Source: Chiridota heheva
Lineage: Eukaryota; Echinodermata; Holothuroidea; Apodida; Chiridotidae
NCBI GenBank assembly: GCA_020152595.1
Contig: JAIGNY010001603.1
Span: forward strand, 681,704 to 745,703
Reading direction: 5' to 3'
DNA: 64,000 nt
Shown: positions 1-64,000 of the stretch, in pieces
Numbering within the stretch: the stretch's first letter is position 1
Layout of the letters: each line of letters opens with the position of its first letter
Position numbers and translations under genes: made by a program
Notes under the pieces: model-generated
The model's input: the letters and a program-made list of their open reading frames with translations, nothing else
Told to the model about the DNA's origin: nothing
Databases searched by the model: none

Positions 1-559
1 TATGTATAAAGTCTGTTAAAGCCACTTTAGGTCAAGTATGCTTAATCACTTGGTGGTGGACTTGAATTATAGCCCAGAAAACCAATGCATTACATATTTA
101 TCACCCTACTTCTTCTTGTACATCATTGTACATAAGAAATCGGAAAAAAATCTTTCGATTTGTCATACTAGATGCAAGCACAACCCCTCAACCAAACTTA
201 TTTAAAGGTATCTCACCTTAACCCTGTGTCAAGTTTCTTCACTGTACATCATTGCTATCACAAGTAATGAGCAAACGTTGTTAGACGCCGACCGAAGCAT
301 AATGAACCTCGTGTCTTTCTCTTGCTTAACAGTTAAGGTCGCAACAAATTCATTAAGTGTGCAAGCTCTTTCCTTTTAGTGTGCTATTATAGGGGCGTTA
401 ATAATATGCCCAACGTGCATCAGATAGGAGACGTGTGATGTGCAACCGTCGATTTTGGCCAAAATCGGCAGTTGCAGTGCATACTAAACGGAAAGCGAAG
501 GTATACACGTAATGTTTAAAAAAAAAATTCAACCCTCAAATCTCTAAAGAAGCAAACCT

Positions 560-697
560 GAGGTACATTACATAGAATGGCGAAAATGTGGTTGATGAGT
601 GTACTGACACCCTATAACCGAACAGGATCTCTTCCCAGTCATCTTGTTATTGGTTTACAAACTTCATCAATGCCTGTTTGAGTGTCTGGTTAAACTG
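560..697 (-). pseudogene. Retroviral-type integrase C-terminal exon fragment
   Basis: Reading down from 697 the frame gives FNQTLKQALMKFVNQ, a stop at 649-647, then QDDWEEIL, FGYRVSVHSST and FSPFYVMY. This is the segment just after the catalytic glutamate in gypsy-type and cellular (GIN1/KRBA2-like) integrases. The frame opens right after an AG (ATGATGACAG), so 697 may be a splice acceptor; upstream of it the same frame has several stops. The stop in place of a glutamine codon and an apparent loss of a few residues before FGYR indicate a pseudogene. It is not part of the copia element beside it, whose integrase is a different type. It may be the last surviving exon of the split integrase gene whose other exons lie near 10.0, 15.0 and 19.1 kb on the same strand. 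Confidence 0.6.
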
Positions 698-1020
698 TCA
701 TCATCACTACCATCAAGGTTATACTCACAAAATGTTTTGATTTCTTTCTGTTTCTAATGGGGTACCTTCTAGACATTTCCTTTGCGTCACACTCATTTTC
801 ACCTTGCTCAGTTTTAAGGTTTTCATCATCCTTAACAGCATCAGGCCTATTTTTATCTCCTCGAACACCTTGTTTGTTTCCATTAACAATTTCATTATTG
901 TCATCACACTGAACAGATGGTTTTTCTCTCATAACATGTCATCATCATTACTTGTGACACTGTTTAAAAATCTCACACTCCTAACCTTCCTGACATTTTG
1001 AGTATCAGGGTTGTATACAA
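690..1020 (-). pseudogene. Copia linker after integrase, end of truncated element
   Basis: After the frameshift near 1025 the coding sequence continues in other frames to an acidic/basic linker containing RRYPIRNRKKSKHFV, the stretch that in copia polyproteins precedes the reverse transcriptase. It ends at a stop near 690. No RT motif follows, so the element was cut or recombined here. Confidence 0.55.
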
Positions 1021-1975
1021 GATAAGCTGGCTTCCTTTGTCATACCCTACAAAAATTGCCTTTTTACTTATTGCATCTAATTTCTTTTTGTCTTGTACAT
1101 AGGCATAACAAGTAGTACCAAACACTTGCATATTGCTTACATTTGGTTTCTTGCCAGTAAATGCTTCAAAAGCTGTTTTCTTGAACTTGGGATTATAACA
1201 TCTGTTACGAACATAAGTGGAAAACATAACAGCATACCCCCACAAGGTTTCAGGCAACTCAGATTGAAGTAACAGACATCTGGCCATGTCAAAGATAGAC
1301 CTCCACGCCCTTTTAACCGTACCATTTTGATGTGGTGAATATGGAGCAGATTTCTCATGTTTTCTACGGTTCTTTACCAATAGCGATTCATAAGCCTCCG
1401 ATGTGAATTCACCACCATTGTTACTCCTAATACACTTTACTGTGCCATATGGTGCAACGTCTGCTAGAAATTTTTGAGTAGCATGCACCGTGTTACTATT
1501 TTTTTCAAAAAATAAACCATACTAAGTCCGGAAAAATCATCGATGAAGTTAAGGGCATATCGGTAACCGTCTTTGGTCATTGGTTCTATGGGTCCTGCTA
1601 AATCACAATGGACAAAGTCTAATGCATTACCTGCCTTCTTATCAGGCTCCCTACTTCTAGATTGCATCATTTTTCCCTCTACACAAATGCCACAATCTTA
1701 TTCTCTTCTCTCATTGATTTTCATGCCATCTACTACATTTTCAAGTTTCAGGACATCTTTCACATTGCAATGGCCAAATGTTTCGTGCCACTCTCGTAGC
1801 GTTCGTGACTTTTTACGGGAGGATACTAGGCCTACATGGTTTAAAAAGTACAAATGACCCCTCTTTTCAATGTCAAAGTTTACCCCTCTTACAGATAATT
1901 TTGCATCTTTTGGGGTGAATTTTACTGACGCCCCTTTCTGTGTTGCAGCTTGCACCGAAAAAATATTTTGCTTAA
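973..1975 (-). pseudogene. Copia integrase remnant, catalytic residues lost
   Basis: The frame opens with the GAG-pre-integrase region (LREWHETFGHCNVKDVLKLE) and, after a stop, the CXXC-containing DCGICVEGKM. The integrase core follows: the first acidic residue is kept (FVHCDLAGP), but the second reads RSNNGGEF (codon AAC, 1432-1430, Asn for Asp) and the third reads HQNGTVKRA (codon AAA, 1314-1312, Lys for Glu). Two of the three DDE residues are therefore gone. The frame then runs through LWGYAVMFSTYVRNRC and FGTTCYAYV to KKAIFVGYDKG and shifts near 1025. Integrase would insert the cDNA into the genome. Confidence 0.8.
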
Positions 1976-2215
1976 AAGTAGGTACATATAGAGGGCATTT
2001 TCCAGTGAGGCGGATTGTACATTCCCATTGGAATCTACTAAAGACACTTTTGCGGTCCCTCGCCTTAACGCTAAATTATTCATTCTACTGCCATCGGCTA
2101 ATTCGATGAACTGATCGTCTGGCTTAAAATTATTATCAAAACTTACAAATTTTGACAGATCCTTTACAATATGGGTAGTTGCACCACAATTCACAAGAAT
2201 GGAACTTTAATTAAA
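1922..2215 (-). pseudogene. Copia protease remnant with altered active site
   Basis: The aspartic protease motif reads VNCGATTHI, where the family has D-C/S-G-A-T/S. The catalytic aspartate codon is AAT (2191-2189), encoding asparagine. The fold continues with FIELADGSR and ENALYM. A stop (TAA) precedes it near 2210, and a frameshift near 1985 separates it from the next domain. With Asn in place of the catalytic Asp this copy would be inactive. Confidence 0.75.
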
Positions 2216-2229
2216 AGTAGGCTTACTTG

Positions 2230-3067
2230 GTAGGTCAATTCCCACCTTGAAAACAAAAGTATATCTATCTGTGTCATTTGAATTGTCTACAGTTTTAATA
2301 GAGTCTTTCTTTCTGCACCATCTGGTATCATGGGTATGGTTGCGACACACTTCACACTACCTTCTTCTGACCCTGCAGTCAATCGCTTTGTGGCGGCCTG
2401 CTTCATACACTTGTAACATGTTCCTTGAAACTTCTGACTTCCCTGATCTGTTCTACCAGGAATTGTCCCATCAGACTTGGACTTCACATGCATAACATTA
2501 TCATTTGTTTCCTCTTGTGCATTGGCTTTCGCAACCCTTTCCGTCTCCTCAAAACTTTGTAGTGATACTTTAAATTCACTGAAAGTAAGGGCTTTGTCCT
2601 TTTGTGTTATAACTGTGATGAAAGGCTTGTATTCACCTGGTAAACCTTTTAGAACTATCGCAATTAGCAGATTATCACTTATCGTTTCACCAGCAGCTCG
2701 TATAACATTAGTCTGTCACTGATTCATTCACACCTTTCTTCAAGGATGTAAGTTCAGTAAACAATGAGATAATTCTCGGTTTACCCTTTAAAAGATAGTG
2801 TTCACTAAGAATTTTCAGCGCCTGCCTGCCATCGTCCTTGGCGTCTCGAATCACAAGGAAAAGGCTTCTATCATCGAGGCATTGCACTAGTTCTGCGAAT
2901 GCCTTGGCATACTTCGCAGCATTGACATTCTCGGCCGTGGACACGATAATGTCGTATAATTTTTGCATTCTCATGTAACCAAGAATTTTAACTTCCCAAA
3001 GTTTGTACTTCCGTTTGTCACCGTCGAAAAGTAAACGATACCTGGGCCCATAACCTGTTGAGTTCAT
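2230..3067 (-). pseudogene. Copia Gag (UBN2-type) with zinc knuckle, broken
   Basis: The frame starts with ATG at 3067-3065. The first ~119 residues carry the copia Gag signature (FDGDKRKYKLWEVKILGYM, later ALKILSEHYLLKG). A one-base frameshift near 2708, at NESVTD, moves the rest to another frame, which continues through LLIAIVLKGLPGEYKPF to a zinc knuckle beginning CYKC near 2415. A further frame change lies inside the knuckle. A TAG at 2359-2357 stands where this family normally has tryptophan, just before a second cysteine cluster (CEVC ... CRKK). Gag would form the particle and bind RNA; this copy cannot make an intact protein. Confidence 0.8.
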
Positions 3068-3079
3068 TTTGACGGTGGT

Positions 3080-3350
3080 ATTTAAATAACTAAGGAAGAA
3101 ATTTATCTTGGGAACAGCTTCTGTTTATTGTCAATATCCAGTAGGTCAGAGTACACATCAGCACCTTATAGGCACATGTTAAGTTTTAAGGGTGAAAATG
3201 GCGGTGCTATACAAGAATGAATACATAAGATGGCGCTATGCCATAACCATGAGTTTACATTGATAGACCGAGTCTAACAATCTAGTAATGTATGCAATAA
3301 TAAAAATTAGAAGTGAATGTAAATGGGCTACTTAGTATGCACCTACAACA
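3080..3350 (-). repeat. Putative 5' LTR/leader of the copia element
   Basis: On the minus strand the sequence upstream of the gag start begins TGTTGTAGGTGCATAC at 3350, a typical TG start. It has an AT-rich promoter-like stretch and an AATAAA signal near 3122-3127. No second copy exists in the window, so the LTR boundaries, especially the 3' one before the gag ATG at 3067, are inferred only. Confidence 0.35.
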
Positions 3351-4751
3351 CCTCAACCCTACTAATTTTGCAGCTACCTTTAACCTAAGAAATGTAAAAA
3401 ATATCAATCATTTTAACTTGAAGGTCTGAACTGGGGTTAAACATTTTCCTTTAAAATCTATTGTTATGCAAATCACGCTTTAATGAGCTCCACACCCTAA
3501 AGAAAGAACAGTATACATCTGATCACTACCCATCAAAAAGTTTATCAGATATAAGATGTAAGATGAAGTGTATTATTCTTTGTAATGCAAATGAGCTATC
3601 TGTTTGCACACACAACCCCATACCATGCTCATTTTGAATGTACTGTAAACCCTAAACCATGTGCCAAGTTTCATTAATGTAGGCCTACATCATTGCTATT
3701 TCAAGTTACCAGCCCAGGTCAAACCTTGTGGATGCCCCTGGCGCCACCACTGCCGCAAATAACGACAACAGAGTAATTCCTGTCTCTTGTCTATGACAAA
3801 GAAAAGAAACCCATTGGTTGTACATCGAATTTGTTAAATCTTTGGGGCAGACAGGACAAAAATTACATTCACTGCTTTGGAAATGATGTTCACCTAAAAT
3901 TAGCCAGCTCTTCCTTAATCTTTTTTCTTTCTTACCTTGCCCACTTCTAACAGATAATCATAGGCTGACTACCCTCTTTAGCTACATGTACATGTATTAC
4001 ACTGGAAAATTAAAACAACACTTTACTACACAATTTCAAATATGTGATTATTTTGGTGGTAGGTGTAGGTAAAAAGATCCTAATGAAGAATTAACATGTT
4101 CATTATAAGATTACCATAATTTCCTAGTCAAAAAAAGAATCATTTCCACAAGTTACGTGGTTCTCAAATGTCTTTTGTGGAATTCATTTGGAATTTGGAA
4201 TTCAATGAGGAATAACAACAAACTACGAGATTGTCATTTGTAGTAATAAAAAATCACAAAGTACAGTATCCCTTTTCAGATTTGGTACTTTAAAAAAGTG
4301 TGAATCACAAATGCCAGGAAGAGTGGGTTGGGTCCTTTAGCACCCCCATACTGCCATGGGACATTCAAAGCGGAGAAACATTGAGCAACATTCCAATGTG
4401 GTATATGTAGTATAAACACATGGGCAAAATCCTCTGATGTGTCTAAAATAGTTTAATTTGCCAAAACATATTCAGAGTCTAATCTCTTTTTAAGTTTTCT
4501 ATATAAACTGTCAATAAAGCCCTTTTCATATGACGTGCCTCATAAGTTCCTGCTAGTAGGCATAGGACTTGATGTTAATTGAATTTCTGGTTGAAGTGTT
4601 CTTCTATGCCAGCAAATTTAATTGTTGAAACATTTTTGATAGCCTTATTTTTATTTTTGAAATCATCTTAGATATTTAACATGAGCTGTGTATTCTGAAA
4701 TAACCTCTGAAAACTTACGATTGTAACAAATTTGTGGTGCCCATATGTCTA

Positions 4752-4858
4752 CTGCAGATTACCACACTGTTATGACATCTTCGGGGGGCAATTCCCCCAG
4801 CTTTGCCTCAGGAATAAAAACCCCACTGGTGATGTCATAGCCCTGTATTAATCTGCAG
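4752..4858. repeat. Short element with imperfect terminal inverted repeats
   Basis: The left end reads CTGCAGATTAccacactgtTATGACATC and the right end, read on the minus strand, reads CTGCAGATTAatacagggcTATGACATC. This gives a ~107-bp unit with ~28-bp inverted ends. It resembles a miniature inverted-repeat element; no clear target duplication was found. The gypsy element is inserted about 15 bp beyond it. Confidence 0.4.
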
Positions 4859-4868
4859 CAACCCATGG

Positions 4869-4873
4869 GTACC
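4869..4873. other. Target-site duplication GTACC (left)
   Basis: The five bases GTACC directly precede the left LTR and recur at 9680-9684 directly after the right LTR. This is the 4-6 bp duplication expected of LTR retrotransposon integration, and it fixes the element's ends. Confidence 0.9.
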
Positions 4874-5120
4874 TGTAATGTTGTGTACGGTAAAGAAAGA
4901 CACAAAGAGCAGGTAATTGTAGTTATATATTCAGAGTGATTATTTGTATGTCCGTATTGTAAGAGAAGCAAATGAAGAGTGAGTAGTAAGGTGGAATAGA
5001 AGCATGATCATGACTCACATAGCATGGTGATTCATAACATAGAATAGATATACTGAATGGATATGCATATAAAATAGATATGTTGGAATAACTTTAAACT
5101 GTATTAAACAGAACATCACA
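4874..5120 (-). repeat. Gypsy 3' LTR (left copy)
   Basis: This 247-bp repeat starts TGTAATGTTG and ends ACATCACA on the plus strand, giving TG...CA ends. It is identical to 9433-9679 except for one base near 5082. In element orientation it is the downstream LTR. Confidence 0.95.
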
Positions 5121-5132
5121 TTTTCCCTCTTT
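5121..5132 (-). other. Polypurine tract next to the 3' LTR
   Basis: Read on the minus strand the bases are AAAGAGGGAAAA, directly abutting the 3' LTR (which begins TGTGATG). This is the expected primer for plus-strand cDNA synthesis. Confidence 0.8.
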
Positions 5133-5317
5133 AAAAAAGGCATTGGACGGATTAGGAAAAGGTATTGGAAGGAACAGAATTAATCAAGGTACGGTATGCA
5201 ATTTAGAATAACAATACATTGATGGACTGTGTAAAAATAATTTTATACATCGACGGTTTTTTCGACGAATAAATTTGTTTTCATTCGGAAACTTGATTAT
5301 TGTCAATTCTTTTTTAT

Positions 5318-5876
5318 TTAGCGCAAAACATAATCTCGTGTCCATGCAGGGGGTTGTCGGATTCGGTGGGGGCGTTGTGGTGGACCACGACTCCCAGTGT
5401 CTGTAGCAGGTGTGTGTACGGGCCAGTAATTTACTGAATCTTCCCTCTCTTTATGGGAATTGGGGGAACCCGAACAAGGAATCAGACTTTCGACCATCTG
5501 AAGTCTGGTATGTACTTGGACCGAATTTCTTTTGAATTTGGATTGGAGGGGAGTATGCAAGGGAACCTTTGGGGATATGTCCTGGTTTTTTCACCCGAAC
5601 AAAATCACCAACCGCAAATAACCGTGATTTGACTCTTTTAGCTACATCGTGGTGGAATTTGTATTTTTGTTGAGCGAGTCCAACTCTTTCCCTTATTTGA
5701 GTGGGGGACGCAGATTTTGGATTCGCAGTTACATCCACAATGTCCAATTTTGTGCGCAAATGTCTGCCGTGAAGAAGTTTTGACGGCTCTTCACCTGTGG
5801 TGGCATGAGGTGTGCATCGATAGATACAGAGGAAATCACGCACTGCATCTTTAGCAGATTTACCCTGAAGTTTTGC
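5318..5876 (-). pseudogene. Gypsy integrase C-terminal part after an in-frame stop
   Basis: Directly after the TAA at 5879-5877 the same frame continues CLQCAKLQGKSAKDAVRDFL, then YRCTPHATTGEEPSKLLHGR and a chromodomain-like or GPY-like tail (FAVGDFVRVKKPGH, FGPSTYQ). This is the C-terminal part of a gypsy integrase. Near 5470 the frame appears to shift again and then runs through a proline-rich stretch to a stop near 5318. The polypurine tract and 3' LTR follow. Confidence 0.75.
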
Positions 5877-7127
5877 ACATTGCAGGCATTACTTGAGAAC
5901 CCTATTGAAGCGTTGCACTTTGCTATTCCCTTGGGGGTGGTAGAGGGCAGAATACCTGTGTTTAATATTTCTAGATTTGAGAAAATCCTCAAATTGTTTG
6001 GAGGTAAATTGAACTCCATTGTCTGTGACAATTTCCTTGGGGAATCCATCCCTGCTGAAAACTGAAAGCAAAAAGTCAATGACCCTATCAGTTGTGACAG
6101 TTTCGCAAAAAGCGACTTCTGGCCATTTAGAAAGGTAATCGATAAAAGTAATTGCAAATTTTGAACCATGTGGCGCAGAAAGGTCTGGTCCTACAATATC
6201 CAGTCCTATTTTGTCCCAAGCATTTTCAGGATACGGGACGGGTTGCAATGGGGGAACTCTGGGTTTAGCCCCTTTATCAGCAGAATGGCAAATCATGCAT
6301 TGTTTGATCGAATTTGAGACCTGAGTATCCATGCAAGGCCACCAGTATAGGTTCCTTAACCTTTGTTTCGTACGAACAATCCCTTGATGACCCTCATGGG
6401 CTTTAATTATCAAACTTGAGGTGAGTGACTCTGGCACTACTACCCTTTCACCCCGAAAAATAATTCCATCATGCAGTGATAATTCATGATTAATTTTGAA
6501 GAAAGGTCTCACTTGAATTGGAACAGCTTTTGGATTTGTGGGCCAACTGTTTTGGAGTAAAGTAATCACTGTTTGGCAGGTATTGTCGGACGCAGTTGCA
6601 TTTTGTAACTGCGTTCTTGTAACACTACAGTCACCTAGAACTAGCTGGCAAACAGCAGCTATTTCGTCAGAATCATTATGACTGTTGAATGTATTGCAGG
6701 TAGGATCATGTATGGGTAACCTGGAAAGGGCATCTGCCACTTTGTTTTGGGTACCTGGCTTATACTCAACTTGAAATGTGTAATGCAGTAAACGAGCTGC
6801 CCATCGAGCAATTTTCATGGGTTTGTGACCAGTGCCAGTTTTTGAAAGAAGGGTAACCAAGGCTTGGTGATCAGTTTTCAAGGTAAACTTTCGACCCCAT
6901 AGGTATGTGTGCCATTTTTCGACAGCCCACACGCAAGCAAGTGCCTCTTTTTCACCAGTTAAGTACTTTTGTTCTTGAGGGGTAAGTTTTCTCGAAGCAA
7001 AACAAACTGTAATTTCTTTACCATCACAAACCGGAGACATTACGGCTCCTAGGCCGTAGCCAGATGCATCTGTAGTAACAATAGTTTCTTTTTCAGGGTC
7101 AAATAAAGCTAATGCTCGGCTATGCAA
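5877..7127 (-). pseudogene. Gypsy RNase H and integrase, catalytic Glu replaced
   Basis: The frame begins in the RT-RNase H connection (RALALFDPEKE). RNase H follows with TTDASGYGLGAVM, ASRKLTPQEQKY and LKTDHQALVTLL, which carry its acidic residues. The integrase zinc region follows (AHEGHQGIVRTKQRLRNLYWW, then CMICH), and the core has IGLDIVGP and IVTDNGVQFTS. The third catalytic position reads HPQGNSKVQRFNR, with CAA (Gln) where the family has Glu. The frame ends at a TAA (about 5879-5877) directly after RVLK. The RT frame joins it by a frameshift near 7115. Confidence 0.85.
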
Positions 7128-8356
7128 ATGTCAAAATTTATCTTTTGGAAAGCAGAATTTGCCTCTTGAGACCATACAAAGTGATCTGCACCTACTGTAG
7201 CACGTATTGGTTCAACTTTGTTGGTGTAATTCTTTACAAATTTTGAATAATATCCAGCAAGACCTAAAAATGATCGCACTTGATCTTTGTTTTGAGGGAC
7301 TGGGGCCTCCTGGATGGCACGTACAAGATCGGGGTTGGGCTTAAGGCCTGATGCAGCAATAACATGTCCTAAAATCTGTATCGAAGGAAGGTTGAATGCG
7401 CATTTTTCATTTAATTTCATCCCAATCTTTTGAAGTTTTGCAAGAACTGTGGCTAAGTTCTTATCATGCTCACTTTGTGTGGCACCATGAACGATTATAT
7501 CGTCAATGAAACAAAGCACTCCCTCTAGACCATGCAAAACAGAACTCATTACACGCTGAAAGCAGGATGGCGCAGATGCCAACCCAAAGCAAACTCTTTT
7601 GTAACGAAACAGACCATCATGAGTAATAAACGTAGTATATGGTCCACTACTTTCATCCAATTCTAATTGATGGTACGCTGACTTGAGGTCAAGCTTTGAA
7701 AAGAATTTCGCGCCGCGCAATTCTGTAAACATTTCATCAATGTTTGGCAGTGGGTGCTTTTCCACTACCACAGCTTCGTTGACTTTTCTGAGGTCAACAC
7801 AAAGTCGCACTCCCCCATCTTTTTTCCATGCAATGACCGTGGGGGAAACCCAATCTCTGGCTTCACTAACCGGTTCAATAACCCCTTCAGATTGCAGGCG
7901 TTGAAGCTCTGCGGTAACCTTATCTCGCACTGCAAAAGGTACTCTACGCAAGGGCTGTTGGACAGGTTTGGCCTCAGGGATCATGTTAATTTTATGCCTG
8001 AAACCTTTTATGCTCCCTAACCCACTTGAAAATAAATCAGGAAATTTGTCCCGATTATTTGTCTCAAACTGAGAATCAGATTGTGGGGCAGCAGAAGGAG
8101 TAGGGGAGGTATTGGCAGCATCGCTATTTGTAGCAATCGTAACGTTAGGCCCATTGCGCGAATTTTTGGTAAGGGCATGACAGGACATTGTTTTCCCATC
8201 AAGCTGTAACCCTAGGCCATGAATAGCATCTTTACCTATCAGGGATGTACCCCTTTCCACGACTAATATTGTACACTTAGCTTGCCTATCCTTGTAGGCA
8301 ATTACGGCCGAAAAACTACCGATAACGGGAATTGCATCTTGGCTGTATGATTTCAC
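7109..8356 (-). pseudogene. Gypsy protease C-terminal end and reverse transcriptase
   Basis: This 415-codon frame begins inside the protease. RT motifs follow in order: SPTVIAWKKDGGVRLCVDLRK, SKLDLKSAYHQL, VCFGLASAPSCFQRVM and FIDDIIVHG, the FIDD being the catalytic YXDD box. Then come LGHVIAASGLKPNP and RSFLGLAGYYSKFVKNY. All RT landmarks look sound. The frame is lost at its end near 7115, before RNase H, and at its start near 8390 inside the protease. RT would copy the element's RNA into cDNA. Confidence 0.9.
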
Positions 8357-8384
8357 GGAGGTTTGGCATGAATCTAGACTAAAG

Positions 8385-8590
8385 CCTCACGTAAAAAATA
8401 TTTATCGAAAATTTCAGCATTAAGTATCGTAACGTCAGAACCTGTGTCAACCAACATTGGAATACCAATCCCATTGATATCAATCTTACACTTAATGTCA
8501 CCAGCAGTTTTACTGTCACGAAAAACTCCCAACACTCGAACGTCTTCGGCAGCTTCACTTTGAAAATTGTTCGCAGAACTAGGCCCTAGT
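8385..8590 (-). pseudogene. Gypsy aspartic protease core
   Basis: In the frame from about 8575 down the product reads NNFQSEAAEDVRVLGVF, then GIPMLVDTGSDVTILNAEIF. The catalytic DTGSD is intact. A one-base frameshift near 8390 separates it from the protease end and RT. The shift at its upstream side (near 8590) relative to Gag could be a natural gag-pol frameshift or damage; the sequence alone does not decide. Confidence 0.7.
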
Positions 8591-9375
8591 AGGGAACTGT
8601 GTATTACTATCGTTAACGTTAAGATCTACTTCACGCACATTCCTTTGTAAGCAAACTTTGGCAAAGTGCCCGGTTTTTCCACACTTGCTGCACTTTTCAC
8701 CTTTGGCTTTGCACTGTGGATAATTCGCAAGGTGGTTCAACGACCCGCAGCGGAAACAGGACTGGCGCCCTCCTGCTGCAAAAGTTTTCTCCTTTGGTCC
8801 CGCATTCCTTCTAGATTGTTCACTGGTTGGCTGTGGTTTTCCACGAGGACGATAACCCGATTTCTTGGTAATGTATTGCGTCTGACTGCAGTTACGCGTT
8901 TCCATCGATTTCGCCTCCTTAACGGCCTGTTCAACTTGGCGAGCAATTTCTATCGCCTTTGAAAGTTACGTAGCATTTCATCATGGAGTGAACTAAATTC
9001 ATATGTAACGGCAAGTTCTCTCAAAGCACAAATGTAACTGTCCACTGATTCATTCGGCAATTGGCCCCTTTGTCTGAACCTGTAGCGTTCGGCAACCACG
9101 TTTATTCTAGGGTTGAAGTAATTGTCCAATGTTTTAACTGTCTTTGTAAAGGCATCGTCGGAGGTAGCTCCGAGTGCAGGTAATGAGTAAAAAATTCTCT
9201 GACCTTCTGGTCCCAAGGCATGTAACAGAACAGCTTTTTTCCTGTCCGCAGAAAAACCACTTGAATCAATCGCAAGTAAATAATTATCAAACATACGTTT
9301 CCACTGAGTCCAAGGCAATGAAGGCTCTCCTGGTGTAGGTAAAAATGCAGGTGGTGGTAAAAATCCTTTTTCCAT
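8579..9375 (-). pseudogene. Gypsy Gag with two CCHC-like zinc knuckles, broken
   Basis: The likely start is the ATG at 9375-9373 (MEKGFLPPPAFLPTPG), since the longer open frame begins inside the LTR. The N-terminal part contains LPWTQWKRMFDNYL and YFNPRINVVAERYRFRQR, a Ty3/gypsy Gag core. It is lost after HDEMLRN near 8965; the next recognisable piece, KAIEIARQVEQAVKEAKSM, is in another frame. Comparison with the family's usual layout suggests some residues between them are missing. The nucleocapsid-like end has two cysteine-histidine knuckles (CFRCGSLNHLANYPQC and CSKCGKTGHFAKVC). The frame ends near 8579. Confidence 0.8.
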
Positions 9376-9412
9376 TTTCGAAAGTAATGTACGTAAGTCC
9401 GTAAAATAATAC

Positions 9413-9430
9413 CACAATCCTCGTCGCCAA
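9413..9430 (-). other. Putative primer-binding site
   Basis: Immediately inside the 5' LTR the minus strand reads TGGCGACGAGGATTG after two bases. A TGG start complementary to the CCA end of a tRNA is the usual form of an LTR-element primer-binding site. I could not assign the tRNA. Confidence 0.6.
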
Positions 9431-9432
9431 TT

Positions 9433-9679
9433 TGTAATGTTGTGTACGGTAAAGAAAGACACAAAGAGCAGGTAATTGTAGTTATATATTCAGAGTGATT
9501 ATTTGTATGTCCGTATTGTAAGAGAAGCAAATGAAGAGTGAGTAGTAAGGTGGAATAGAAGCATGATCATGACTCACATAGCATGGTGATTCATAACATA
9601 GAATAGATATACTGAATGGATATGCATATAAAATAGATATCTTGGAATAACTTTAAACTGTATTAAACAGAACATCACA
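9433..9679 (-). repeat. Gypsy 5' LTR (right copy)
   Basis: This 247-bp copy matches 4874-5120 with one mismatch. In element orientation it is the promoter LTR. It is followed outside by GTACC (9680-9684), the second half of the target duplication. Confidence 0.95.
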
Positions 9680-9850
9680 GTACCATTGCCTTTATACAGT
9701 AATAATTGAATTTTGAAAGTAGACCACCTCAATCAAAAGCAAAAGCTGTCCTTTCATCATCAGAATACTACTAGCAAAGTCCAAACATTGGCAGAATCCT
9801 TCCAATGCTCTATTAATGCAGTAACACATAACAACACAAATAACAGTTAC

Positions 9851-10008
9851 CTTGACATCACACTAAAAAGAAAACTTGACACTAATGAAGCGGACTTATC
9901 AGGCAACGCAGCAGCCTCTGGCCACTTTGAATAGTAGTCCATGAGTGTGATGATAAATTCATTACCTCTTCTTGTTGTTGGCAGGGGCCCAATCAAGTCA
10001 ACACCAAC
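9851..10008 (-). pseudogene. Integrase core exon of a split integrase gene
   Basis: On the minus strand an acceptor (ATTTGCAG) precedes an open exon reading VGVDLIGPLPTTRRGNEF, IITLMDYYSKWPEAAALP and DKSASLVSSFLFSVMS. It ends at a good donor (TCAAG then GTAACT). The motif around D-L-I-G-P and D-Y-Y-S-K-W-P-E is the first part of the retroviral-type integrase core, as in cellular KRBA2/GIN1-like genes. It is outside the gypsy element (target duplication at 9680-9684) and in the same orientation as related exons near 15.0 kb and 0.7 kb. The exon carrying the second catalytic Asp was not found. The entry phase does not match the 15.0-kb exon's exit phase, so at least one exon is missing or unseen. 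Confidence 0.6.
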
Positions 10009-10020
10009 CTGCAAATTTAT

Positions 10021-11190
10021 CTTAAGTCAATGAAAAATAAAATGACACATTTTATGCAAACTCTCCTCTACCCCACTCCAACCAGGGAGTTGGAATAGAA
10101 ACTACCTGCTCCAACTCACCCATTCCGATAAGAACTGTCTGATGATACTTGACTAATCAGTTATCGGAAAAAGATCAATATTGTTTGAAGATATTAATGA
10201 TCACAAGTTAGAAAAGCAAACAATATGTTGTCTATCATTTCAACCACTTAAAGTAATTCTTACACCAATTTTATCATATACTTTTTCATGGGTGCTGAAA
10301 TACATTGTGGGTGATAAACATGCTTACGGTAAGTAGGCATACGGGTACATGGCTCACAAAATAAAAGGTACTACACCCAATGGGATACAATAAATAACTA
10401 TCAACCATACCACAAGTAGATCTAGTTGCTGTTTGTGTGGCTTGAAAAAGAAAATATTGCATGCAGGGCAACCAAGTGAAAACTGCCCTTTATCATCAAA
10501 ATTTAAAAAGTTGTACTCTATAATTGTTCATTCGCTTGGGGTAGGAGTCAAATCCGCAGTATCTACCGTATTCGCTGTAATAAGAACCAATGCTGTATTA
10601 AGCCCCCTCCCCACCTTACATTGTTTAATTCAAGAATCGACCAAGCTTATGGCGATGGTAAAAAGGACCAAAATTTTGTGAAATTATTACATACCAAATT
10701 CTCTTCAGTTTTAGCAAGATCTCCTATATAAAAGGTCATACCACACATTATCTTTAGTCATTCAACAATCAAATCCCTCAAATAAAAGTGAACTTTCACA
10801 TTGGCTTTTTGATGCCACAAGCAAATTCAGCATCAACACACTCATACATAGTACACACTAGCATTATAGACCACTACCAGTTTGAACACTAGACCAACAA
10901 GAATTCACATGCTATGGAATACCGGGCCTCTCAAAATTCTTCAAAAATACCTCAGGTCAATAATAATTGGGAACAATGGAGCTCCATCTTTATTTCTCCA
11001 CTAAAAAATTGCTTTAAAGATAGCAAAAAGTGTTGTCTGAAATTACAAATTCAAGGATGAAAAGATACGCGATGAATTCAAAATGAAAAGTTATCCAAGT
11101 TCTGAAAAGATTTTACCAACTGAATTGGGTATTGGAGGCGATGGTTTAAAAATAATTATTACAGTATGCACACATCAGTTGTATGTAATT
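10021..11190. other. Intron-like stretch, no gene seen
   Basis: The stretch is AT-rich sequence between the integrase core exon and the L2/CR1-like LINE. Short open frames here lack recognisable motifs or codon bias. Nothing else was recognised. Confidence 0.5.
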
Positions 11191-11196
11191 ATGTAG

Positions 11197-12118
11197 CTAA
11201 AAATTGAGCTTGAGCTTGTGGCTAGTCATCCAATTACATATGGTTAGAATACAGGTTTCAAATCTTTTAGTGACAGACAAAATTTCATCGTTATTATCTA
11301 GATTTACTGGCAACCATAGCTGTATATCATCAGCATAAAAATGATAGTAAAGCCCACATTTTTCAATAAGATCAGCTAAGGGTGCAGTATAAGCCGTATA
11401 TAAAAAGGGACCAAGCACGCTTCCTTGAGGTACACCATAGTGGAGATCCTTGACAGTAGAATGGTGCTTATCAATGACAACCTTGAAACTTCTGTGCGTG
11501 AGATAAGAATGAATCCACTTCAGAGCATTACCAGAAATGCCAAAATATTATTTGAGCGTATCAAGAAAAATAGTATAATCTATAGTGTCGAATGCTGCGG
11601 ACATATCTAGTAAAACCATAACAACACCTCTTTTGGAATCAAGGGAGTGTAGTATACTATCACTGATGTGTAACAGCGCACTCTCTACACTGTAATGAGA
11701 TCTGTATGCCGATTGATTACGAGGATAAATTCCATTGTTGGCAAAATACTTATGTAGTCGAAGAGACGCGATCCTTTCCAACAGTTTTGAAACAAACGAT
11801 AGGTTGGATACTGGTCTGTAGTTTTTTAGTAACTCTTTGTCCAAGATGCATGGACTTCTTTAAAAGTGGAGTAATAATAGCCTGCTTTATACTTGTGGGA
11901 AATGATCCATTCAAGAACAATAGATTGATCATTTCAACTAGAGCAGGTATGATGCTGTTAATGGAATCACTGAACAATTTTCCAGGCAGAGGATCAAGAC
12001 TGCAGGTCTTGATGGGTCGCGACTTGATCACTTCCTTAATTTCTTCGATTGAAGTTGGTGATAGCTGAGACAAGGACGAACTAGTTTTGGAAATTTGATG
12101 TTGAGTATTTTGGCACAT
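11197..12118 (-). pseudogene. LINE reverse transcriptase remnant
   Basis: Pieces in two frames give PIKTCSLDPLPGKLF, LKNYRPVSNLSFVSKLLERI, NQSAYRSHYSVESALL, VLLDMSAAFDTID (catalytic Asp), YGVPQGSVLGPFLYT and YYHFYADDIQLWLP (the YADD catalytic box). A one-base shift near 11860 and a stop near 11548 interrupt it. The product ends soon after the thumb begins. RT in this class primes on nicked target DNA. Confidence 0.85.
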
Positions 12119-12259
12119 GGTTCCTGGTTTATCTAGTTCATTTCGTATTTTAGAGATTTTGTCTAGAAAGTAATCAGCAAAATGCTCAGGTAAGTCAACT
12201 TCAGGTATCGTGGTAGGAATTACCTTGGAGTGAACAGATTTTGTCAGCTTTGTGAAAAG

Positions 12260-13380
12260 TTAGAAGAGATCCTTTTGGGAAGAATCAGACAAGCACAATT
12301 TGTCAGTGTAAAAGGCTCGCTTGGCTTCTTTAATTAAACCGGCAACCTTTTTGACTTGGCATGAGAACAACTGCTTGTGAATTGTAAGCTTAGTGCGCTT
12401 ATATCGGGCTTCAAGTGATCTCCTTGTCCGTCTAGCTGCAAGTATTTCCTTCGTGATCCAAGGAGTCATGCGAGCTCGGGCTTTGAAAGATTTAAATGGA
12501 GCATGTGTGTCTAAAACTGATCGGAGAGCACAGTCAATTGAAACAGCTGCAGAGTTTGAGGAAGAGTAATCAATCCCACTTAACGCTGTTGATAAATCGG
12601 CATTGAACGCTGGCATATCAATTTGGCGTAACTTCCTCATTAATTTTGTTGGACATCCCTTGTGGGTAGCAAAATAATTTGATAAATGGAAAGTCACAAG
12701 ATGATGATCAGAAAAACCAGTGTCTAATATCTGAACGTCAGTGCAAAGATCTGACTTAATGCGGCAAGTACTGGCAACAATGTCAAGGGTGTGTCCATTA
12801 ATATGTGTTGGTGCGCATACGTGTTGTTTCATATTAAGCATGTTTAAAAGCTCGATAAACCTTGCAGAATAAGATTCATTAATTTGATCCAAGTGAATGT
12901 TAACATCACCAGTGACGATTATATCGTTTGCACAAAAGAGTTGCTCGGACAGTCGATCTTCTATGTCATTCAAGAACTGTACAGTGGAAAGGCATGGAGG
13001 GCGATAAATACAAATCATGTGCATAGAACCGTGGTTGGTTTGCATTTTACATTCAATGGATTCATATGAAGTATGACAAAAATTGTCCTCACATTCAGAA
13101 ATTTGAAAATTATCTCTAAATAAGATAGCAACCCCTCCTCCACGTCTGCTAGGTCTGGGTTTATGAAATATATTGAATCCACTTGGGAGGTCATTAAATA
13201 TTGTTCCATCAGGGCCATTGGCTTTTAGCCAGGTTTCAGTGATGAACAAAATGTCTAGCTGCTTATCAATAATAAGTTCATGAAGAGCGGTCGGTTTATT
13301 ACAAATAGAGCGAGAATTAAATACACCACACTTGATGCCAAGATTTTGAATTGTTTTGTGTGAGAATGTCGGATTACTTG
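12260..13380 (-). pseudogene. LINE AP-like endonuclease domain
   Basis: The frame contains FNSRSICNK, ITETWLKANGPD, RRGGGVAILFRDN, ICIYRPPC, DIIVTGDVNIHLD, GHTLDIVAS and GFSDHHLVTFHL. These are the ordered motifs of the exonuclease/endonuclease/phosphatase fold in L2/CR1-like LINEs, including the catalytic Glu, the GDxN Asp and the SDH. A linker with basic residues follows to a stop near 12260, after which the RT part continues. The domain itself looks largely intact over about 330 codons. Confidence 0.85.
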
Positions 13381-13689
13381 TTTTAATCGGTAATAAGTTA
13401 CTGTAATCGATAGATGCGACTTTCCAAATGTTTTTGAATATCTATCACTAATCCGAACAGGAATGACACCATTAAATCGACAAATAAGTTTGCCTGCTCT
13501 ATGACCCCTGGGAGGTTTGCGAATACCCAGGTTAAGAATGCGATGCCAGCACGAATCATCAAGTTTAGTTTTATTTGTAGTGACACTGTTCCTGATATAC
13601 AGAAGAAAATTCTTGGTGTACTTAAAAACCATGGTAATAAGAGGATTAACAACACACAATTGTAACATCCAATAGTCCAAAAGTTAAGT

Positions 13690-14857
13690 CCATGGAGGTC
13701 TGTACATACAACCCAGTAGAGCGTAAAACTAGCAGTGCTCTGTAGAGAGTATGATATACAAACTTAAATGATCAGTGTGTGTATTCGCAGAATCAATATA
13801 TACTGTAAGATAACAGCTATGGTAAGATCAGAAAAGTAAAACACCAGAATAAAACTTGGAAAATGATGATATCAAAAGCACATAAATTGATCAAACAGGT
13901 TAAAACGACGTAAAATACATGCAAAACCAACAGTTAAAAATCTAAACATTGGCAGGATCCACAAACGAGGTAAAATAACAGAAAAACCAGGAGCGAGATA
14001 AAGCACTGCTGCCATAAACGGCGCATACAAGATATATATCTAAAAGGACAACCTTGGTTCGTTTCTCCATTTCCAGTTTATAAATAGAAAAATAATAATA
14101 CAAAAGGTAAACAAGTTAAAGGGATAATGATCAAAGTAAGGAATATACAGTAAAAGACAATAAATATGATTAAATAAAGTATAATTATGAAAATATGATT
14201 TAAAAAAAATAATGATTCTAAAACTTGGTTTCATAAGGTAAGATTGTAAAAGGTAAGATTTTATGAGGTAAGATAATAATAGTTTTGATTAAGGTTTAGA
14301 TTTTGAATAGAGACTATTATTTCACAGAATAAAAAGCAAGATTCTGAATCCAAAGAGTTGATTTCATGTTGGAAGTATCTAGTACCTATAAGATAGGATT
14401 GTGGTTCAAACAGTTCAAAAACGTTAAAATATCCTTTTTCCAAAAGGTAATCAATCAATGAAGGAGAAGGGAAGTTGTATATTGTTATCTATTATCCATT
14501 TTTATAAATTTCATGTATCTTAAATGTAAACATGGTCAACCATTCACCTGAGAAGGTCAAATGGCTATTTCCTGACTGAACTCAACTTTCAGTACATAGA
14601 CTGTACAGTACATGTACAAGTATCTCTTGAGTAGATATTAACTGTGTAACACCCAACTCATTCATCAATTATGTGCTGTATTCAGATTGTACCAAATACA
14701 TGTAAATGAATGCATGAATACTGTTTACACTTATAAATGTATGTATGTACATGTGTATACACACACACATACACACATATAAATTTTGCTAGCTTAAAAT
14801 ACCAGCTTCTACTATTTCTATGAACCATGTAGTAATGAAACATAAACTTGTACCTAC
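13690..14857. other. AT-rich intron-like stretch with simple repeats
   Basis: Much of this is A/T-rich. It contains a short run of GGTAAGAT-type repeats at about 14232-14280 and an ACACACAT run near 14760-14780. Part of 13690-14000 may be the LINE's 5' UTR. No gene was recognised. Confidence 0.5.
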
Positions 14858-15040
14858 CTGCTTCCACAAAGCTGTCACTGGGATAGGATGCAGTCCTGGC
14901 TTTCTTGCAAATGGCAACTTGTTTAGTACGTTGACACGAAGCACACTTTAGAATGAAGTCTTGAACGTCACCAATCATGCCTTTCCAATAATACCTCTTC
15001 TTCAACTTTGCATCAGTCTTATCTCGTCCAAGATGAGCTT
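14858..15040 (-). pseudogene. Integrase zinc-finger (HHCC-type) exon
   Basis: On the minus strand a pyrimidine-rich acceptor (TTTTGTCTCTCAG) opens an exon reading EAHLGRDKTDAKLKKRYYWK, GMIGDVQDFILKCASCQRTK and a tail ending near a donor (GCAG then GTAGGT). AHLGRDKT...RYYW...C-X2-C is the second half of the HHCC zinc domain that precedes the integrase core in gypsy integrases and in cellular KRBA2/GIN1-like genes. It is open through 60 codons, with introns on both sides, so it behaves as a gene exon rather than a retroelement ORF. The first His would lie in an upstream exon that I did not find. Confidence 0.6.
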
Positions 15041-15330
15041 CTGAGAGACAAAACTTTCTCTATGTTGATATACAGTATAAATAACAAATAGTAGATGTAA
15101 AATATATAAAAAAGCTATGATGCCAGCAATTGAGGAGCAATAATGAGTAACAAATTAATGTGGCAGTCAATTTAAATCAACTATTTAAATCCTTGGCGTG
15201 TACAAAATACATACATCAAAACTACAAATACTGTAGTTGAATATCATACATATTTGTTTAGATAATTAACTTACAGATCATCCCAAAAGATACAAGTTAT
15301 TGCACCAGATTCATTTTACAAAATTAAACT

Positions 15331-16620
15331 AGAGCACCAACGGTGCAGTAGTTCATACGGAATCTAATATAAAATAGACCAATAAACTGGCATGCTCACT
15401 AATAAACTTATAAACCTTTACCTCAAATTCATAAACAGCCTAAAAGTCATTGCTTACACTTTTCGTGCACTTTTTATCCAGTGATGACCCTTAGACGACC
15501 TTTAATATAAAATTTAATGATCATTATTTTCAACATTCAGCAATATACACTTCAATCTGTGGGAGAGGGCTTTTAGGTTTGTTAATGACCTCAAAAGACC
15601 ACTAAAGGATCTTTGATTCCTGAACACCCCAAAGAAACCAATAGATAATTATGTCCAATTAACCTTCAACAATATACACTTGTAGAAGGGGAAGGTTTTT
15701 AAGTGTTTTAGATAATGATCTCAAATACAAGACCTTTGACCTTCAATTCCTAAAACATCTCAAAGAAACCAATATTTAAAAGTCATTACAGTATGTCCAA
15801 CTTTCACAAAGATACACACTTCAATCTGTAGAATAAAAAGGCTTTTAAGTGTTTTGTAGATGATGACCTTAAATGACCCTTAAATGGCCTTTGACCCAAA
15901 ATTCCTGAACACCCCAAAAAAACCATTACCCAAAGATCATTATGTTCAACTTTCAACAATATACAGTACACTTCAATTTGTAGAAGGGTTTTCAGTGTTT
16001 CTAAATGACCTCAAATGACCCTTAAATTTAAATTATGACATTTGACCTAGAATTCCTGAAAACTCTGAAGACACCAATACCTAAAGATTCTGATGTGTAA
16101 CTTTCAACAGTATGCACTTCAATCTGTAAAAGCAGGCTGGCCGCACCGGTTTTTCAGATAGTGGCCTCAATTGGCCTCTTCATGACCTTTGACCTTAAAT
16201 ACCTGAACACCCCGAAGAAGCCAACACCCAAAGGTCATTATGTTCAACTTTCGACAATATACACCTCAATTTGTAGGAGGAGAAGGCTTTAAGTGTTTTT
16301 AGGTAATGACCTCAAATGACCCTTAAATGGCCTTTGACCTCAAATCCCTGAACACCCCAAAGAAACCAATGTCCAAAAATCATTACGTTCAACTTTCAAC
16401 AATATACACTTCAATTTGTAGAAGAGTTGTAGGTGTTTTAAAACAGTGACTTCAAATGACCCTTAAATGACCTTTGACCTGAAATTCCTGAACACCCCAA
16501 AGACACCACTACCCAAAGATCATTAGGTCCAACTCCTTAAATTATTGGTAACCGTAACTGGCCCATCATCCAATGATCATTGGGTCGAAGTTAATCAAGA
16601 TCCAACAAAGCCTGAGCACT
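15331..16620. repeat. Diverged ~145-bp tandem array, about seven units
   Basis: Units share 'cctgaacaccccaaag', 'aactttcaacaatatacac', 'ttcaatttgtagaag', 'ttttaagtgtttt' and 'gacctcaaatgacc'. The recurring 'caatatacac' word appears at about 15541, 15670, 15810, 15956, 16108, 16256 and 16400, giving spacings of 129 to 152 bp. Each unit also carries a TGACCTTTGACCT-like pair. The array follows a GCACCAACGGTGC palindrome near 15336 and ends in a GATA microsatellite. No coding signal was seen. Confidence 0.85.
16183..16195 (-). promoter_or_regulatory. DR1 nuclear-receptor-like motif
   Basis: TGACCTTTGACCT is exact here; read on the minus strand it is two AGGTCA half-sites with one spacer base, the DR1 arrangement bound by RXR, HNF4 or COUP-TF-class receptors. 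A second exact copy is at 16468-16480, and other units have 11 or 12 of 13 bases. Whether it is bound is unknown. Confidence 0.4.
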
Positions 16621-16629
16621 TTCCACAAT

Positions 16630-16735
16630 TGTAGATAGATAGATAGATAGATAGATGGAACTAGCTAAACAGACAGATAGATAGATGGATAGATAGATAG
16701 ATAGACGGAACTAGCTAGACAGATAGATAGATGTT
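16630..16735. repeat. GATA microsatellite
   Basis: Runs of GATA are interrupted by two copies of GGAACTAGCTA-AACAGACA-type sequence (ggaactagctaaacagacag and ggaactagctagacagatag). It is a compound simple repeat. Confidence 0.9.
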
Positions 16736-16747
16736 GTGCTATCACAA

Positions 16748-16787
16748 TAGCTCCCACCAGCATGCATAGGCATGCTGGTGGGAGCTA
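16748..16787. repeat. Perfect 18-bp stem hairpin
   Basis: TAGCTCCCACCAGCATGC is followed by ATAG and then its exact reverse complement GCATGCTGGTGGGAGCTA. The 4-base loop is too short for a usual microRNA precursor. It adjoins the GATA repeat. Confidence 0.9.
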
Positions 16788-16789
16788 CT

Positions 16790-18880
16790 GTAAAAAGGAT
16801 TTCAAACCTCCTTGCAAGTGGTGAGAAACTGCAAATTGAAAATGCCATGTTTCCAGTAGATCTTCCATTGTAGAATATTTTAATTAAACAGTCAAAATAA
16901 ATTGAATTCTTGTACAAAATGTAATAAACACTTTTCTACAGGCCGACTGCAATGCACATTTTGACATTTCAACTGATTTAAGTACAAAAATAGGAACTTT
17001 GAAGAACAAACTGAGTTGATCTAAGTTAAAAATGCAACAAAATTGCACATATTTCTTCCCACTTCTGAAGGGGTTCAAAATATTTCATCTAATTTTAAAA
17101 CACTGGATGTGATGTTTAGCATGATTATTTTTTCATTTCTGGAAGTTTAAAAGAATGTTTGAGCTAGTTTTATTGGAAAATGCTAAAAACTGAAGTTCTC
17201 CCATATGGTCTATGATAAATGCCCCTTTGAAGTTAGTTTTAGGTGTGGAGCACCATGTGGCCTATATGTCACAGTGGTTAACTACACCAGGAATGTTTTG
17301 CAGTATTCATCCAGATCCGGCATAGGTAATTGGAACATGATCAGAAACATGACCATTCACAATAACTCAATAAGATCTTTTTGATATAAAATACTTTATA
17401 CATTCATACAGGGAATAAATTATTAAAGACGAATTAAGCTTATAAAGCAAGTGTTTTTGTGACACTGTATCAAAGACCTTCATATCCACCCTATCATTAT
17501 TCTACCATGTCAATGTCAAATCATCACTGTACAGTTGTGGATCTGCCTTAAATAAAACCAAATCTGATCTGTACTCCTGGTCAAACATAGTACTAGATGA
17601 TCCATTACAGTATCTCGAGTCTTGATGGACTTCTCAGTCAAATTTAACATTCCACACTAGCTGGTTAACAAGCAGAGACTTCAAATTTGCCAGTACTTTG
17701 AAACAAATTTGCCAAAGAACATTCAGTTTGGTCAATACGAACATGTCCATTGACACCCACAGTGAAAATGAAAGCTGTATTAAACACGCAATGAGAACAA
17801 ACTTTTGAGTGTGACTGAAACTCCCAACACAAGGGTCATTTAGCCTATTATCAGGCCATATGGGAGCCAGTCTGGAAAACATGTAGGTTATGCCAAAGAT
17901 CTTTGGTGTGGAGTTTCATCAATTTAGGATATTTTTGGCATAATTTTGCCCTTGATTTATAAAGAAAATTGTTAACTGTACATATGGTACATACAGTAGT
18001 ACATAAAGATAAGAAATTCTCTATCTACTATTTCCAGTTAGTCATGTAACAAAATTTCATATTTAAGCACTAAAATGAAGATTATTTTTTAACAAATTGT
18101 AACAAACACTTGTCAACATAGCATGTATATTTTGAACTTCTAGTAAAATCAGCATAAAAAACTGAAATTTTAATGAAAAAAAAATGATTTGACCTAAATG
18201 TTTGAGGACACAAAGTTTCACATATCCTTCCATTTTTGAGGGGGTTTAAAATTATTTTGTTCAATGTGAAACATTAGATAATCCTATGTTAAAAGTAATT
18301 TCTTTGGGGCTTGAATGGATTTTTGGTCTAATTTTCACATAAAATGTTAAGGCCATAGGCCTAATGTAGGCGTTCTTGTGTTCGGAGTTGACATAACCTT
18401 GTACATGTGTGCGATCTCAGTACGGTTTTGCCAAGATGAAGGGGAAATTTTATCATTACAGTCAATAGGATATTTTTTATTAATACTTGTGTCGCCTCAG
18501 CCAGTCTGCGAAAATTAATGGTACTCATATATCATTGGAAACTATTATCTAACACACAACAGATTTAAAGAAAAATAAATTCTGTTCAGTATTTGTTGAA
18601 AAATACCCAAAAATATGTTTTTCTCCCATTGACTGCAATGATAACTGTTTTTTATTTTGACTGTATGTTTGAGATCGTCAAAAAAAAGTTTACGTCGGCG
18701 TGCACCACAGCATTCCAGGATGTCCGACCTCCAGAAGAGGCCCCAAGTCTATGAGCATTAATGACCCCACTGTTTTGTGTTGGGAGCTTCGACTAGAAGG
18801 ACCTGGGCCCAAAGGATTAACACTAACGTTAGATTATAAATGATCATTACAATTTACAGGTCATGCCTTGGTTAGCCCAT
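16790..18880. other. Intergenic/intronic stretch with a diverged repeat pair
   Basis: About 16885-17095 and 18060-18270 look like diverged copies of one another. Shared landmarks in order are 'aaa(t)tgtaa(t/c)aaacact', 'ttttga', 'cacatat(t/c)cttcc' and 'ggggttca/ggggtttaaaa'. No gene was recognised in the rest. Confidence 0.4.
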
Positions 18881-18889
18881 GACTTAGAC

Positions 18890-19006
18890 TAGTACTCCTC
18901 GTAGTACCGTGGGAATGATGCCAGCCGTGTTAGTCTGGCTGCCGTTGGTGATGGCTGGCCGCTATCCCAATCTCAACCCGTATTGAGATAAGGGATGTGT
19001 ATACTG
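18890..19006 (-). repeat. Dispersed repeat, copy 1
   Basis: On the minus strand this reads ATACACATCCCTTATCTCAA, CGGGTTGAGATTGGGAT, GCCAGCCATCACCAA, CTAACACGGCTGGCATCA and GAGTACTAG in order. The same order with small changes occurs on the plus strand at about 48494-48600. The ends are undefined. Confidence 0.65.
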
Positions 19007-19020
19007 TTGAAACTTGGTCC

Positions 19021-19158
19021 TTCTTCTCCCTTCACAGTAAATTTCACTGCCGTTTTGCGTAAAGCACCTTTTTTTTCTTTAGTGTATCCCGATGGGTACT
19101 GCCCAGATCGAAGAAAATCTTTTATTTCTTTTTCACCGAAGTGCTTACTGGAAGCCAT
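19021..19158 (-). pseudogene. Possible N-terminal exon of the split integrase gene
   Basis: From an ATG at 19158 the minus strand reads MASSKHFGEKEIKDFLRSGQ, YPSGYTKEKKGALRKTAVKF and TVKGEEGPSF. A short acidic/basic leader with 'F..YP.G..K..K..LRK.A..F.V' resembles the region that precedes the zinc domain in integrase genes of the KRBA2-like type. It lies upstream of, and on the same strand as, the integrase exons at 15.0 and 10.0 kb. The downstream side runs straight into the dispersed repeat at 19006 and no convincing donor site remains. The assignment is tentative. Confidence 0.35.
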
Positions 19159-19259
19159 TTTTCTGTTCGTAGGCAAAATTCCACAGCGTTGCTGTATTTC
19201 GTACATAAATATATATCTAACTTCGGTCATAGCTTATCACTTAAATGCATAAAATTAAT

Positions 19260-19770
19260 TGAAGGAACCGTACAGGCACACCAGTAAATTACCTAGTAAA
19301 ATCAGTCTGGGGACCAAATTCACTAGACACTCGTTAGGAAATAAGGACGGGGGGACCTAATTTGCAGAAGGGGGACAAAATTTACTATCACACCGGCCCT
19401 CCACAGATTTGTCCTGAGATTTCCTCAGAAAATGTTAAATTTTCTTCAGAGTTCCTCAGAAAAAGTTAGTTTCTTCAAATATCCTTATGGAAGGTTAGAA
19501 TTTCCTTATACAATGTTAAAGTTTTTTAGAGATACTTAAGACAGGATTGAAGACTAGTTTCCTTAAAAAGTCTACAAAACATTTGATATTTTCTTAGAAG
19601 ATAACTGTAAATTGATATGATTTTTCAAAATTCTTCAGAGATCATCAAGTCTCTCTCGTAGCACTTGAGATTTAAAATCCTTAAAACTCATTTGCATATA
19701 AGTTATTATATGAAGTGACACTTTCATACATAGTATGCTCAATCAGGGACTGATAGCTACTGTAGGATGA
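19260..19770. other. No gene seen
   Basis: The stretch holds phrases repeated with variation ('ttcctcagaaaatgtta', 'ttccttata caatgttaaag'), suggesting an old low-copy tandem repeat at about 19410-19560. Nothing coding was recognised. Confidence 0.4.
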
Positions 19771-19784
19771 GACTTCTTATGGAG

Positions 19785-20995
19785 CCTGGGACGTCATGTG
19801 AGACGTCATGTAACACATGGGGTGGGATGCCATGTGGGACATGGTGTAGGATGCCATGTGGAACAGGGTGGAATGTCATGCAGGACATAGTGTGGAATGC
19901 CATGGAATGGAATGTCATTTGGGACATGGGATGTCATGTGGGACATGGCGTCCCACCCCATTTCAACAAGTCACGAGTAACACAGAGTGTGATATAGGTT
20001 GGGATGCCATGTGTGACATAAGGTAGGATGCCATGTGTGACATAAGGTAGGATGCCATGTGTGACATAAGGTAGGATGCCATGTGTGACATAGGGTAGGA
20101 GGCTATGTGGGACATAGGGTAGGATGTCATTGGGATATTGGGAGGGATACCATGTGGAACATATGGTGGGATGCCATGCGGGACATCAGGTGGGAAGCCA
20201 CTGATGCGGGACACGGAAAGATGCCATGTGGGACATTGGGAGGGATGTCATGTGGTGCATATGGTTGGATTAATGTGGGACATACATGTAGGATGGGATC
20301 CATGGGGGACATATGGTGGAATGCCATGTGGGACATATGGTGGAATGCCATGTGAGACACTGTATGGTGGAATTCCATGTGGGAGATATGGTGGAATGCC
20401 ATGTGGGATGTCATGTGGGACATGAGGTGGGATGTCATTTGGGACATGGGATGTGGGACATAGGGTGGAATGCCATGTGGGTCATAGGATGGGATCTTCT
20501 GTGGGACATATCATGGAATGCCACGTGGGACATGGGATGTCATGTGGGACATGGGGTGGAATGCCATGTGGGAGATACGGTTGAATGCCATGTGGGAGAT
20601 ATGGTTGAATGCCATGTGGGACATGGGATGGGATGTCATTTGGGATATGGGGTGGGATGCCATGTGGCACATGGGATGCCATGTGGGACATGGAATGCCA
20701 TGTGGGACATGGGATGCCATGTGGGACATGGGATGTCAAGTGGGACATGGGATGCCATGTGGGACATGGAATGTTATGTGGGACATGGGATGCCATGTGG
20801 GACATGGGATGCCATGCTGGACATGGGATGCCATGTGGGACATGGGATGCCATGTGGGACATGAGATGGCATGTGGGACATGGGATGCCATGTGGGACAT
20901 GGGATGCCATGTGGGACATGGGATGCCATGTGGGACATGGGATGCCATGTGGGACATGGGATGCCATGGACATGGGATGCCATGGGGCTTAGTGT
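19785..20995. repeat. Long minisatellite, core GGGATGCCATGTGGGACAT
   Basis: The right part (about 20650-20985) is a regular 19-bp unit. The left part has longer, more varied units (about 24-31 bp) built from the same words 'ggatgccatgtg' and 'gggacat'. Because 19 is not a multiple of 3, each frame cycles through 19 codons, and by chance several frames on both strands stay open for 70-180 codons. These frames encode only Met/Gly/Cys/Trp/His-rich repeats and are not taken as genes. Confidence 0.95.
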
Positions 20996-20999
20996 GAGA

Positions 21000-21978
21000 T
21001 GCCATTTTTAAAATTGCCAAGGTCATATGATATGGGTGTCAATTTGCATGGGCATGCGAACCATGACGTTATTTACAGTTCTAGTTTATTAGTAAAACCT
21101 GCTAGAAAGTAAATTGATGAAAGGTATTTATTTATATGCATTGCCAAATATTATACCCTACTTCAATAACTTTTGGAAAATTGTTTCTAAGCATACAAAA
21201 ACAACGAATTAACCTTCAAAGAAATACATAAACATTTGCAATGGAATTGTCTCTATGACATCAAACACAAATTCATAATACTGTACAAAAAAATTAAAAT
21301 GCAATTGGGAAATCTTTAAAAATCCATATCTCGTGAATATGATATCAACCTGATTTTTGTAGCAAATTGGCTCTAAAGTATGCTCATTCAAATAAAATTT
21401 TACAACAAAAAAAAACATGGAAATATTCCTTAATTAGTAATCATGGGCAGACCAACATTTGTGTATGAATGTCTTTCATCTTTCTAGAGTACTGCAGAAG
21501 TATAAAACACAATTCCAGGGATATTGGTATTTATTACATATTTGCATCTTTTGTGTAATAAAAATAAGATTTTAAGCAAAATGATATGTGATTGGGTGAT
21601 ATAGTTTAAGTGCCTAGCCATATGATAATAAGAAAAAGAAAAATTACTGACACTTAGTTTGAATTATTGTCTATACAAACTATATTCCTCATAGTTTATT
21701 GTGTATTTCACAGAGCTTGAACACTTCTTGGTTGTTGAAATAAAGATTGAAAAATGAAACTGACTTTGTATCTTGTTTATTCTGTGTGTTGTTTGTGGCG
21801 GCAACATTAGCTAGATTGCTTTAAGATCTACTGTATTAAGAACATAAAAGTGGCAAAACATATTTCATCAAAATACATGTGAAATCAACAGAACGTATGT
21901 GAAAAACTATACAATCTGCATCCCCCTTCCCTCTTTGATATGATATTTCAAATTGCCTTTAAGTCCCTAAACCACCTT
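21000..21978. other. No gene seen
   Basis: AT-rich sequence without recognisable exons or repeats. Confidence 0.5.
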
Positions 21979-22203
21979 TTAAAGGGGTACTAGACCGAAA
22001 AGTGAAAACATATTTTTAGGGGGACAACCTCAAAAATCGAATGCATCTCTAGCACGTAACGGTATAACAATTTTGTGGTTAATATGAATATTCAAGTGAC
22101 CCTTGCCCTCACGTCATTAATTGTGGGCTATGGAGGCATGAAGTATATCTGCTGATGAATGATATATCTGAAATGGGCGCCTTTACTTTTCAGTCTAGTG
22201 CTC
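21979..22203. mobile_element. Small TTAA-type inverted-repeat element
   Basis: The left end, after TTAA, reads AGGGGTACTAGACCGAAAAG. The right end read on the minus strand is AGAGCACTAGACTGAAAAG. These ~25-bp inverted ends bound a ~225-bp noncoding unit. The right TTAA is not intact (AAGTTAA follows). It resembles MITEs that use TTAA, but is too short to assign. Confidence 0.55.
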
Positions 22204-23090
22204 TAAGTTAATTGAAATTGATTTTTGCTCATTTGTAAAAAAACAAAAATAATATTTGAAACCACCCTAAGAGTTCACAGGATGAAAGACATGAGCATAT
22301 GTCTGTATGTAGAGGGGAAAAGAACAATAATTTCTAGTCATGCGCGGAAAATGTTTACTGGTAAATTATCATGTTTCCATCTGTCCAAATTGAATAGGAA
22401 TTTCTTCCCAAGATAAAAATGTTGTCAAACGTTTTACCACAAATTATAGAAAGCTCATTAAGTACAGTGATCTTTACTCTATTTTTCTATGGTAAAACGT
22501 TAGGTGGCGCTGGTTCAGAGAAATAATTGAGCTTTATATTATGTTCCAGGTACCAAAATCTTACTTTGCCTCCCCTTTATTGACGGATCCGTACTTTCAT
22601 AACAAAGTCAAACCGTGATTATCCACATACTTAAAAAGTCCCTTAAATGTTCAGCGAAAAACGCCTGTGTTTGCCACAATATTTTGTGAAAATAGCTGTA
22701 TATAAATATTTGAAATTACATGCAAACTTTCCTGTAAGCTGGTAAGTGTCCCCACAGTTTTGTCCAAGATTGTAGATATATTCAGGCAAAAAAGGAAAAG
22801 GGACAAAAACAAACAAATTGGACATTTAAATAAAAGAAATCCTGCCATGTATTGTGGAACAAAATAAAACTACTGTTTGTGATGTACCGGCGTACATGTG
22901 CGATCCCCTCCACAAAATGTTGTGTTAACTACTCGAGGAACAAGGATCTTTAGTTTTTCTAGTGTACAAGTTTGGAAAAATGATAATTTTTTGTTTTTTC
23001 TGCCCTTTCATTCAAATTCTAGAAACGAAATTTGAAAGGACACAATTTTACCACATAGGTTGATATAGGCGGACGGGGCAGGGCGCCAGC
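22204..23090. other. No gene seen
   Basis: AT-rich sequence; the open frames present lack motifs. Confidence 0.5.
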
Positions 23091-23305
23091 CAGTGGCGTA
23101 GACACGAGGAGAATGGGTTCAAACTCCCATTTTTTTAAGGAAATTTGCAAAAATTGTTTAGTTTGTTTTTCAAATTTATTTGGTTTAAAAAATAAAAAAT
23201 TGCCCCCGAAGTGCACTAAATTTTAACGCTTCGTCTTAAGAGGGGATCTAAAACCTTCTCGGACCCCGTCACTTTTATAATGCTGGCTACGGCACTGGCG
23301 CTAGC
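23083..23305. mobile_element. hAT-like MITE, 207 bp, with 8-bp target duplication
   Basis: The element runs 23091-23297. The left end is CAGTGGCGTAGAC; the right end on the minus strand is CAGTGCCGTAGCC. The flanks are GCGCCAGC (23083-23090) and GCGCTAGC (23298-23305), an 8-bp target duplication with one mismatch, as made by hAT transposases. No coding capacity. Confidence 0.75.
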
Positions 23306-26300
23306 ACCAAGTAACCCCCAATCCCCCACCCCAGTCAGATGCAAAGCATACCTATTGGGGCAAAAAAAGGTGGGTTGTATTTACCAAAATCTATTAAAAG
23401 TAATATAACCATTTTTTAGGCCATAGATTTAACCAAAATTAGTTGCAGTCAAAACACTATGATTTTGTGGTTGCCTGATCTTTGCTCATGCCAGTAATGT
23501 ACTGTTAATTTTCGGGAAATCTGCTTCAGTTTTGGAGAAATTTCTGAGAAGTTTCTTCAATTTTGTGAAATTTGCTTCCATTTTCAGGAAAATATCTTCA
23601 TTTTTTGTGAAATTTGCTTCAATTTTTGGAAAATTTCCTTCCTCTTCGGGAATATTTTCTTCAGTTTTCAGGAAATGTTACCAATGGTCTTGCTTTGATG
23701 AATACTAAGAGAAAATATTGCATAACGGCTACTAAATAAAATGGTATGGAGAAAATATTTGATATCTTTGGTAGCCGGATCAATCAAACACAAGTTATTT
23801 TAGGTTTACATACTTTTTTTTCTCTTCAAGAGCGTCTCACATACGCATATGCAGGTTGAAGCCAAGGGGCCGGGGTCGTACGATCCTCAACAGTCCCCAT
23901 ATGATAAAATATTTAAGAAAATATGCTAACTTGGATGTCCACTTTTTGAGACGGCGACCTTCTTTGTTCTCCAGTAAACAATTATGGAAAATATCAGCAC
24001 TTTTTTGTAACCCGGTCCATTGTAAGAAGGGATTTGTAGATCAATATGCCCCTTCTTCTATTTGCAGAAACCCGTGGTGTAGAGCTGTTGCGTAAGGATA
24101 ACAGATTTTCTGGTTAAAAAATAACTTTCCACAGAGAAAAAACAAACAAAGTATATATATATATATTTCACCAACAACGCCCTCTCCAATCTCAAGTTCT
24201 CAAGCCACCACACTTGCTAACTGCTCCCTATAAGAAATGGAAATACATTATAAAAAGAAAGTCAAAAATTCAATACAAGAAATATCATGTCTTTTTTTTT
24301 TATTTGATATTCTTTCCAACCTCCAAAGCGAAACTATAACCCCATTACTGTTTAATAATCTACATTTTATGTTAAGATATTGGAATTGAAAGTTCAATGA
24401 GCACCAAATTGTGGTTATCTATAAAAATAAAAATAAAAATTTCAGGTAACCATTGAAATGGAAGTCCTGTTTACAAGGGAATTCACAATCCTATGAAAAT
24501 ATCACTTTAAACTCTTAAACAGGCAGATTTTAGTTAGGTGTCCGGATAGCACTCATTTGAGTTAAGTAGGGTTTAGGCAGTGGCGGCGATTTCTTTTCAA
24601 CATGGGGGACCCATGGGGGACAAACCCAGACAGTGGTGTAGCCAGCATATAGGCTTTATATCAGGCGTCATATTTTAGGGGGGACATATGGATATTCGTC
24701 CCACAACAAAATTTAACATGTCACGTCTCCCCCTCGGAATTGCCAAAAATAGGTTAGGCCAAGGGTACAAAATTTAAACCAATCAGGCAAGAGAAAATTT
24801 GTGCCATTGCTATCCTTGTACCTGAATATCGTCAACAATGAAATCGGAACGAAGAACAGAAGAATGTCTGATGTGATTCAAATCAATACCACAAACTGTC
24901 CACTATCTTCAACAATCTTCATCTATTGAGCTATTTATTTATTGACTCAAAAAATATGAAGTGTTCCTCAAGCTGAAATAACCTATTCGGATACGCGCTT
25001 GTTCTTGTTGTGCCTCTGTGCCAGTGGCAGAAGGCATTCAAAACGGCTACATTTCAGAAAATTAAGTCCCAAAAATGCAGAAATAAATTAAACAGAAAAT
25101 GTCAGTCCGGGAGATCTATAAGTAGAAGTTGAAGAATACCCAGTAGCGGATTATAACGGGCAACAGGGGCATTTGCACCTGGGCCCCAATCATGTTTCTA
25201 ATGTTTGATAAACAGATATACAATCTTAAATTTGATAACTTTAGTTAATTATGTGTGAACGATGATAAAACTCTCGGTCAGGGACAGTGACGTAGAAAGT
25301 GTCACCTCTCAGAAGGAAGGGACAATAACCACAAAATAGCGCTTGCAACTGCGAATATCATATCCTCTCAGGGTGAAACTTGTAACTCCTGCACCCCCTC
25401 CTTCTTCCCCTCTTCTCCGCTTCCTATACGCCTCTGTCATGGACGCGAAACATTCTTCACCCCAAACATGCCAGACAGCTTCGCTCCGATTCAAATTGAT
25501 GTTGCCGACCGTCCCTAAATTCATAGGCGGTATGGGGGGGGGGGCACATGCCCTTCACTTTTCTCAAAAGTGCCCTTTCAAACAGAAAAAATAGTAGGAG
25601 CAGATCCTTTCAATGAAGACAAATTCCTATTTTAGAGAAGGAATATTGACCTTTCAAACAATGAAAAACGTTTTCTTCAAAGATTATATATCTGATCTCT
25701 ATTCATTAAAGAAAGTAACACAAATATCGCGCCCTAAAAAGACTAAAATTGTGAAATTCCACCCGTTATTTGTTATTTAAAGTATTAAAGTATATTGAAG
25801 TCCCCTTATTACAGTATTATAATTAATCTTTTTGTTGACAGATTGAAGAAAGTAACACAAACATCCAAGCAAATAAAATGCAATTTTACTCCTGGAGCGC
25901 CTTTGCGCTGTTTTTTTTAATTTGGGTTCCGATTGAAAAGGGAAAAAACATACAATGGACATGCATGACAATGGGGTCTCTTGCCACTGAATCGCTGGGT
26001 TTGGGCCATCTGGTCTAATCTTTACTGATTAACCGAATTACATTTATTTTCACCACGAACATGAATAACTCTTAAAAGATCCGAATAATAAATACCCCTT
26101 ATTTGCTTTTTATATTATTTCAACATCAAATATATTCCGATTCATGGCCAGTACAATTGGCTAATCATGATCTAAAGTCTAAATCCTTCTAATTTCAAGA
26201 CTTACGATCTATACATTTTCCAATTTTTGTAGATTTTAATATAAAATTGTTCCATTTGATCGATTTTTGAAGCTGTTAAATTTTTTGGAAAAATGGGCCA

Positions 26301-27580
26301 CCATTGTCGGACCGGTAAAAGTGTATACATTTTCCGGTGGGGTAAGGGGGGGGTGGTTTACCCTACCATGCTATGTTGCGTGTTTTACAAATACGACAGT
26401 TTGAAAGTGCCCCTCAGATTCTGTGCTCTCCCATCCCCAGATGCAAACATTTTCCGCCGCTTCTGCCGAAAATATTTCATGCCCTGGCCCCAATAAGGCT
26501 TAGCCCGGCACTGAGAATATCCCCTGAATCTTGGAGTGTGGAGATTACGTTTTCACAGCTAAGTGAATTATGAAGTGCACAATGTGCAATTCTGGAATAC
26601 TCCTGATACTGTGAAAAGAAAAGCACAATCAGTTTCTATTTTTCAAAGAAAATTAAAGCAGTTACCTTTGTGTAATCATTAAACACTATATTGTCATTTG
26701 TCTGGGATTCTTTAAGTGCTCCAGCAAGTGTATCTTGTGCAGTAATGTGATAGAGTATTCTTTAATCTGACAATAGAAACAAAATGGAGAAGGAACTACT
26801 TCAATATATTCAATCATATCTCATCTGTGTAGAAATGACTGGTGTAGTAAGTTTACTGTAGATGGCTGGCTCCCTCATATTCACATTCTTAACAAAAGAC
26901 AAATATTGATTTAATGCCTTTGCTATTTCAATTATTTTTCTTTCTGCAGGTGGTAATACTTCCTAGATTCTGTATACTACTTTTCTGACATAACCGATGG
27001 CTTTTAAAGCCACAAAATCTCACAGAAAAATGTAATAGAATTCATAGACTTTCGGTATTCTGAGGTTGTTACATCATAATTAGTCTGATTTCAGTCCTTT
27101 CTACACAAACGATACTGAATTTTAAATATAAATATAACCTTAAGGGAATAATATCTTTAAATGCTTTCTTCACCATTTTGTTTCTTTTGAATTTCTCTTT
27201 GATATGAGATGAACTTATTTAACCACTGAATTCCATTAATTTTGGACTATCCTCTGTGAAAAATGGGTTTGTGCTAGACATCACTAAATCCCAGAATTTA
27301 AGTCCATCTTACAACCGTTTATTATAAACAGGTCAAGTTCACCATTCAAGAGTTCATAGAGTGGTGGAGTTCTTTACTATGATTAGTCATTGATGGCAAT
27401 TAGCGCGCTAGTTATCACCAAGACATGAGAGGACTGAGATAAGGTTTAGGGGAAGAGACTACAGATGCTTAATGATTACTATGATGATGATTAAAAAGGT
27501 ATTTTCCCTCGTTTTTTACCACTAATATATTTTCTAAGCTGTAAATAATCACAAAATTACAAATACGCGAGACATGTATT
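23306..27580. other. Gene-poor stretch with hAT-like ends
   Basis: Single CAGTGG-type ends occur at 24577 (CAGTGGCGGCGATT), 24631 (CAGTGGTGTAGCCAGC), 25142 (CAGTAGCGGATTATAAC) and 25285 (CAGTGACGTAGA), without a confident partner. At 23510-23660 there is a diverged repeat of 'tttggagaaattt(g)cttc' type. No exon was recognised. Confidence 0.4.
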
Positions 27581-27584
27581 TTCA

Positions 27585-27760
27585 ATCATAGTTATTTGCG
27601 TTAAAACAGCGTCAATACTCATTCGGCACTATGTCAAAAAATGCTGATGCACAATCATTCACTTTATAATGGGGATACATTGTTGGAGAAACGTAGTCTA
27701 TATCAAAACCCCATAGCTGTCAGGCTGTTCTGTTCACCAGTCCGGTAGCAAGCCTATTAT
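27585..27760. repeat. Dispersed duplicated segment, copy 1
   Basis: Words in order: 'gcgttaaaacagcgtcaat', 'ctgatgcaca', 'ggagaaacgt', 'tagctgt', 'ctgttctgt', 'gcaagc'. The same order is found at 33932-34095, just downstream of the LC8 gene. The two have diverged by substitutions and small indels. Confidence 0.6.
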
Positions 27761-30452
27761 TGGGAACATAAATGTTCCTAATAATGGGAACATTTTGATA
27801 CACCTGTACATGGAAGCCGCCATTTTGTGATATTTCCCGTAATCCTTTGCTATCCTAACCTTAAAGCCTTATGCAATGTTACAATTTTCAAATTTGAAAT
27901 ACGTCTGGGAAAAATGTCTTTGCTTAGAGGAATATTAAAACTTATGAATATACTTTCATTACTGTCGTGGCTACCACTTTTCTACTCCCATTTAATATGT
28001 TCACCACGCCGTTTTCGAAATGTTAGAAAAAATAGACAATAGAGCTAGGCTTTTAGGCGCGAAACGGCCAGTTTCGAAGGTAATCTGTCATTTCTTTTCA
28101 CGACTAAATTAAAATGCAGTTAATTATAACAAGAGAATTAAAACCAAGGGATCCCGCAGGGATGTCGCGATTTAACATTAGGCTTGATACTCGTAAGGCT
28201 AGTGGATTACAGTTCAGTACTGTACAATCAGTACTATACTGTACAATAATTATCTGCAAGGTCATTTAATTGTGAAAAGAATTTACATACTACCTTCTAA
28301 CAGTCTAAAATACTCAATGTTGTTAATTATTATATTCATTTTGTTGCAACAGATTAACATGGATATTTCTTGGGGGAAAATGACCAGCATAAAGTGTTCA
28401 AATTAATCCTATTCATTGTTAAAATTTACATGATCAGGGAGCATGCTTATTAATAGAAACATTTATAGCACACGAGAATATTGAAGTCATTGCAGCCATA
28501 TTGTTCAGATATTGCGATAAAATGTCATACTTTATAATTTATGTACTTGAAATATAACAAATCATTGTGTTGAAAAACATTTGAATTTTTAAAATGGTAT
28601 GTAATGCTTTCAGGTTTATGCATTTCGTACTGGGCTCGGCGCCTGCAAGTACATCCGGGGATGTTTCTTACTTAGCAACAAATCTGCGTTGACCAATCAG
28701 AGATTAATCAACAAGTACGTCACTAAATCAACCACTGTTTCCTGATAAGCGTATGTGTTCGTGCATCCTTGCCTGGTTGCATTAAAATTGTTCCTTGGTT
28801 ATATTAATATTGTTTGCTGTTGTTCCCTGGTTATATCAATCAGGATAATGTCACTTTTCGCTTAACCATAATAATCTAATCAGGGTTTTTTGTTTAAATG
28901 TATTACCACGACCGCGGTGGTATGGGGTCGTGAATAAAGATTGCAACAAAGAACAATATTACTTATGGTGTGGAGCAATATTCAGGCAGATAACTAGAAA
29001 AACAAACAAACTGCTTACAAACAAACCATAGTTCTTTATCAGTTTATTGCAGGGTTAAACATGCATACAACCTCACCATCAAGGTAGCAATCTTAGCATA
29101 TGATTGAATATCAAATAATGCCACCTCTTCAAAAACATTATTTCGGTGCGAAAGGAGGAAGCCTGATATTGATGCCCTCAAAGCCCAGGAAAAATGAGTT
29201 GATATTTCTATTCTCATTGCATAGCACTCAGTATACAGTAGGGTAAAATATTGTTGTATTTGACCGCGGGGGTATACAGGTATAGTGTGTATTGGGTATC
29301 CCCAACCGCCAATTCTCCATGGCCCCTGTATAGCTCACCTAGATATTGGATTATAAAAATCGTCATATTTGCAGACCATTAAGAGTGCATGCTGTTACAG
29401 TTGAATTAAAACACATCCTATATATATATTTTTTTTATTACACAAAATTGTAAACTGATTTAGGAAAACATGTGGATTTTTTGTAGTTATTGAAGCAATA
29501 CTCTAAAGCGTAATTTTATATTAGAATAGAAATTACTCAAATAGTTTATGGCAAATATACATGCTTTAGCTGCGAGAATTTAAAGTTTTTTCTTTTTTCT
29601 CGACAAGATTCATTAGATCAAGAAGTAATTATTTTATTTTCTGAATGATAGAAAGAGAGTATTCAAATATAATGATAGGGTCAACATACCACAACAAACA
29701 GAAAAATAAATTGAAGTTACACGCGTATATCTCACCTCGAGTACGCATTTCGAATAGAAAGCTAAATATATACATTTTTTAATAATTATTCGCCATTGTC
29801 TGATTGTGACATTGCATCATCATGGTGACGAGTATGCATCTTGCATACAGGGTCAGAAAAACATTTTATTTTCGTTTTTAATGATGAAAGTGTCTATACG
29901 CAAAGTACAGCTAAGCGCGCACGCCCTCTATTTAAGATTTTCAAGCACGATTTTTGACATTTTTATGGAACAGCCACGCATTCGCTTCGAGCAGCCCGCG
30001 AGCAAGCCATTCAATGCTCTGAGTTTTACATGGTCAGATGGTTATAACGAGTATATATAGTGATTTTACGATATAAACGGTATTTTATTGTTTTCGGCTG
30101 AAATTTGGAGTTCTGTTTTTAGATAATCATCTAGAGTCTAGGTATGTTAAAGTCTTCATTTGTTACCATCAATCAAAACCATTTTAGTTATTAAATCTTC
30201 TTCGGTATGAGGCGATCGATATACCAATACTAGTTATGCAGGTACCAGAAACTTACCAGAAAACGATACGTTTGGTACTAATTTCGAATAAATTTTATGC
30301 TAAATTAATTTTTGAATGTTGAAGATGTTTATTATGATAAGCAAGCTTGTAACATTCATATTCTAGATTAAATTATTTTAAATGGTGCGTTATAGTAATA
30401 TATATCATACACAAAGGGGCGACCTGGGTGAAGTTCTCCCATATAATATTGA
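27761..30452. other. No gene seen
   Basis: AT-rich intergenic sequence. A short palindromic cluster 'cagtactgtacaatcagtactatactgtac' type lies near 28220-28250. No exon was recognised. Confidence 0.45.
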
Positions 30453-31205
30453 TAACTGATCAGTGGCGTAGGAACAATTTTTTTCTTGGGAGGGGGGCTG
30501 AAACTTCATTTCTTCAAGGACCTCGGCCCTCATCCCTACCCAGAAGCCTCGTTTTTGGCATGGTTTCTTGGGCATGTTTGGCACTTTGGGAATTTTTTCT
30601 CTTTTTTTCCAAAGAAGAATGAACAAGTGACATTCTTGTTATCTTCTTTTTGAGCTCTAACAGACTTTCTGGAAGTAGACATGCGTGCACGTACAAGGGT
30701 ACGTATAATTTGGTATGTACGTTCAACGGTACAAACACTTTAGGTGTCACAGATGCCCGCACGCGTAATATGTTTTTCTTCCCAAAAGTGTTTAGGACAA
30801 TTTGCATTGATATCAGTTGAAAATCCTTCACGCAAATTGCCCTAAACACTCCTGGGAAATTTGTTTATGCTGCCCGCACTCAGAGTCTGTAGTAGCACGC
30901 AAATGTTATGTTTAATACAGCTTCGATCAGTCCAAAATGAATATGAGGGTGCTAAGAAGTATTAAAATCTCCATCGAAATTACATTACCTTTTTTATCAA
31001 CATAATCGAAGAAATTAGAACATATGACAATATCCTATAAAGTTATATTATTTAAAGTGGGTATAAATAAGCCTTATAAGGGTTTTTTCGTATATGAGAA
31101 GTAGGGAGGGGGTGGCTAAAGCATAGTTTAGCCCCCCTAAATTTTGACTGGGGATAAAGCCCTCCCAGCCCCCCCCCTTCTGTTTCCTACGCCCTTGTAA
31201 GTGAT
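30453..31205. mobile_element. hAT-like nonautonomous element, 737 bp
   Basis: The element runs 30461-31197. The left end is CAGTGGCGTAGGAACAATTT; the right end on the minus strand is CAAGGGCGTAGGAAACAG. The flanks are TAACTGAT (30453-30460) and TAAGTGAT (31198-31205), an 8-bp target duplication with one mismatch. Internal sequence is noncoding, with C- and G-rich runs next to each end. Confidence 0.75.
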
Positions 31206-31498
31206 GAGCAGTTACCGTGACAATGGCTGTCCCATCAAGGAATATTTAGATAAATCTCCAAAGGTGCCCCACTAACTGACTAACTGACTAAGGCCGGTAT
31301 TTAGGATGGTGATTTATGTATCTTACGTCAATGTCATTCCTATATATGAGCAAAGTCATTGTCAGCCGAGTGGAAAGGAGGACGCTGCATATTTTGGGGA
31401 TTGGTTTATTTTCTGTCCATTAGGAGTTGTGAGTCAGTATATGTGTTTATTTCCCTTATAGCCGTTTACTACTTTAAGTTTACAACTGACTTATTTAT

Positions 31499-32366
31499 GT
31501 TGCAAGCAGTGGCGTAGCCAGGATTTTCATATTGAGGGGCAGGGAGTTGAATTTAACCGACACAATATTTAGTGATGTAGTTGAGGTGTCACTTCGAGCG
31601 CAAAGCGCTGGACTTGTGGACGCGGGTTCCAGGAGCCCGCTTAAGTGCCCCTGAAGGGATGCAGGGGCGAAGCCCCGGTAGGGGTCTAGGGAGCAAAGGC
31701 CCCGGAATCTCTCAAAAATTGACATTTTAAGGGGAAAAAGTTTGTCACAAGTTTGTCAAGAAAGTGTATTTATACAATTCAAAATAAGAGAGCCACAATT
31801 CACCATATACAAAACACAAAATCAAAGCGCAAAACGCTCGACTTGTCGGCGTGGGGTGCAGGGGCACACTTAAGACCACCTGGTGGGGTCCAGGGGCGAA
31901 GCCCCGGTCGGGGTCCAGGGTCTTCCGAAGCTCTCGCAAATTTGATATTTCAAGGGCAAAAACGTATGTCACAACGCATAGTAAGAGGTTGTATTATACA
32001 AGTCAAAATTCATGTCAAAGAGAGTTATAATACACAATATACAAAACACAAAATCATAAAAACGCATAATGTGGAAATATGTTTTATTGTTTACGTTTGT
32101 ACATGGTTAGGTTTATAGTCACTCTTTGAAAAATACGGATTGTCTGCAAGAAAGGTTTTCAATAATTTACTACAAACTCGTAAATGTTGTCAAACTTTTA
32201 AATAGACCCTGTTCTGTATCACGTGCACTCCGACCCCCCCCCCCTCCCCCCTTCCCCCTCTCTCTCTATGTCTCTCCCCCTCTTTATCTCTCTGTGTCTT
32301 AGTTCATGTATTTAAATACAAAATCGCACAAATGTTTTCCCCTTTGGCTACGCTACTGGTTGCAAG
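31499..32366. mobile_element. hAT-like nonautonomous element, 852 bp, intact duplication
   Basis: The element runs 31507-32358 between perfect 8-bp duplications GTTGCAAG (31499-31506 and 32359-32366). The left end is CAGTGGCGTAGCCAGGATTT and the right end on the minus strand is CAGTAGCGTAGCCAAAGG. Inside is a diverged tandem duplication of about 240 bp, each copy with a GGGGCGAAGCCCC palindrome and a GCGCAAAGCGC or related motif, and a C-rich/CT-rich tract at 32230-32300. No transposase is encoded. Confidence 0.85.
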
Positions 32367-32474
32367 AGTACACTGAAGTGACATTTTATTCATGAAAAGC
32401 ATTGGCATCAACTGACCTGAGTTATTTGGGGTCAAAGAACGGTCATATTCACTTAAGAATGTGTTTCAATTAGG

Positions 32475-32785
<311 letters not shown>

Positions 32786-32789
32786 TTGT

Positions 32790-33700
32790 TTTGTTATAGT
32801 TTTGTCATAAACAAACATTGGTTTCGCATGATATAAATAGAATAATAATGTAAACAGAAGTCTCTTTGCATATCCAATAGAATCACAAATTCTTAGTATT
32901 TTCATGGTAACAGAACCTTGGCCGTGCATGCCGTGAGGCCTCATATGTTCCTTGAAATCTTGCATCAATATTTTGTTAATAAATGTGATTCCTCAATATT
33001 TGATTGCACAAAGAAAATTATTTCATGTAAAATCAAGAACTCATAATAAGCAATGGTTGAGTTTATCAATAAATGAATGAAGATGTTTTCATGACAATAT
33101 GCATTTAAATAAATTGCATAAGTTCACAAAATCATGTTTATTCTCCTAATAAAGTATTTCAAAAATCAATCAAATACAAAACAGATTTTGATAAAAGGAT
33201 TTAACTTGTGCTTCAACGTTAGTTTAACTCTATGCTATAAGGGGTGAGTCAAGCCTATTAACATACTTGGGGTGAGGGGTGAGTATCAAAGAATTATGCT
33301 GTCACTGTTGGTTGGTCACGATGAACGAAAATACAAATAAAAGAATTGTAGAATAGTAGTTAGATTAGTCGAACTTTCAGTTTGTAACAATGTGGAACAT
33401 GGGATACAATCAAGGCATCATCTGACCTGGCCAATGTAACTTCACGTGTATATGTCAGAAGACAGATTTCTGGGTTTTAAGGATGATTTGTAAACAAGGT
33501 ACTTAAGATGAATAAAAGGCTTTGCTGGGAGGAGAAGTAATTGCTAGCTTACTTGAAGTTGATAATATATGGAAAATGCATTTGTATGCATAATAGTACA
33601 GTGTACAAAGAACACATGAAGAAATTTGCCTTTACATCTGCATACGTATTATGTGATGAGTTGTATTAATTTACTTATATATCGTTTCATTTTATGCTTA
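32790..33700. other. No gene seen
   Basis: AT-rich sequence with no recognised motif. Confidence 0.5.
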
Positions 33701-33703
33701 GTC

Positions 33704-33877
33704 ACCAAATATCAGATAGAGGACATAGCGAAGTTTACGGTCGACGACCGAGTGAATAAACTGTTGGAAGCAAATCATCGCGAGTTCTTAGTTTTATTAT
33801 CTGCGTTGGTGTTAGACCGTGAGATATATCTAAGAGCGCTCCAAGTGCACCCTTGTGGTGCAATCTACAATGAATAA
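33704..33877 (+). CDS. Exon-like open frame, unknown product
   Basis: After an acceptor-like TTTTATGCTTAG the plus strand stays open for 58 codons: TKYQIEDIAKFTVDDRVNKL, LEANHREFLVLLSALVLDRE, IYLRALQVHPCGAIYNE, then stop TAA. The composition is that of a real protein (mixed charged and helical residues), unlike most short frames around. I did not recognise a family. It could be the last exon of a plus-strand gene starting far to the left, or chance. No upstream exon was identified. Confidence 0.3.
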   Translation, partial: TKYQIEDIAKFTVDDRVNKLLEANHREFLVLLSALVLDREIYLRALQVHPCGAIYNE

Positions 33878-33931
33878 ATAGGAGTTTAGTTTTCTACTAC
33901 ACAAACAAATAATAAGTTGTAGTAACAGTAA

Positions 33932-34095
33932 TTTACGTTAAAAACAGCGTCAATTCACATCGTCACTACGTGTCAAAACGAAGAATTGCTGATCTGCTGA
34001 TGCACATTCGTTGCTCGGGTACGAATCGGTGGAGAAACGTGTTTTGTCTGCTAGGCTATAGCTGTTCTGTCCGCTAGGCTCCAGCCCGCAAGCAA
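33932..34095. repeat. Dispersed duplicated segment, copy 2
   Basis: Partner of 27585-27760. It lies 60 bp beyond the LC8 stop codon and would therefore be in that gene's 3' UTR if the transcript reaches it. Confidence 0.6.
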
Positions 34096-34155
34096 AGTTA
34101 AAGAACATGAGAACAGATTTATTTTTAAAAATCTCATCAAAGTATATCAATAATT

Positions 34156-34500
34156 TCATCCAGACTTAAACAGAAGAACAGCAATTTGCTTTCTATACAG
34201 GTAAATGAAATGATGCGTTTCGTGTGTGACGTAACTTCCGAAATTTCTTCCAACTATGCAGTGCCAGGCTGCTCCATGCTTGGTATCGAACTGCTTCTTG
34301 ATATGCGCCGCTATGTCTTTCTCTACTTGGAAGCGAAGGAATGCTTCTTCTGTTAACTGTATAGCATCTTCGCGCATGTCATCCTCCATGTCCGAATTCT
34401 TGATCACGCATTTGTCTTTTGAAGAGACTTTTTCTTCTTCTTTGTCATTTCCATACCTCTCAGACTTTGTGGTATAACTGTATGACGTGTGCAGAGACAT
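34156..34500 (-). CDS. Dynein light chain, LC8 type, divergent
   Basis: This single open frame of 114 residues ends FKSG then TGA. From about residue 38 it matches the LC8 fold: [73 protein letters not shown]8 is a small homodimer that binds short linear motifs in dynein intermediate chain and many other partners; the groove strand (GSYVTHET) is intact. The usual length is near 89, so there is a ~25-residue N-terminal extension rich in Ser, Lys and Glu ([11 protein letters not shown]). An acceptor (TTTCAG) lies four bases before the ATG at 34500, so a 5' UTR intron is likely. The coding part has no intron. LC8 is normally very conserved, so this looks like a diverged paralogue. Confidence in the family is high. 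Confidence 0.92.
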
Positions 34501-34559
34501 GGTTCTGAAACATGGACGAAAAGATTTAAAATTAAGCTTACATTACATTAACTATACCA

Positions 34560-37500
34560 GAAAACGGGTAGAGGTGGAATGACCCCTTGTCAAAATTGTA
34601 CTGTTTTTTTGACAGTAAAAGTTACTGTTTTTTTTCTTCATATAATGACCGAACACGTTGACAGAAAAAAACAAATAAGAATACAAAAAGAAGGGCTTTC
34701 AAGGATTTTTGGCCCAGAGTTATTTGGGTCAAATCAGTTTGGACCCCCGCCACTTTACCTTGTGTGTGTGAGGTGGGGTGGGCGGAGGAAGAGGGGGTTC
34801 TCACCACTGATATCTAAAAACCGAGAAGTAGGTCAGTTGCATTCAACATTTATGTTGTTCTGGGACTAGAGGCCTTGACGAGACGACTGCTTCCATCATC
34901 GTTCGCTGTTGATTAACTAAGCCAGACAGCAATCAAGACTTAATCATAAACAAACTCTCGTGGAAAACCTGTGGATAATCCTTTGTCAAATCATTGAGAA
35001 CTTTGCCCCTGAAATATCTGGCGAAAAATGACTATAATTCCTTTATTTCCATTGTTATGCCTACTTGACTAACGGTTTACCTTTGGCTGTTTGGAATGTA
35101 TTAATTGACCGTTACTGTAGTAGTGAAAGTTTGAGGGGCGTAGGGCGGGTCATCTTTCAGAGAAAAGAACCCACAACACTTTTTCAAACTTTGAATCATT
35201 AGCCATAACTCGGAAATTAAATGTATTTTTCTCATAGTTCAAGTAATATTTTGTTCAGAAGTTCAAGCCCTTTCTGGTGAAGGTAAAATTACCATCTGTC
35301 TATGGCATTGAATTATATAATTCAATTTGATGCGATTTTTTCAAGAGTTCAGTATTTCTTAAGTAAATGTATATTACGTGGATTATGACTCACAGCCCAG
35401 GATTTTCTAGTCGATTCTCTAGATGAACATTCTATTGTAATATAAGAGTTAACCTTTTCCCCCTTTCATATGAAGCTCAAAAGTCACGAATAAATACTTT
35501 TAGATAGTTTTATAACAGTTCTCGACTACTCAACCGGAACACAGGTCACAAAATGCTTTGATATTGTTAGACCAAGATCTGAGGGAGACAAGGTAGAAAC
35601 TAAGGGATAACCTTCACACTAAAGCTCGTGTAAATATACTGTTGCCTAGAAACATCATGCAATCAAAAATAGCTAAGAATATATTTTAAAAGATATATAA
35701 GAACCGTATCGGAGTGACTACCTATTCATGACATATTCTAATACTAATGACATTAAACGTTTTCTTTGTTTTCAGGAGGTAAGCTGGGCATGACGTTAAT
35801 TTATGCTATATGCAAAGTAGGAGAGAGAGAGCCTCATACGGTCAAGTTTTTCAGTTTTTGAACTTACAAATTAACTTTCACAAACGTCTTTTTAGATCCT
35901 TTATGCCAACTCTTTTTTGTAGATTGATAGTATTTGAATTTCTTAACTAGAATTAATTTTCTGAATTAAAGTCTTCACGATTAACTTTTCACCGCAAACA
36001 ACTTTGAAGATCAATATACGGTGAGGAGGAGAGGGGCGAATGGAAGCGCTGAGTTTACATAGATCATACAAGCATCTGACCATCTGACCATGGAGCATAT
36101 GTTTGTTTACAACCATGTAGCATATGTTTGTTTACAACCATGTAGCATTTGTTTTTGCAACCATGGAGCATATACAACAACAAAAAATTGTTTGAAAATA
36201 AGATGATTACAAATATAACTTCGATCATGATTTGATCCCATCAAGTTTTTGAAACAAAATAAAACCAAACTTTTTGCTAGATACAATATGAAGGGTATAT
36301 ATGTCTGACAATCTACAGATTGGAACAGTGAAACATTTACGCTAGTATTTTCTTTAAAGACAAATTATAGTTCCGAAATGCTTACATTTATATTTCTGAT
36401 ATAGGCAGCAATCAACAAACAGCGAACTGATTTCTGTTGGTTATTTATCTAAAAAACAAAACAAATTTGACATGTGAGAAACTTAAATTGAACGAAATTT
36501 TAAAAAGGTGCATTTGCCGATTAAACTAAGTCTTAGGTACATTTAACTATTTCCTATAGACTGATAGATATTTCGCTTTTTATATCCTTCCGTCTATCTT
36601 TCCATCAATTTATGAGGTCCATCCATTAATTACTTAATTCATTAAGTCAAAGGGCCCCAATACTGTCAAGAAGCATAAAGTTAATGCCCGTGGGATGGTG
36701 GATTAATAGTTTATATGACCGAAGTTTCTTAGCGTTCAGTACTATAATAATCTGAAATCAAACCAAAATTAAAACAAGTTATTTGGGCAAAACGATCTTC
36801 TCTCCTCAAAGTTTGTGTTTTATTCTTCTGAATACCATCTCCTTACTCCACTTAATTTGTAAGATATCTAGCTACTCTTCTGAAGATTTTGATTAGTGAT
36901 TTAAATATGAAATAAAAATGTATCTATATTGCTATTTTAATCTTCAACTGTAAAGGTAAGAATCAAGAACAAACAAAACCTGGAAGTCATTTCTTATTAA
37001 ATACTTGAGGAAAAGAAGCAAGCTGAACCAAGGAGTTGCCACTTAAAAATGGTGGTTAGTGTTCTAAAGCAAGCCTGAGTTGATGATAGGCTTAACAAAG
37101 GTTAGAAAATACCCAAAGAGTTTTTCAATTAAGTTTTCCGAAAAAAATAATTTGATCATAATTTAAAATCTTTTATGCTGTAAAGTGGCAACTTCTTGCT
37201 GAAGCCACCTTTCCTTAACCTTAATACTTTTATAACTTGATTTGAACTCAGTGAGATTATGCACAGAAAAGGATGATCCTATTTACTCTAAATAATGGCA
37301 ACGGAATGAAGCATAACTGTTAGTGTTGTTTTGTTGATAGCTTGCAAACTGCAGTAATGAGCCTGCTTTACAATAATCTTTTCATACAGGGAGAGAATTA
37401 TGGCAAAAAGGCTTTCCTCGACCTTAATAACTGTATTTCTTGATCTGAATTCAGTGAGATTAAACCACAAAAAACAGTTTCTTTAAACGATCATGGAAAT

Positions 37501-38716
37501 AATTGAATCGTTTTAATCAGTTGTTTTGATAATTTCCTGCAACCTGCAGACTGTAGTGTTGAACATGTCTTTCGATAAAAATCCTCTGCAGGATTTGTAT
37601 ATGTTTGATCAAAGTTTAAAATAGGTTGAAATGTGACTTTGCAACAAAAAGACATATGCTATCTATTTGAGGTATCTCTCATCTACTCCAATCTGTACAC
37701 GCACACAGTCAGACGGTGAGGAAAGATTAGTGTGGATACACTAAAGACATAAACAGATTTTCAATCAGAAATAAGCTGTTTTATGTCCTTTCCAAAACGC
37801 CTATACAATCTAGGACAATATTATTTTTCCCTGCTACCTCATTTCAATGTTGATTGAAACACAAGTGTCCTATTCAACTCCATCATGAAGGAGTCCAAGG
37901 CCGCCGCCCGGCCCGCGGTGGGCGTTAAGAAGGCGACAACCTGACTACTAATTTTGTCCGAGATTGTAGTTCTCTTTGGGAGTGTTCTAAACTGTGTTAA
38001 GCCTGCCAACGAATCAAGTTTTACTACAGCACTAACCATTGACTTCAATGACAGTCTGTTTGTGTATCATCAGTTCTCTATTCAATCGATCTTACCCGGG
38101 ATTTTTTTTGGTGCAAAAACAACAATTTCTCTCAGCATATATTAAGTAGGGTTTAGTCAGCTTAACGATTTTTAAATGTGTTAGCAGCAAAACAAATTGT
38201 GAATATGAAAATAGACTACACGATTTTTACGAATTCATTTTTTGTGGATAAGTTGATATATGATCTCCAAGTAACATATCAAACATGAATGTCACATCAA
38301 TGTTGCAGGTTTCACGTAAAAAAAGCGGTAAGCAGAATTTCCAAGACGTCATTTGAAGCTCTGTAAATCCCAGACCATTGGGCTTACAACTTAGTCGGCT
38401 TCATGCATTGTGACTAAAGGTTCAAAGTCCTTCAAACAGTCAAAGGAGTATCTATATCGAAGGAATTAACGATTTTTGTTTACAAAATTGCCTGTTTAGC
38501 AGACATTAAAAATATTCACAATAAGCAGCGCGAGAAAGTAATTATTAAATATTTTTAACCTTTGTTCTTCGACGACGGAAATCGAAGAATTTGCAACTCT
38601 GTTTTGTAAGATTAGAGGGAGAGTCAAAAATAGTCCCGCCGAATTAGTCATGCTTTGGTGTAATTAAACTTAAAGAATTATGTATTTTCGAATAAACTTT
38701 ATCAATAATCTAGTCT
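34560..38716. other. Gene-poor stretch with small tandem repeats
   Basis: At 36088-36173 a ~31-bp unit (accatgtagcatatgtttgtttacaa) occurs about three times. At 37200-37600 two diverged copies of a ~210-bp segment lie in tandem ('ttccttaaccttaata...ttgatttgaactcagtgagatta' and 'ttcctcgaccttaata...ttgatctgaattcagtgagatta'). No exon was recognised. Confidence 0.45.
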
Positions 38717-38720
38717 TTAA

Positions 38721-38929
38721 AGAGGGCCTGCCATGGATTTATAATTGGCTCTTAATTGTTTAATTGGATCATTTGCTATCCAAAAATGTAGGTTTCGTTT
38801 GCTAAATTTCATTAAATTGTTTTTATCGAGGAAAAGAAAATGTTAATTTCTATCAACTTTGAAAAAAAAAAAAAGTTCTTCGGTTTAGTAGCTGATGACG
38901 TCACATGACGTAGGTATAGTGAGTCGATT
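38721..38929 (+). repeat. Left terminal inverted repeat of the TTAA element
   Basis: The outer 17 bp match the right end exactly; the central part has diverged beyond easy alignment. The inner block at 38894-38929 matches the right repeat's inner block (49291-49336), apart from a 10-12 bp indel and one substitution. Confidence 0.8.
38897..38904. promoter_or_regulatory. CRE-like TGACGTCA in left inverted repeat
   Basis: The perfect palindrome TGACGTCA is followed by a second half-site (TGACGT). It lies about 155 bp before the THAP-gene ATG. CREB/ATF-family factors bind this sequence in animals. The same site is present in the right inverted repeat, so it may be a shared promoter element. Confidence 0.45.
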
Positions 38930-39057
38930 CGTGTGTGCTGCTTGCCATCAACATATGCAACAACATGACAACGTACTGGCCTACTCGGTGCACTTACAAG
39001 TGTTGTTTATGTGATTTTGACATCGGAAGGAGAAGAAATTCAGCTGAAATAAGGAAA

Positions 39058-39335
39058 ATGTCATTTCATTGTGTCGTAGGAGAGTGTAGTAATGAAAATG
39101 AGAGATACAAATTTCCAAAGGATCGAAAATGAAACGTTTATGGACGACGTTTGTGCAGCTAACTAACGTTAGACTTGGACTACAAAATAATTTACAGGGC
39201 CTATGAAAAGCAGTGTGATTTGCGGAGAGCACTTTAGTTTTAGTGAGGATTATCTGCCAGTCTGCATGCCTACTTCTGCAAGCAGATTTTGGACTTTCTA
39301 AACGTATTTTTCAGGTTCCTGGGTCGGGTTCCACA
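39058..39335 (+). pseudogene. THAP zinc-finger domain, frameshifted
   Basis: From ATG 39058 the frame reads MSFHCVVGECSNENERYKFP KDRK, then shifts at an A-run (about 39125) to MKRLWTTFVQLTNVRLG. It shifts again at GGG (about 39198) to MKSSVICGEHFSFSEDYL, and again at a T-run (about 39289) to FGLSKR. In order these give the C2CH ligands (C-X4-C ... C-X2-H), the FP pair and the W of a THAP domain, a DNA-binding module found in host factors and in transposases of P and Kolobok type. Every break is one base at a homopolymer, so either decay or sequencing error is possible. Confidence 0.65.
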
Positions 39336-40528
39336 TTAAAACGGGGTTAGAGTTTTCTGGGCGTTAGCGTTAGTCCCGATGCAGACGTTCCTGGTACTAG
39401 GCTAGGCTGTAAATTGATAGTAGCCTACTAGGCTACAACCAGCACCAATTCCGCTACAACTTCCAACCTAACCTTGATGAACAACGACCTGCAAAGAAAC
39501 CAAGGCCTTCTTAAAAACATCGTGCCATAAAACAGGTTAGTTTAAATTTTGTATGCAAGCTAGGACGAAATTTGGTTTACATTATAATGTAGAGATGTGC
39601 TGTGGTACTAGTATAAACAAGGTAGCCGGGCATTTCCGCCAAAATATGAAGTTTTAATTTCAAATAGGCCTATACTAGGCTTATGCTACATTACGGTCAC
39701 AGGGATCACATTCAAACGAATCCCTTTTTTTATTCCTTCAAATTAATGATATTTGGTACTTAACAAGTTTTTATTTATCTTTTGGGCCCTTTTTTGTGGC
39801 CCATTTTCCCATTTCTGAAGTCAAATAATAAATATCTTTATTAATTCTTCTTGTTTGCAATCACTTTATCTATTTTCTTATAAATTCTTTTCAGTTCACA
39901 TTAATTGAAACTAAACAACATCTTATTACCAATATATTATGAGCCTTTCCGCCGTACTTTTTGGGCCGTACTGTCATGACGGTAAGGAATGGCAGAAAGT
40001 TTAGTTGGCAGAAATGCCCTTCTGTAATTCATAACAAGCAACTGAGTAAAAAGTTGATGTAGAGTATTAACGTTCTTAAAGAAAAACTTGAGCTGCACCA
40101 CATCTCTACAAAAGTGATGCAACATTTTAGAGCATAAATATTTCTAATACAAAAACTACATGTTTCATCTTTAAACAAAGGCATGGACCAAGTTCTACTT
40201 CTACAAGTTAACATTGCCATTGAAAAAATCCTTTACATGCTGTCTGAGTGAGATTATGAGGACAAATTTCCAAGTTAAAAAAGCATGAATCTGTAAATTG
40301 ACAAAATTAACTTCCATATTTGTTATGCCAGTGAAGGAATTATGAGGGGTTTTGACACCTTGCTCTTGATGATACTATTTTGTATGTCGAATAGAAAAAC
40401 TTATGCCTACATGCATGACAAAAAAATATATCATTCTGGAGTGCAAAAAATGATGTGGTAATTGGTAGGTCCTAAGTAACAAAATTACATGCCTGCATAG
40501 TTAAGATATCAAAACATCATTTTTGTAG

Positions 40529-40643
40529 ATGGTTAGAGAAATCTGTGAGGAATATGACAGGATGACCAGATTCTCTTGAAGATTTGTTGACAGAAAGTGA
40601 GGAAGCCACAGATGTTGTGCAATTTCAAGAACTTTATGGAAAG
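40529..40643 (+). pseudogene. Possible second exon of the THAP gene
   Basis: This sits between an acceptor (ATTTTTGTAG) and a donor (GGAAAG then GTTTGT). The frame WLEKSVRNMTG, stop, PDSLEDLLTESEEATDVVQF QELYGK is open except for one TGA. The composition is protein-like and acidic, but I recognise no domain. It is linked to the THAP exon by position and strand only. Confidence 0.35.
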
Positions 40644-42050
40644 GTTTGTTTCATTAATTTTTCCTTATGCTTAGATGTTGTTTTTATTTATTACTGGAAG
40701 TTTTTTGATGGTGTAACAGTAACTTCATTTACATAAATCTTCCATTTGAACGTGGGTTTTTTCCAAATTAAAAGTTAGACCTATTCAACCAATTTTGTCT
40801 TCACAATTCGCATATGGTGTTATATACCTATATCATTTTCAGTGTATTTTTTTTAATGTATATACATTGAACAACTTATTTTGTACCTTTTCAGTTAAGT
40901 CTAAGGCCATCCTAAAATAATTGTTCGTTTGGTGCAACCCTACCTGTCCATCAAAATTGGTGCCTACTCAAATTATTTCATTTTTTCTTATCTAAAGTGT
41001 TAACCTTTTATTGTACGAAAGGTATGAAAAAACCTGATATTGGCTCAAAAATCATTGCCTACCTACCCAATTTTTTTCTCAACAAAATGAGTTACACTAA
41101 ACCAACAATTAATTATGAATGGCCTAATTTAAGTCAGTTATTTTTATTCATAAAGAAATACATTTCATTGAACTCTCTTGCTGAGCTCATGGCATCATTT
41201 TCTTCAGAGATCATGAATAAAGTTGAAAAAATTGAATCTACTAGATCAGGAGGCTTGGAGGGGTCAGCCTGAAAATGAAAGGTTACCAATTTTCAAGGTA
41301 CTATAATGCCTAGCATGTTGATTATGAAAATCTGAATATCTGCAGTGGGATACGTCTGCATCTGTGATGGGATACCGGGCCATAAGAATCCTGCACTTGC
41401 CCACCCCTCTTAGCTCACTGTACTTAATGGGTGGTGATGGGATTTCCCCGATTATGGGAGGGGTATCCACTTTATCCACCAATGAGGTGGATACAAAAAA
41501 TAAATCACACAGTATTCCCTGGCAGATTGCGAAGTGAGGAAGGAAGGCGGGGGGGGTGGGCTAGAGGTCTATGTCCCCTGTCACTAGCTGATGTTACCCA
41601 TGTGTGATAACAATCCATATTGATGATCAAACTTTAGGTATTTTCAATCTCTAAATAGTGGACAAAAACTTTCACATGCTTAAATTACAAGCACAGCAGC
41701 CCCGAATTAATATCATTTGATACATATACAAATTTGTAATAACTTATGACATTGGGAAGGAGAATTTGTTTCTTACAAAAGCTGAATTTTCATGGGTCAA
41801 AATTTGCCAGCTGTTGTATTTACAAAGTGGGGAAAATTTCTTATTCAATGAATTTGAATTGTCTTGGACCTTTATATGTTATTAAGTTGTGTCAAGGTTT
41901 ATGTAAAATCTTTATTTTAATCAAGGGTTGATGGAATAAGAGGGCAATCATGTTTTGTAAAATTTACAAATTGCCCCATTAAAAAGAAGTAACATCAAAT
42001 TAAAATATTGCTATCCATATATTAAAGTTGTTTTTTTCATGTTCTTTCAG

Positions 42051-42326
42051 AATATGTTGACATCCTACTCAAGGAAGTGTATGATCTCGCAGTGCTGGAT
42101 AAGTCGGTCAGAAACCAGTCAAGTCGCATTCCTAGCCCTCATCAACCTGTATCAAGCGGCATGACAAAACCTACCTTGGAAGAAGTCTTTGAGAGGCATG
42201 CATCCAGATTCCAAACAACTGAACAAAATCAGCAGAAAATGTGGATGTAACAGGTGTTGATGGCACTTCAGACACACTGCAAATGGAGGAAAACACTCCT
42301 GGTATTAGCAACTGATTCCATCAAGT
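42051..42326 (+). pseudogene. Possible last exon of the THAP gene
   Basis: After a strong acceptor (pyrimidine run, GTTCTTTCAG) the frame reads YVDILLKEVYDLAVLDKSVR, NQSSRIPSPHQPVSSGMTKP, TLEEVFERHASRFQTTEQNQ. It then shifts by one base at an AAAA run near 42237 to NVDVTGVDGTSDTLQMEENT PGISN and TGA. No known domain was recognised. The exon phase does not match the exon at 40643 without a one-base change, so gene structure is uncertain. Confidence 0.4.
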
Positions 42327-42568
42327 TTTGATGTCTATATTGGACATAACCTCAGATTTTCCTACACTTATATTACTTTTATGAAATTTATCTGTAAAAA
42401 AACTTCATTTTATAAATGGAATATGGTTTGGTACATTAATGTTGCATACACTAGATCATCTTTTTAGCAAAAAATGAGTACCAGCTTTCTTTGGGAGCTT
42501 GCTTCATGGAAACAGGGACAGCAACATCCCTATGGAGCTATATGGTTGGGGTTGATATAATTGAAAAA

Positions 42569-42940
42569 AAGCGCCTAAAATAATTGTTTGTTTGCCCTCC
42601 ACTTTCAAAACAAGTTTGAGGGGCGGGCGGAAAATGTATAATTTTTAACAGGTCATTGAAGAATTAAAAATCATGGCTGCAAGGTCATTGGGACAGTATA
42701 CGGCCAAATATTCATTTCACGGCCAAGTTTCTTGATTTGTACAATGTGAATTAACACAATCAATTTTGGATGGCCAAGCGGCATTTTCACCTAAATTAAA
42801 CCCTTTTTTTTTTTTAAGCTAATTCAAGTGTTTGGGTCGTAAAAAGGACATTCTATGAGGTGTAGGGATTTTTGAAAACCAAATATATGTATATTTTTGA
42901 TACCGGGGGTGGTGGAGGAGGGCAAACGAACAAGTTTGTA
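42569..42940. repeat. Possible small inverted-repeat insertion
   Basis: 'attgtttgtttgccctcc' near 42585 and 'ggagggcaaacgaacaa' near 42916 are inverted copies; a related word 'taaaataattgttcgtttg' is also at 40914. A MITE with these ends is possible. The boundaries are not clear. Confidence 0.3.
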
Positions 42941-44801
42941 TGCCTAATATACATTTGTAACTTGATAAACTTCCACCAGAAATTTATTTTATGGAAGTAT
43001 AAAAAGGTTTGACAAATTTGTTTTGCGGACCCTGCGACAATTAATTTTTTCATTACGCAATCCAAGAAAATAAACAAAAGGCCTGCAAAATAATTATTTA
43101 AAAATAAGAGAAGTGTTGGATTAGGGCCAGGGAAAATAATCAGCATGTCATCTGGCAATTAAGCGTTTCATAATACTTGCCTTAGTAACAGTCAAACACT
43201 TTTGATAATTTATTGAACCCCGAGGTGTAAGCAATTATACATATATTTGATGGTTTCAAGCTACTTCTGTACACTGCAGACCAGATGTGTTGTGGGCTCA
43301 TTGTTAAGGAATTATGTTCATAACAAGAACTCCCAAAATTCTCAATGAGCACTTGAGTTGGAACTAGATACATACCGTAATCTAGATTTAAACTAGATCC
43401 CTTAAGTAGTAGTTAAGAGGGATCAGTAACAGGGCAGTGATGTTTTCCTCTCTTTATAAAAGTGAGCATTCTAAGGAGCAAAAATAAAAGGAAATCAAAT
43501 ACCATAAAAAAGGCTTCATTTATGTGTGTGACCACTGACCAGTAGTCATTGCTGTTTTGGATGGGGTGGTGGCAGGGTAACATGGAAGCATGAAGAATTA
43601 CAATGGAGCATTTGCCCATCTTCATGATGGAACCTCCACTTAGCTTTGAATTAGATAGGAGTAAAATTAAGTACAAATTTATTTTTGTTTTCACTTTTCA
43701 AGTAACTTCTTTATATTTGTCAAACTTGTAAGAAGTAATACAGGGAAAGAATACAAAGGAAGCACAAAGTATGTTGAAAAAGACTAGTACTTATTATCTC
43801 AATGTTACTTAAAGGTACAATGACATCTAAAAGCAGCTTGGGTTTAATTGCTTTAAAATATAGAATGGAACATTAATATAAGAAAAACTCCAATTAAAAT
43901 GGCTTTTACATAGTTTTTAATTTTTGGATGTTATTGTGCAATATTTTTGACATATAAAGTTGAATACCTCTCCAATTGTTTCTATTAATCATTTGTTTTT
44001 CAGTCCTTTTTAATTTATACTTTAAATGTCAAAGTCTGATTTCATGTTGTTTTTTGTATATTGAACACACTTTTAAGCAATGGGTAATCGGCTAAAAAGA
44101 ACTAAAGCTCACAACTGGTTAACATTGAGAAACACATTAAAGAATTTGAGTTATATCAAACAGATGACACCACAAAGTTTGCCTAAATTCTAAAACCTTC
44201 AAACTTTGATTGACCATTTCTCAAAACTAGACAAGCTATTGTTTGAAAATGCATTTTGCTCAGAATTTAACTTTCAGTCACATATCTAAAAACTGTTACA
44301 TGTCATCAGACCTTTAACCTTCCATCAATCGCTTCACTAGACTTTCATGCCATGGATGCAAAAACTAACAGAAAAATTATGTCAAACGGTCCAAAATGTG
44401 CGGTTGAGGGCACAAAATGTCTGTTAGGGGTTGAGCTACTGTAGTTGGCTTTGACTAAATGTCACTATCATGGGTGACGAAGAAATAAGGTGAAAAATTT
44501 CTGCTGCATTAGGCTTTTCCTTTTTTATATATTTCCCGTAGCTCATATCATGCATACACAGTTTTTGGATGACTTTTGGGATTCTGAACCGCCCTCCCCT
44601 CCCACCATATAAATCAATGCCAGTGCTTTTTGTTTTCTACTGAAGGTGAAGGTGGAGGTAAATCCATTCTGGAATATCAAACTGGATCTTGGTATAGAAG
44701 ACTGTTATGATTTTCCACTTACTGTCACTAGCCCCTTCAAGACTTTGTACTTAGTGTTCTACATGTAAATAAGAGCCTAATTTGTAATAAAAAAATAATA
44801 A

Positions 44802-44961
44802 TTAAACAACATAAATTGCTGGAATCCTGCTTTCTGCATATTCCGCTGAAGGAAAGACCTCCCTGATCTTGGTGAAAATGCATACCGGAAGTGGTACCCT
44901 TACATGTTTGCCGAGATATCCCCAACTCTACCAGTGTCTGTAGGTAGTATAAGGATAGTGT
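44802..44961 (-). CDS. P2X7-tail-like domain gene, exon 3
   Basis: The acceptor is TTCTTTCACAG. The first base completes a Glu codon with exon 2, then HYPYTTYRHW, a TAG (44930-44928), SWGYLGKHVRVPLPVCIFTK, IREVFPSAEYAESRIP and a terminal TAA. 'Y.YT.YR..W....LG......P.C....IR..FP' is the end of the cysteine-rich domain known from the P2X7 receptor tail and from stand-alone metazoan proteins. The TAG falls inside the motif, at about codon 137 of 179, so the product is cut short unless it is read through, polymorphic or a base error. Otherwise the exon is undamaged. Confidence 0.75.
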
Positions 44962-45752
44962 CTGTGAAAGAATAAATGCATTTCATTAGAAAAATATATG
45001 ACAAGCACTGGATACAAGCACTCATAAATTGATCGATACTAAACTAAAACATGACTTTGCCACTTGGCAGGTACGGTATAGAAATATATTTCCTGCTTAT
45101 CATTTTTTTTTTTATTTCTCATTGAATAATATGCAAATGAAATTTTGCTGGAAATAAAACTTGTTTGTCCAGACAAAATAAAATTCTGCTTGTGTACATA
45201 AAATATTCTGCTTGTTAACAGAACGTTTATAATCCAATTGGAGGACTGTACTTCATCGGAAAAAGAAGAAGATCTTTAGTTGTTATGTGTAGCCTGACAG
45301 GAGCTTTATCTTACCTGAAAAACAATCATTTCTTATTTACATTATCATTATTATTATTTCTTATTATTCCTCTCATACTTAAAGCCTTGCTTTGGTCTGA
45401 CATTGCGAATACCATTCCTATAAATTTCTACATTAGATGGGATCCTTGAAAGAATGATTAGTGAAATGAGAGGTAACACATTATTTATTTCAAAGTGAAC
45501 AAGAGAAAAAGTTACTAAAGAGGCTGTTAAAATATTTTTTTAAATGGTGCATGAGCTAAACCGTGCTTGAGCTTGAGGAAAAACAACCTGTATCCATAAT
45601 CATCCTAAGGTATCCTGGTATTCCAAGGTTATGCTGCACTACACATAGTTCTAACATGTCAAAAATGGGGTAATTCTCTGTAATAAAATGCAATACAATT
45701 TTTTAGATATATTATTCCAAACAAAATCTAAATGATTTGCAATGCTACTCAC

Positions 45753-45974
45753 TCATGAACTTCAGTATCAGCTCTATTTCCATACTTCTGACTGTACTGG
45801 ACTGGAACAGTGCAACTTGTAAAACATGCTGATTCAGACAAACTGGCTGAACTCCAGGGTGGGCATTCCCTGTCTTCTTCCTCACTTTTCATCTTGACAA
45901 GAACCCTCTGCATCTCTTTGCAGCATTGGCACTCGTTCAATTTTGGCATAATCTGACAATTGCCACATGTGCAC
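45753..45974 (-). CDS. P2X7-tail-like domain gene, exon 2
   Basis: Acceptor TTCTTTTTAG and donor GA then GTGAGT. Together with the split Arg codon from exon 1 the exon reads CTCGNCQIMPKLNECQCCKE, MQRVLVKMKSEEEDRECPPW and so on, to QYSQKYGNRADTEVHE. C-X-C-X2-C followed by ...E-C-X-C-C is the signature of the P2X7 C-terminal 'ballast' domain and its stand-alone relatives, thought to bind zinc. Entry phase (needs one base) and exit phase (two bases left) agree with exons 1 and 3. Confidence 0.8.
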
Positions 45975-46317
45975 CTAAAAAGAATAAATGATGAAATAAA
46001 TTATAAAAACCCTGTGAAGAACAAAGTTTACTTGTCGAGCCAAAGTGGCAACTAAGTAATACTGCACATTAGAGTCATCGGCATAACTAGACTTTTTCCA
46101 GCAGTGTCAAATTGGCAATTTTTAAGCTAAGTTTATTTTCCCCAAATTTGATTATTTTTCCAGCAATGCTTTGACAATTATATCTAAAAAAAGGGCATTT
46201 AAATGAACAATTTCTCAAAATATAAACCACACTTTTTAAAAGAACTCAAGATTTATCAGAATAATAGAATACTTTAATTTGTATTTTTGTAAACTAACTT
46301 CTACATTTTGAATTATG

Positions 46318-47395
46318 ATTGGAATGTTTGTTTGTTTGTTTGATGGGAGTTTAACGACACCACAACAGCAAGGGTCAAATTATGCCTGAAAGGTTGGATC
46401 ATTCTAGAGGTAGGAAGGAGAGTAAACAGGGGGAGATTGAGAGAAACACGAGCACTAAAAGCCAGAAAGCTGGGATCGAGAGAGGAGGTGTATGGGTGAA
46501 GAAATAATGTAAAGAGAGAGGGGGTGGGAAAAGAGGGGTAAATATGGCTGTAGAGGGAAGCATGATGAAGGAAGGAGATAATTTTATCCGGAGTTTTTTT
46601 TTTTTTGAAGAGCTCGGCTATTGAGTTGTGGGCAGCGAGGGAAGCTTTGGGAAGGTTGTACAGGGGGCAAGCAAGGAGAATGTGGTGGATTGTGAGAGTG
46701 AAATGGCAATTGTTGCAGAGGGGTGGGGGCAATAAGGAGGAGTGAGTGAGTGAGGTGGGTGTGATCTATTCTAAGGCGGGTAAAGTTGATGTTGTCGACA
46801 CGGGATAGGTTGTGAATGGTGGGTGTGATCGGAATGGTGTTTTGGGAAAAGGGGTAGGGGAAGGGTGAGGGCAAGCTTAGCAGCTGCATCAGCCCTGTCA
46901 TTGCCAGGGATGCCAACATGGCTGGGTATCCAGAAGAAAAGAATATGTTTTCTACAGGGGGAGGGGGCGAAAGGAGTTTACGGAGGATGAGGTGAGATGT
47001 GGGGCTATCCCATTTAACATTGAGTAATGAAGTAAGAACAGCCTTGGAGTCTGAGAAGATGGCAAAGTGGCTGAGCGGAGAGTAATCACAAAAGTTGAGG
47101 ACGAGGAGGATGGCCTTGGCCTCGGCCGAGAAGATGGATAAGTCGGGAAGCCTGCTACTGAGGGTGATGTCTTGGATGACGGCAGCAGCACCTATCTCGT
47201 CGCCTTTCTTGGAGCCATCAGTATAGATGGAGTTTGAGAGTTGGTTTTTGATTTGGTTGTGGAAGTTGATGAAGAGGTTAGGGTGGGTTTGGGTTTTGTG
47301 ATGAGTGGAGAGGTCCAGGTGGATAGTAGGGAGGGGGTGGCCCAGGGAGGAAAAGTGGGCCAGGAGAAAGTAAGAATGCTATAAAAATCCATCTG
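46318..47395 (-). mobile_element. LINE 3' fragment with RNase H domain
   Basis: The minus strand encodes an RNase H domain: IYTDGSKKGDEIGAAAVI, FSAEAKAILLVLNFC, FAIFSDSKAVLTSLL and, after a one-base shift, WIPSHVGIPGNDRADAAAK, covering the D-E-D-D residues. A C-terminal CNNCHFTLTIHHILLACPLY zinc-like motif follows, as in I/Nimb-type LINEs. The 3' end reads GTCGTTAAACTCCCATC followed by CAAA repeats, a typical tail. RT and endonuclease are missing, so it is 5' truncated. It is nested in intron 1 of the P2X7-tail-like gene. Confidence 0.8.
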
Positions 47396-48449
47396 AAGAA
47401 GAAATATCCCTCCACCTCACACACAAAAAACAAATCCCTGCCTCTCGCATTACAATATGTGGTTAAGAGACAGACGCAGTTTGGATTCGAGACAAAAAAT
47501 CTGTACAAATAGTATCATGTTTTTTTTATAAATATTACTTAACTGCTGTAGAAATGAACAAGCATATTACTGATTTTGAATGCCAACAAAAAAAAATTCG
47601 CTTACAACTACCAGATCTTCCGCGATCTGGGTGGATCCTATTGTAAAAGCCTGGGACTAAATAGGCCCACTGAGATAAACAACAGCTATCAGTATGCGTT
47701 AGCTATGCAAGGCATACATGTACATGTACAGCAGCCTAAACTGTACTAGATACTTTACATGCCCAGCACTGTTCATATGTCAGGATACCAGTGACACCAG
47801 CAAGGCTATGCAAAATGCAAATGTGCATAACAATTAATAACACTGATTCTGTACATTGACCAAGGTAAAAGAAGTATCTAACCCTTTAAACAAGAATATT
47901 TCTACACAGAGTAGAAAAACTGATTGAATTATCCATTACTTTAATTTAATTTTTCGAAGTCATTATAGACACGGCTTCCGTGCTTATTGTTGTGTAAAAT
48001 ATCTTATAGACACAGATATGATAGACCAAGCAGCGACATTCCCGGGTTCCCGCTCTGCTTGGGTCTTTACTCGTAAATACCGTCAGTCCTTCGGCGCGGT
48101 ATGCCATGGCTGGTAGGCAGAATGGAGAAAACAGATTTTGATTCTTTCACCGATTTGCAGAATGATATCATTCCTCCCCAATGTTCGATTCTGAATATTT
48201 AAGTCAACTTATGGCAATCCATGTTTGGTCCAATGAAAAAATATATCATTTTCTTATACGGTATACTGTACCACAAATTTGCATGCAATTTTTTAATCTT
48301 TCGTGGCTTTGCCCATGAATTCCAGGACCTCACGGGCTCTTTAGAACCCATTTGCTAACGCCGTGGAGAATTTACCCCTACCTGGCTTTATGACCATTCA
48401 TTGACCTAAGTTACATTAATATTCATAATGTGAAATTTTCACTAAATTC

Positions 48450-48750
48450 TTACAGGAATGGCACGGCGTCGCGGTGGCCGTGCCTAGTTATTATACACAT
48501 CCCTCAGTACGGGTTGACATTGGGATTGCCGGATGAGCAGCCATCACGAATGGCAGCATTACTAACACGGCTGGCATCAGTCCGACGGGGAGTACTAGGC
48601 CGTGTCTATAATTTTGACAAAATTATTACATGCACAACAGCTGTGCCTTTACTTTTGATGAAATTAGGCACGGTGGACGTACCTTTACTTTCGACGATAT
48701 TCGTACAGGCATGGTGGCCGTGCCTATAATTTTGAAGAAATTCTCACAAG
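48450..48750 (+). repeat. Short ~41-bp repeat interrupted by dispersed repeat copy 2
   Basis: Units such as 'gtacctttactttcgacgat attcgtacaggcatggtggcc' and 'gtgcctataattttgaagaa attctcac' recur at 48455, 48601, 48640, 48675 and 48715. At about 48494-48600 they are split by the dispersed repeat found in reverse at 18890-19006. Confidence 0.55.
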
Positions 48751-49090
48751 ACCCACCTTTATTTTTTGCCTTTAAAAAATTGATTGTGCTTCAAGATATA
48801 GACATCAATAACCAAAACCAACCAAGTTTCAACATGATATCTAACGTTAGGGCAGTAGGGTACAGTACCATACAAAGAACAGAGTATCTGTGAGTTAATA
48901 TGGCCTATCTTGTCTTTTTTTAACTTGATGTCGGCAAACAACATACAAACATAGGGATAGACGTTAGGCTACAGTAGGCCTACTCACCAATCAACAGTTT
49001 TGTAATGAAATGCCTACAGCCTGCGTAGGCCTACAGTAGGCCTTCATCTTCTTCGGGCTCTGCCGGCGGTGGTTCATTGCCTTCTAATAC

Positions 49091-49245
49091 CTCTCTGATA
49101 AGGGCTCATATTGGTAGGTTTCCACTCCTTTGATTACTTCATTACTGTCATTATCCCCCTCGTTTTGATTTTTAAAAACCGAGCAAGAATACAACAAATC
49201 GAGTTCGGAAATGTCATCAAAACTGTCGCTACTTGAGCTACCCAT
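49091..49245 (-). CDS. P2X7-tail-like domain gene, exon 1
   Basis: The ATG at 49245 starts MGSSSSDSFDDISELDLLYS, CSVFKNQNEGDNDSNEVIKG, VETYQYEPLSE. The donor is AGAGAG then GTATTA. An acidic, serine-rich leader ending in a Y-Q-Y-E-P motif shortly before the cysteine cluster is usual for stand-alone members of this family. The exon ends with two bases of an Arg codon, completed by exon 2. An upstream in-frame ATG at 49269 is possible. The start lies 46 bp inside the inner block of the right inverted repeat, so the repeat may act as promoter. Total coding length is 537 bp, 178 residues if the internal TAG is ignored. Confidence 0.75.
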
Positions 49246-49290
49246 TGTACAATATATATGGCGATGCACATTGTGCCTAACATAAACAAT

Positions 49291-49509
49291 AATCGACTCA
49301 CTATACCCACGTCATCAACAATAGTGTGACGTCATCAAACACATTATTTATTTTTTTGAGCACTTGGGGAAAGTGGCATTTCAAGCCTTACTTTTCGAGT
49401 CTAAATGGCTATTTTTCGTAAATTTTAAGTGGGATATTCGGAATTGGGAATATCGAGCACCTTATATTGGAATTTCAGCGATTTTTTTATTTTCCATGGC
49501 AGGCCCTCT
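49291..49509 (-). repeat. Right terminal inverted repeat of the TTAA element
   Basis: Read on the minus strand it starts AGAGGGCCTGCCATGGA next to TTAA. The inner block 49291-49336 contains TGACGTCA (49327-49334) and GGTATAGTGAGTCGATT, as in the left repeat. Confidence 0.8.
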
Positions 49510-49513
49510 TTAA

Positions 49514-50058
49514 ACATATTTTGCTTTCAAATGATTCAATTTAGATTATGTGTAATAATCTAAAATAATTGAGTAGAGGTTTCCTTTCTGCTGTCAAACA
49601 ATGGATTCATTGGTGCAACGAGCCCATTGGGCGTTTGTAAAATTTAAGAGTCTAGGCTGAATGCTTACCTTCCCACAATGGCATTGCATGGGCCCATTAT
49701 AATCAAATTTAAGAGAGAATCGATGTCTTAATCCCGCCTTCCTCTGGTTTTGGCATTAAATACCTTTATAGCTATGCAAGTCCTTACCACAATTATAGCT
49801 ACAAAGACCTAAACAGCATATTCCATAAAATGCAGATTAACAAACGGAATTGAGGTCTTTACACTGTACAAAATATATGAACAGAGGAATTTGCATGTAG
49901 AGTAATGGCTGCCCCCATTGCCTGATTGAACTAGGGAAGCTAGTGACGCTTTAAGCCATCGTCCGAGGGTTTGGAATTCTTTCTCGATCAAGGTCTTCCC
50001 CCATCAGTCCGGTTCGTACCTCCGATCGGGAGAACTGTTTTGTTTCTCCGATTTGGGG
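49514..50058. other. No gene seen
   Basis: Flank of the TTAA element; no motif was recognised. Confidence 0.5.
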
Positions 50059-50692
50059 ATCTTTTACAGATGTATCCCACAATGCATCTATCCAAACTCG
50101 AAGCTTGCATAGGAATAACATAAGAATTAGAAACATTTCGAGCGCGGTGAACTCAACCACTGCGAAGGATTCAAATTTGTCTTCACTATTTGAAATAATA
50201 GGATATGAATTCTTTTTTCCCCGTGTGATTTTATAATTCACAGTGCGCTTTACGAGAAATTTGAAGAAAAGTGGTAACTTTTTATTAGGCGTTACAGTTT
50301 GGCAGTCGCGTTTTTAACCAACTTTTTTGAAGAATATTTTTCTTCAGGAATTATTTTTGACAACGTTACCATGTTAATTAAAAATAATTTTCGAACAAAA
50401 CTTTTAAATGTTTGTTTCTTTAGAAAATCTTGTAAAAACGCGACTGCTTAACGGTAACACATAATACGAAGTCACCACTTTTCTTCAAATTTCTCGAAAA
50501 CCGCACGATGAATTTTAAAAGTGCACGGGTGAGAAGATAATTCATATACCATTATTTTAAATCGTGAATACAAATTTGCATCCTTCGCATTGGTTGAGTT
50601 TCCCGCGCTCGAAACGTGTATGATTGTTATGTTATTCCTATACAAGCTGTGGATTTGGATAAATGCATTGTGGGATACTTCTGTAAAAGACC
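50059..50692. repeat. Long inverted repeat, ~258-bp arms
   Basis: The left arm 50059-50315 and the right arm 50434-50692 are inverted copies with a 118-bp spacer; identity is roughly 80% by eye. Matching landmarks are 'cttttacag.tgtatcccacaatgcat', 'ggaataacata', 'tttcgagcgcgg', 'gcgaaggat.caaattt', 'gagaaatttgaagaaaagtgg' and 'gcagtcgcgttttta'. Transcribed, it would form a long double-stranded hairpin. It may be a foldback or MITE-type element. Confidence 0.85.
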
Positions 50693-52105
50693 TTCAAAAG
50701 ATTTTGTATTCATCTGAGGAAGCTCAATCAAATTCCCGTATTCCCTTGAAGACGGTCCCGTAAAATGCTCAAAAACGGACAAAGGGACGTAAGGAGTGGG
50801 CCTTCGTCAAGTTGGCAAATTCCTGCGCGTTTATCCTACACAATGTACAACTGAATGTTTAGCTCTCTCTTTGTACAGGAAAATAAGCTAGTAAATTTAT
50901 TAGCTTTTTAAACGTTTAAGGGATTAACAAGTTATGTTTTGATGACATTAACAGTCCAATTCGCATTCTGTAGCGAAAATATTCTGCATAGAAATCTAAT
51001 CTAATGTTATATTGGATCAGTGTTAAGTACGGTGTGTTTATTCTTACCGCCCTAAATTAAACAACACGTTAATGTGTCATAATTAAAGTAAACATGTACT
51101 GTTTGTTTTATTTCTTTTAAAGGTTTGACCAAGCTATTTATCTGTTTTGACGTCGGAAACAGGTATTAATCTGGAACCATTAATTGCGAATCATGTGGTA
51201 TGTTTTGAAATAAAATATTATTCCAATAAAGATCACAATTGTATTGTGTACCACGTTTATCAAAGTTTACCAAGGTTCATTACAACAGCCACAGTCAATG
51301 TCTCAGGCATAGATACTACAGTGTTTCCTTCTGATTAATCTTTTCTTTGCTCAAAGGTTTGTTTACTTTCTTTCAATTAACTAGGGTGATTCCCAAACAC
51401 CTATACGTAGATATTGTGTCAGATAAATCACACAACTTTAACTCGTAAGAAATCGTGTTGAACAGAAATACTGTGTAAAGTTGTGAACGGTACGCTAAGA
51501 AATGGATGATTTGCAACATCGGCCAGTAAAATCCTTTCCTGACGTCAAGAGAGTCAGCATGCGGTAACTTCCTAACGATTTTCTGGAATGATATTAGTAA
51601 GTTTCAGTATGCTTAAGGTAGGCCATTATATTCTAATTAATTGATTCAGCCGCAATTTTAGGTACTTGAGGGATCGATTATGCAAGGTCCAATATTACCT
51701 GACTTCACATTAAAAATATTCACACTTTATAGTAAATTGGTAAAATAAGAAGTGTACTTGTCTGGACTGCGTTTTTAAAGCTTGACGAAATCTGAAAGAG
51801 TTCCACTATAACAATTTCCACCAAAGTGAAACTCTTTAAAGTATCATGTGTCACAGTTTAAAAAGCAAAAGGCAGCTGACTAAAAAAGCACGCAGAATAC
51901 TGTTATACTTTTGATGAACACGGTAAACTGTTTGCCATCTACTACACACCCAATGGCTGACGTAGGTCAGGACGTCAACGTCATCTTATCGGAGCTATAT
52001 CTAAAACTCACTGAGAGATGATAGTGGTCAGCTATCCCCAAGCCAGATAGCCAACCTTGTTAATGATAGGAATAGCTGGAGAAAGCTTTCAGCCGCCTGT
52101 CAGTC
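50693..52105. other. No gene seen
   Basis: AT-rich sequence; a short frame at 51147-51338 shows no motif. Confidence 0.45.
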
Positions 52106-52390
<285 letters not shown>

Positions 52391-52391
52391 T

Positions 52392-53967
52392 CATAAAGAA
52401 TTCCCTGGCCCTTGTGGATAGGATTAATCAATTGCAAATATTGTTATTTAATTTAAAACAGATTAGGGTGATATTTGTTATTAAGTTCAAAGCAGATTAA
52501 GGTGATATATTGGTATTCAGTTGAGGATCGTTAAAGATATTCCACTTAAAAAACTTCATGCAATCGTTCTGTTTCAAATTTAGTGACAGACCTTATTACA
52601 AATCAAGTGTAGGATTGTGAGATTAGGGACAAAATTGTTCTTTTACCAAGGATGTACGAACACATTCTTGTCTCTACAAACATTATAAAGTGACAAACAA
52701 TTTGTTGATGACTGTTGAAGTGCATAACAGTAAGCCATGACAAGTATGAAGCAGCTAGATTTCGTCAGGCAACGAAATTTTTTGCAGACGTATTTCACAA
52801 CTTTACCGTTAATATTCTTTAACGTTAATATAGGAATAGTGTTTGTTATTATCCTCCCGCAAGTGGGAAATTGCTAAAAACTTTATATGTTTACATCGCC
52901 AAGATCTCAATTCCAATTTCTGAATTGTTATCGGAAGTGGATCACCACTGAATTTTCACCCAGGTCTTTTTCACAAATTGATCAGAAAACCAGAAACGGG
53001 TGATTTGGATTGGATCGTCATTTAGGCCTATCATCAACACCCTTTGAGGTCAGCATCACTCATTGGCATCTTTCACAAAGGCTGAATTAACGTCGCTGAG
53101 TTACGAAATAAAACCACATCCAACATAGCAGCGCGGTAACTAAGTGGGTACAAACAAATCTCAAATCCACAATCATTTGCTAACTGTTCTGGGTAACAGC
53201 AATCAGATATACAAGAGATTTTAGCAAAAGGGATACACCAAATTCAGTTTGCTAAGTCTTGTGGGTAATAGCAATCAGATATACAAGCCCGCAGCGGGCC
53301 TGTTAGTGCAGTTTTTGTTCACCATTTTGCCGTCATTCAGTCTGTGTGAGCAGAAATTTGTTTTGTACAGAAAATTGCATTGAATACATGAGCGCGCACC
53401 GGTAACCACTTGTACTGTACCAGTACCGCGGAAGAAGTTTGCCCCAATTAGTTACGCAGATTTTGTTTTAGGCAAATTCATGTGGTGATTTGTTGAAAAA
53501 GTTGTCTATTCTCTAACTCAGACAGATTAATTGGGAATAGGTTGGATTAAGATGACCAGCCTCTGCGCTTGATGTCATCGTGTATTTTTGTATGTGTGGA
53601 AAAATGCGGATTTAAATCGTTGTTAAACTCGAACCTGGAATCCCTAAATGTCTTAGATAATATTATAATTATGTGTAGCATAATAATGTATACTAATCCC
53701 TATGGTTTATCATGTTGCAGTTTTCACATCGTTAAATCTGATTATTTTTAACAGGTTTGAAAAGTCGGTGGACTCATGACTAAAACCAGATCAGGTGAAG
53801 GTTTCGTATGGTGTCTACTAATCAGAGGTTTTTCTTTACAAGAATTGAAATACTGCAAAACTTTTGGAAATTTAATCTGCATGAATTAAGCACGACACAA
53901 TATTTTGAAATATATTAACAAATTGCTTCATTTTAATTGGGTGAAACTCGTTGGATTTGTACTCACA
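52392..53967. other. Upstream region of the SLC5 gene, no clear promoter
   Basis: A short duplicated phrase ('aacagcaatcagatatacaag' and 'aatagcaatcagatatacaag') lies at 53195-53290. Two related phrases ('cagattagggtgatattt...ttattaagtt', 'cagattaaggtgatatatt...ttcagtt') are at 52460-52525. No confident promoter or 5' exon was seen. Confidence 0.4.
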
Positions 53968-54555
53968 ATGGAGACTGATAGAGTCGTTTTCTCTATAGCT
54001 GACTATATGGTATTTTCAGTAATGCTTGCCTTGTCGGCTTGCACAGGATTGTACTATGTCATTCTTCGAATTAGAGAAAACAGAAAACACCCGTATCAAT
54101 CAATGGACACTGAATTAGAGGAGACTGGTGGAACACATCCTTTTAAAGTTGGTTTGTCTACCTTTATTGGTTCTATATCCGCAATTACGTATCTTGGTAT
54201 ACCAGCAGAGGTATATCTAAATGGTTCCTTATTTTGGATTATCTCATGGAGTATAGTACCTGCTTGTTTGATAATAAACTATGGATTTCTGCCAGTACTG
54301 TACCGTTTAAGACTTCACAGTATGTTCGATTACTTGGAGATGAGATTTAACAGAACTGTAAGATTGTTTGGAGTTTTATCGAATTTTACCAACCTACTTA
54401 TTTACATGTCAGTTATCATGTATGGTTTAGCACTAGCGTTAAGTGCAGTTACTGGTGTGAGTCTATGGGGCGCCATCTTGTCGATTGGTTTGGTGAGGAC
54501 TGTATTTACGATGATAAGTGGGATAACTTTACAGCTATGGGTGGAGCTATTCCAG
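53968..54555 (+). CDS. SLC5-family sodium-coupled transporter, exon 1
   Basis: The ATG at 53968 is chosen because METDRVVFSIADYMVFSVML opens the first membrane segment as in SMVT/SMCT-type proteins; the open frame upstream has no ATG. The exon holds about TM1-TM5: a segment at residues 8-30, then GLSTFIGSISAITYLGIPAE (the family's helix with the GIPAE/GVPSE motif), YRLRLHSMFDYLEMRFNRTV and later membrane helices. It ends LQLWVELFQ at a donor (TTCCAG then GTAAAT), exactly 196 codons, phase 0. Proteins of this group (SLC5A5/A6/A8/A12) carry iodide, biotin/pantothenate or monocarboxylates with sodium. The normally conserved GG-x-KAV-x-WTD-x-FQ stretch is altered (SGITLQLWVELFQ), so substrate cannot be guessed. 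Confidence 0.9.
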
Positions 54556-55462
54556 GTAAATATTTTTTATTCTTTTAGCTATTAATGTTGATTTTACACC
54601 AGAATCGTTTCGGAAAATGATATGTATTTGAATTTGTAGTTGAGAAAAAATAATGTTTTAATTATTTTATGAGTGCCTTTGAATTTCAAAGCAATATAAG
54701 TATTCTTTCCAGCCAGAACATAACTTGCCAACCACTATACTCTATTGTACGTGAGGTTTTGAACAACTGACTCTAAAAAATTTACATCCATCCACTTTTT
54801 TATATAAGAGGAAATAACCAAACAAGTACAAAATATTTCTTTTGGTATTTGGAGCTGATCAATTTACTAATAAAAGCCCATCAAACTCACAACGTTAGTA
54901 GATACACCACAGAGACATAATGGCTTTTAATATAACAAAAACTGAATGGGCTATAAATGCTTTACATAGCAAAGGAAAAATGTGCGCTGAGAAAGCATTT
55001 TCATCTCATGGTTATGCATTCGGTTTAATAGTTAAATTTAATGATTGAAGGGGGCTACATTTTCAACCACTAAACAGGAGAAATTGATCCATTTCAAAGT
55101 CTTCATTTGTGCGAAACATGTCAACTTTTGTGAAATTGTAGTCTTCTACTGAAATATTTCTTTTAAATGTATTTTGTAGAGTTTGAAGGATTTCTCTGAG
55201 AAAAGCTTTTATTAGATTAATAAACTAAAAATACTGCCAGTGGTTGGAAAAACTTTATTTGTTTGAATTGTAATTAACATTTTGGTAAAATGTACATTAG
55301 AAAAACCATGCACAAGTAGAGCAGACAAAACTATTGACACTGTAGTTCAGTCAACAATTATGGTAAAGTAGAAAAATAATTTGAAATCTAATAGTGCCGA
55401 GCAACGTTGTTGATCTCTAATTTATATGGTTGACATTTCTGTAAGAGATATATTCTAATATA

Positions 55463-55592
55463 CCTGTTTATGGTAATAAAATTGTTTATTGTAATACAAA
55501 TGTATGGTATTATATCTGTTTATGGTAATAAAACTGTTTATGGTAATATAGCTGTTTATGGTAATATACCTGTTTATGGTAATATAACTGTT
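55463..55592. repeat. 18-bp tandem repeat in the SLC5 intron
   Basis: The unit CTGTTTATGGTAATATAA recurs about seven times with small changes, ending 55 bp before the exon 2 acceptor. Confidence 0.85.
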
Positions 55593-55648
55593 TACCTTCA
55601 CGTCTTTGTATAAGTTTTTAAATAATTCTTTCCCTTTTACATACATAG

Positions 55649-56878
55649 ATCGTCTTGATGATGATGGGGTTTCTACTTGTCATAGTTGGTAGCTGTCGTG
55701 ACGCTGGTGGATTGTCAGAAGCATGGAGTATAGCAAAAGATGATGGGAGAGTGCAATTTGTAGACTTTGCATTCAATGCAACTCAGCGTCATAGCGTGTG
55801 GTCACTTTTTATAGGAGGAACATTTCTCATGTTATGTTTTCTCGGTCCTAACCAAATGAACATAGAGAGATATAGAAGGTGCAATTCCGAAGCCAATGCA
55901 AGGCTATCGGTATGGGTCGGTCTCATATTATGTGCAATCTTCGAAATATTTGCAGTTGTCGTCGGAATATTTATGTATTCATATTACTCTGATTGTGATC
56001 CTTTCACCTCGGGGACTTTACAAAGACCTGCAGAGTTATTACCATATTTCATTCTTGATTTGTATTCTGATCTTCCTGGCACTCCTGGTCTTCTTATGTC
56101 AGCCCTGTTTGCTGCTTCGCTGAGTTCAACATCAGCGGGTTTAAACTGTCTGGCTTCTACTACCATTAATGATCTAATCCGGGTAAAATGGAATAATCTA
56201 AGTACATTAAGGTATACAATAGTTACAAAGATAACCGCTGGGTTGTACGGTTTGCTATGTATGTTAATGGCTTTCCTCATTACAGGGTTAGAAAATATTC
56301 TTCAAATAATCCTTAGCTGGGCAGGGGTACTAGGTGGACCAATATTAGGCATATTTACACTCGGTTTGTTTGTTTCTAAAGCAAATTCAAAAGGAGCACT
56401 CTTTGGTGGAATACTGGGTTTAGGGTGCGGGTTATTCTTCCTTATAGGTTCATTCGTCTTTCCATCCACTGGATATGCTTTAGACCTCTATACCAATGAC
56501 TGTCCCGTTATCTCCTCCAGGTCGTTAAATGAATCGTTTACGTCACAGGATCTGTTTTTGCAACACGCATATATCAAAAGGGATCGTTTACCTCGATATT
56601 CAGAGGATGAGTACTCCTCATTTGAAATGGTGTTTTCTGTCTCTTATTTGTACTACAGTTTTATCACTTGGATAGTTACATTCCTAACAGGAATAGTGGT
56701 CAGCTTGGTGACAAAGCAAGACCCACATTATCAGACAAATCTACCAAATGACTTGGTTCAATCATTCGGTTGCTTTCCCAAAGTTTACAAAAGCAAAGGA
56801 GAAGATGAGTTAGATTTTTATGACCCTGATTCACATGAGCTTGATCGTTGGCAAGCTTTTTCAAGCGAGTATGACTGA
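55649..56878 (+). CDS. SLC5-family sodium-coupled transporter, exon 2
   Basis: After the acceptor ACATACATAG the exon continues in phase 0 with IVLMMMGFLLVIVGSCRDAG, then SVWSLFIGGTFLMLCFLGPN QMNIERYRRC. SLC5 landmarks follow: LPGTPGLLMSALFAASLSST SAGLNCLASTTINDLI (the helix supplying the sodium-site Ser/Thr), WAGVLGGPILGIFTLGLF, and SKGALFGGILGLGCG. A long extracellular loop with NESF and a final membrane segment are followed by a hydrophilic tail and TGA at 56876-56878. The exon encodes 409 residues; the whole protein is 605, normal for SMCT/SMVT members (about 610-635). A two-exon coding structure is unusually simple for this family in animals. No frame damage was seen. Confidence 0.92.
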   Translation: MVLMMMGFLLVIVGSCRDAGGLSEAWSIAKDDGRVQFVDFAFNATQRHSVWSLFIGGTFLMLCFLGPNQMNIERYRRCNSEANARLSVWVGLILCAIFEIFAVVVGIFMYSYYSDCDPFTSGTLQRPAELLPYFILDLYSDLPGTPGLLMSALFAASLSSTSAGLNCLASTTINDLIRVKWNNLSTLRYTIVTKITAGLYGLLCMLMAFLITGLENILQIILSWAGVLGGPILGIFTLGLFVSKANSKGALFGGILGLGCGLFFLIGSFVFPSTGYALDLYTNDCPVISSRSLNESFTSQDLFLQHAYIKRDRLPRYSEDEYSSFEMVFSVSYLYYSFITWIVTFLTGIVVSLVTKQDPHYQTNLPNDLVQSFGCFPKVYKSKGEDELDFYDPDSHELDRWQAFSSEYD

Positions 56879-57774
56879 GGTGTTAATGCATTCATGAAAA
56901 AGCATAGGAGGGAAAAAACAGGTACGTTGACTGTCAGTTAGCGTAGTTCCAATACTAAAGTTTTAGTACCAAAAAACTTCCAGTACATCCGGGACTTTTA
57001 ATATTAAAAGTTCTCATAGATATGGTCCACTTCGGGAATATATGGAATCTATGAAAACAATCATTTTCCACTTCAATTAATTTAACTATAAATCCACAGA
57101 AAGAACTACAAATTGTATTGCTCCTCGCAATCTGATGAGCGGTGAATGAATGTTGAATCCATATTTCGAGCAATAGAGTGTATCTGTAAACCATTTAAAC
57201 CAAGAATTCATTAATGTAGTACGACGGGCAGCCGGTATGATGACAACAATGTACTATAAGCGCCAATAGCAACAAAAAAATGCAAAGCTTGTCAGATGAC
57301 ATTAGTTGAAACATCTTAGTAAGTGTAAATTTCATTTGTAAATCTCATTTCACTTTTCACAGAATTAAACCTAACAGATTAATCAACTTGGAGACTTAAA
57401 AGTATAATGATGAACATTTGTATACTAAGGAACATTTATATAATAATTAACATTTATATAATTAGGAAAATTTGTATTTCGCCATGTACTCTCATGGCGC
57501 TTGGCATACCACAACCACTAGCCAAACACTCAACTTAATCAAGATCTATATCAATCAAATATAATATATCAATATAATATTTTTAATATAGTATTATAAT
57601 ATATATAATATATTGATATATTATGCAAAATACTTTGATTAAGTCTCTAGAAGTAGAACAGTTATAAAGATATGAATAGTAATGCAAATTCGTACGGATT
57701 CTGGCAGGCAAATCCACAGTTTACAAGATAGACAAGTTCATGTCCTCAGGTGGGGCTTACTAAAGTGGTAGGTT
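56879..57774. other. SLC5 downstream region with AT-rich palindrome
   Basis: At about 57536-57650 lies an AT-rich inverted repeat ('atataatatatcaatata' against 'tatattgatatattat', with outer 'aatcaag'/'ctttgatt'). No gene was recognised. The transporter's polyadenylation site was not placed. Confidence 0.4.
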
Positions 57775-57997
57775 TGTGCCGCCCAGAATTTTGAAATTTG
57801 ACTGCTGTATGAAAGATTTTTTAGTAACTGCAGTATAAAAATAAGTGATATTTGATACCTGCATTACGAAAATAGGTGATTTTTTATACTTGCAATATGA
57901 AAATACGCAATTTTGTGAGACCAGCAGTATGAGAGATTGGATTTTTGTTACCTGCACCACGAAAATTCTGAAAAAATACAACTGCTCGGGCGGCACA
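57775..57997. mobile_element. Small inverted-repeat element, TGTGCCGCCC ends
   Basis: Left TGTGCCGCCCAGA and right (minus strand) TGTGCCGCCCGAGCAG bound a 223-bp noncoding unit with repeated 'acctgca..acgaaaat' phrases. A related, inverted, more diverged sequence (CTGTGCCGCTCGAGCAGGTG and similar phrases) lies at about 58868-59150. Confidence 0.5.
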
Positions 57998-57999
57998 TG

Positions 58000-59860
58000 T
58001 ATATATCTCACATATTAGAGTGCCGCCCCCCCCCCCCCTCCCTCACCCCTTCCGGGTTTAATTATAACATAACTTTATATATGAAAACCTTTACAAAGTT
58101 ATGAATAAAGAAGACAGTATTTCACCTTAATAATTTGTGATACAAACCTAAATAAAATATGTAAATTCTGTATTGCTTTGACTTACGAATTCTTTATGAA
58201 CTTGAGATAATATGGCCCAACGTCTTTAATCCATCTAAACGGATCTTTTCACTTCGCATTGTTGACTAGAAACTAAATTACACGTTGATGAAGTTAAACG
58301 ACATGTTGACGAAATACTTCGGAGTGAAATCACCATCATCTGAAATTTGATATCACCACATATGACCAATATGTACATTGATTTCACGTATTCGATAATA
58401 GTCTTTTACATTTTTGTTGAATAAAAGGCAAAATACCTGTTTAATAGTTTCCGGTGCAATGTGCTGGAGTGTTTACATTTTAGCCACTTCAACTGCAATA
58501 TATTTGATGTTACCATTTCTGTAGCAAGCAATTCATATTTTATGTTTCAAGTTTATTTTATGTTTAGTACGAAACTAAATTTAAAGTATTTTAAGCCTTA
58601 CTCATATTTCAATACATTATCCGCAGTACCGTACCTCAAAAGGCAAGCGAGGTCAAGTATTCTTTTTGTTCCTACAGTGAGGGTACTTTTCAGAACAGAG
58701 CTTTAGTCCGTCGCTGGTGGATTACCCGTACATTATTGTAACAACTGGACTTAAAGAGGTTGAGATCATAAATTTCACTTGCTATATGCAACTTTTGTTT
58801 GACCAGAAAACCCTAAAACCTAGGGGCGGAGGGGAGGGGGTGTACTTCCATATGTGAGGTATATGCATCTGTGCCGCTCGAGCAGGTGCCTCTTTTGCAC
58901 CATTTTCGTAATCTTATTTTATTATTTTAAAAAATATGCTAATGTTTTTTTAATATAGTAAAACAAATTGTCTTTTTTCATCATTTTTGTAGTGCAGGTC
59001 CAAAAAAGGAGGTTATACTGTATTAATTTTGTACTGTTAATCTATTTTTACAATATTTCCGTTGAATGATTGTACTGCAGGTATCAAAATTGACTTCTTT
59101 CATATTGCGGGTATCACAATTGTATAATTTCATACTCAGAGTATGTTTTTCGGTTGGTGGGCTGCACACCCCTAGCACTTTTAGTATGAAGTGTCCCTCC
59201 CCCCCCCCCCTTTTTCCCCCGGTCCTAAAAATAAAAACACCAAGCGAAGTGTATTTTCTGGTACACATGTCAAGTTCTTCTAAGTATTTCATCAAAGAAA
59301 AGAAGTTTAACACTTCCATTTCCAATGTGGGTGCCTTTGCTGAATACCACTGGTGTCTGCCAATGTCTGTCAATTTCGCATAACCCCCACACGCTCCCTC
59401 TCCCCTGCCTGTAACTATTTTTTCCATTACATCTCAGTATTAATGTTTTCTTATTTTATACACAGTATCATTACTGCATCCAATTTACAATTCCTTTTCA
59501 AATTTTCAGCTATTAAATTACAATGCCAAACCTGTTCTCTGTTAGCTTTCTTATTATTTTTAATTATAGTGAGTTAAATGACATGACACAATAGTCATAT
59601 AAGAGCAACGTTAAATAAAGGACAATGTTTGACTACAAGAATATCCCTTTATCTATATTTCTATTCTTAGCCTTTCTCTCCTATTTGTTTCAATCCGAAG
59701 TTTACTTACCGAGCTTTAGGCCAAACTATTTATGTTTTTGCACAACGCATATCTGCTTAGATTCATTCAGGTTATATAACAAACTAATCTTTTTGGGCGG
59801 TTTGTTCTTAATCTGTCACACATGTTTCTACTACCAAAGAATAGCACCAAATCCCTTTTA
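58000..59860. other. No gene seen apart from a diverged repeat copy
   Basis: Homopolymer C runs occur at 58025-58040 and 59198-59220. The 58868-59150 part is related to the 57775-57997 element. Open frames here have no motif. Confidence 0.4.
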
Positions 59861-60396
59861 ATGGAATATTATCATCTCCAATAAAATGATATCAGCTTCT
59901 TTCAGCTGAATATTATCATCTCCAATAAAATGATATCGGCTTCTTTCAGCTGAATATTATCATCTTCGATATAATAATATCAGCTTCTTTCAGCTGAATA
60001 TTATCATCTCCAATAAAATGATATCGGCTTCTTTCAGCTGAATATTATCATCTCCAATAAAATGATATCGGCTTCTTTCAGCTGAATATTATCATCTTGG
60101 ATAGAATGATATCAGCTTCTTTCAGCTGAATATTATCATCTCCAATGAAATGATATCGGCTTCTTTCAGCTGAATATTATCATCTCCAATAAAATGATAT
60201 CGGCTTCTTTCAGCTGAATATTATCATCTTCGATATAATGATATCAGCTTCTTTCAGCTGAATATTATCATCTCCAATAAAATGATATCAGCCTCTTTCA
60301 GCTGAATATTATCATCTCCAATAAAATGATATCAGCTTCAAATATTACCATTTTCAACAAAATGATATCAGCTTCTTTCAGCTGAATATTCAGCTA
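59861..60396. repeat. 44-bp tandem array, about 12 units
   Basis: The unit has the order TGAATATTATCATCTCCAAT, AAAATGATATCAGCTTCTTT, CAGC. Units vary mainly at CAGC/CGGC and CCAAT/TCGAT/TGGAT. Each contains an imperfect palindrome around CAGCTG. It stops just before the inverted-repeat element at 60407. Confidence 0.95.
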
Positions 60397-60406
60397 ATAT
60401 ATCAAG

Positions 60407-61219
60407 GGAATTATTTACCTCTACTGTGTATGGGATATTCATAACCTATTGATATACCTTAATTTCTTTTCATTTAATGATATAGCTATGATTTGTTTGG
60501 TAAAAGTCATTTTGTGTTTTTTCTACGTTTTCGCTGTCTAACGTGTGAGTATTTAGAAAATACATCAAACAAATGGCAATCAAATGATTGTATGCTCATG
60601 TGCTTGAGTAATTTATGTGGGCGGGAAAAAACATCGTATTGAAACTTTGAATTGATTTCCGTGTTATTTCTTTTTGCCTTAAATATGACAGTGGATATGA
60701 ATTTATGAAAATAGCAAACACTCTTATCAACTACGGTTGACGATTTAGCATTTTAGAATTTTCTTACTGTTTATACCTTAATATGCAAATTTGCATGTCA
60801 TTTTGTAATATATATAGTATAAACCACTCTATTTTCTGTTGTAAATTTCCTGTTTTTCAAAGGTTTCTCCAACGTAAGACCAAACGGTTGGCGGGCTAAA
60901 GGCTGAACGCTTTGAAGTACCAAAAGCTACTACAATGTAACTTCATACTACGCAACACACACCTTGCCATGGTCATTCACACACTAATCCACAGAATAAT
61001 CCTTGAATCTAAACTTTGCATGGCAGAACACCTTTAATTTAGTAAAGTGATATTTGTTTGATGTATTTTTTAAATACTCACACGCTAGACAGCAAAAACG
61101 TAGAAAAAACACAAAATGAGCTTTACCAAACAAATCATAGCCATATCATTAAATGAAAAGAAATAAGGTATATAAATAGGTTATGAATATTCCATATACA
61201 GTAGAGGTAAATAACTTCC
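60407..61219. mobile_element. Inverted-repeat element with 168-bp arms
   Basis: The left arm 60407-60574 and the right arm 61052-61219 are inverted copies of equal length, about 85-90% alike by eye, around a 477-bp noncoding centre. Landmarks are 'ttatttacctctactgt', 'catttaatgatat.gctatgatttgtttggtaaa' and 'acatcaaacaaat'. Similarity may run a few bases further out. It is likely a MITE or foldback element; no clear target duplication was found. Confidence 0.8.
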
Positions 61220-62058
61220 TTTATATAATTCCATTTTTCAATTTTTATTTTTCATTTTCCGCATATTAAAGAAAACCAAAGTAAACCATATTATGAAGGT
61301 GTTCCTTCAGTAGCGATCATCAGAGAATTTTAAAATACATTATAAATATTCGAAATGAAAATGTAAAAGAGTAAGGACAAAAGTATGGGCAAAACAAATT
61401 TAAAAGGTTAATAATTAGATAATACGCATAAAGAAAGTTTAAATTAATAAAAAATTATAATGATTAAGGTAAATAAACAGTTTACGTAATATATCAAATA
61501 ATATATATTAAAGTATTTATAACTTTCGTCCATTTTCACATTTTCGTACACTTCACCGATATATTGTTTCGAGAAAATGTATTAAAAGGCTAGATTCGTT
61601 AAGCGAAATAACCTTTTTTTTGTCTGGCGATTTCTACCATGAAACTTTTAACAACACAATAATTCAAGTAGTCATTTCTTGAATTATAGTGATTGGTCAC
61701 TCGGTACATGTTGAACCATTGTGTTTCGTCTCAGTGCAGCCTTGTGTGTAAAGGAGCAGAGCTTCACGTTCTGAATCGGTCAATGCAGATCCAATAAAAA
61801 GTAACATTCCACTAAAAATCCCGACCACGAAACCACAGAATGCTTCCTTTGAATGTGATATGGGAAATAGTATGCCCGGATAAAATGCCTAAAGGCTGGC
61901 CCTTGAACTGTTGAAGCACTCCACCCACACTCAAACCAAGTCTCTAAAACCTTTTACAAATCAGGAGCAAGTAAAGCAATAGCTATTTTCAAAATGCCGT
62001 AGAATGCAGAACATATTTTAATTGCTTTTGTGTACTGAAAAGTAGTAAGAGGCCACTA
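61220..62058. other. No gene seen
   Basis: AT-rich sequence without motifs. Confidence 0.45.
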
Positions 62059-62152
62059 TACAGACCCCGACTACTCAGAAGCCAGCATTGGTATCACGTG
62101 ATAGCTCATTTACATATACTTAATTCTGGCTTTTGATTGGTCGGGGTCTGTA
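62059..62152. repeat. ~94-bp foldback unit
   Basis: The left arm TACAGACCCCGAC...AAGCCAG (62059-62085) pairs with CTGGCTT...GTCGGGGTCTGTA (62126-62152) in 27-bp arms with a few mismatches. The loop contains ATCACGTGAT, an E-box palindrome. Confidence 0.65.
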
Positions 62153-62194
62153 TTTCCATCTGGGTTATCAGATTGCGTCAGAGGATGGGAGGGT

Positions 62195-62345
62195 TTTCAG
62201 GAAACCGTCTGAGAAGACTTGTTTGCGGTGAATTGACGGTCATTTTGGAGAGGGCACAGAGAACCCCACCCCCGCGGAGTGGGGTGGTTTTTCGTATAAG
62301 GAGTGTTGTTTGCGGTGAGTTTACGGTCATTTTGGAGTGGTTTTG
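62195..62345. repeat. Short direct duplication around a GC-rich hairpin
   Basis: 'ttgtttgcggtgaattgacg gtcattttggag' (62219) recurs as 'ttgtttgcggtgagtttacg gtcattttggag' (62308). Between them ACCCCACCCCCGCGGAGTGGGGTGG can fold on itself. Confidence 0.6.
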
Positions 62346-63069
62346 ATTAATTTGTGTGGTTTAGATCATTGTATCCAGGTTCTCAGGGAGTACTTTGGGT
62401 CTATACGTTTTATATACCATAAGTGGCGTCCGAGGGGTAACGCGCTCTGCTCTAAGGGTACCTATTGGTGTAAAACAAGAAGAAATAACAAAAATGGTAC
62501 AAATTGAAAATATCTCTGATTATGGGTCCCCCAGGGTACTTTACCCTGGTATTATTAACTCAAAGGTGGGGTATCATGGTCACCACACCACACATTGTCG
62601 CCTATTTCAAAATAATAAAACGTGATAATCTGTTGATTAGAAGTTTAATAAGTTGATTAAACTATAAAAGGTATCAATAATATAAATAAATCGCCATGCT
62701 AATGTCACGATTATCGATAATATCGTGATAATATCGTCACAATTTATTGAGTCCCATCATTCGAGAAGACATTGTACTTGACAAGTGAGAAACAGTTTTT
62801 TTCTGAAACTTGTCATTATGAGAACATGTTTTTGAAAATAGGCAAGATCTGAGCGACAATATTTCTTAAACCGTGTGATTTGAGAAGACGTTTTTGAAAA
62901 CGTGTACGATTTGAGAACAAAATTTCATTTTCATATTCCATTGATTTTGCGCAGGGAGTACAGGGAACGATTTTATTCACGTTGAAACGTGAATGATTTG
63001 AGGAGACGTTTTTTCTAAAACAATTTTGAGAAATCTAAGGAACAACTTTTCTGAACACTGTCATTTGAG

Positions 63070-63122
63070 GCAGTTTTGTCCTCTCAAATGTTTTTTTTCT
63101 TCATTTGAGAGGACAAAACTGC
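63070..63122. repeat. Perfect 21-bp stem hairpin with T-rich loop
   Basis: GCAGTTTTGTCCTCTCAAATG (63070-63090) and its exact reverse complement (63102-63122) flank an 11-base loop TTTTTTTTCTT. Confidence 0.9.
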
Positions 63123-63275
63123 GTTTTACGAGAAAAAAGGGGGTCTACGGGGGAATTAATTGTGGGAATAACAGGACAAAACTACGTTTTTAACGGGCAA
63201 AATGGCGTCTACGGGGAATGACAGAACAAAACTGCACTTTAACGCAAAAAAGGGGATCTACGTGGGACTTGATTC
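63109..63275 (+). repeat. Three-copy diverged tandem repeat (~50-63 bp)
   Basis: Each unit runs 'gacaaaactgcgttttac', 'gcaaaa(a)ggg(g)tctacg', 'ggga'. The first overlaps the right arm of the hairpin. Confidence 0.6.
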
Positions 63276-64000
63276 CAAACCACGCCCCCTGTTCTCCCGT
63301 CGCCGCACTTGACAGCAAAACAGAGCGAGAAAATAGTATTTATCCGTGTGGGTGTGTATTATGTTGTGTGTGAACATCGGCCAGTTTAGGACTGTCTGGA
63401 GGCAACCGCCATGACGGCGGAACGTCGACAAACCTTGCGCCATACTTATAGCATTACTTAAACCCGATTTTGTCCAAAGGTTCTATTGCCCTATGCGAGG
63501 TTGGCGAAAATTCAGGTTAGCGAAAATTCAGTCGTTACCCTCGTCTAACACCAAGCAACTCAAGCGTATCAAGGGTAAGCAAGGTGTGTGTTTCCTTGTG
63601 ATTGCAGGAGTGTACTTAACATGGAAAGCATCTGTCTTCCACACTATGAACCGACTTCGAGTATGCATCCCCTAAATCAAAAGATCAATAAAGTAGTAAT
63701 GTTCAAACTTGAAAGTGTAATAGTTTTATGCTAAAAATTTGCCGCCGACACCGATCGCCGACGACAATAGGACAATCCCTATGTTTCATTCCTGTTTCGC
63801 ATGCGAGACAAAATCAACATTAAGCCAAACTATAACATAATCCTATGTAGAAAAAAAGTTATATACGTATTGATGATGAAGTAATGCGTTTGCGTTCCAC
63901 TACACTGATGATATACCCAAGGTCCGTTCTGTCCAAAGCCTGAAGTAGAAATGAACATCTAGCAATCAACAGCATTTTTGATGTATATTCATTCACGCGA
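63276..64000. other. No gene seen
   Basis: The plus-strand open frame at 63493-63675 (MRGWRKFRLAKIQSLPSSNT and on) has no recognised motif. Nothing else was recognised. Confidence 0.4.

Follow-up and report, generated by a model that had tools for sequence, protein, structure and literature searches.

A KolX-bearing and probably non-autonomous Kolobok-type transposon family with paired gene remnants in Chiridota heheva

The window, a 64,000-nucleotide stretch of Chiridota heheva DNA, contains an element bounded by TTAA and entered from its two ends by the remnants of two convergent genes. From the left runs a transposase remnant with a THAP exon, and from the right runs KolX, a P2X7 ballast-like gene. 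Exons and their borders are predicted:

38717..38720, no strand: left TTAA target-site duplication, read from the sequence
38721..38737, + strand: left terminal inverted repeat, 17 bp, AGAGGGCCTGCCATGGA (repeat search)
38893..38934, + strand: left subterminal block, TGATGACGTCAC directly adjoining ATGACGTAGGTATAGTGAGTCGATT (repeat and pattern searches)
39058..39347, + strand: THAP exon of the Kolobok transposase remnant, with a frameshift here (open reading frame and match of the sister copy C1217)
40529..40647, + strand: putative second coding exon of the transposase remnant, MVREICEEYDR... (similar-looking open reading frame in the related element C826, by eye)
40648..42050, no strand: interval that holds the DDE exons in C826; here 1.4 kb with no core detected (transposase search)
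42051..42250, + strand: last (C-terminal) exon of the transposase remnant (C1217 match; equivalent exon at C826:119281-119442)
44800..44961, − strand: last exon of KolX (P2X7 ballast-like), with a stop in this copy (tblastn, P0005 142-198, E 3e-11)
45753..45974, − strand: cysteine exon of KolX, WCTCGNC...ECQCCKE..., its frame broken by a gap (protein match and copy alignment)
46313..47378, − strand: fragment of a non-LTR-like retroelement lying within a KolX intron, with an RNase H signal (Pfam RNase_H, below cut-off)
47612..47637, − strand: tentative KolX micro-exon, ...RSRKIW, of low confidence (splice-like borders and phase, by eye)
49030..49245, − strand: first exon of KolX, MGSSSSDSFDD...YQYEP, its frame broken past PLSER unless the donor there is used (open reading frame and alignment)
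49286..49337, − strand: right subterminal block, TGATGACGTCAC at equal distance, then a short gap and ATGACGTGGGTATAGTGAGTCGATT (repeat and pattern searches)
49493..49509, − strand: right terminal inverted repeat, 17 bp, AGAGGGCCTGCCATGGA (repeat search)
49510..49513, no strand: right TTAA target-site duplication, read from the sequence

The TTAA borders and the 17 identical terminal bases had been described in an earlier sequence-only reading of this DNA, and both were confirmed. With up to three mismatches allowed, AGAGGGCCTGCCATGGA matches the window only twice, at the two element ends (0.05 expected), and a search of the host genome found 246 exact copies, compared with 0 for the reversed control. 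Among the 100 matches of this 17-mer listed, 25 facing pairs were found and all were fetched, giving 26 elements with that of the window. TTAA flanks both sides in 20 of the 26 (10 of 13 in the window family), and in the remaining six one side deviates by one or two bases. The target-site duplication of the Kolobok superfamily is seen in the window family and, on both sides, in C826. The window element and C826 both end in AG...CT, consistent with the 5′-RR / YY-3′ termini of the superfamily, a comparison to which the other 25 elements add nothing, having been fetched by the same end sequence.

Twelve of the facing pairs are long, and all 12 are largely colinear with the window element, while the 14 flanking bases compared differ. 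Every long pair carries KolX matches and DNA matching the THAP region, with THAP protein matches in 10 of the 12; one piece is rearranged in C788, and C983 and C272b show large gaps relative to the window element. Genome-wide, DNA searches returned at least 40 THAP-exon and at least 40 KolX-exon matches, and among the matches listed 19 of 40 THAP-exon matches are paired with a KolX match in the same layout. The earlier reading had proposed a search of the genome with both ends as a check, and the 17-mer search did uncover further copies. The 13 shorter pairs span 383-3,558 bp, yielded no KolX match at E 1e-3 and resemble C826-type elements shortened by deletion. End copies pairing over other distances with neither gene inside had been named in advance as counting against a gene-bearing transposon; the shorter pairs go part of the way towards this, but all 12 long pairs keep sequence matching both genes. 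An empty site, sought with joined flanks, was not recovered, the only matches being the window's own two flanks. Many invertebrates have stand-alone P2X7-like genes among their annotations (Rump et al. 2020, PMC7016195), so that two neighbouring host genes, with inverted repeats arising by chance or by segmental duplication, might be proposed; in the face of the 246 end copies and empty control, the TTAA borders and the differing flanking bases of 13 long elements, this explanation was rejected as having next to no probability.

On the left is the remnant of a transposase gene that keeps THAP and C-terminal exons. The THAP gene previously seen running inward from the left is real in its signal, but it is broken and forms part of a transposase gene rather than a separate one. 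In the sister copy C1217, the THAP domain PF05485 scores 29.4 bits against a cut-off of 23.9 (Pfam, E 1.4e-6), and the last exon matches residues 351-408 of the transposase P0050 (E 2.5e-6). PF05485 is also above cut-off in the related element C1540; the window holds a frameshifted remnant, whose THAP exon gave no transposase match at E 1e-3. A Peptidase_U32 match in one frame of the last exon was below cut-off and was taken as chance. The sequence-only reading had recognised no transposase core, and a search with 41 transposases at E 1e-3 agreed, finding no core match in the window element or its 12 sisters (0/13) and no DDE transposase with a DxxH motif within the window element. Because the DDE core is undetected in 13 of 13 copies, the window element is, on sequence grounds, classed as a non-autonomous derivative.

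A related element in the same genome, C826:107640-124247, is 16.6 kb long and has terminal repeats nearly identical to those of the window, with TTAA and AGACGGCCTGCCATGGA at 107640 and the exact repeat with TTAA at 124231-124251. It contains a THAP exon, an exon with the first catalytic D (LGGDGRANSPGH), a C-terminal exon and convergent KolX exons, and its DDE exons lie between its second and last transposase exons. C826 was read outside 110401-112249 and 114651-117399, and of the catalytic residues the first D was seen in the parts read. This copy is itself damaged: a stop interrupts the THAP exon, the matches to the first DDE exon fall in two frames, and the last KolX exon has a broken frame. 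C826 is a candidate transposase source for the window family. As its right end and that of the window element are 71% alike beyond the 17 bp, cross-mobilisation of the family by a C826-type transposase is an inference.

Among the elements read, C1540 has the fullest gene set; its exons show 63-85% identity to P0050 and include TDRHRQ and YDVWH. A DDE transposase with DxxH thus occurs in KolX-carrying relatives, in C1540 and, as to its first D, in C826. The contexts of D, D and E are invariant in 19 of 41 relatives aligned, and the best protein matches are from Apostichopus japonicus. A piggyBac-type element would also duplicate TTAA, using a different transposase, but RR...YY termini are the published difference between Kolobok and piggyBac elements (PMC9587614), THAP or Mutator-like Pfam domains occur in the transposases of 24 of the 41 relatives, and no piggyBac domain is among the Pfam matches of the C1540 pieces; we rejected this reading as exceedingly improbable.

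KolX is the right-hand gene. Two exons in the window DNA show similarity to P2X7-like proteins (E 3e-11 and 1e-7). The cysteine-exon reading frame of the window alone has no Pfam match; P2RX7_C is matched by a composite of consensus exon pieces (E 3e-6) and by the last exon of C1540 (E 2.2e-9). Searching with a profile built from 24 of 49 relatives recovered solved P2X7 chains over residues 467-594 (E 1.7e-10). These sequence matches point to a KolX with the ballast fold as the second protein, as in Kol0 Koloboks. The three-exon P2X7-tail-like gene described earlier as entering from the right stands as to its signal and its three clear exons, whereas the gene is broken and may include a fourth exon.

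The gap in the cysteine exon affects the conserved cysteine region (67 nt, compared with 75 nt in the C826 exon), and single copies carry further KolX stops. Because the same frame-breaking gap is common to 13 of 13 copies, we regard the KolX of the window family as dead, to judge from these reading frames. The three clear KolX exons belong to the less diverged parts of the element, with mean pairwise differences of 0.061-0.070 against 0.073-0.139 in the introns and middle; the non-LTR fragment, at 0.067 (36 pairs), is as little diverged, so this contrast is weak. Low exon divergence might otherwise be taken to mean that KolX is still made and serves the elements, its frame break bypassed by splicing or frameshifting. 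Given the gap in every copy, the extra stops and the weakness of that contrast, we consider continued production highly improbable.

Across the genome, 7 of 21 KolX loci have a transposase match no more than 6 kb away, where 0.04 would be expected within 15 kb, and all seven are convergent; the other 14 have no transposase match nearby among those listed (98 of 245 candidates scored). The convergent layout recurs in four KolX groups without mutual DNA likeness over 100 bp. Capture of host THAP and P2X7-tail-like genes as passengers of an unrelated TTAA transposon would account for both genes being broken in the window family, as expected of passengers. This recurrence, the published status of KolX as the second gene of Kol0 elements (PMC9587614) and the inclusion of the THAP exon in the transposase gene all stand against it, and we rejected it as very unlikely. 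The evidence instead supports the ballast-like gene as a standing component of Kolobok-type transposons. Of the two roles suggested for the domain earlier, cargo or working part, the latter fits the lineage, but not the window family, in which the gene appears dead.

Very probably the element at 38717-49513 belongs to a non-autonomous Kolobok family of the KolX-bearing (Kol0) kind, moved in trans and derived from an ancestor with two convergent genes; the earlier pointer to Kolobok, from TTAA duplication and THAP, is supported. In such an ancestor, two genes would each have begun a few hundred bases inside an end: on the left that of a THAP-DDE transposase, on the right KolX, encoding a zinc-cysteine protein like the P2X7 ballast. 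The progenitor of the window family would then have lost the DDE core while keeping the THAP and C-terminal exons, and its KolX would have acquired the frame-breaking gap. It would have moved in trans into TTAA sites, most simply by the transposase of a relative with shared 17-bp ends, of the C826 type. As the DDE core is undetected and the KolX frame broken in all 13 copies, the spread of the family probably depended on transposase from elsewhere, acting in trans. With at least 40 THAP-exon matches, a Kolobok of about 10 kb has attained a copy number in the dozens despite these losses, and since KolX had lost its frame in all 13 read, the family's own KolX seems not to have been needed for movement.

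The resemblance of KolX to the P2X7 ballast was shown by Kojima and Bao (2022, PMC9587614), who proposed the capture of KolX by P2X7 and also mention a protein like the KolX C terminus in a few piggyBac families. The suggestion that transposons supplied the domain to host genes was therefore already in print in 2022 and is not new; the present family adds one more genome in support of the published assignment of the P2X7 ballast domain to Kolobok transposons. Kol0 Koloboks, as described there, share TTAA duplications and RR...YY ends with the window family and have a DDE transposase and a KolX resembling P2X7 476-595, the cytoplasmic ballast; the window family, likened to them by its features, lacks the DDE core, has a broken KolX frame and is a long (~10-kb) non-autonomous form. 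KolobokP belongs to the same superfamily and is listed from Apostichopus japonicus, but has long terminal direct repeats (~450 or 660 bp) and a His-Me nuclease (PMC9587614); no direct repeats of that type are among the largest 20 of 57 direct-repeat families in 38600-49630. The Xenopus XKol elements (Zoological Lett. 2018, PMC6004289) likewise have a THAP, DDE and H2CH transposase, AG termini and TTAA, with lengths of 8.8-13.9 kb in five rows, and THAP is described there as usual in Kolobok transposases. The 17-bp end of the window element is a different sequence from theirs, and 'P2X' is absent from the main text of that paper. Our literature search found no paper naming P2X purinoceptor 7, THAP and transposition together. 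Stand-alone P2X7-tail (ZCD) genes, nanor and P2X7 share the zinc-cysteine ballast domain (Rump et al. 2020, PMC7016195); they are presented there as host genes with 'ancestral synteny' to two markers, whereas here the linked genes lie inside transposons. That synteny may in part reflect two genes of one transposon, and some invertebrate 'P2X purinoceptor 7-like' annotations may be transposon genes.

The second conserved block reported earlier was also found as described, TGATGACGTCAC beginning 173 bases inward of each end. Near it, a 30-nt pair (38905-38934 / 49286-49315) is 90% complementary. A TGACGTCA site lies ~175 bp inward of both ends in two families, the window family and the C826 type, next to a second ATGACGT(A/G)G, although the right ends of the two are elsewhere only ~71% alike. 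The spacing between the two halves differs among ends, and a claim of a constant doublet, TGACGTCAC-N8-20-GATGACGTAG, was dropped, the exact pattern occurring at neither end of the window element and at none of the 13 left ends of its family. The TGACGTCA site could be a dedicated subterminal site, either a shared inward CRE-like promoter co-expressing transposase and KolX or a THAP- or KolX-binding site that pairs the ends; we hold this to be unlikely, and set it at a lower probability because the half-spacing is not constant across ends. If the site did bind THAP or KolX to pair the ends, the P2X7 tail would have its origin in a cofactor that bound transposon ends. To our knowledge, the TGACGTCA site, the window family and the related element are new.

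A search of the window against Rfam returned nothing at gathering scores. Most copies read carry the non-LTR fragment in the KolX intron; C272b is without the RNase H fragment, and there the absence is precise.

The window element (38717–49513) belongs to a mobile family. TTAA stands at both borders (38717 and 49510), its 17 terminal bases are repeated at the two ends (38721 on the plus strand, 49493 on the minus strand), and a second conserved block starts exactly 173 bases in on each side, all as a sequence-only reading of this DNA had described. Across the 1.1-Gb host assembly there are 246 occurrences of the 17-mer, 121 of them forward and 125 reverse, against 0 for the reversed control pattern. 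That reading had proposed searching for other genomic copies through the ends; we fetched all 25 facing pairs noticed among the first 100 of the 246 places, of which 12 are long and 13 short. The long pairs (7,964–17,894 bp) are largely colinear with the window element and together with it form the window family; aligned pieces are 78–94% identical, with one piece rearranged in the copy on contig C788 and large gaps in those on C983 and C272b. Likeness of the short pairs (383–3,558 bp) to the window element is confined to near the ends. TTAA flanks both sides of 20 of the 26 elements, the window element counted, and is altered on one side in the remaining 6, and the flanks of the fetched copies (14 bases printed) differ from one another. 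DNA searches of the genome gave at least 40 matches to the THAP exon of the left-hand gene (40 scored of 95 candidates) and at least 40 to the last exon of KolX, the right-hand gene (40 scored of 76 candidates); THAP and KolX are paired in the same orientation at 19 of the 40 scored THAP matches, 18 of them at 4.3–6.1 kb and one at 10.9 kb, all three counts being lower bounds.

Kol0 Koloboks have been described as encoding a transposase and KolX, a protein resembling residues 476–595 of P2X7, and fusion with KolX has been given as the origin of P2X7 (Kojima and Bao 2022, PMC9587614). The P2X7 tail-like gene noted earlier at the right of the window element proved to be real: the DNA matches P2X7-like proteins over two exons (E 3e-11 and 1e-7), and a composite hand-assembled from consensus exon pieces, spanning frame breaks, scores 27.7 bits against Pfam P2RX7_C (cut-off 23.5). 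The consensus last-exon ORF reaches 18 bits in Pfam, under the cut-off, and the cysteine-exon ORF of the window element by itself has no match there. The KolX protein of C1540, a copy of another KolX group, retrieved 49 relatives, of which 46 carry PF20478; the top match, at 65% identity, comes from Apostichopus japonicus. A profile built on 24 of these 49 relatives aligned with residues 467–594 of solved P2X7 chains (E 1.7e-10). In the cysteine exon, QCC and HPGF lie 67 nt apart in 13/13 window-family copies by fuzzy matching, versus 75 nt in the related 16.6-kb element C826:107640–124247, so the KolX frame was broken by this 8-nt difference before the family spread. KolX genes of other groups (loci L046 and L047 on C763 and C288, and L048) have most of P2RX7_C in a single stretch, whereas the gene of the window element is split, and they contain stops or frame breaks.

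The left-hand gene had been taken for a THAP gene; a THAP exon does lie there, but as part of a transposase gene rather than a free THAP gene. In C1540 the strand opposite KolX holds a THAP exon, a linker and transposase exons, the last 63–85% identical per exon to the Apostichopus transposase P0050. With the transposase part of the joined C1540 exon pieces as query, 41 proteins were recovered, 24 of which carry PF05485 and/or PF20700; when 19 of the 41 are aligned, D, D and E are invariant, their contexts being GDxRxDxPGH, TDRHRQ-like and E(A/S)FH-like, and DxWH is nearly so. According to the XKol paper (PMC6004289), transposases usually have DDE, THAP and H2CH motifs. What the window family keeps of this gene is the THAP exon, the C-terminal exon and, probably, a second exon. 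As first read, no transposase core is recognisable: at E 1e-3 none of the 41 transposases matches one in the window element or in any of its 12 sisters. The DDE exons of C826 sit between the second and last exons, and the equivalent interval in the window element is only 1.4 kb. A lesion of the THAP frame is common, not universal, in the family: among the 10 copies in which both CGEH and GLSKRIF were located, the step between them is +1 in 7, +2 in 2 and in frame in one (C25).

The convergent KolX–transposase layout is general. A P2RX7_C search gave 22 matches at 21 loci, 7 of which have a transposase match within 6 kb, convergent in 7/7; the chance expectation, based on 75 transposase places out of 99 transposase matches, is 0.04 within 15 kb. 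At the other 14 no transposase lies nearby among the matches listed (98 of 245 candidates scored). The 21 loci sort into repeat groups of 8, 7, 2 and 2 members plus two singles, with no between-group DNA match over 100 bp, and the convergent loci are spread over four groups, counting the single locus C1954, a member of the C826 family. The top KolX and transposase matches in A. japonicus each lie on a 941,341-long contig, presumably one and the same.

At the start of C826 TTAA is followed by AGACGGCCTGCCATGGA, one mismatch from the 17-mer; at its other end stands the 17-mer without mismatch, followed by TTAA. The two ends are alike at 89% over 226 bp. Read without 110401–112249 and 114651–117399, it carries a THAP exon, the exon of the first catalytic D (LGGDGRANSPGH) and a C-terminal exon, with KolX exons convergent to them. 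Its damage comprises a stop in the THAP exon, a first DDE exon whose match runs in two frames, and a last KolX exon with a broken frame. C1954 is 93–97% identical in the parts compared; the KolX exon broken in C826 is open here, and transposase matches lie on the opposite strand. We take all 13 short elements to be probable deletion derivatives of the C826 family because their ends match C826 at 84–93% identity.

End-to-end alignment of the window element is poor past the 17 bases and resumes at TGATGACGTCAC, then ATGACGT(A/G)GGTATAGTGAGTCGATT, the two halves of the block abutting at the left end and separated by ~10 bases at the right. At 156–196 bp from the end, TGACGTCA is found at 10/13 left and 13/13 right ends of the window family, at 9/13 and 12/13 of the short elements, and at both ends of C826; the 64-kb window has one further occurrence outside these ends. 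A stricter doublet, TGACGTCAC-N8-20-GATGACGTAG, occurs 175 times genome-wide versus 0 for its control and stands at 7/13 right ends of the window family and at none of its 13 left ends; the window element itself has it at neither end. The start codons of that element's two genes lie 338 and 265 positions from the ends. On the most modest reading TGACGTCA, known as the CRE (CREB/ATF) site, may be a shared inward promoter, because it lies upstream of both.

Transposases of Koloboks are expected to cut the element at its ends and insert it at TTAA. As we read these sequences, the window family must have been moved in trans, because the 13 copies read lack both a transposase core and an open KolX frame. 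A C826-type element, which has the same 17-bp ends and subterminal site, would be the simplest candidate source of transposase.

Literature searches linking Koloboks and KolX to P2X7 and to sea cucumbers led to Kojima and Bao 2022 and the review PMC9319628, and to no report of the window family. Rump et al. 2020 (PMC7016195) describe stand-alone ballast genes, with two linked markers from sponge to urchin, and an Ixodes protein in which a domain printed 'TAHP' is joined to the ballast domain; 'transpos-' words are absent from the main text of that paper.

Other features in and around the window element
976–1521, minus strand: separate SH3-like/integrase piece of LTR-type retroelement remains
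5892–8386, minus strand: LTR-type retroelement remains with reverse transcriptase, RNase H and integrase domains
12263–13441, minus strand: non-LTR-type retrotransposon endonuclease domain (PF03372/PF14529)
20000–20984 and 59864–60390: tandem arrays of 19–24-bp and 44-bp units
46313–47378, minus strand: RNase H fragment in a KolX intron
53890–56878, plus strand: sodium:solute symporter gene, two exon-like ORFs (PF00474, E 1e-13 and 1e-14)

The RNase H fragment is at least partly present in the window element and 10 of its 12 sisters; it is precisely missing from C272b and missing from C983 inside a larger gap. Similar pieces lie near KolX loci L051 and L059, adjoin KolX in C1540 and adjoin the last transposase exon in C826. 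Locus L068 opens with a stretch of N, roughly 3,800 bases long (C1540:443700–447503), beside a KolX element.
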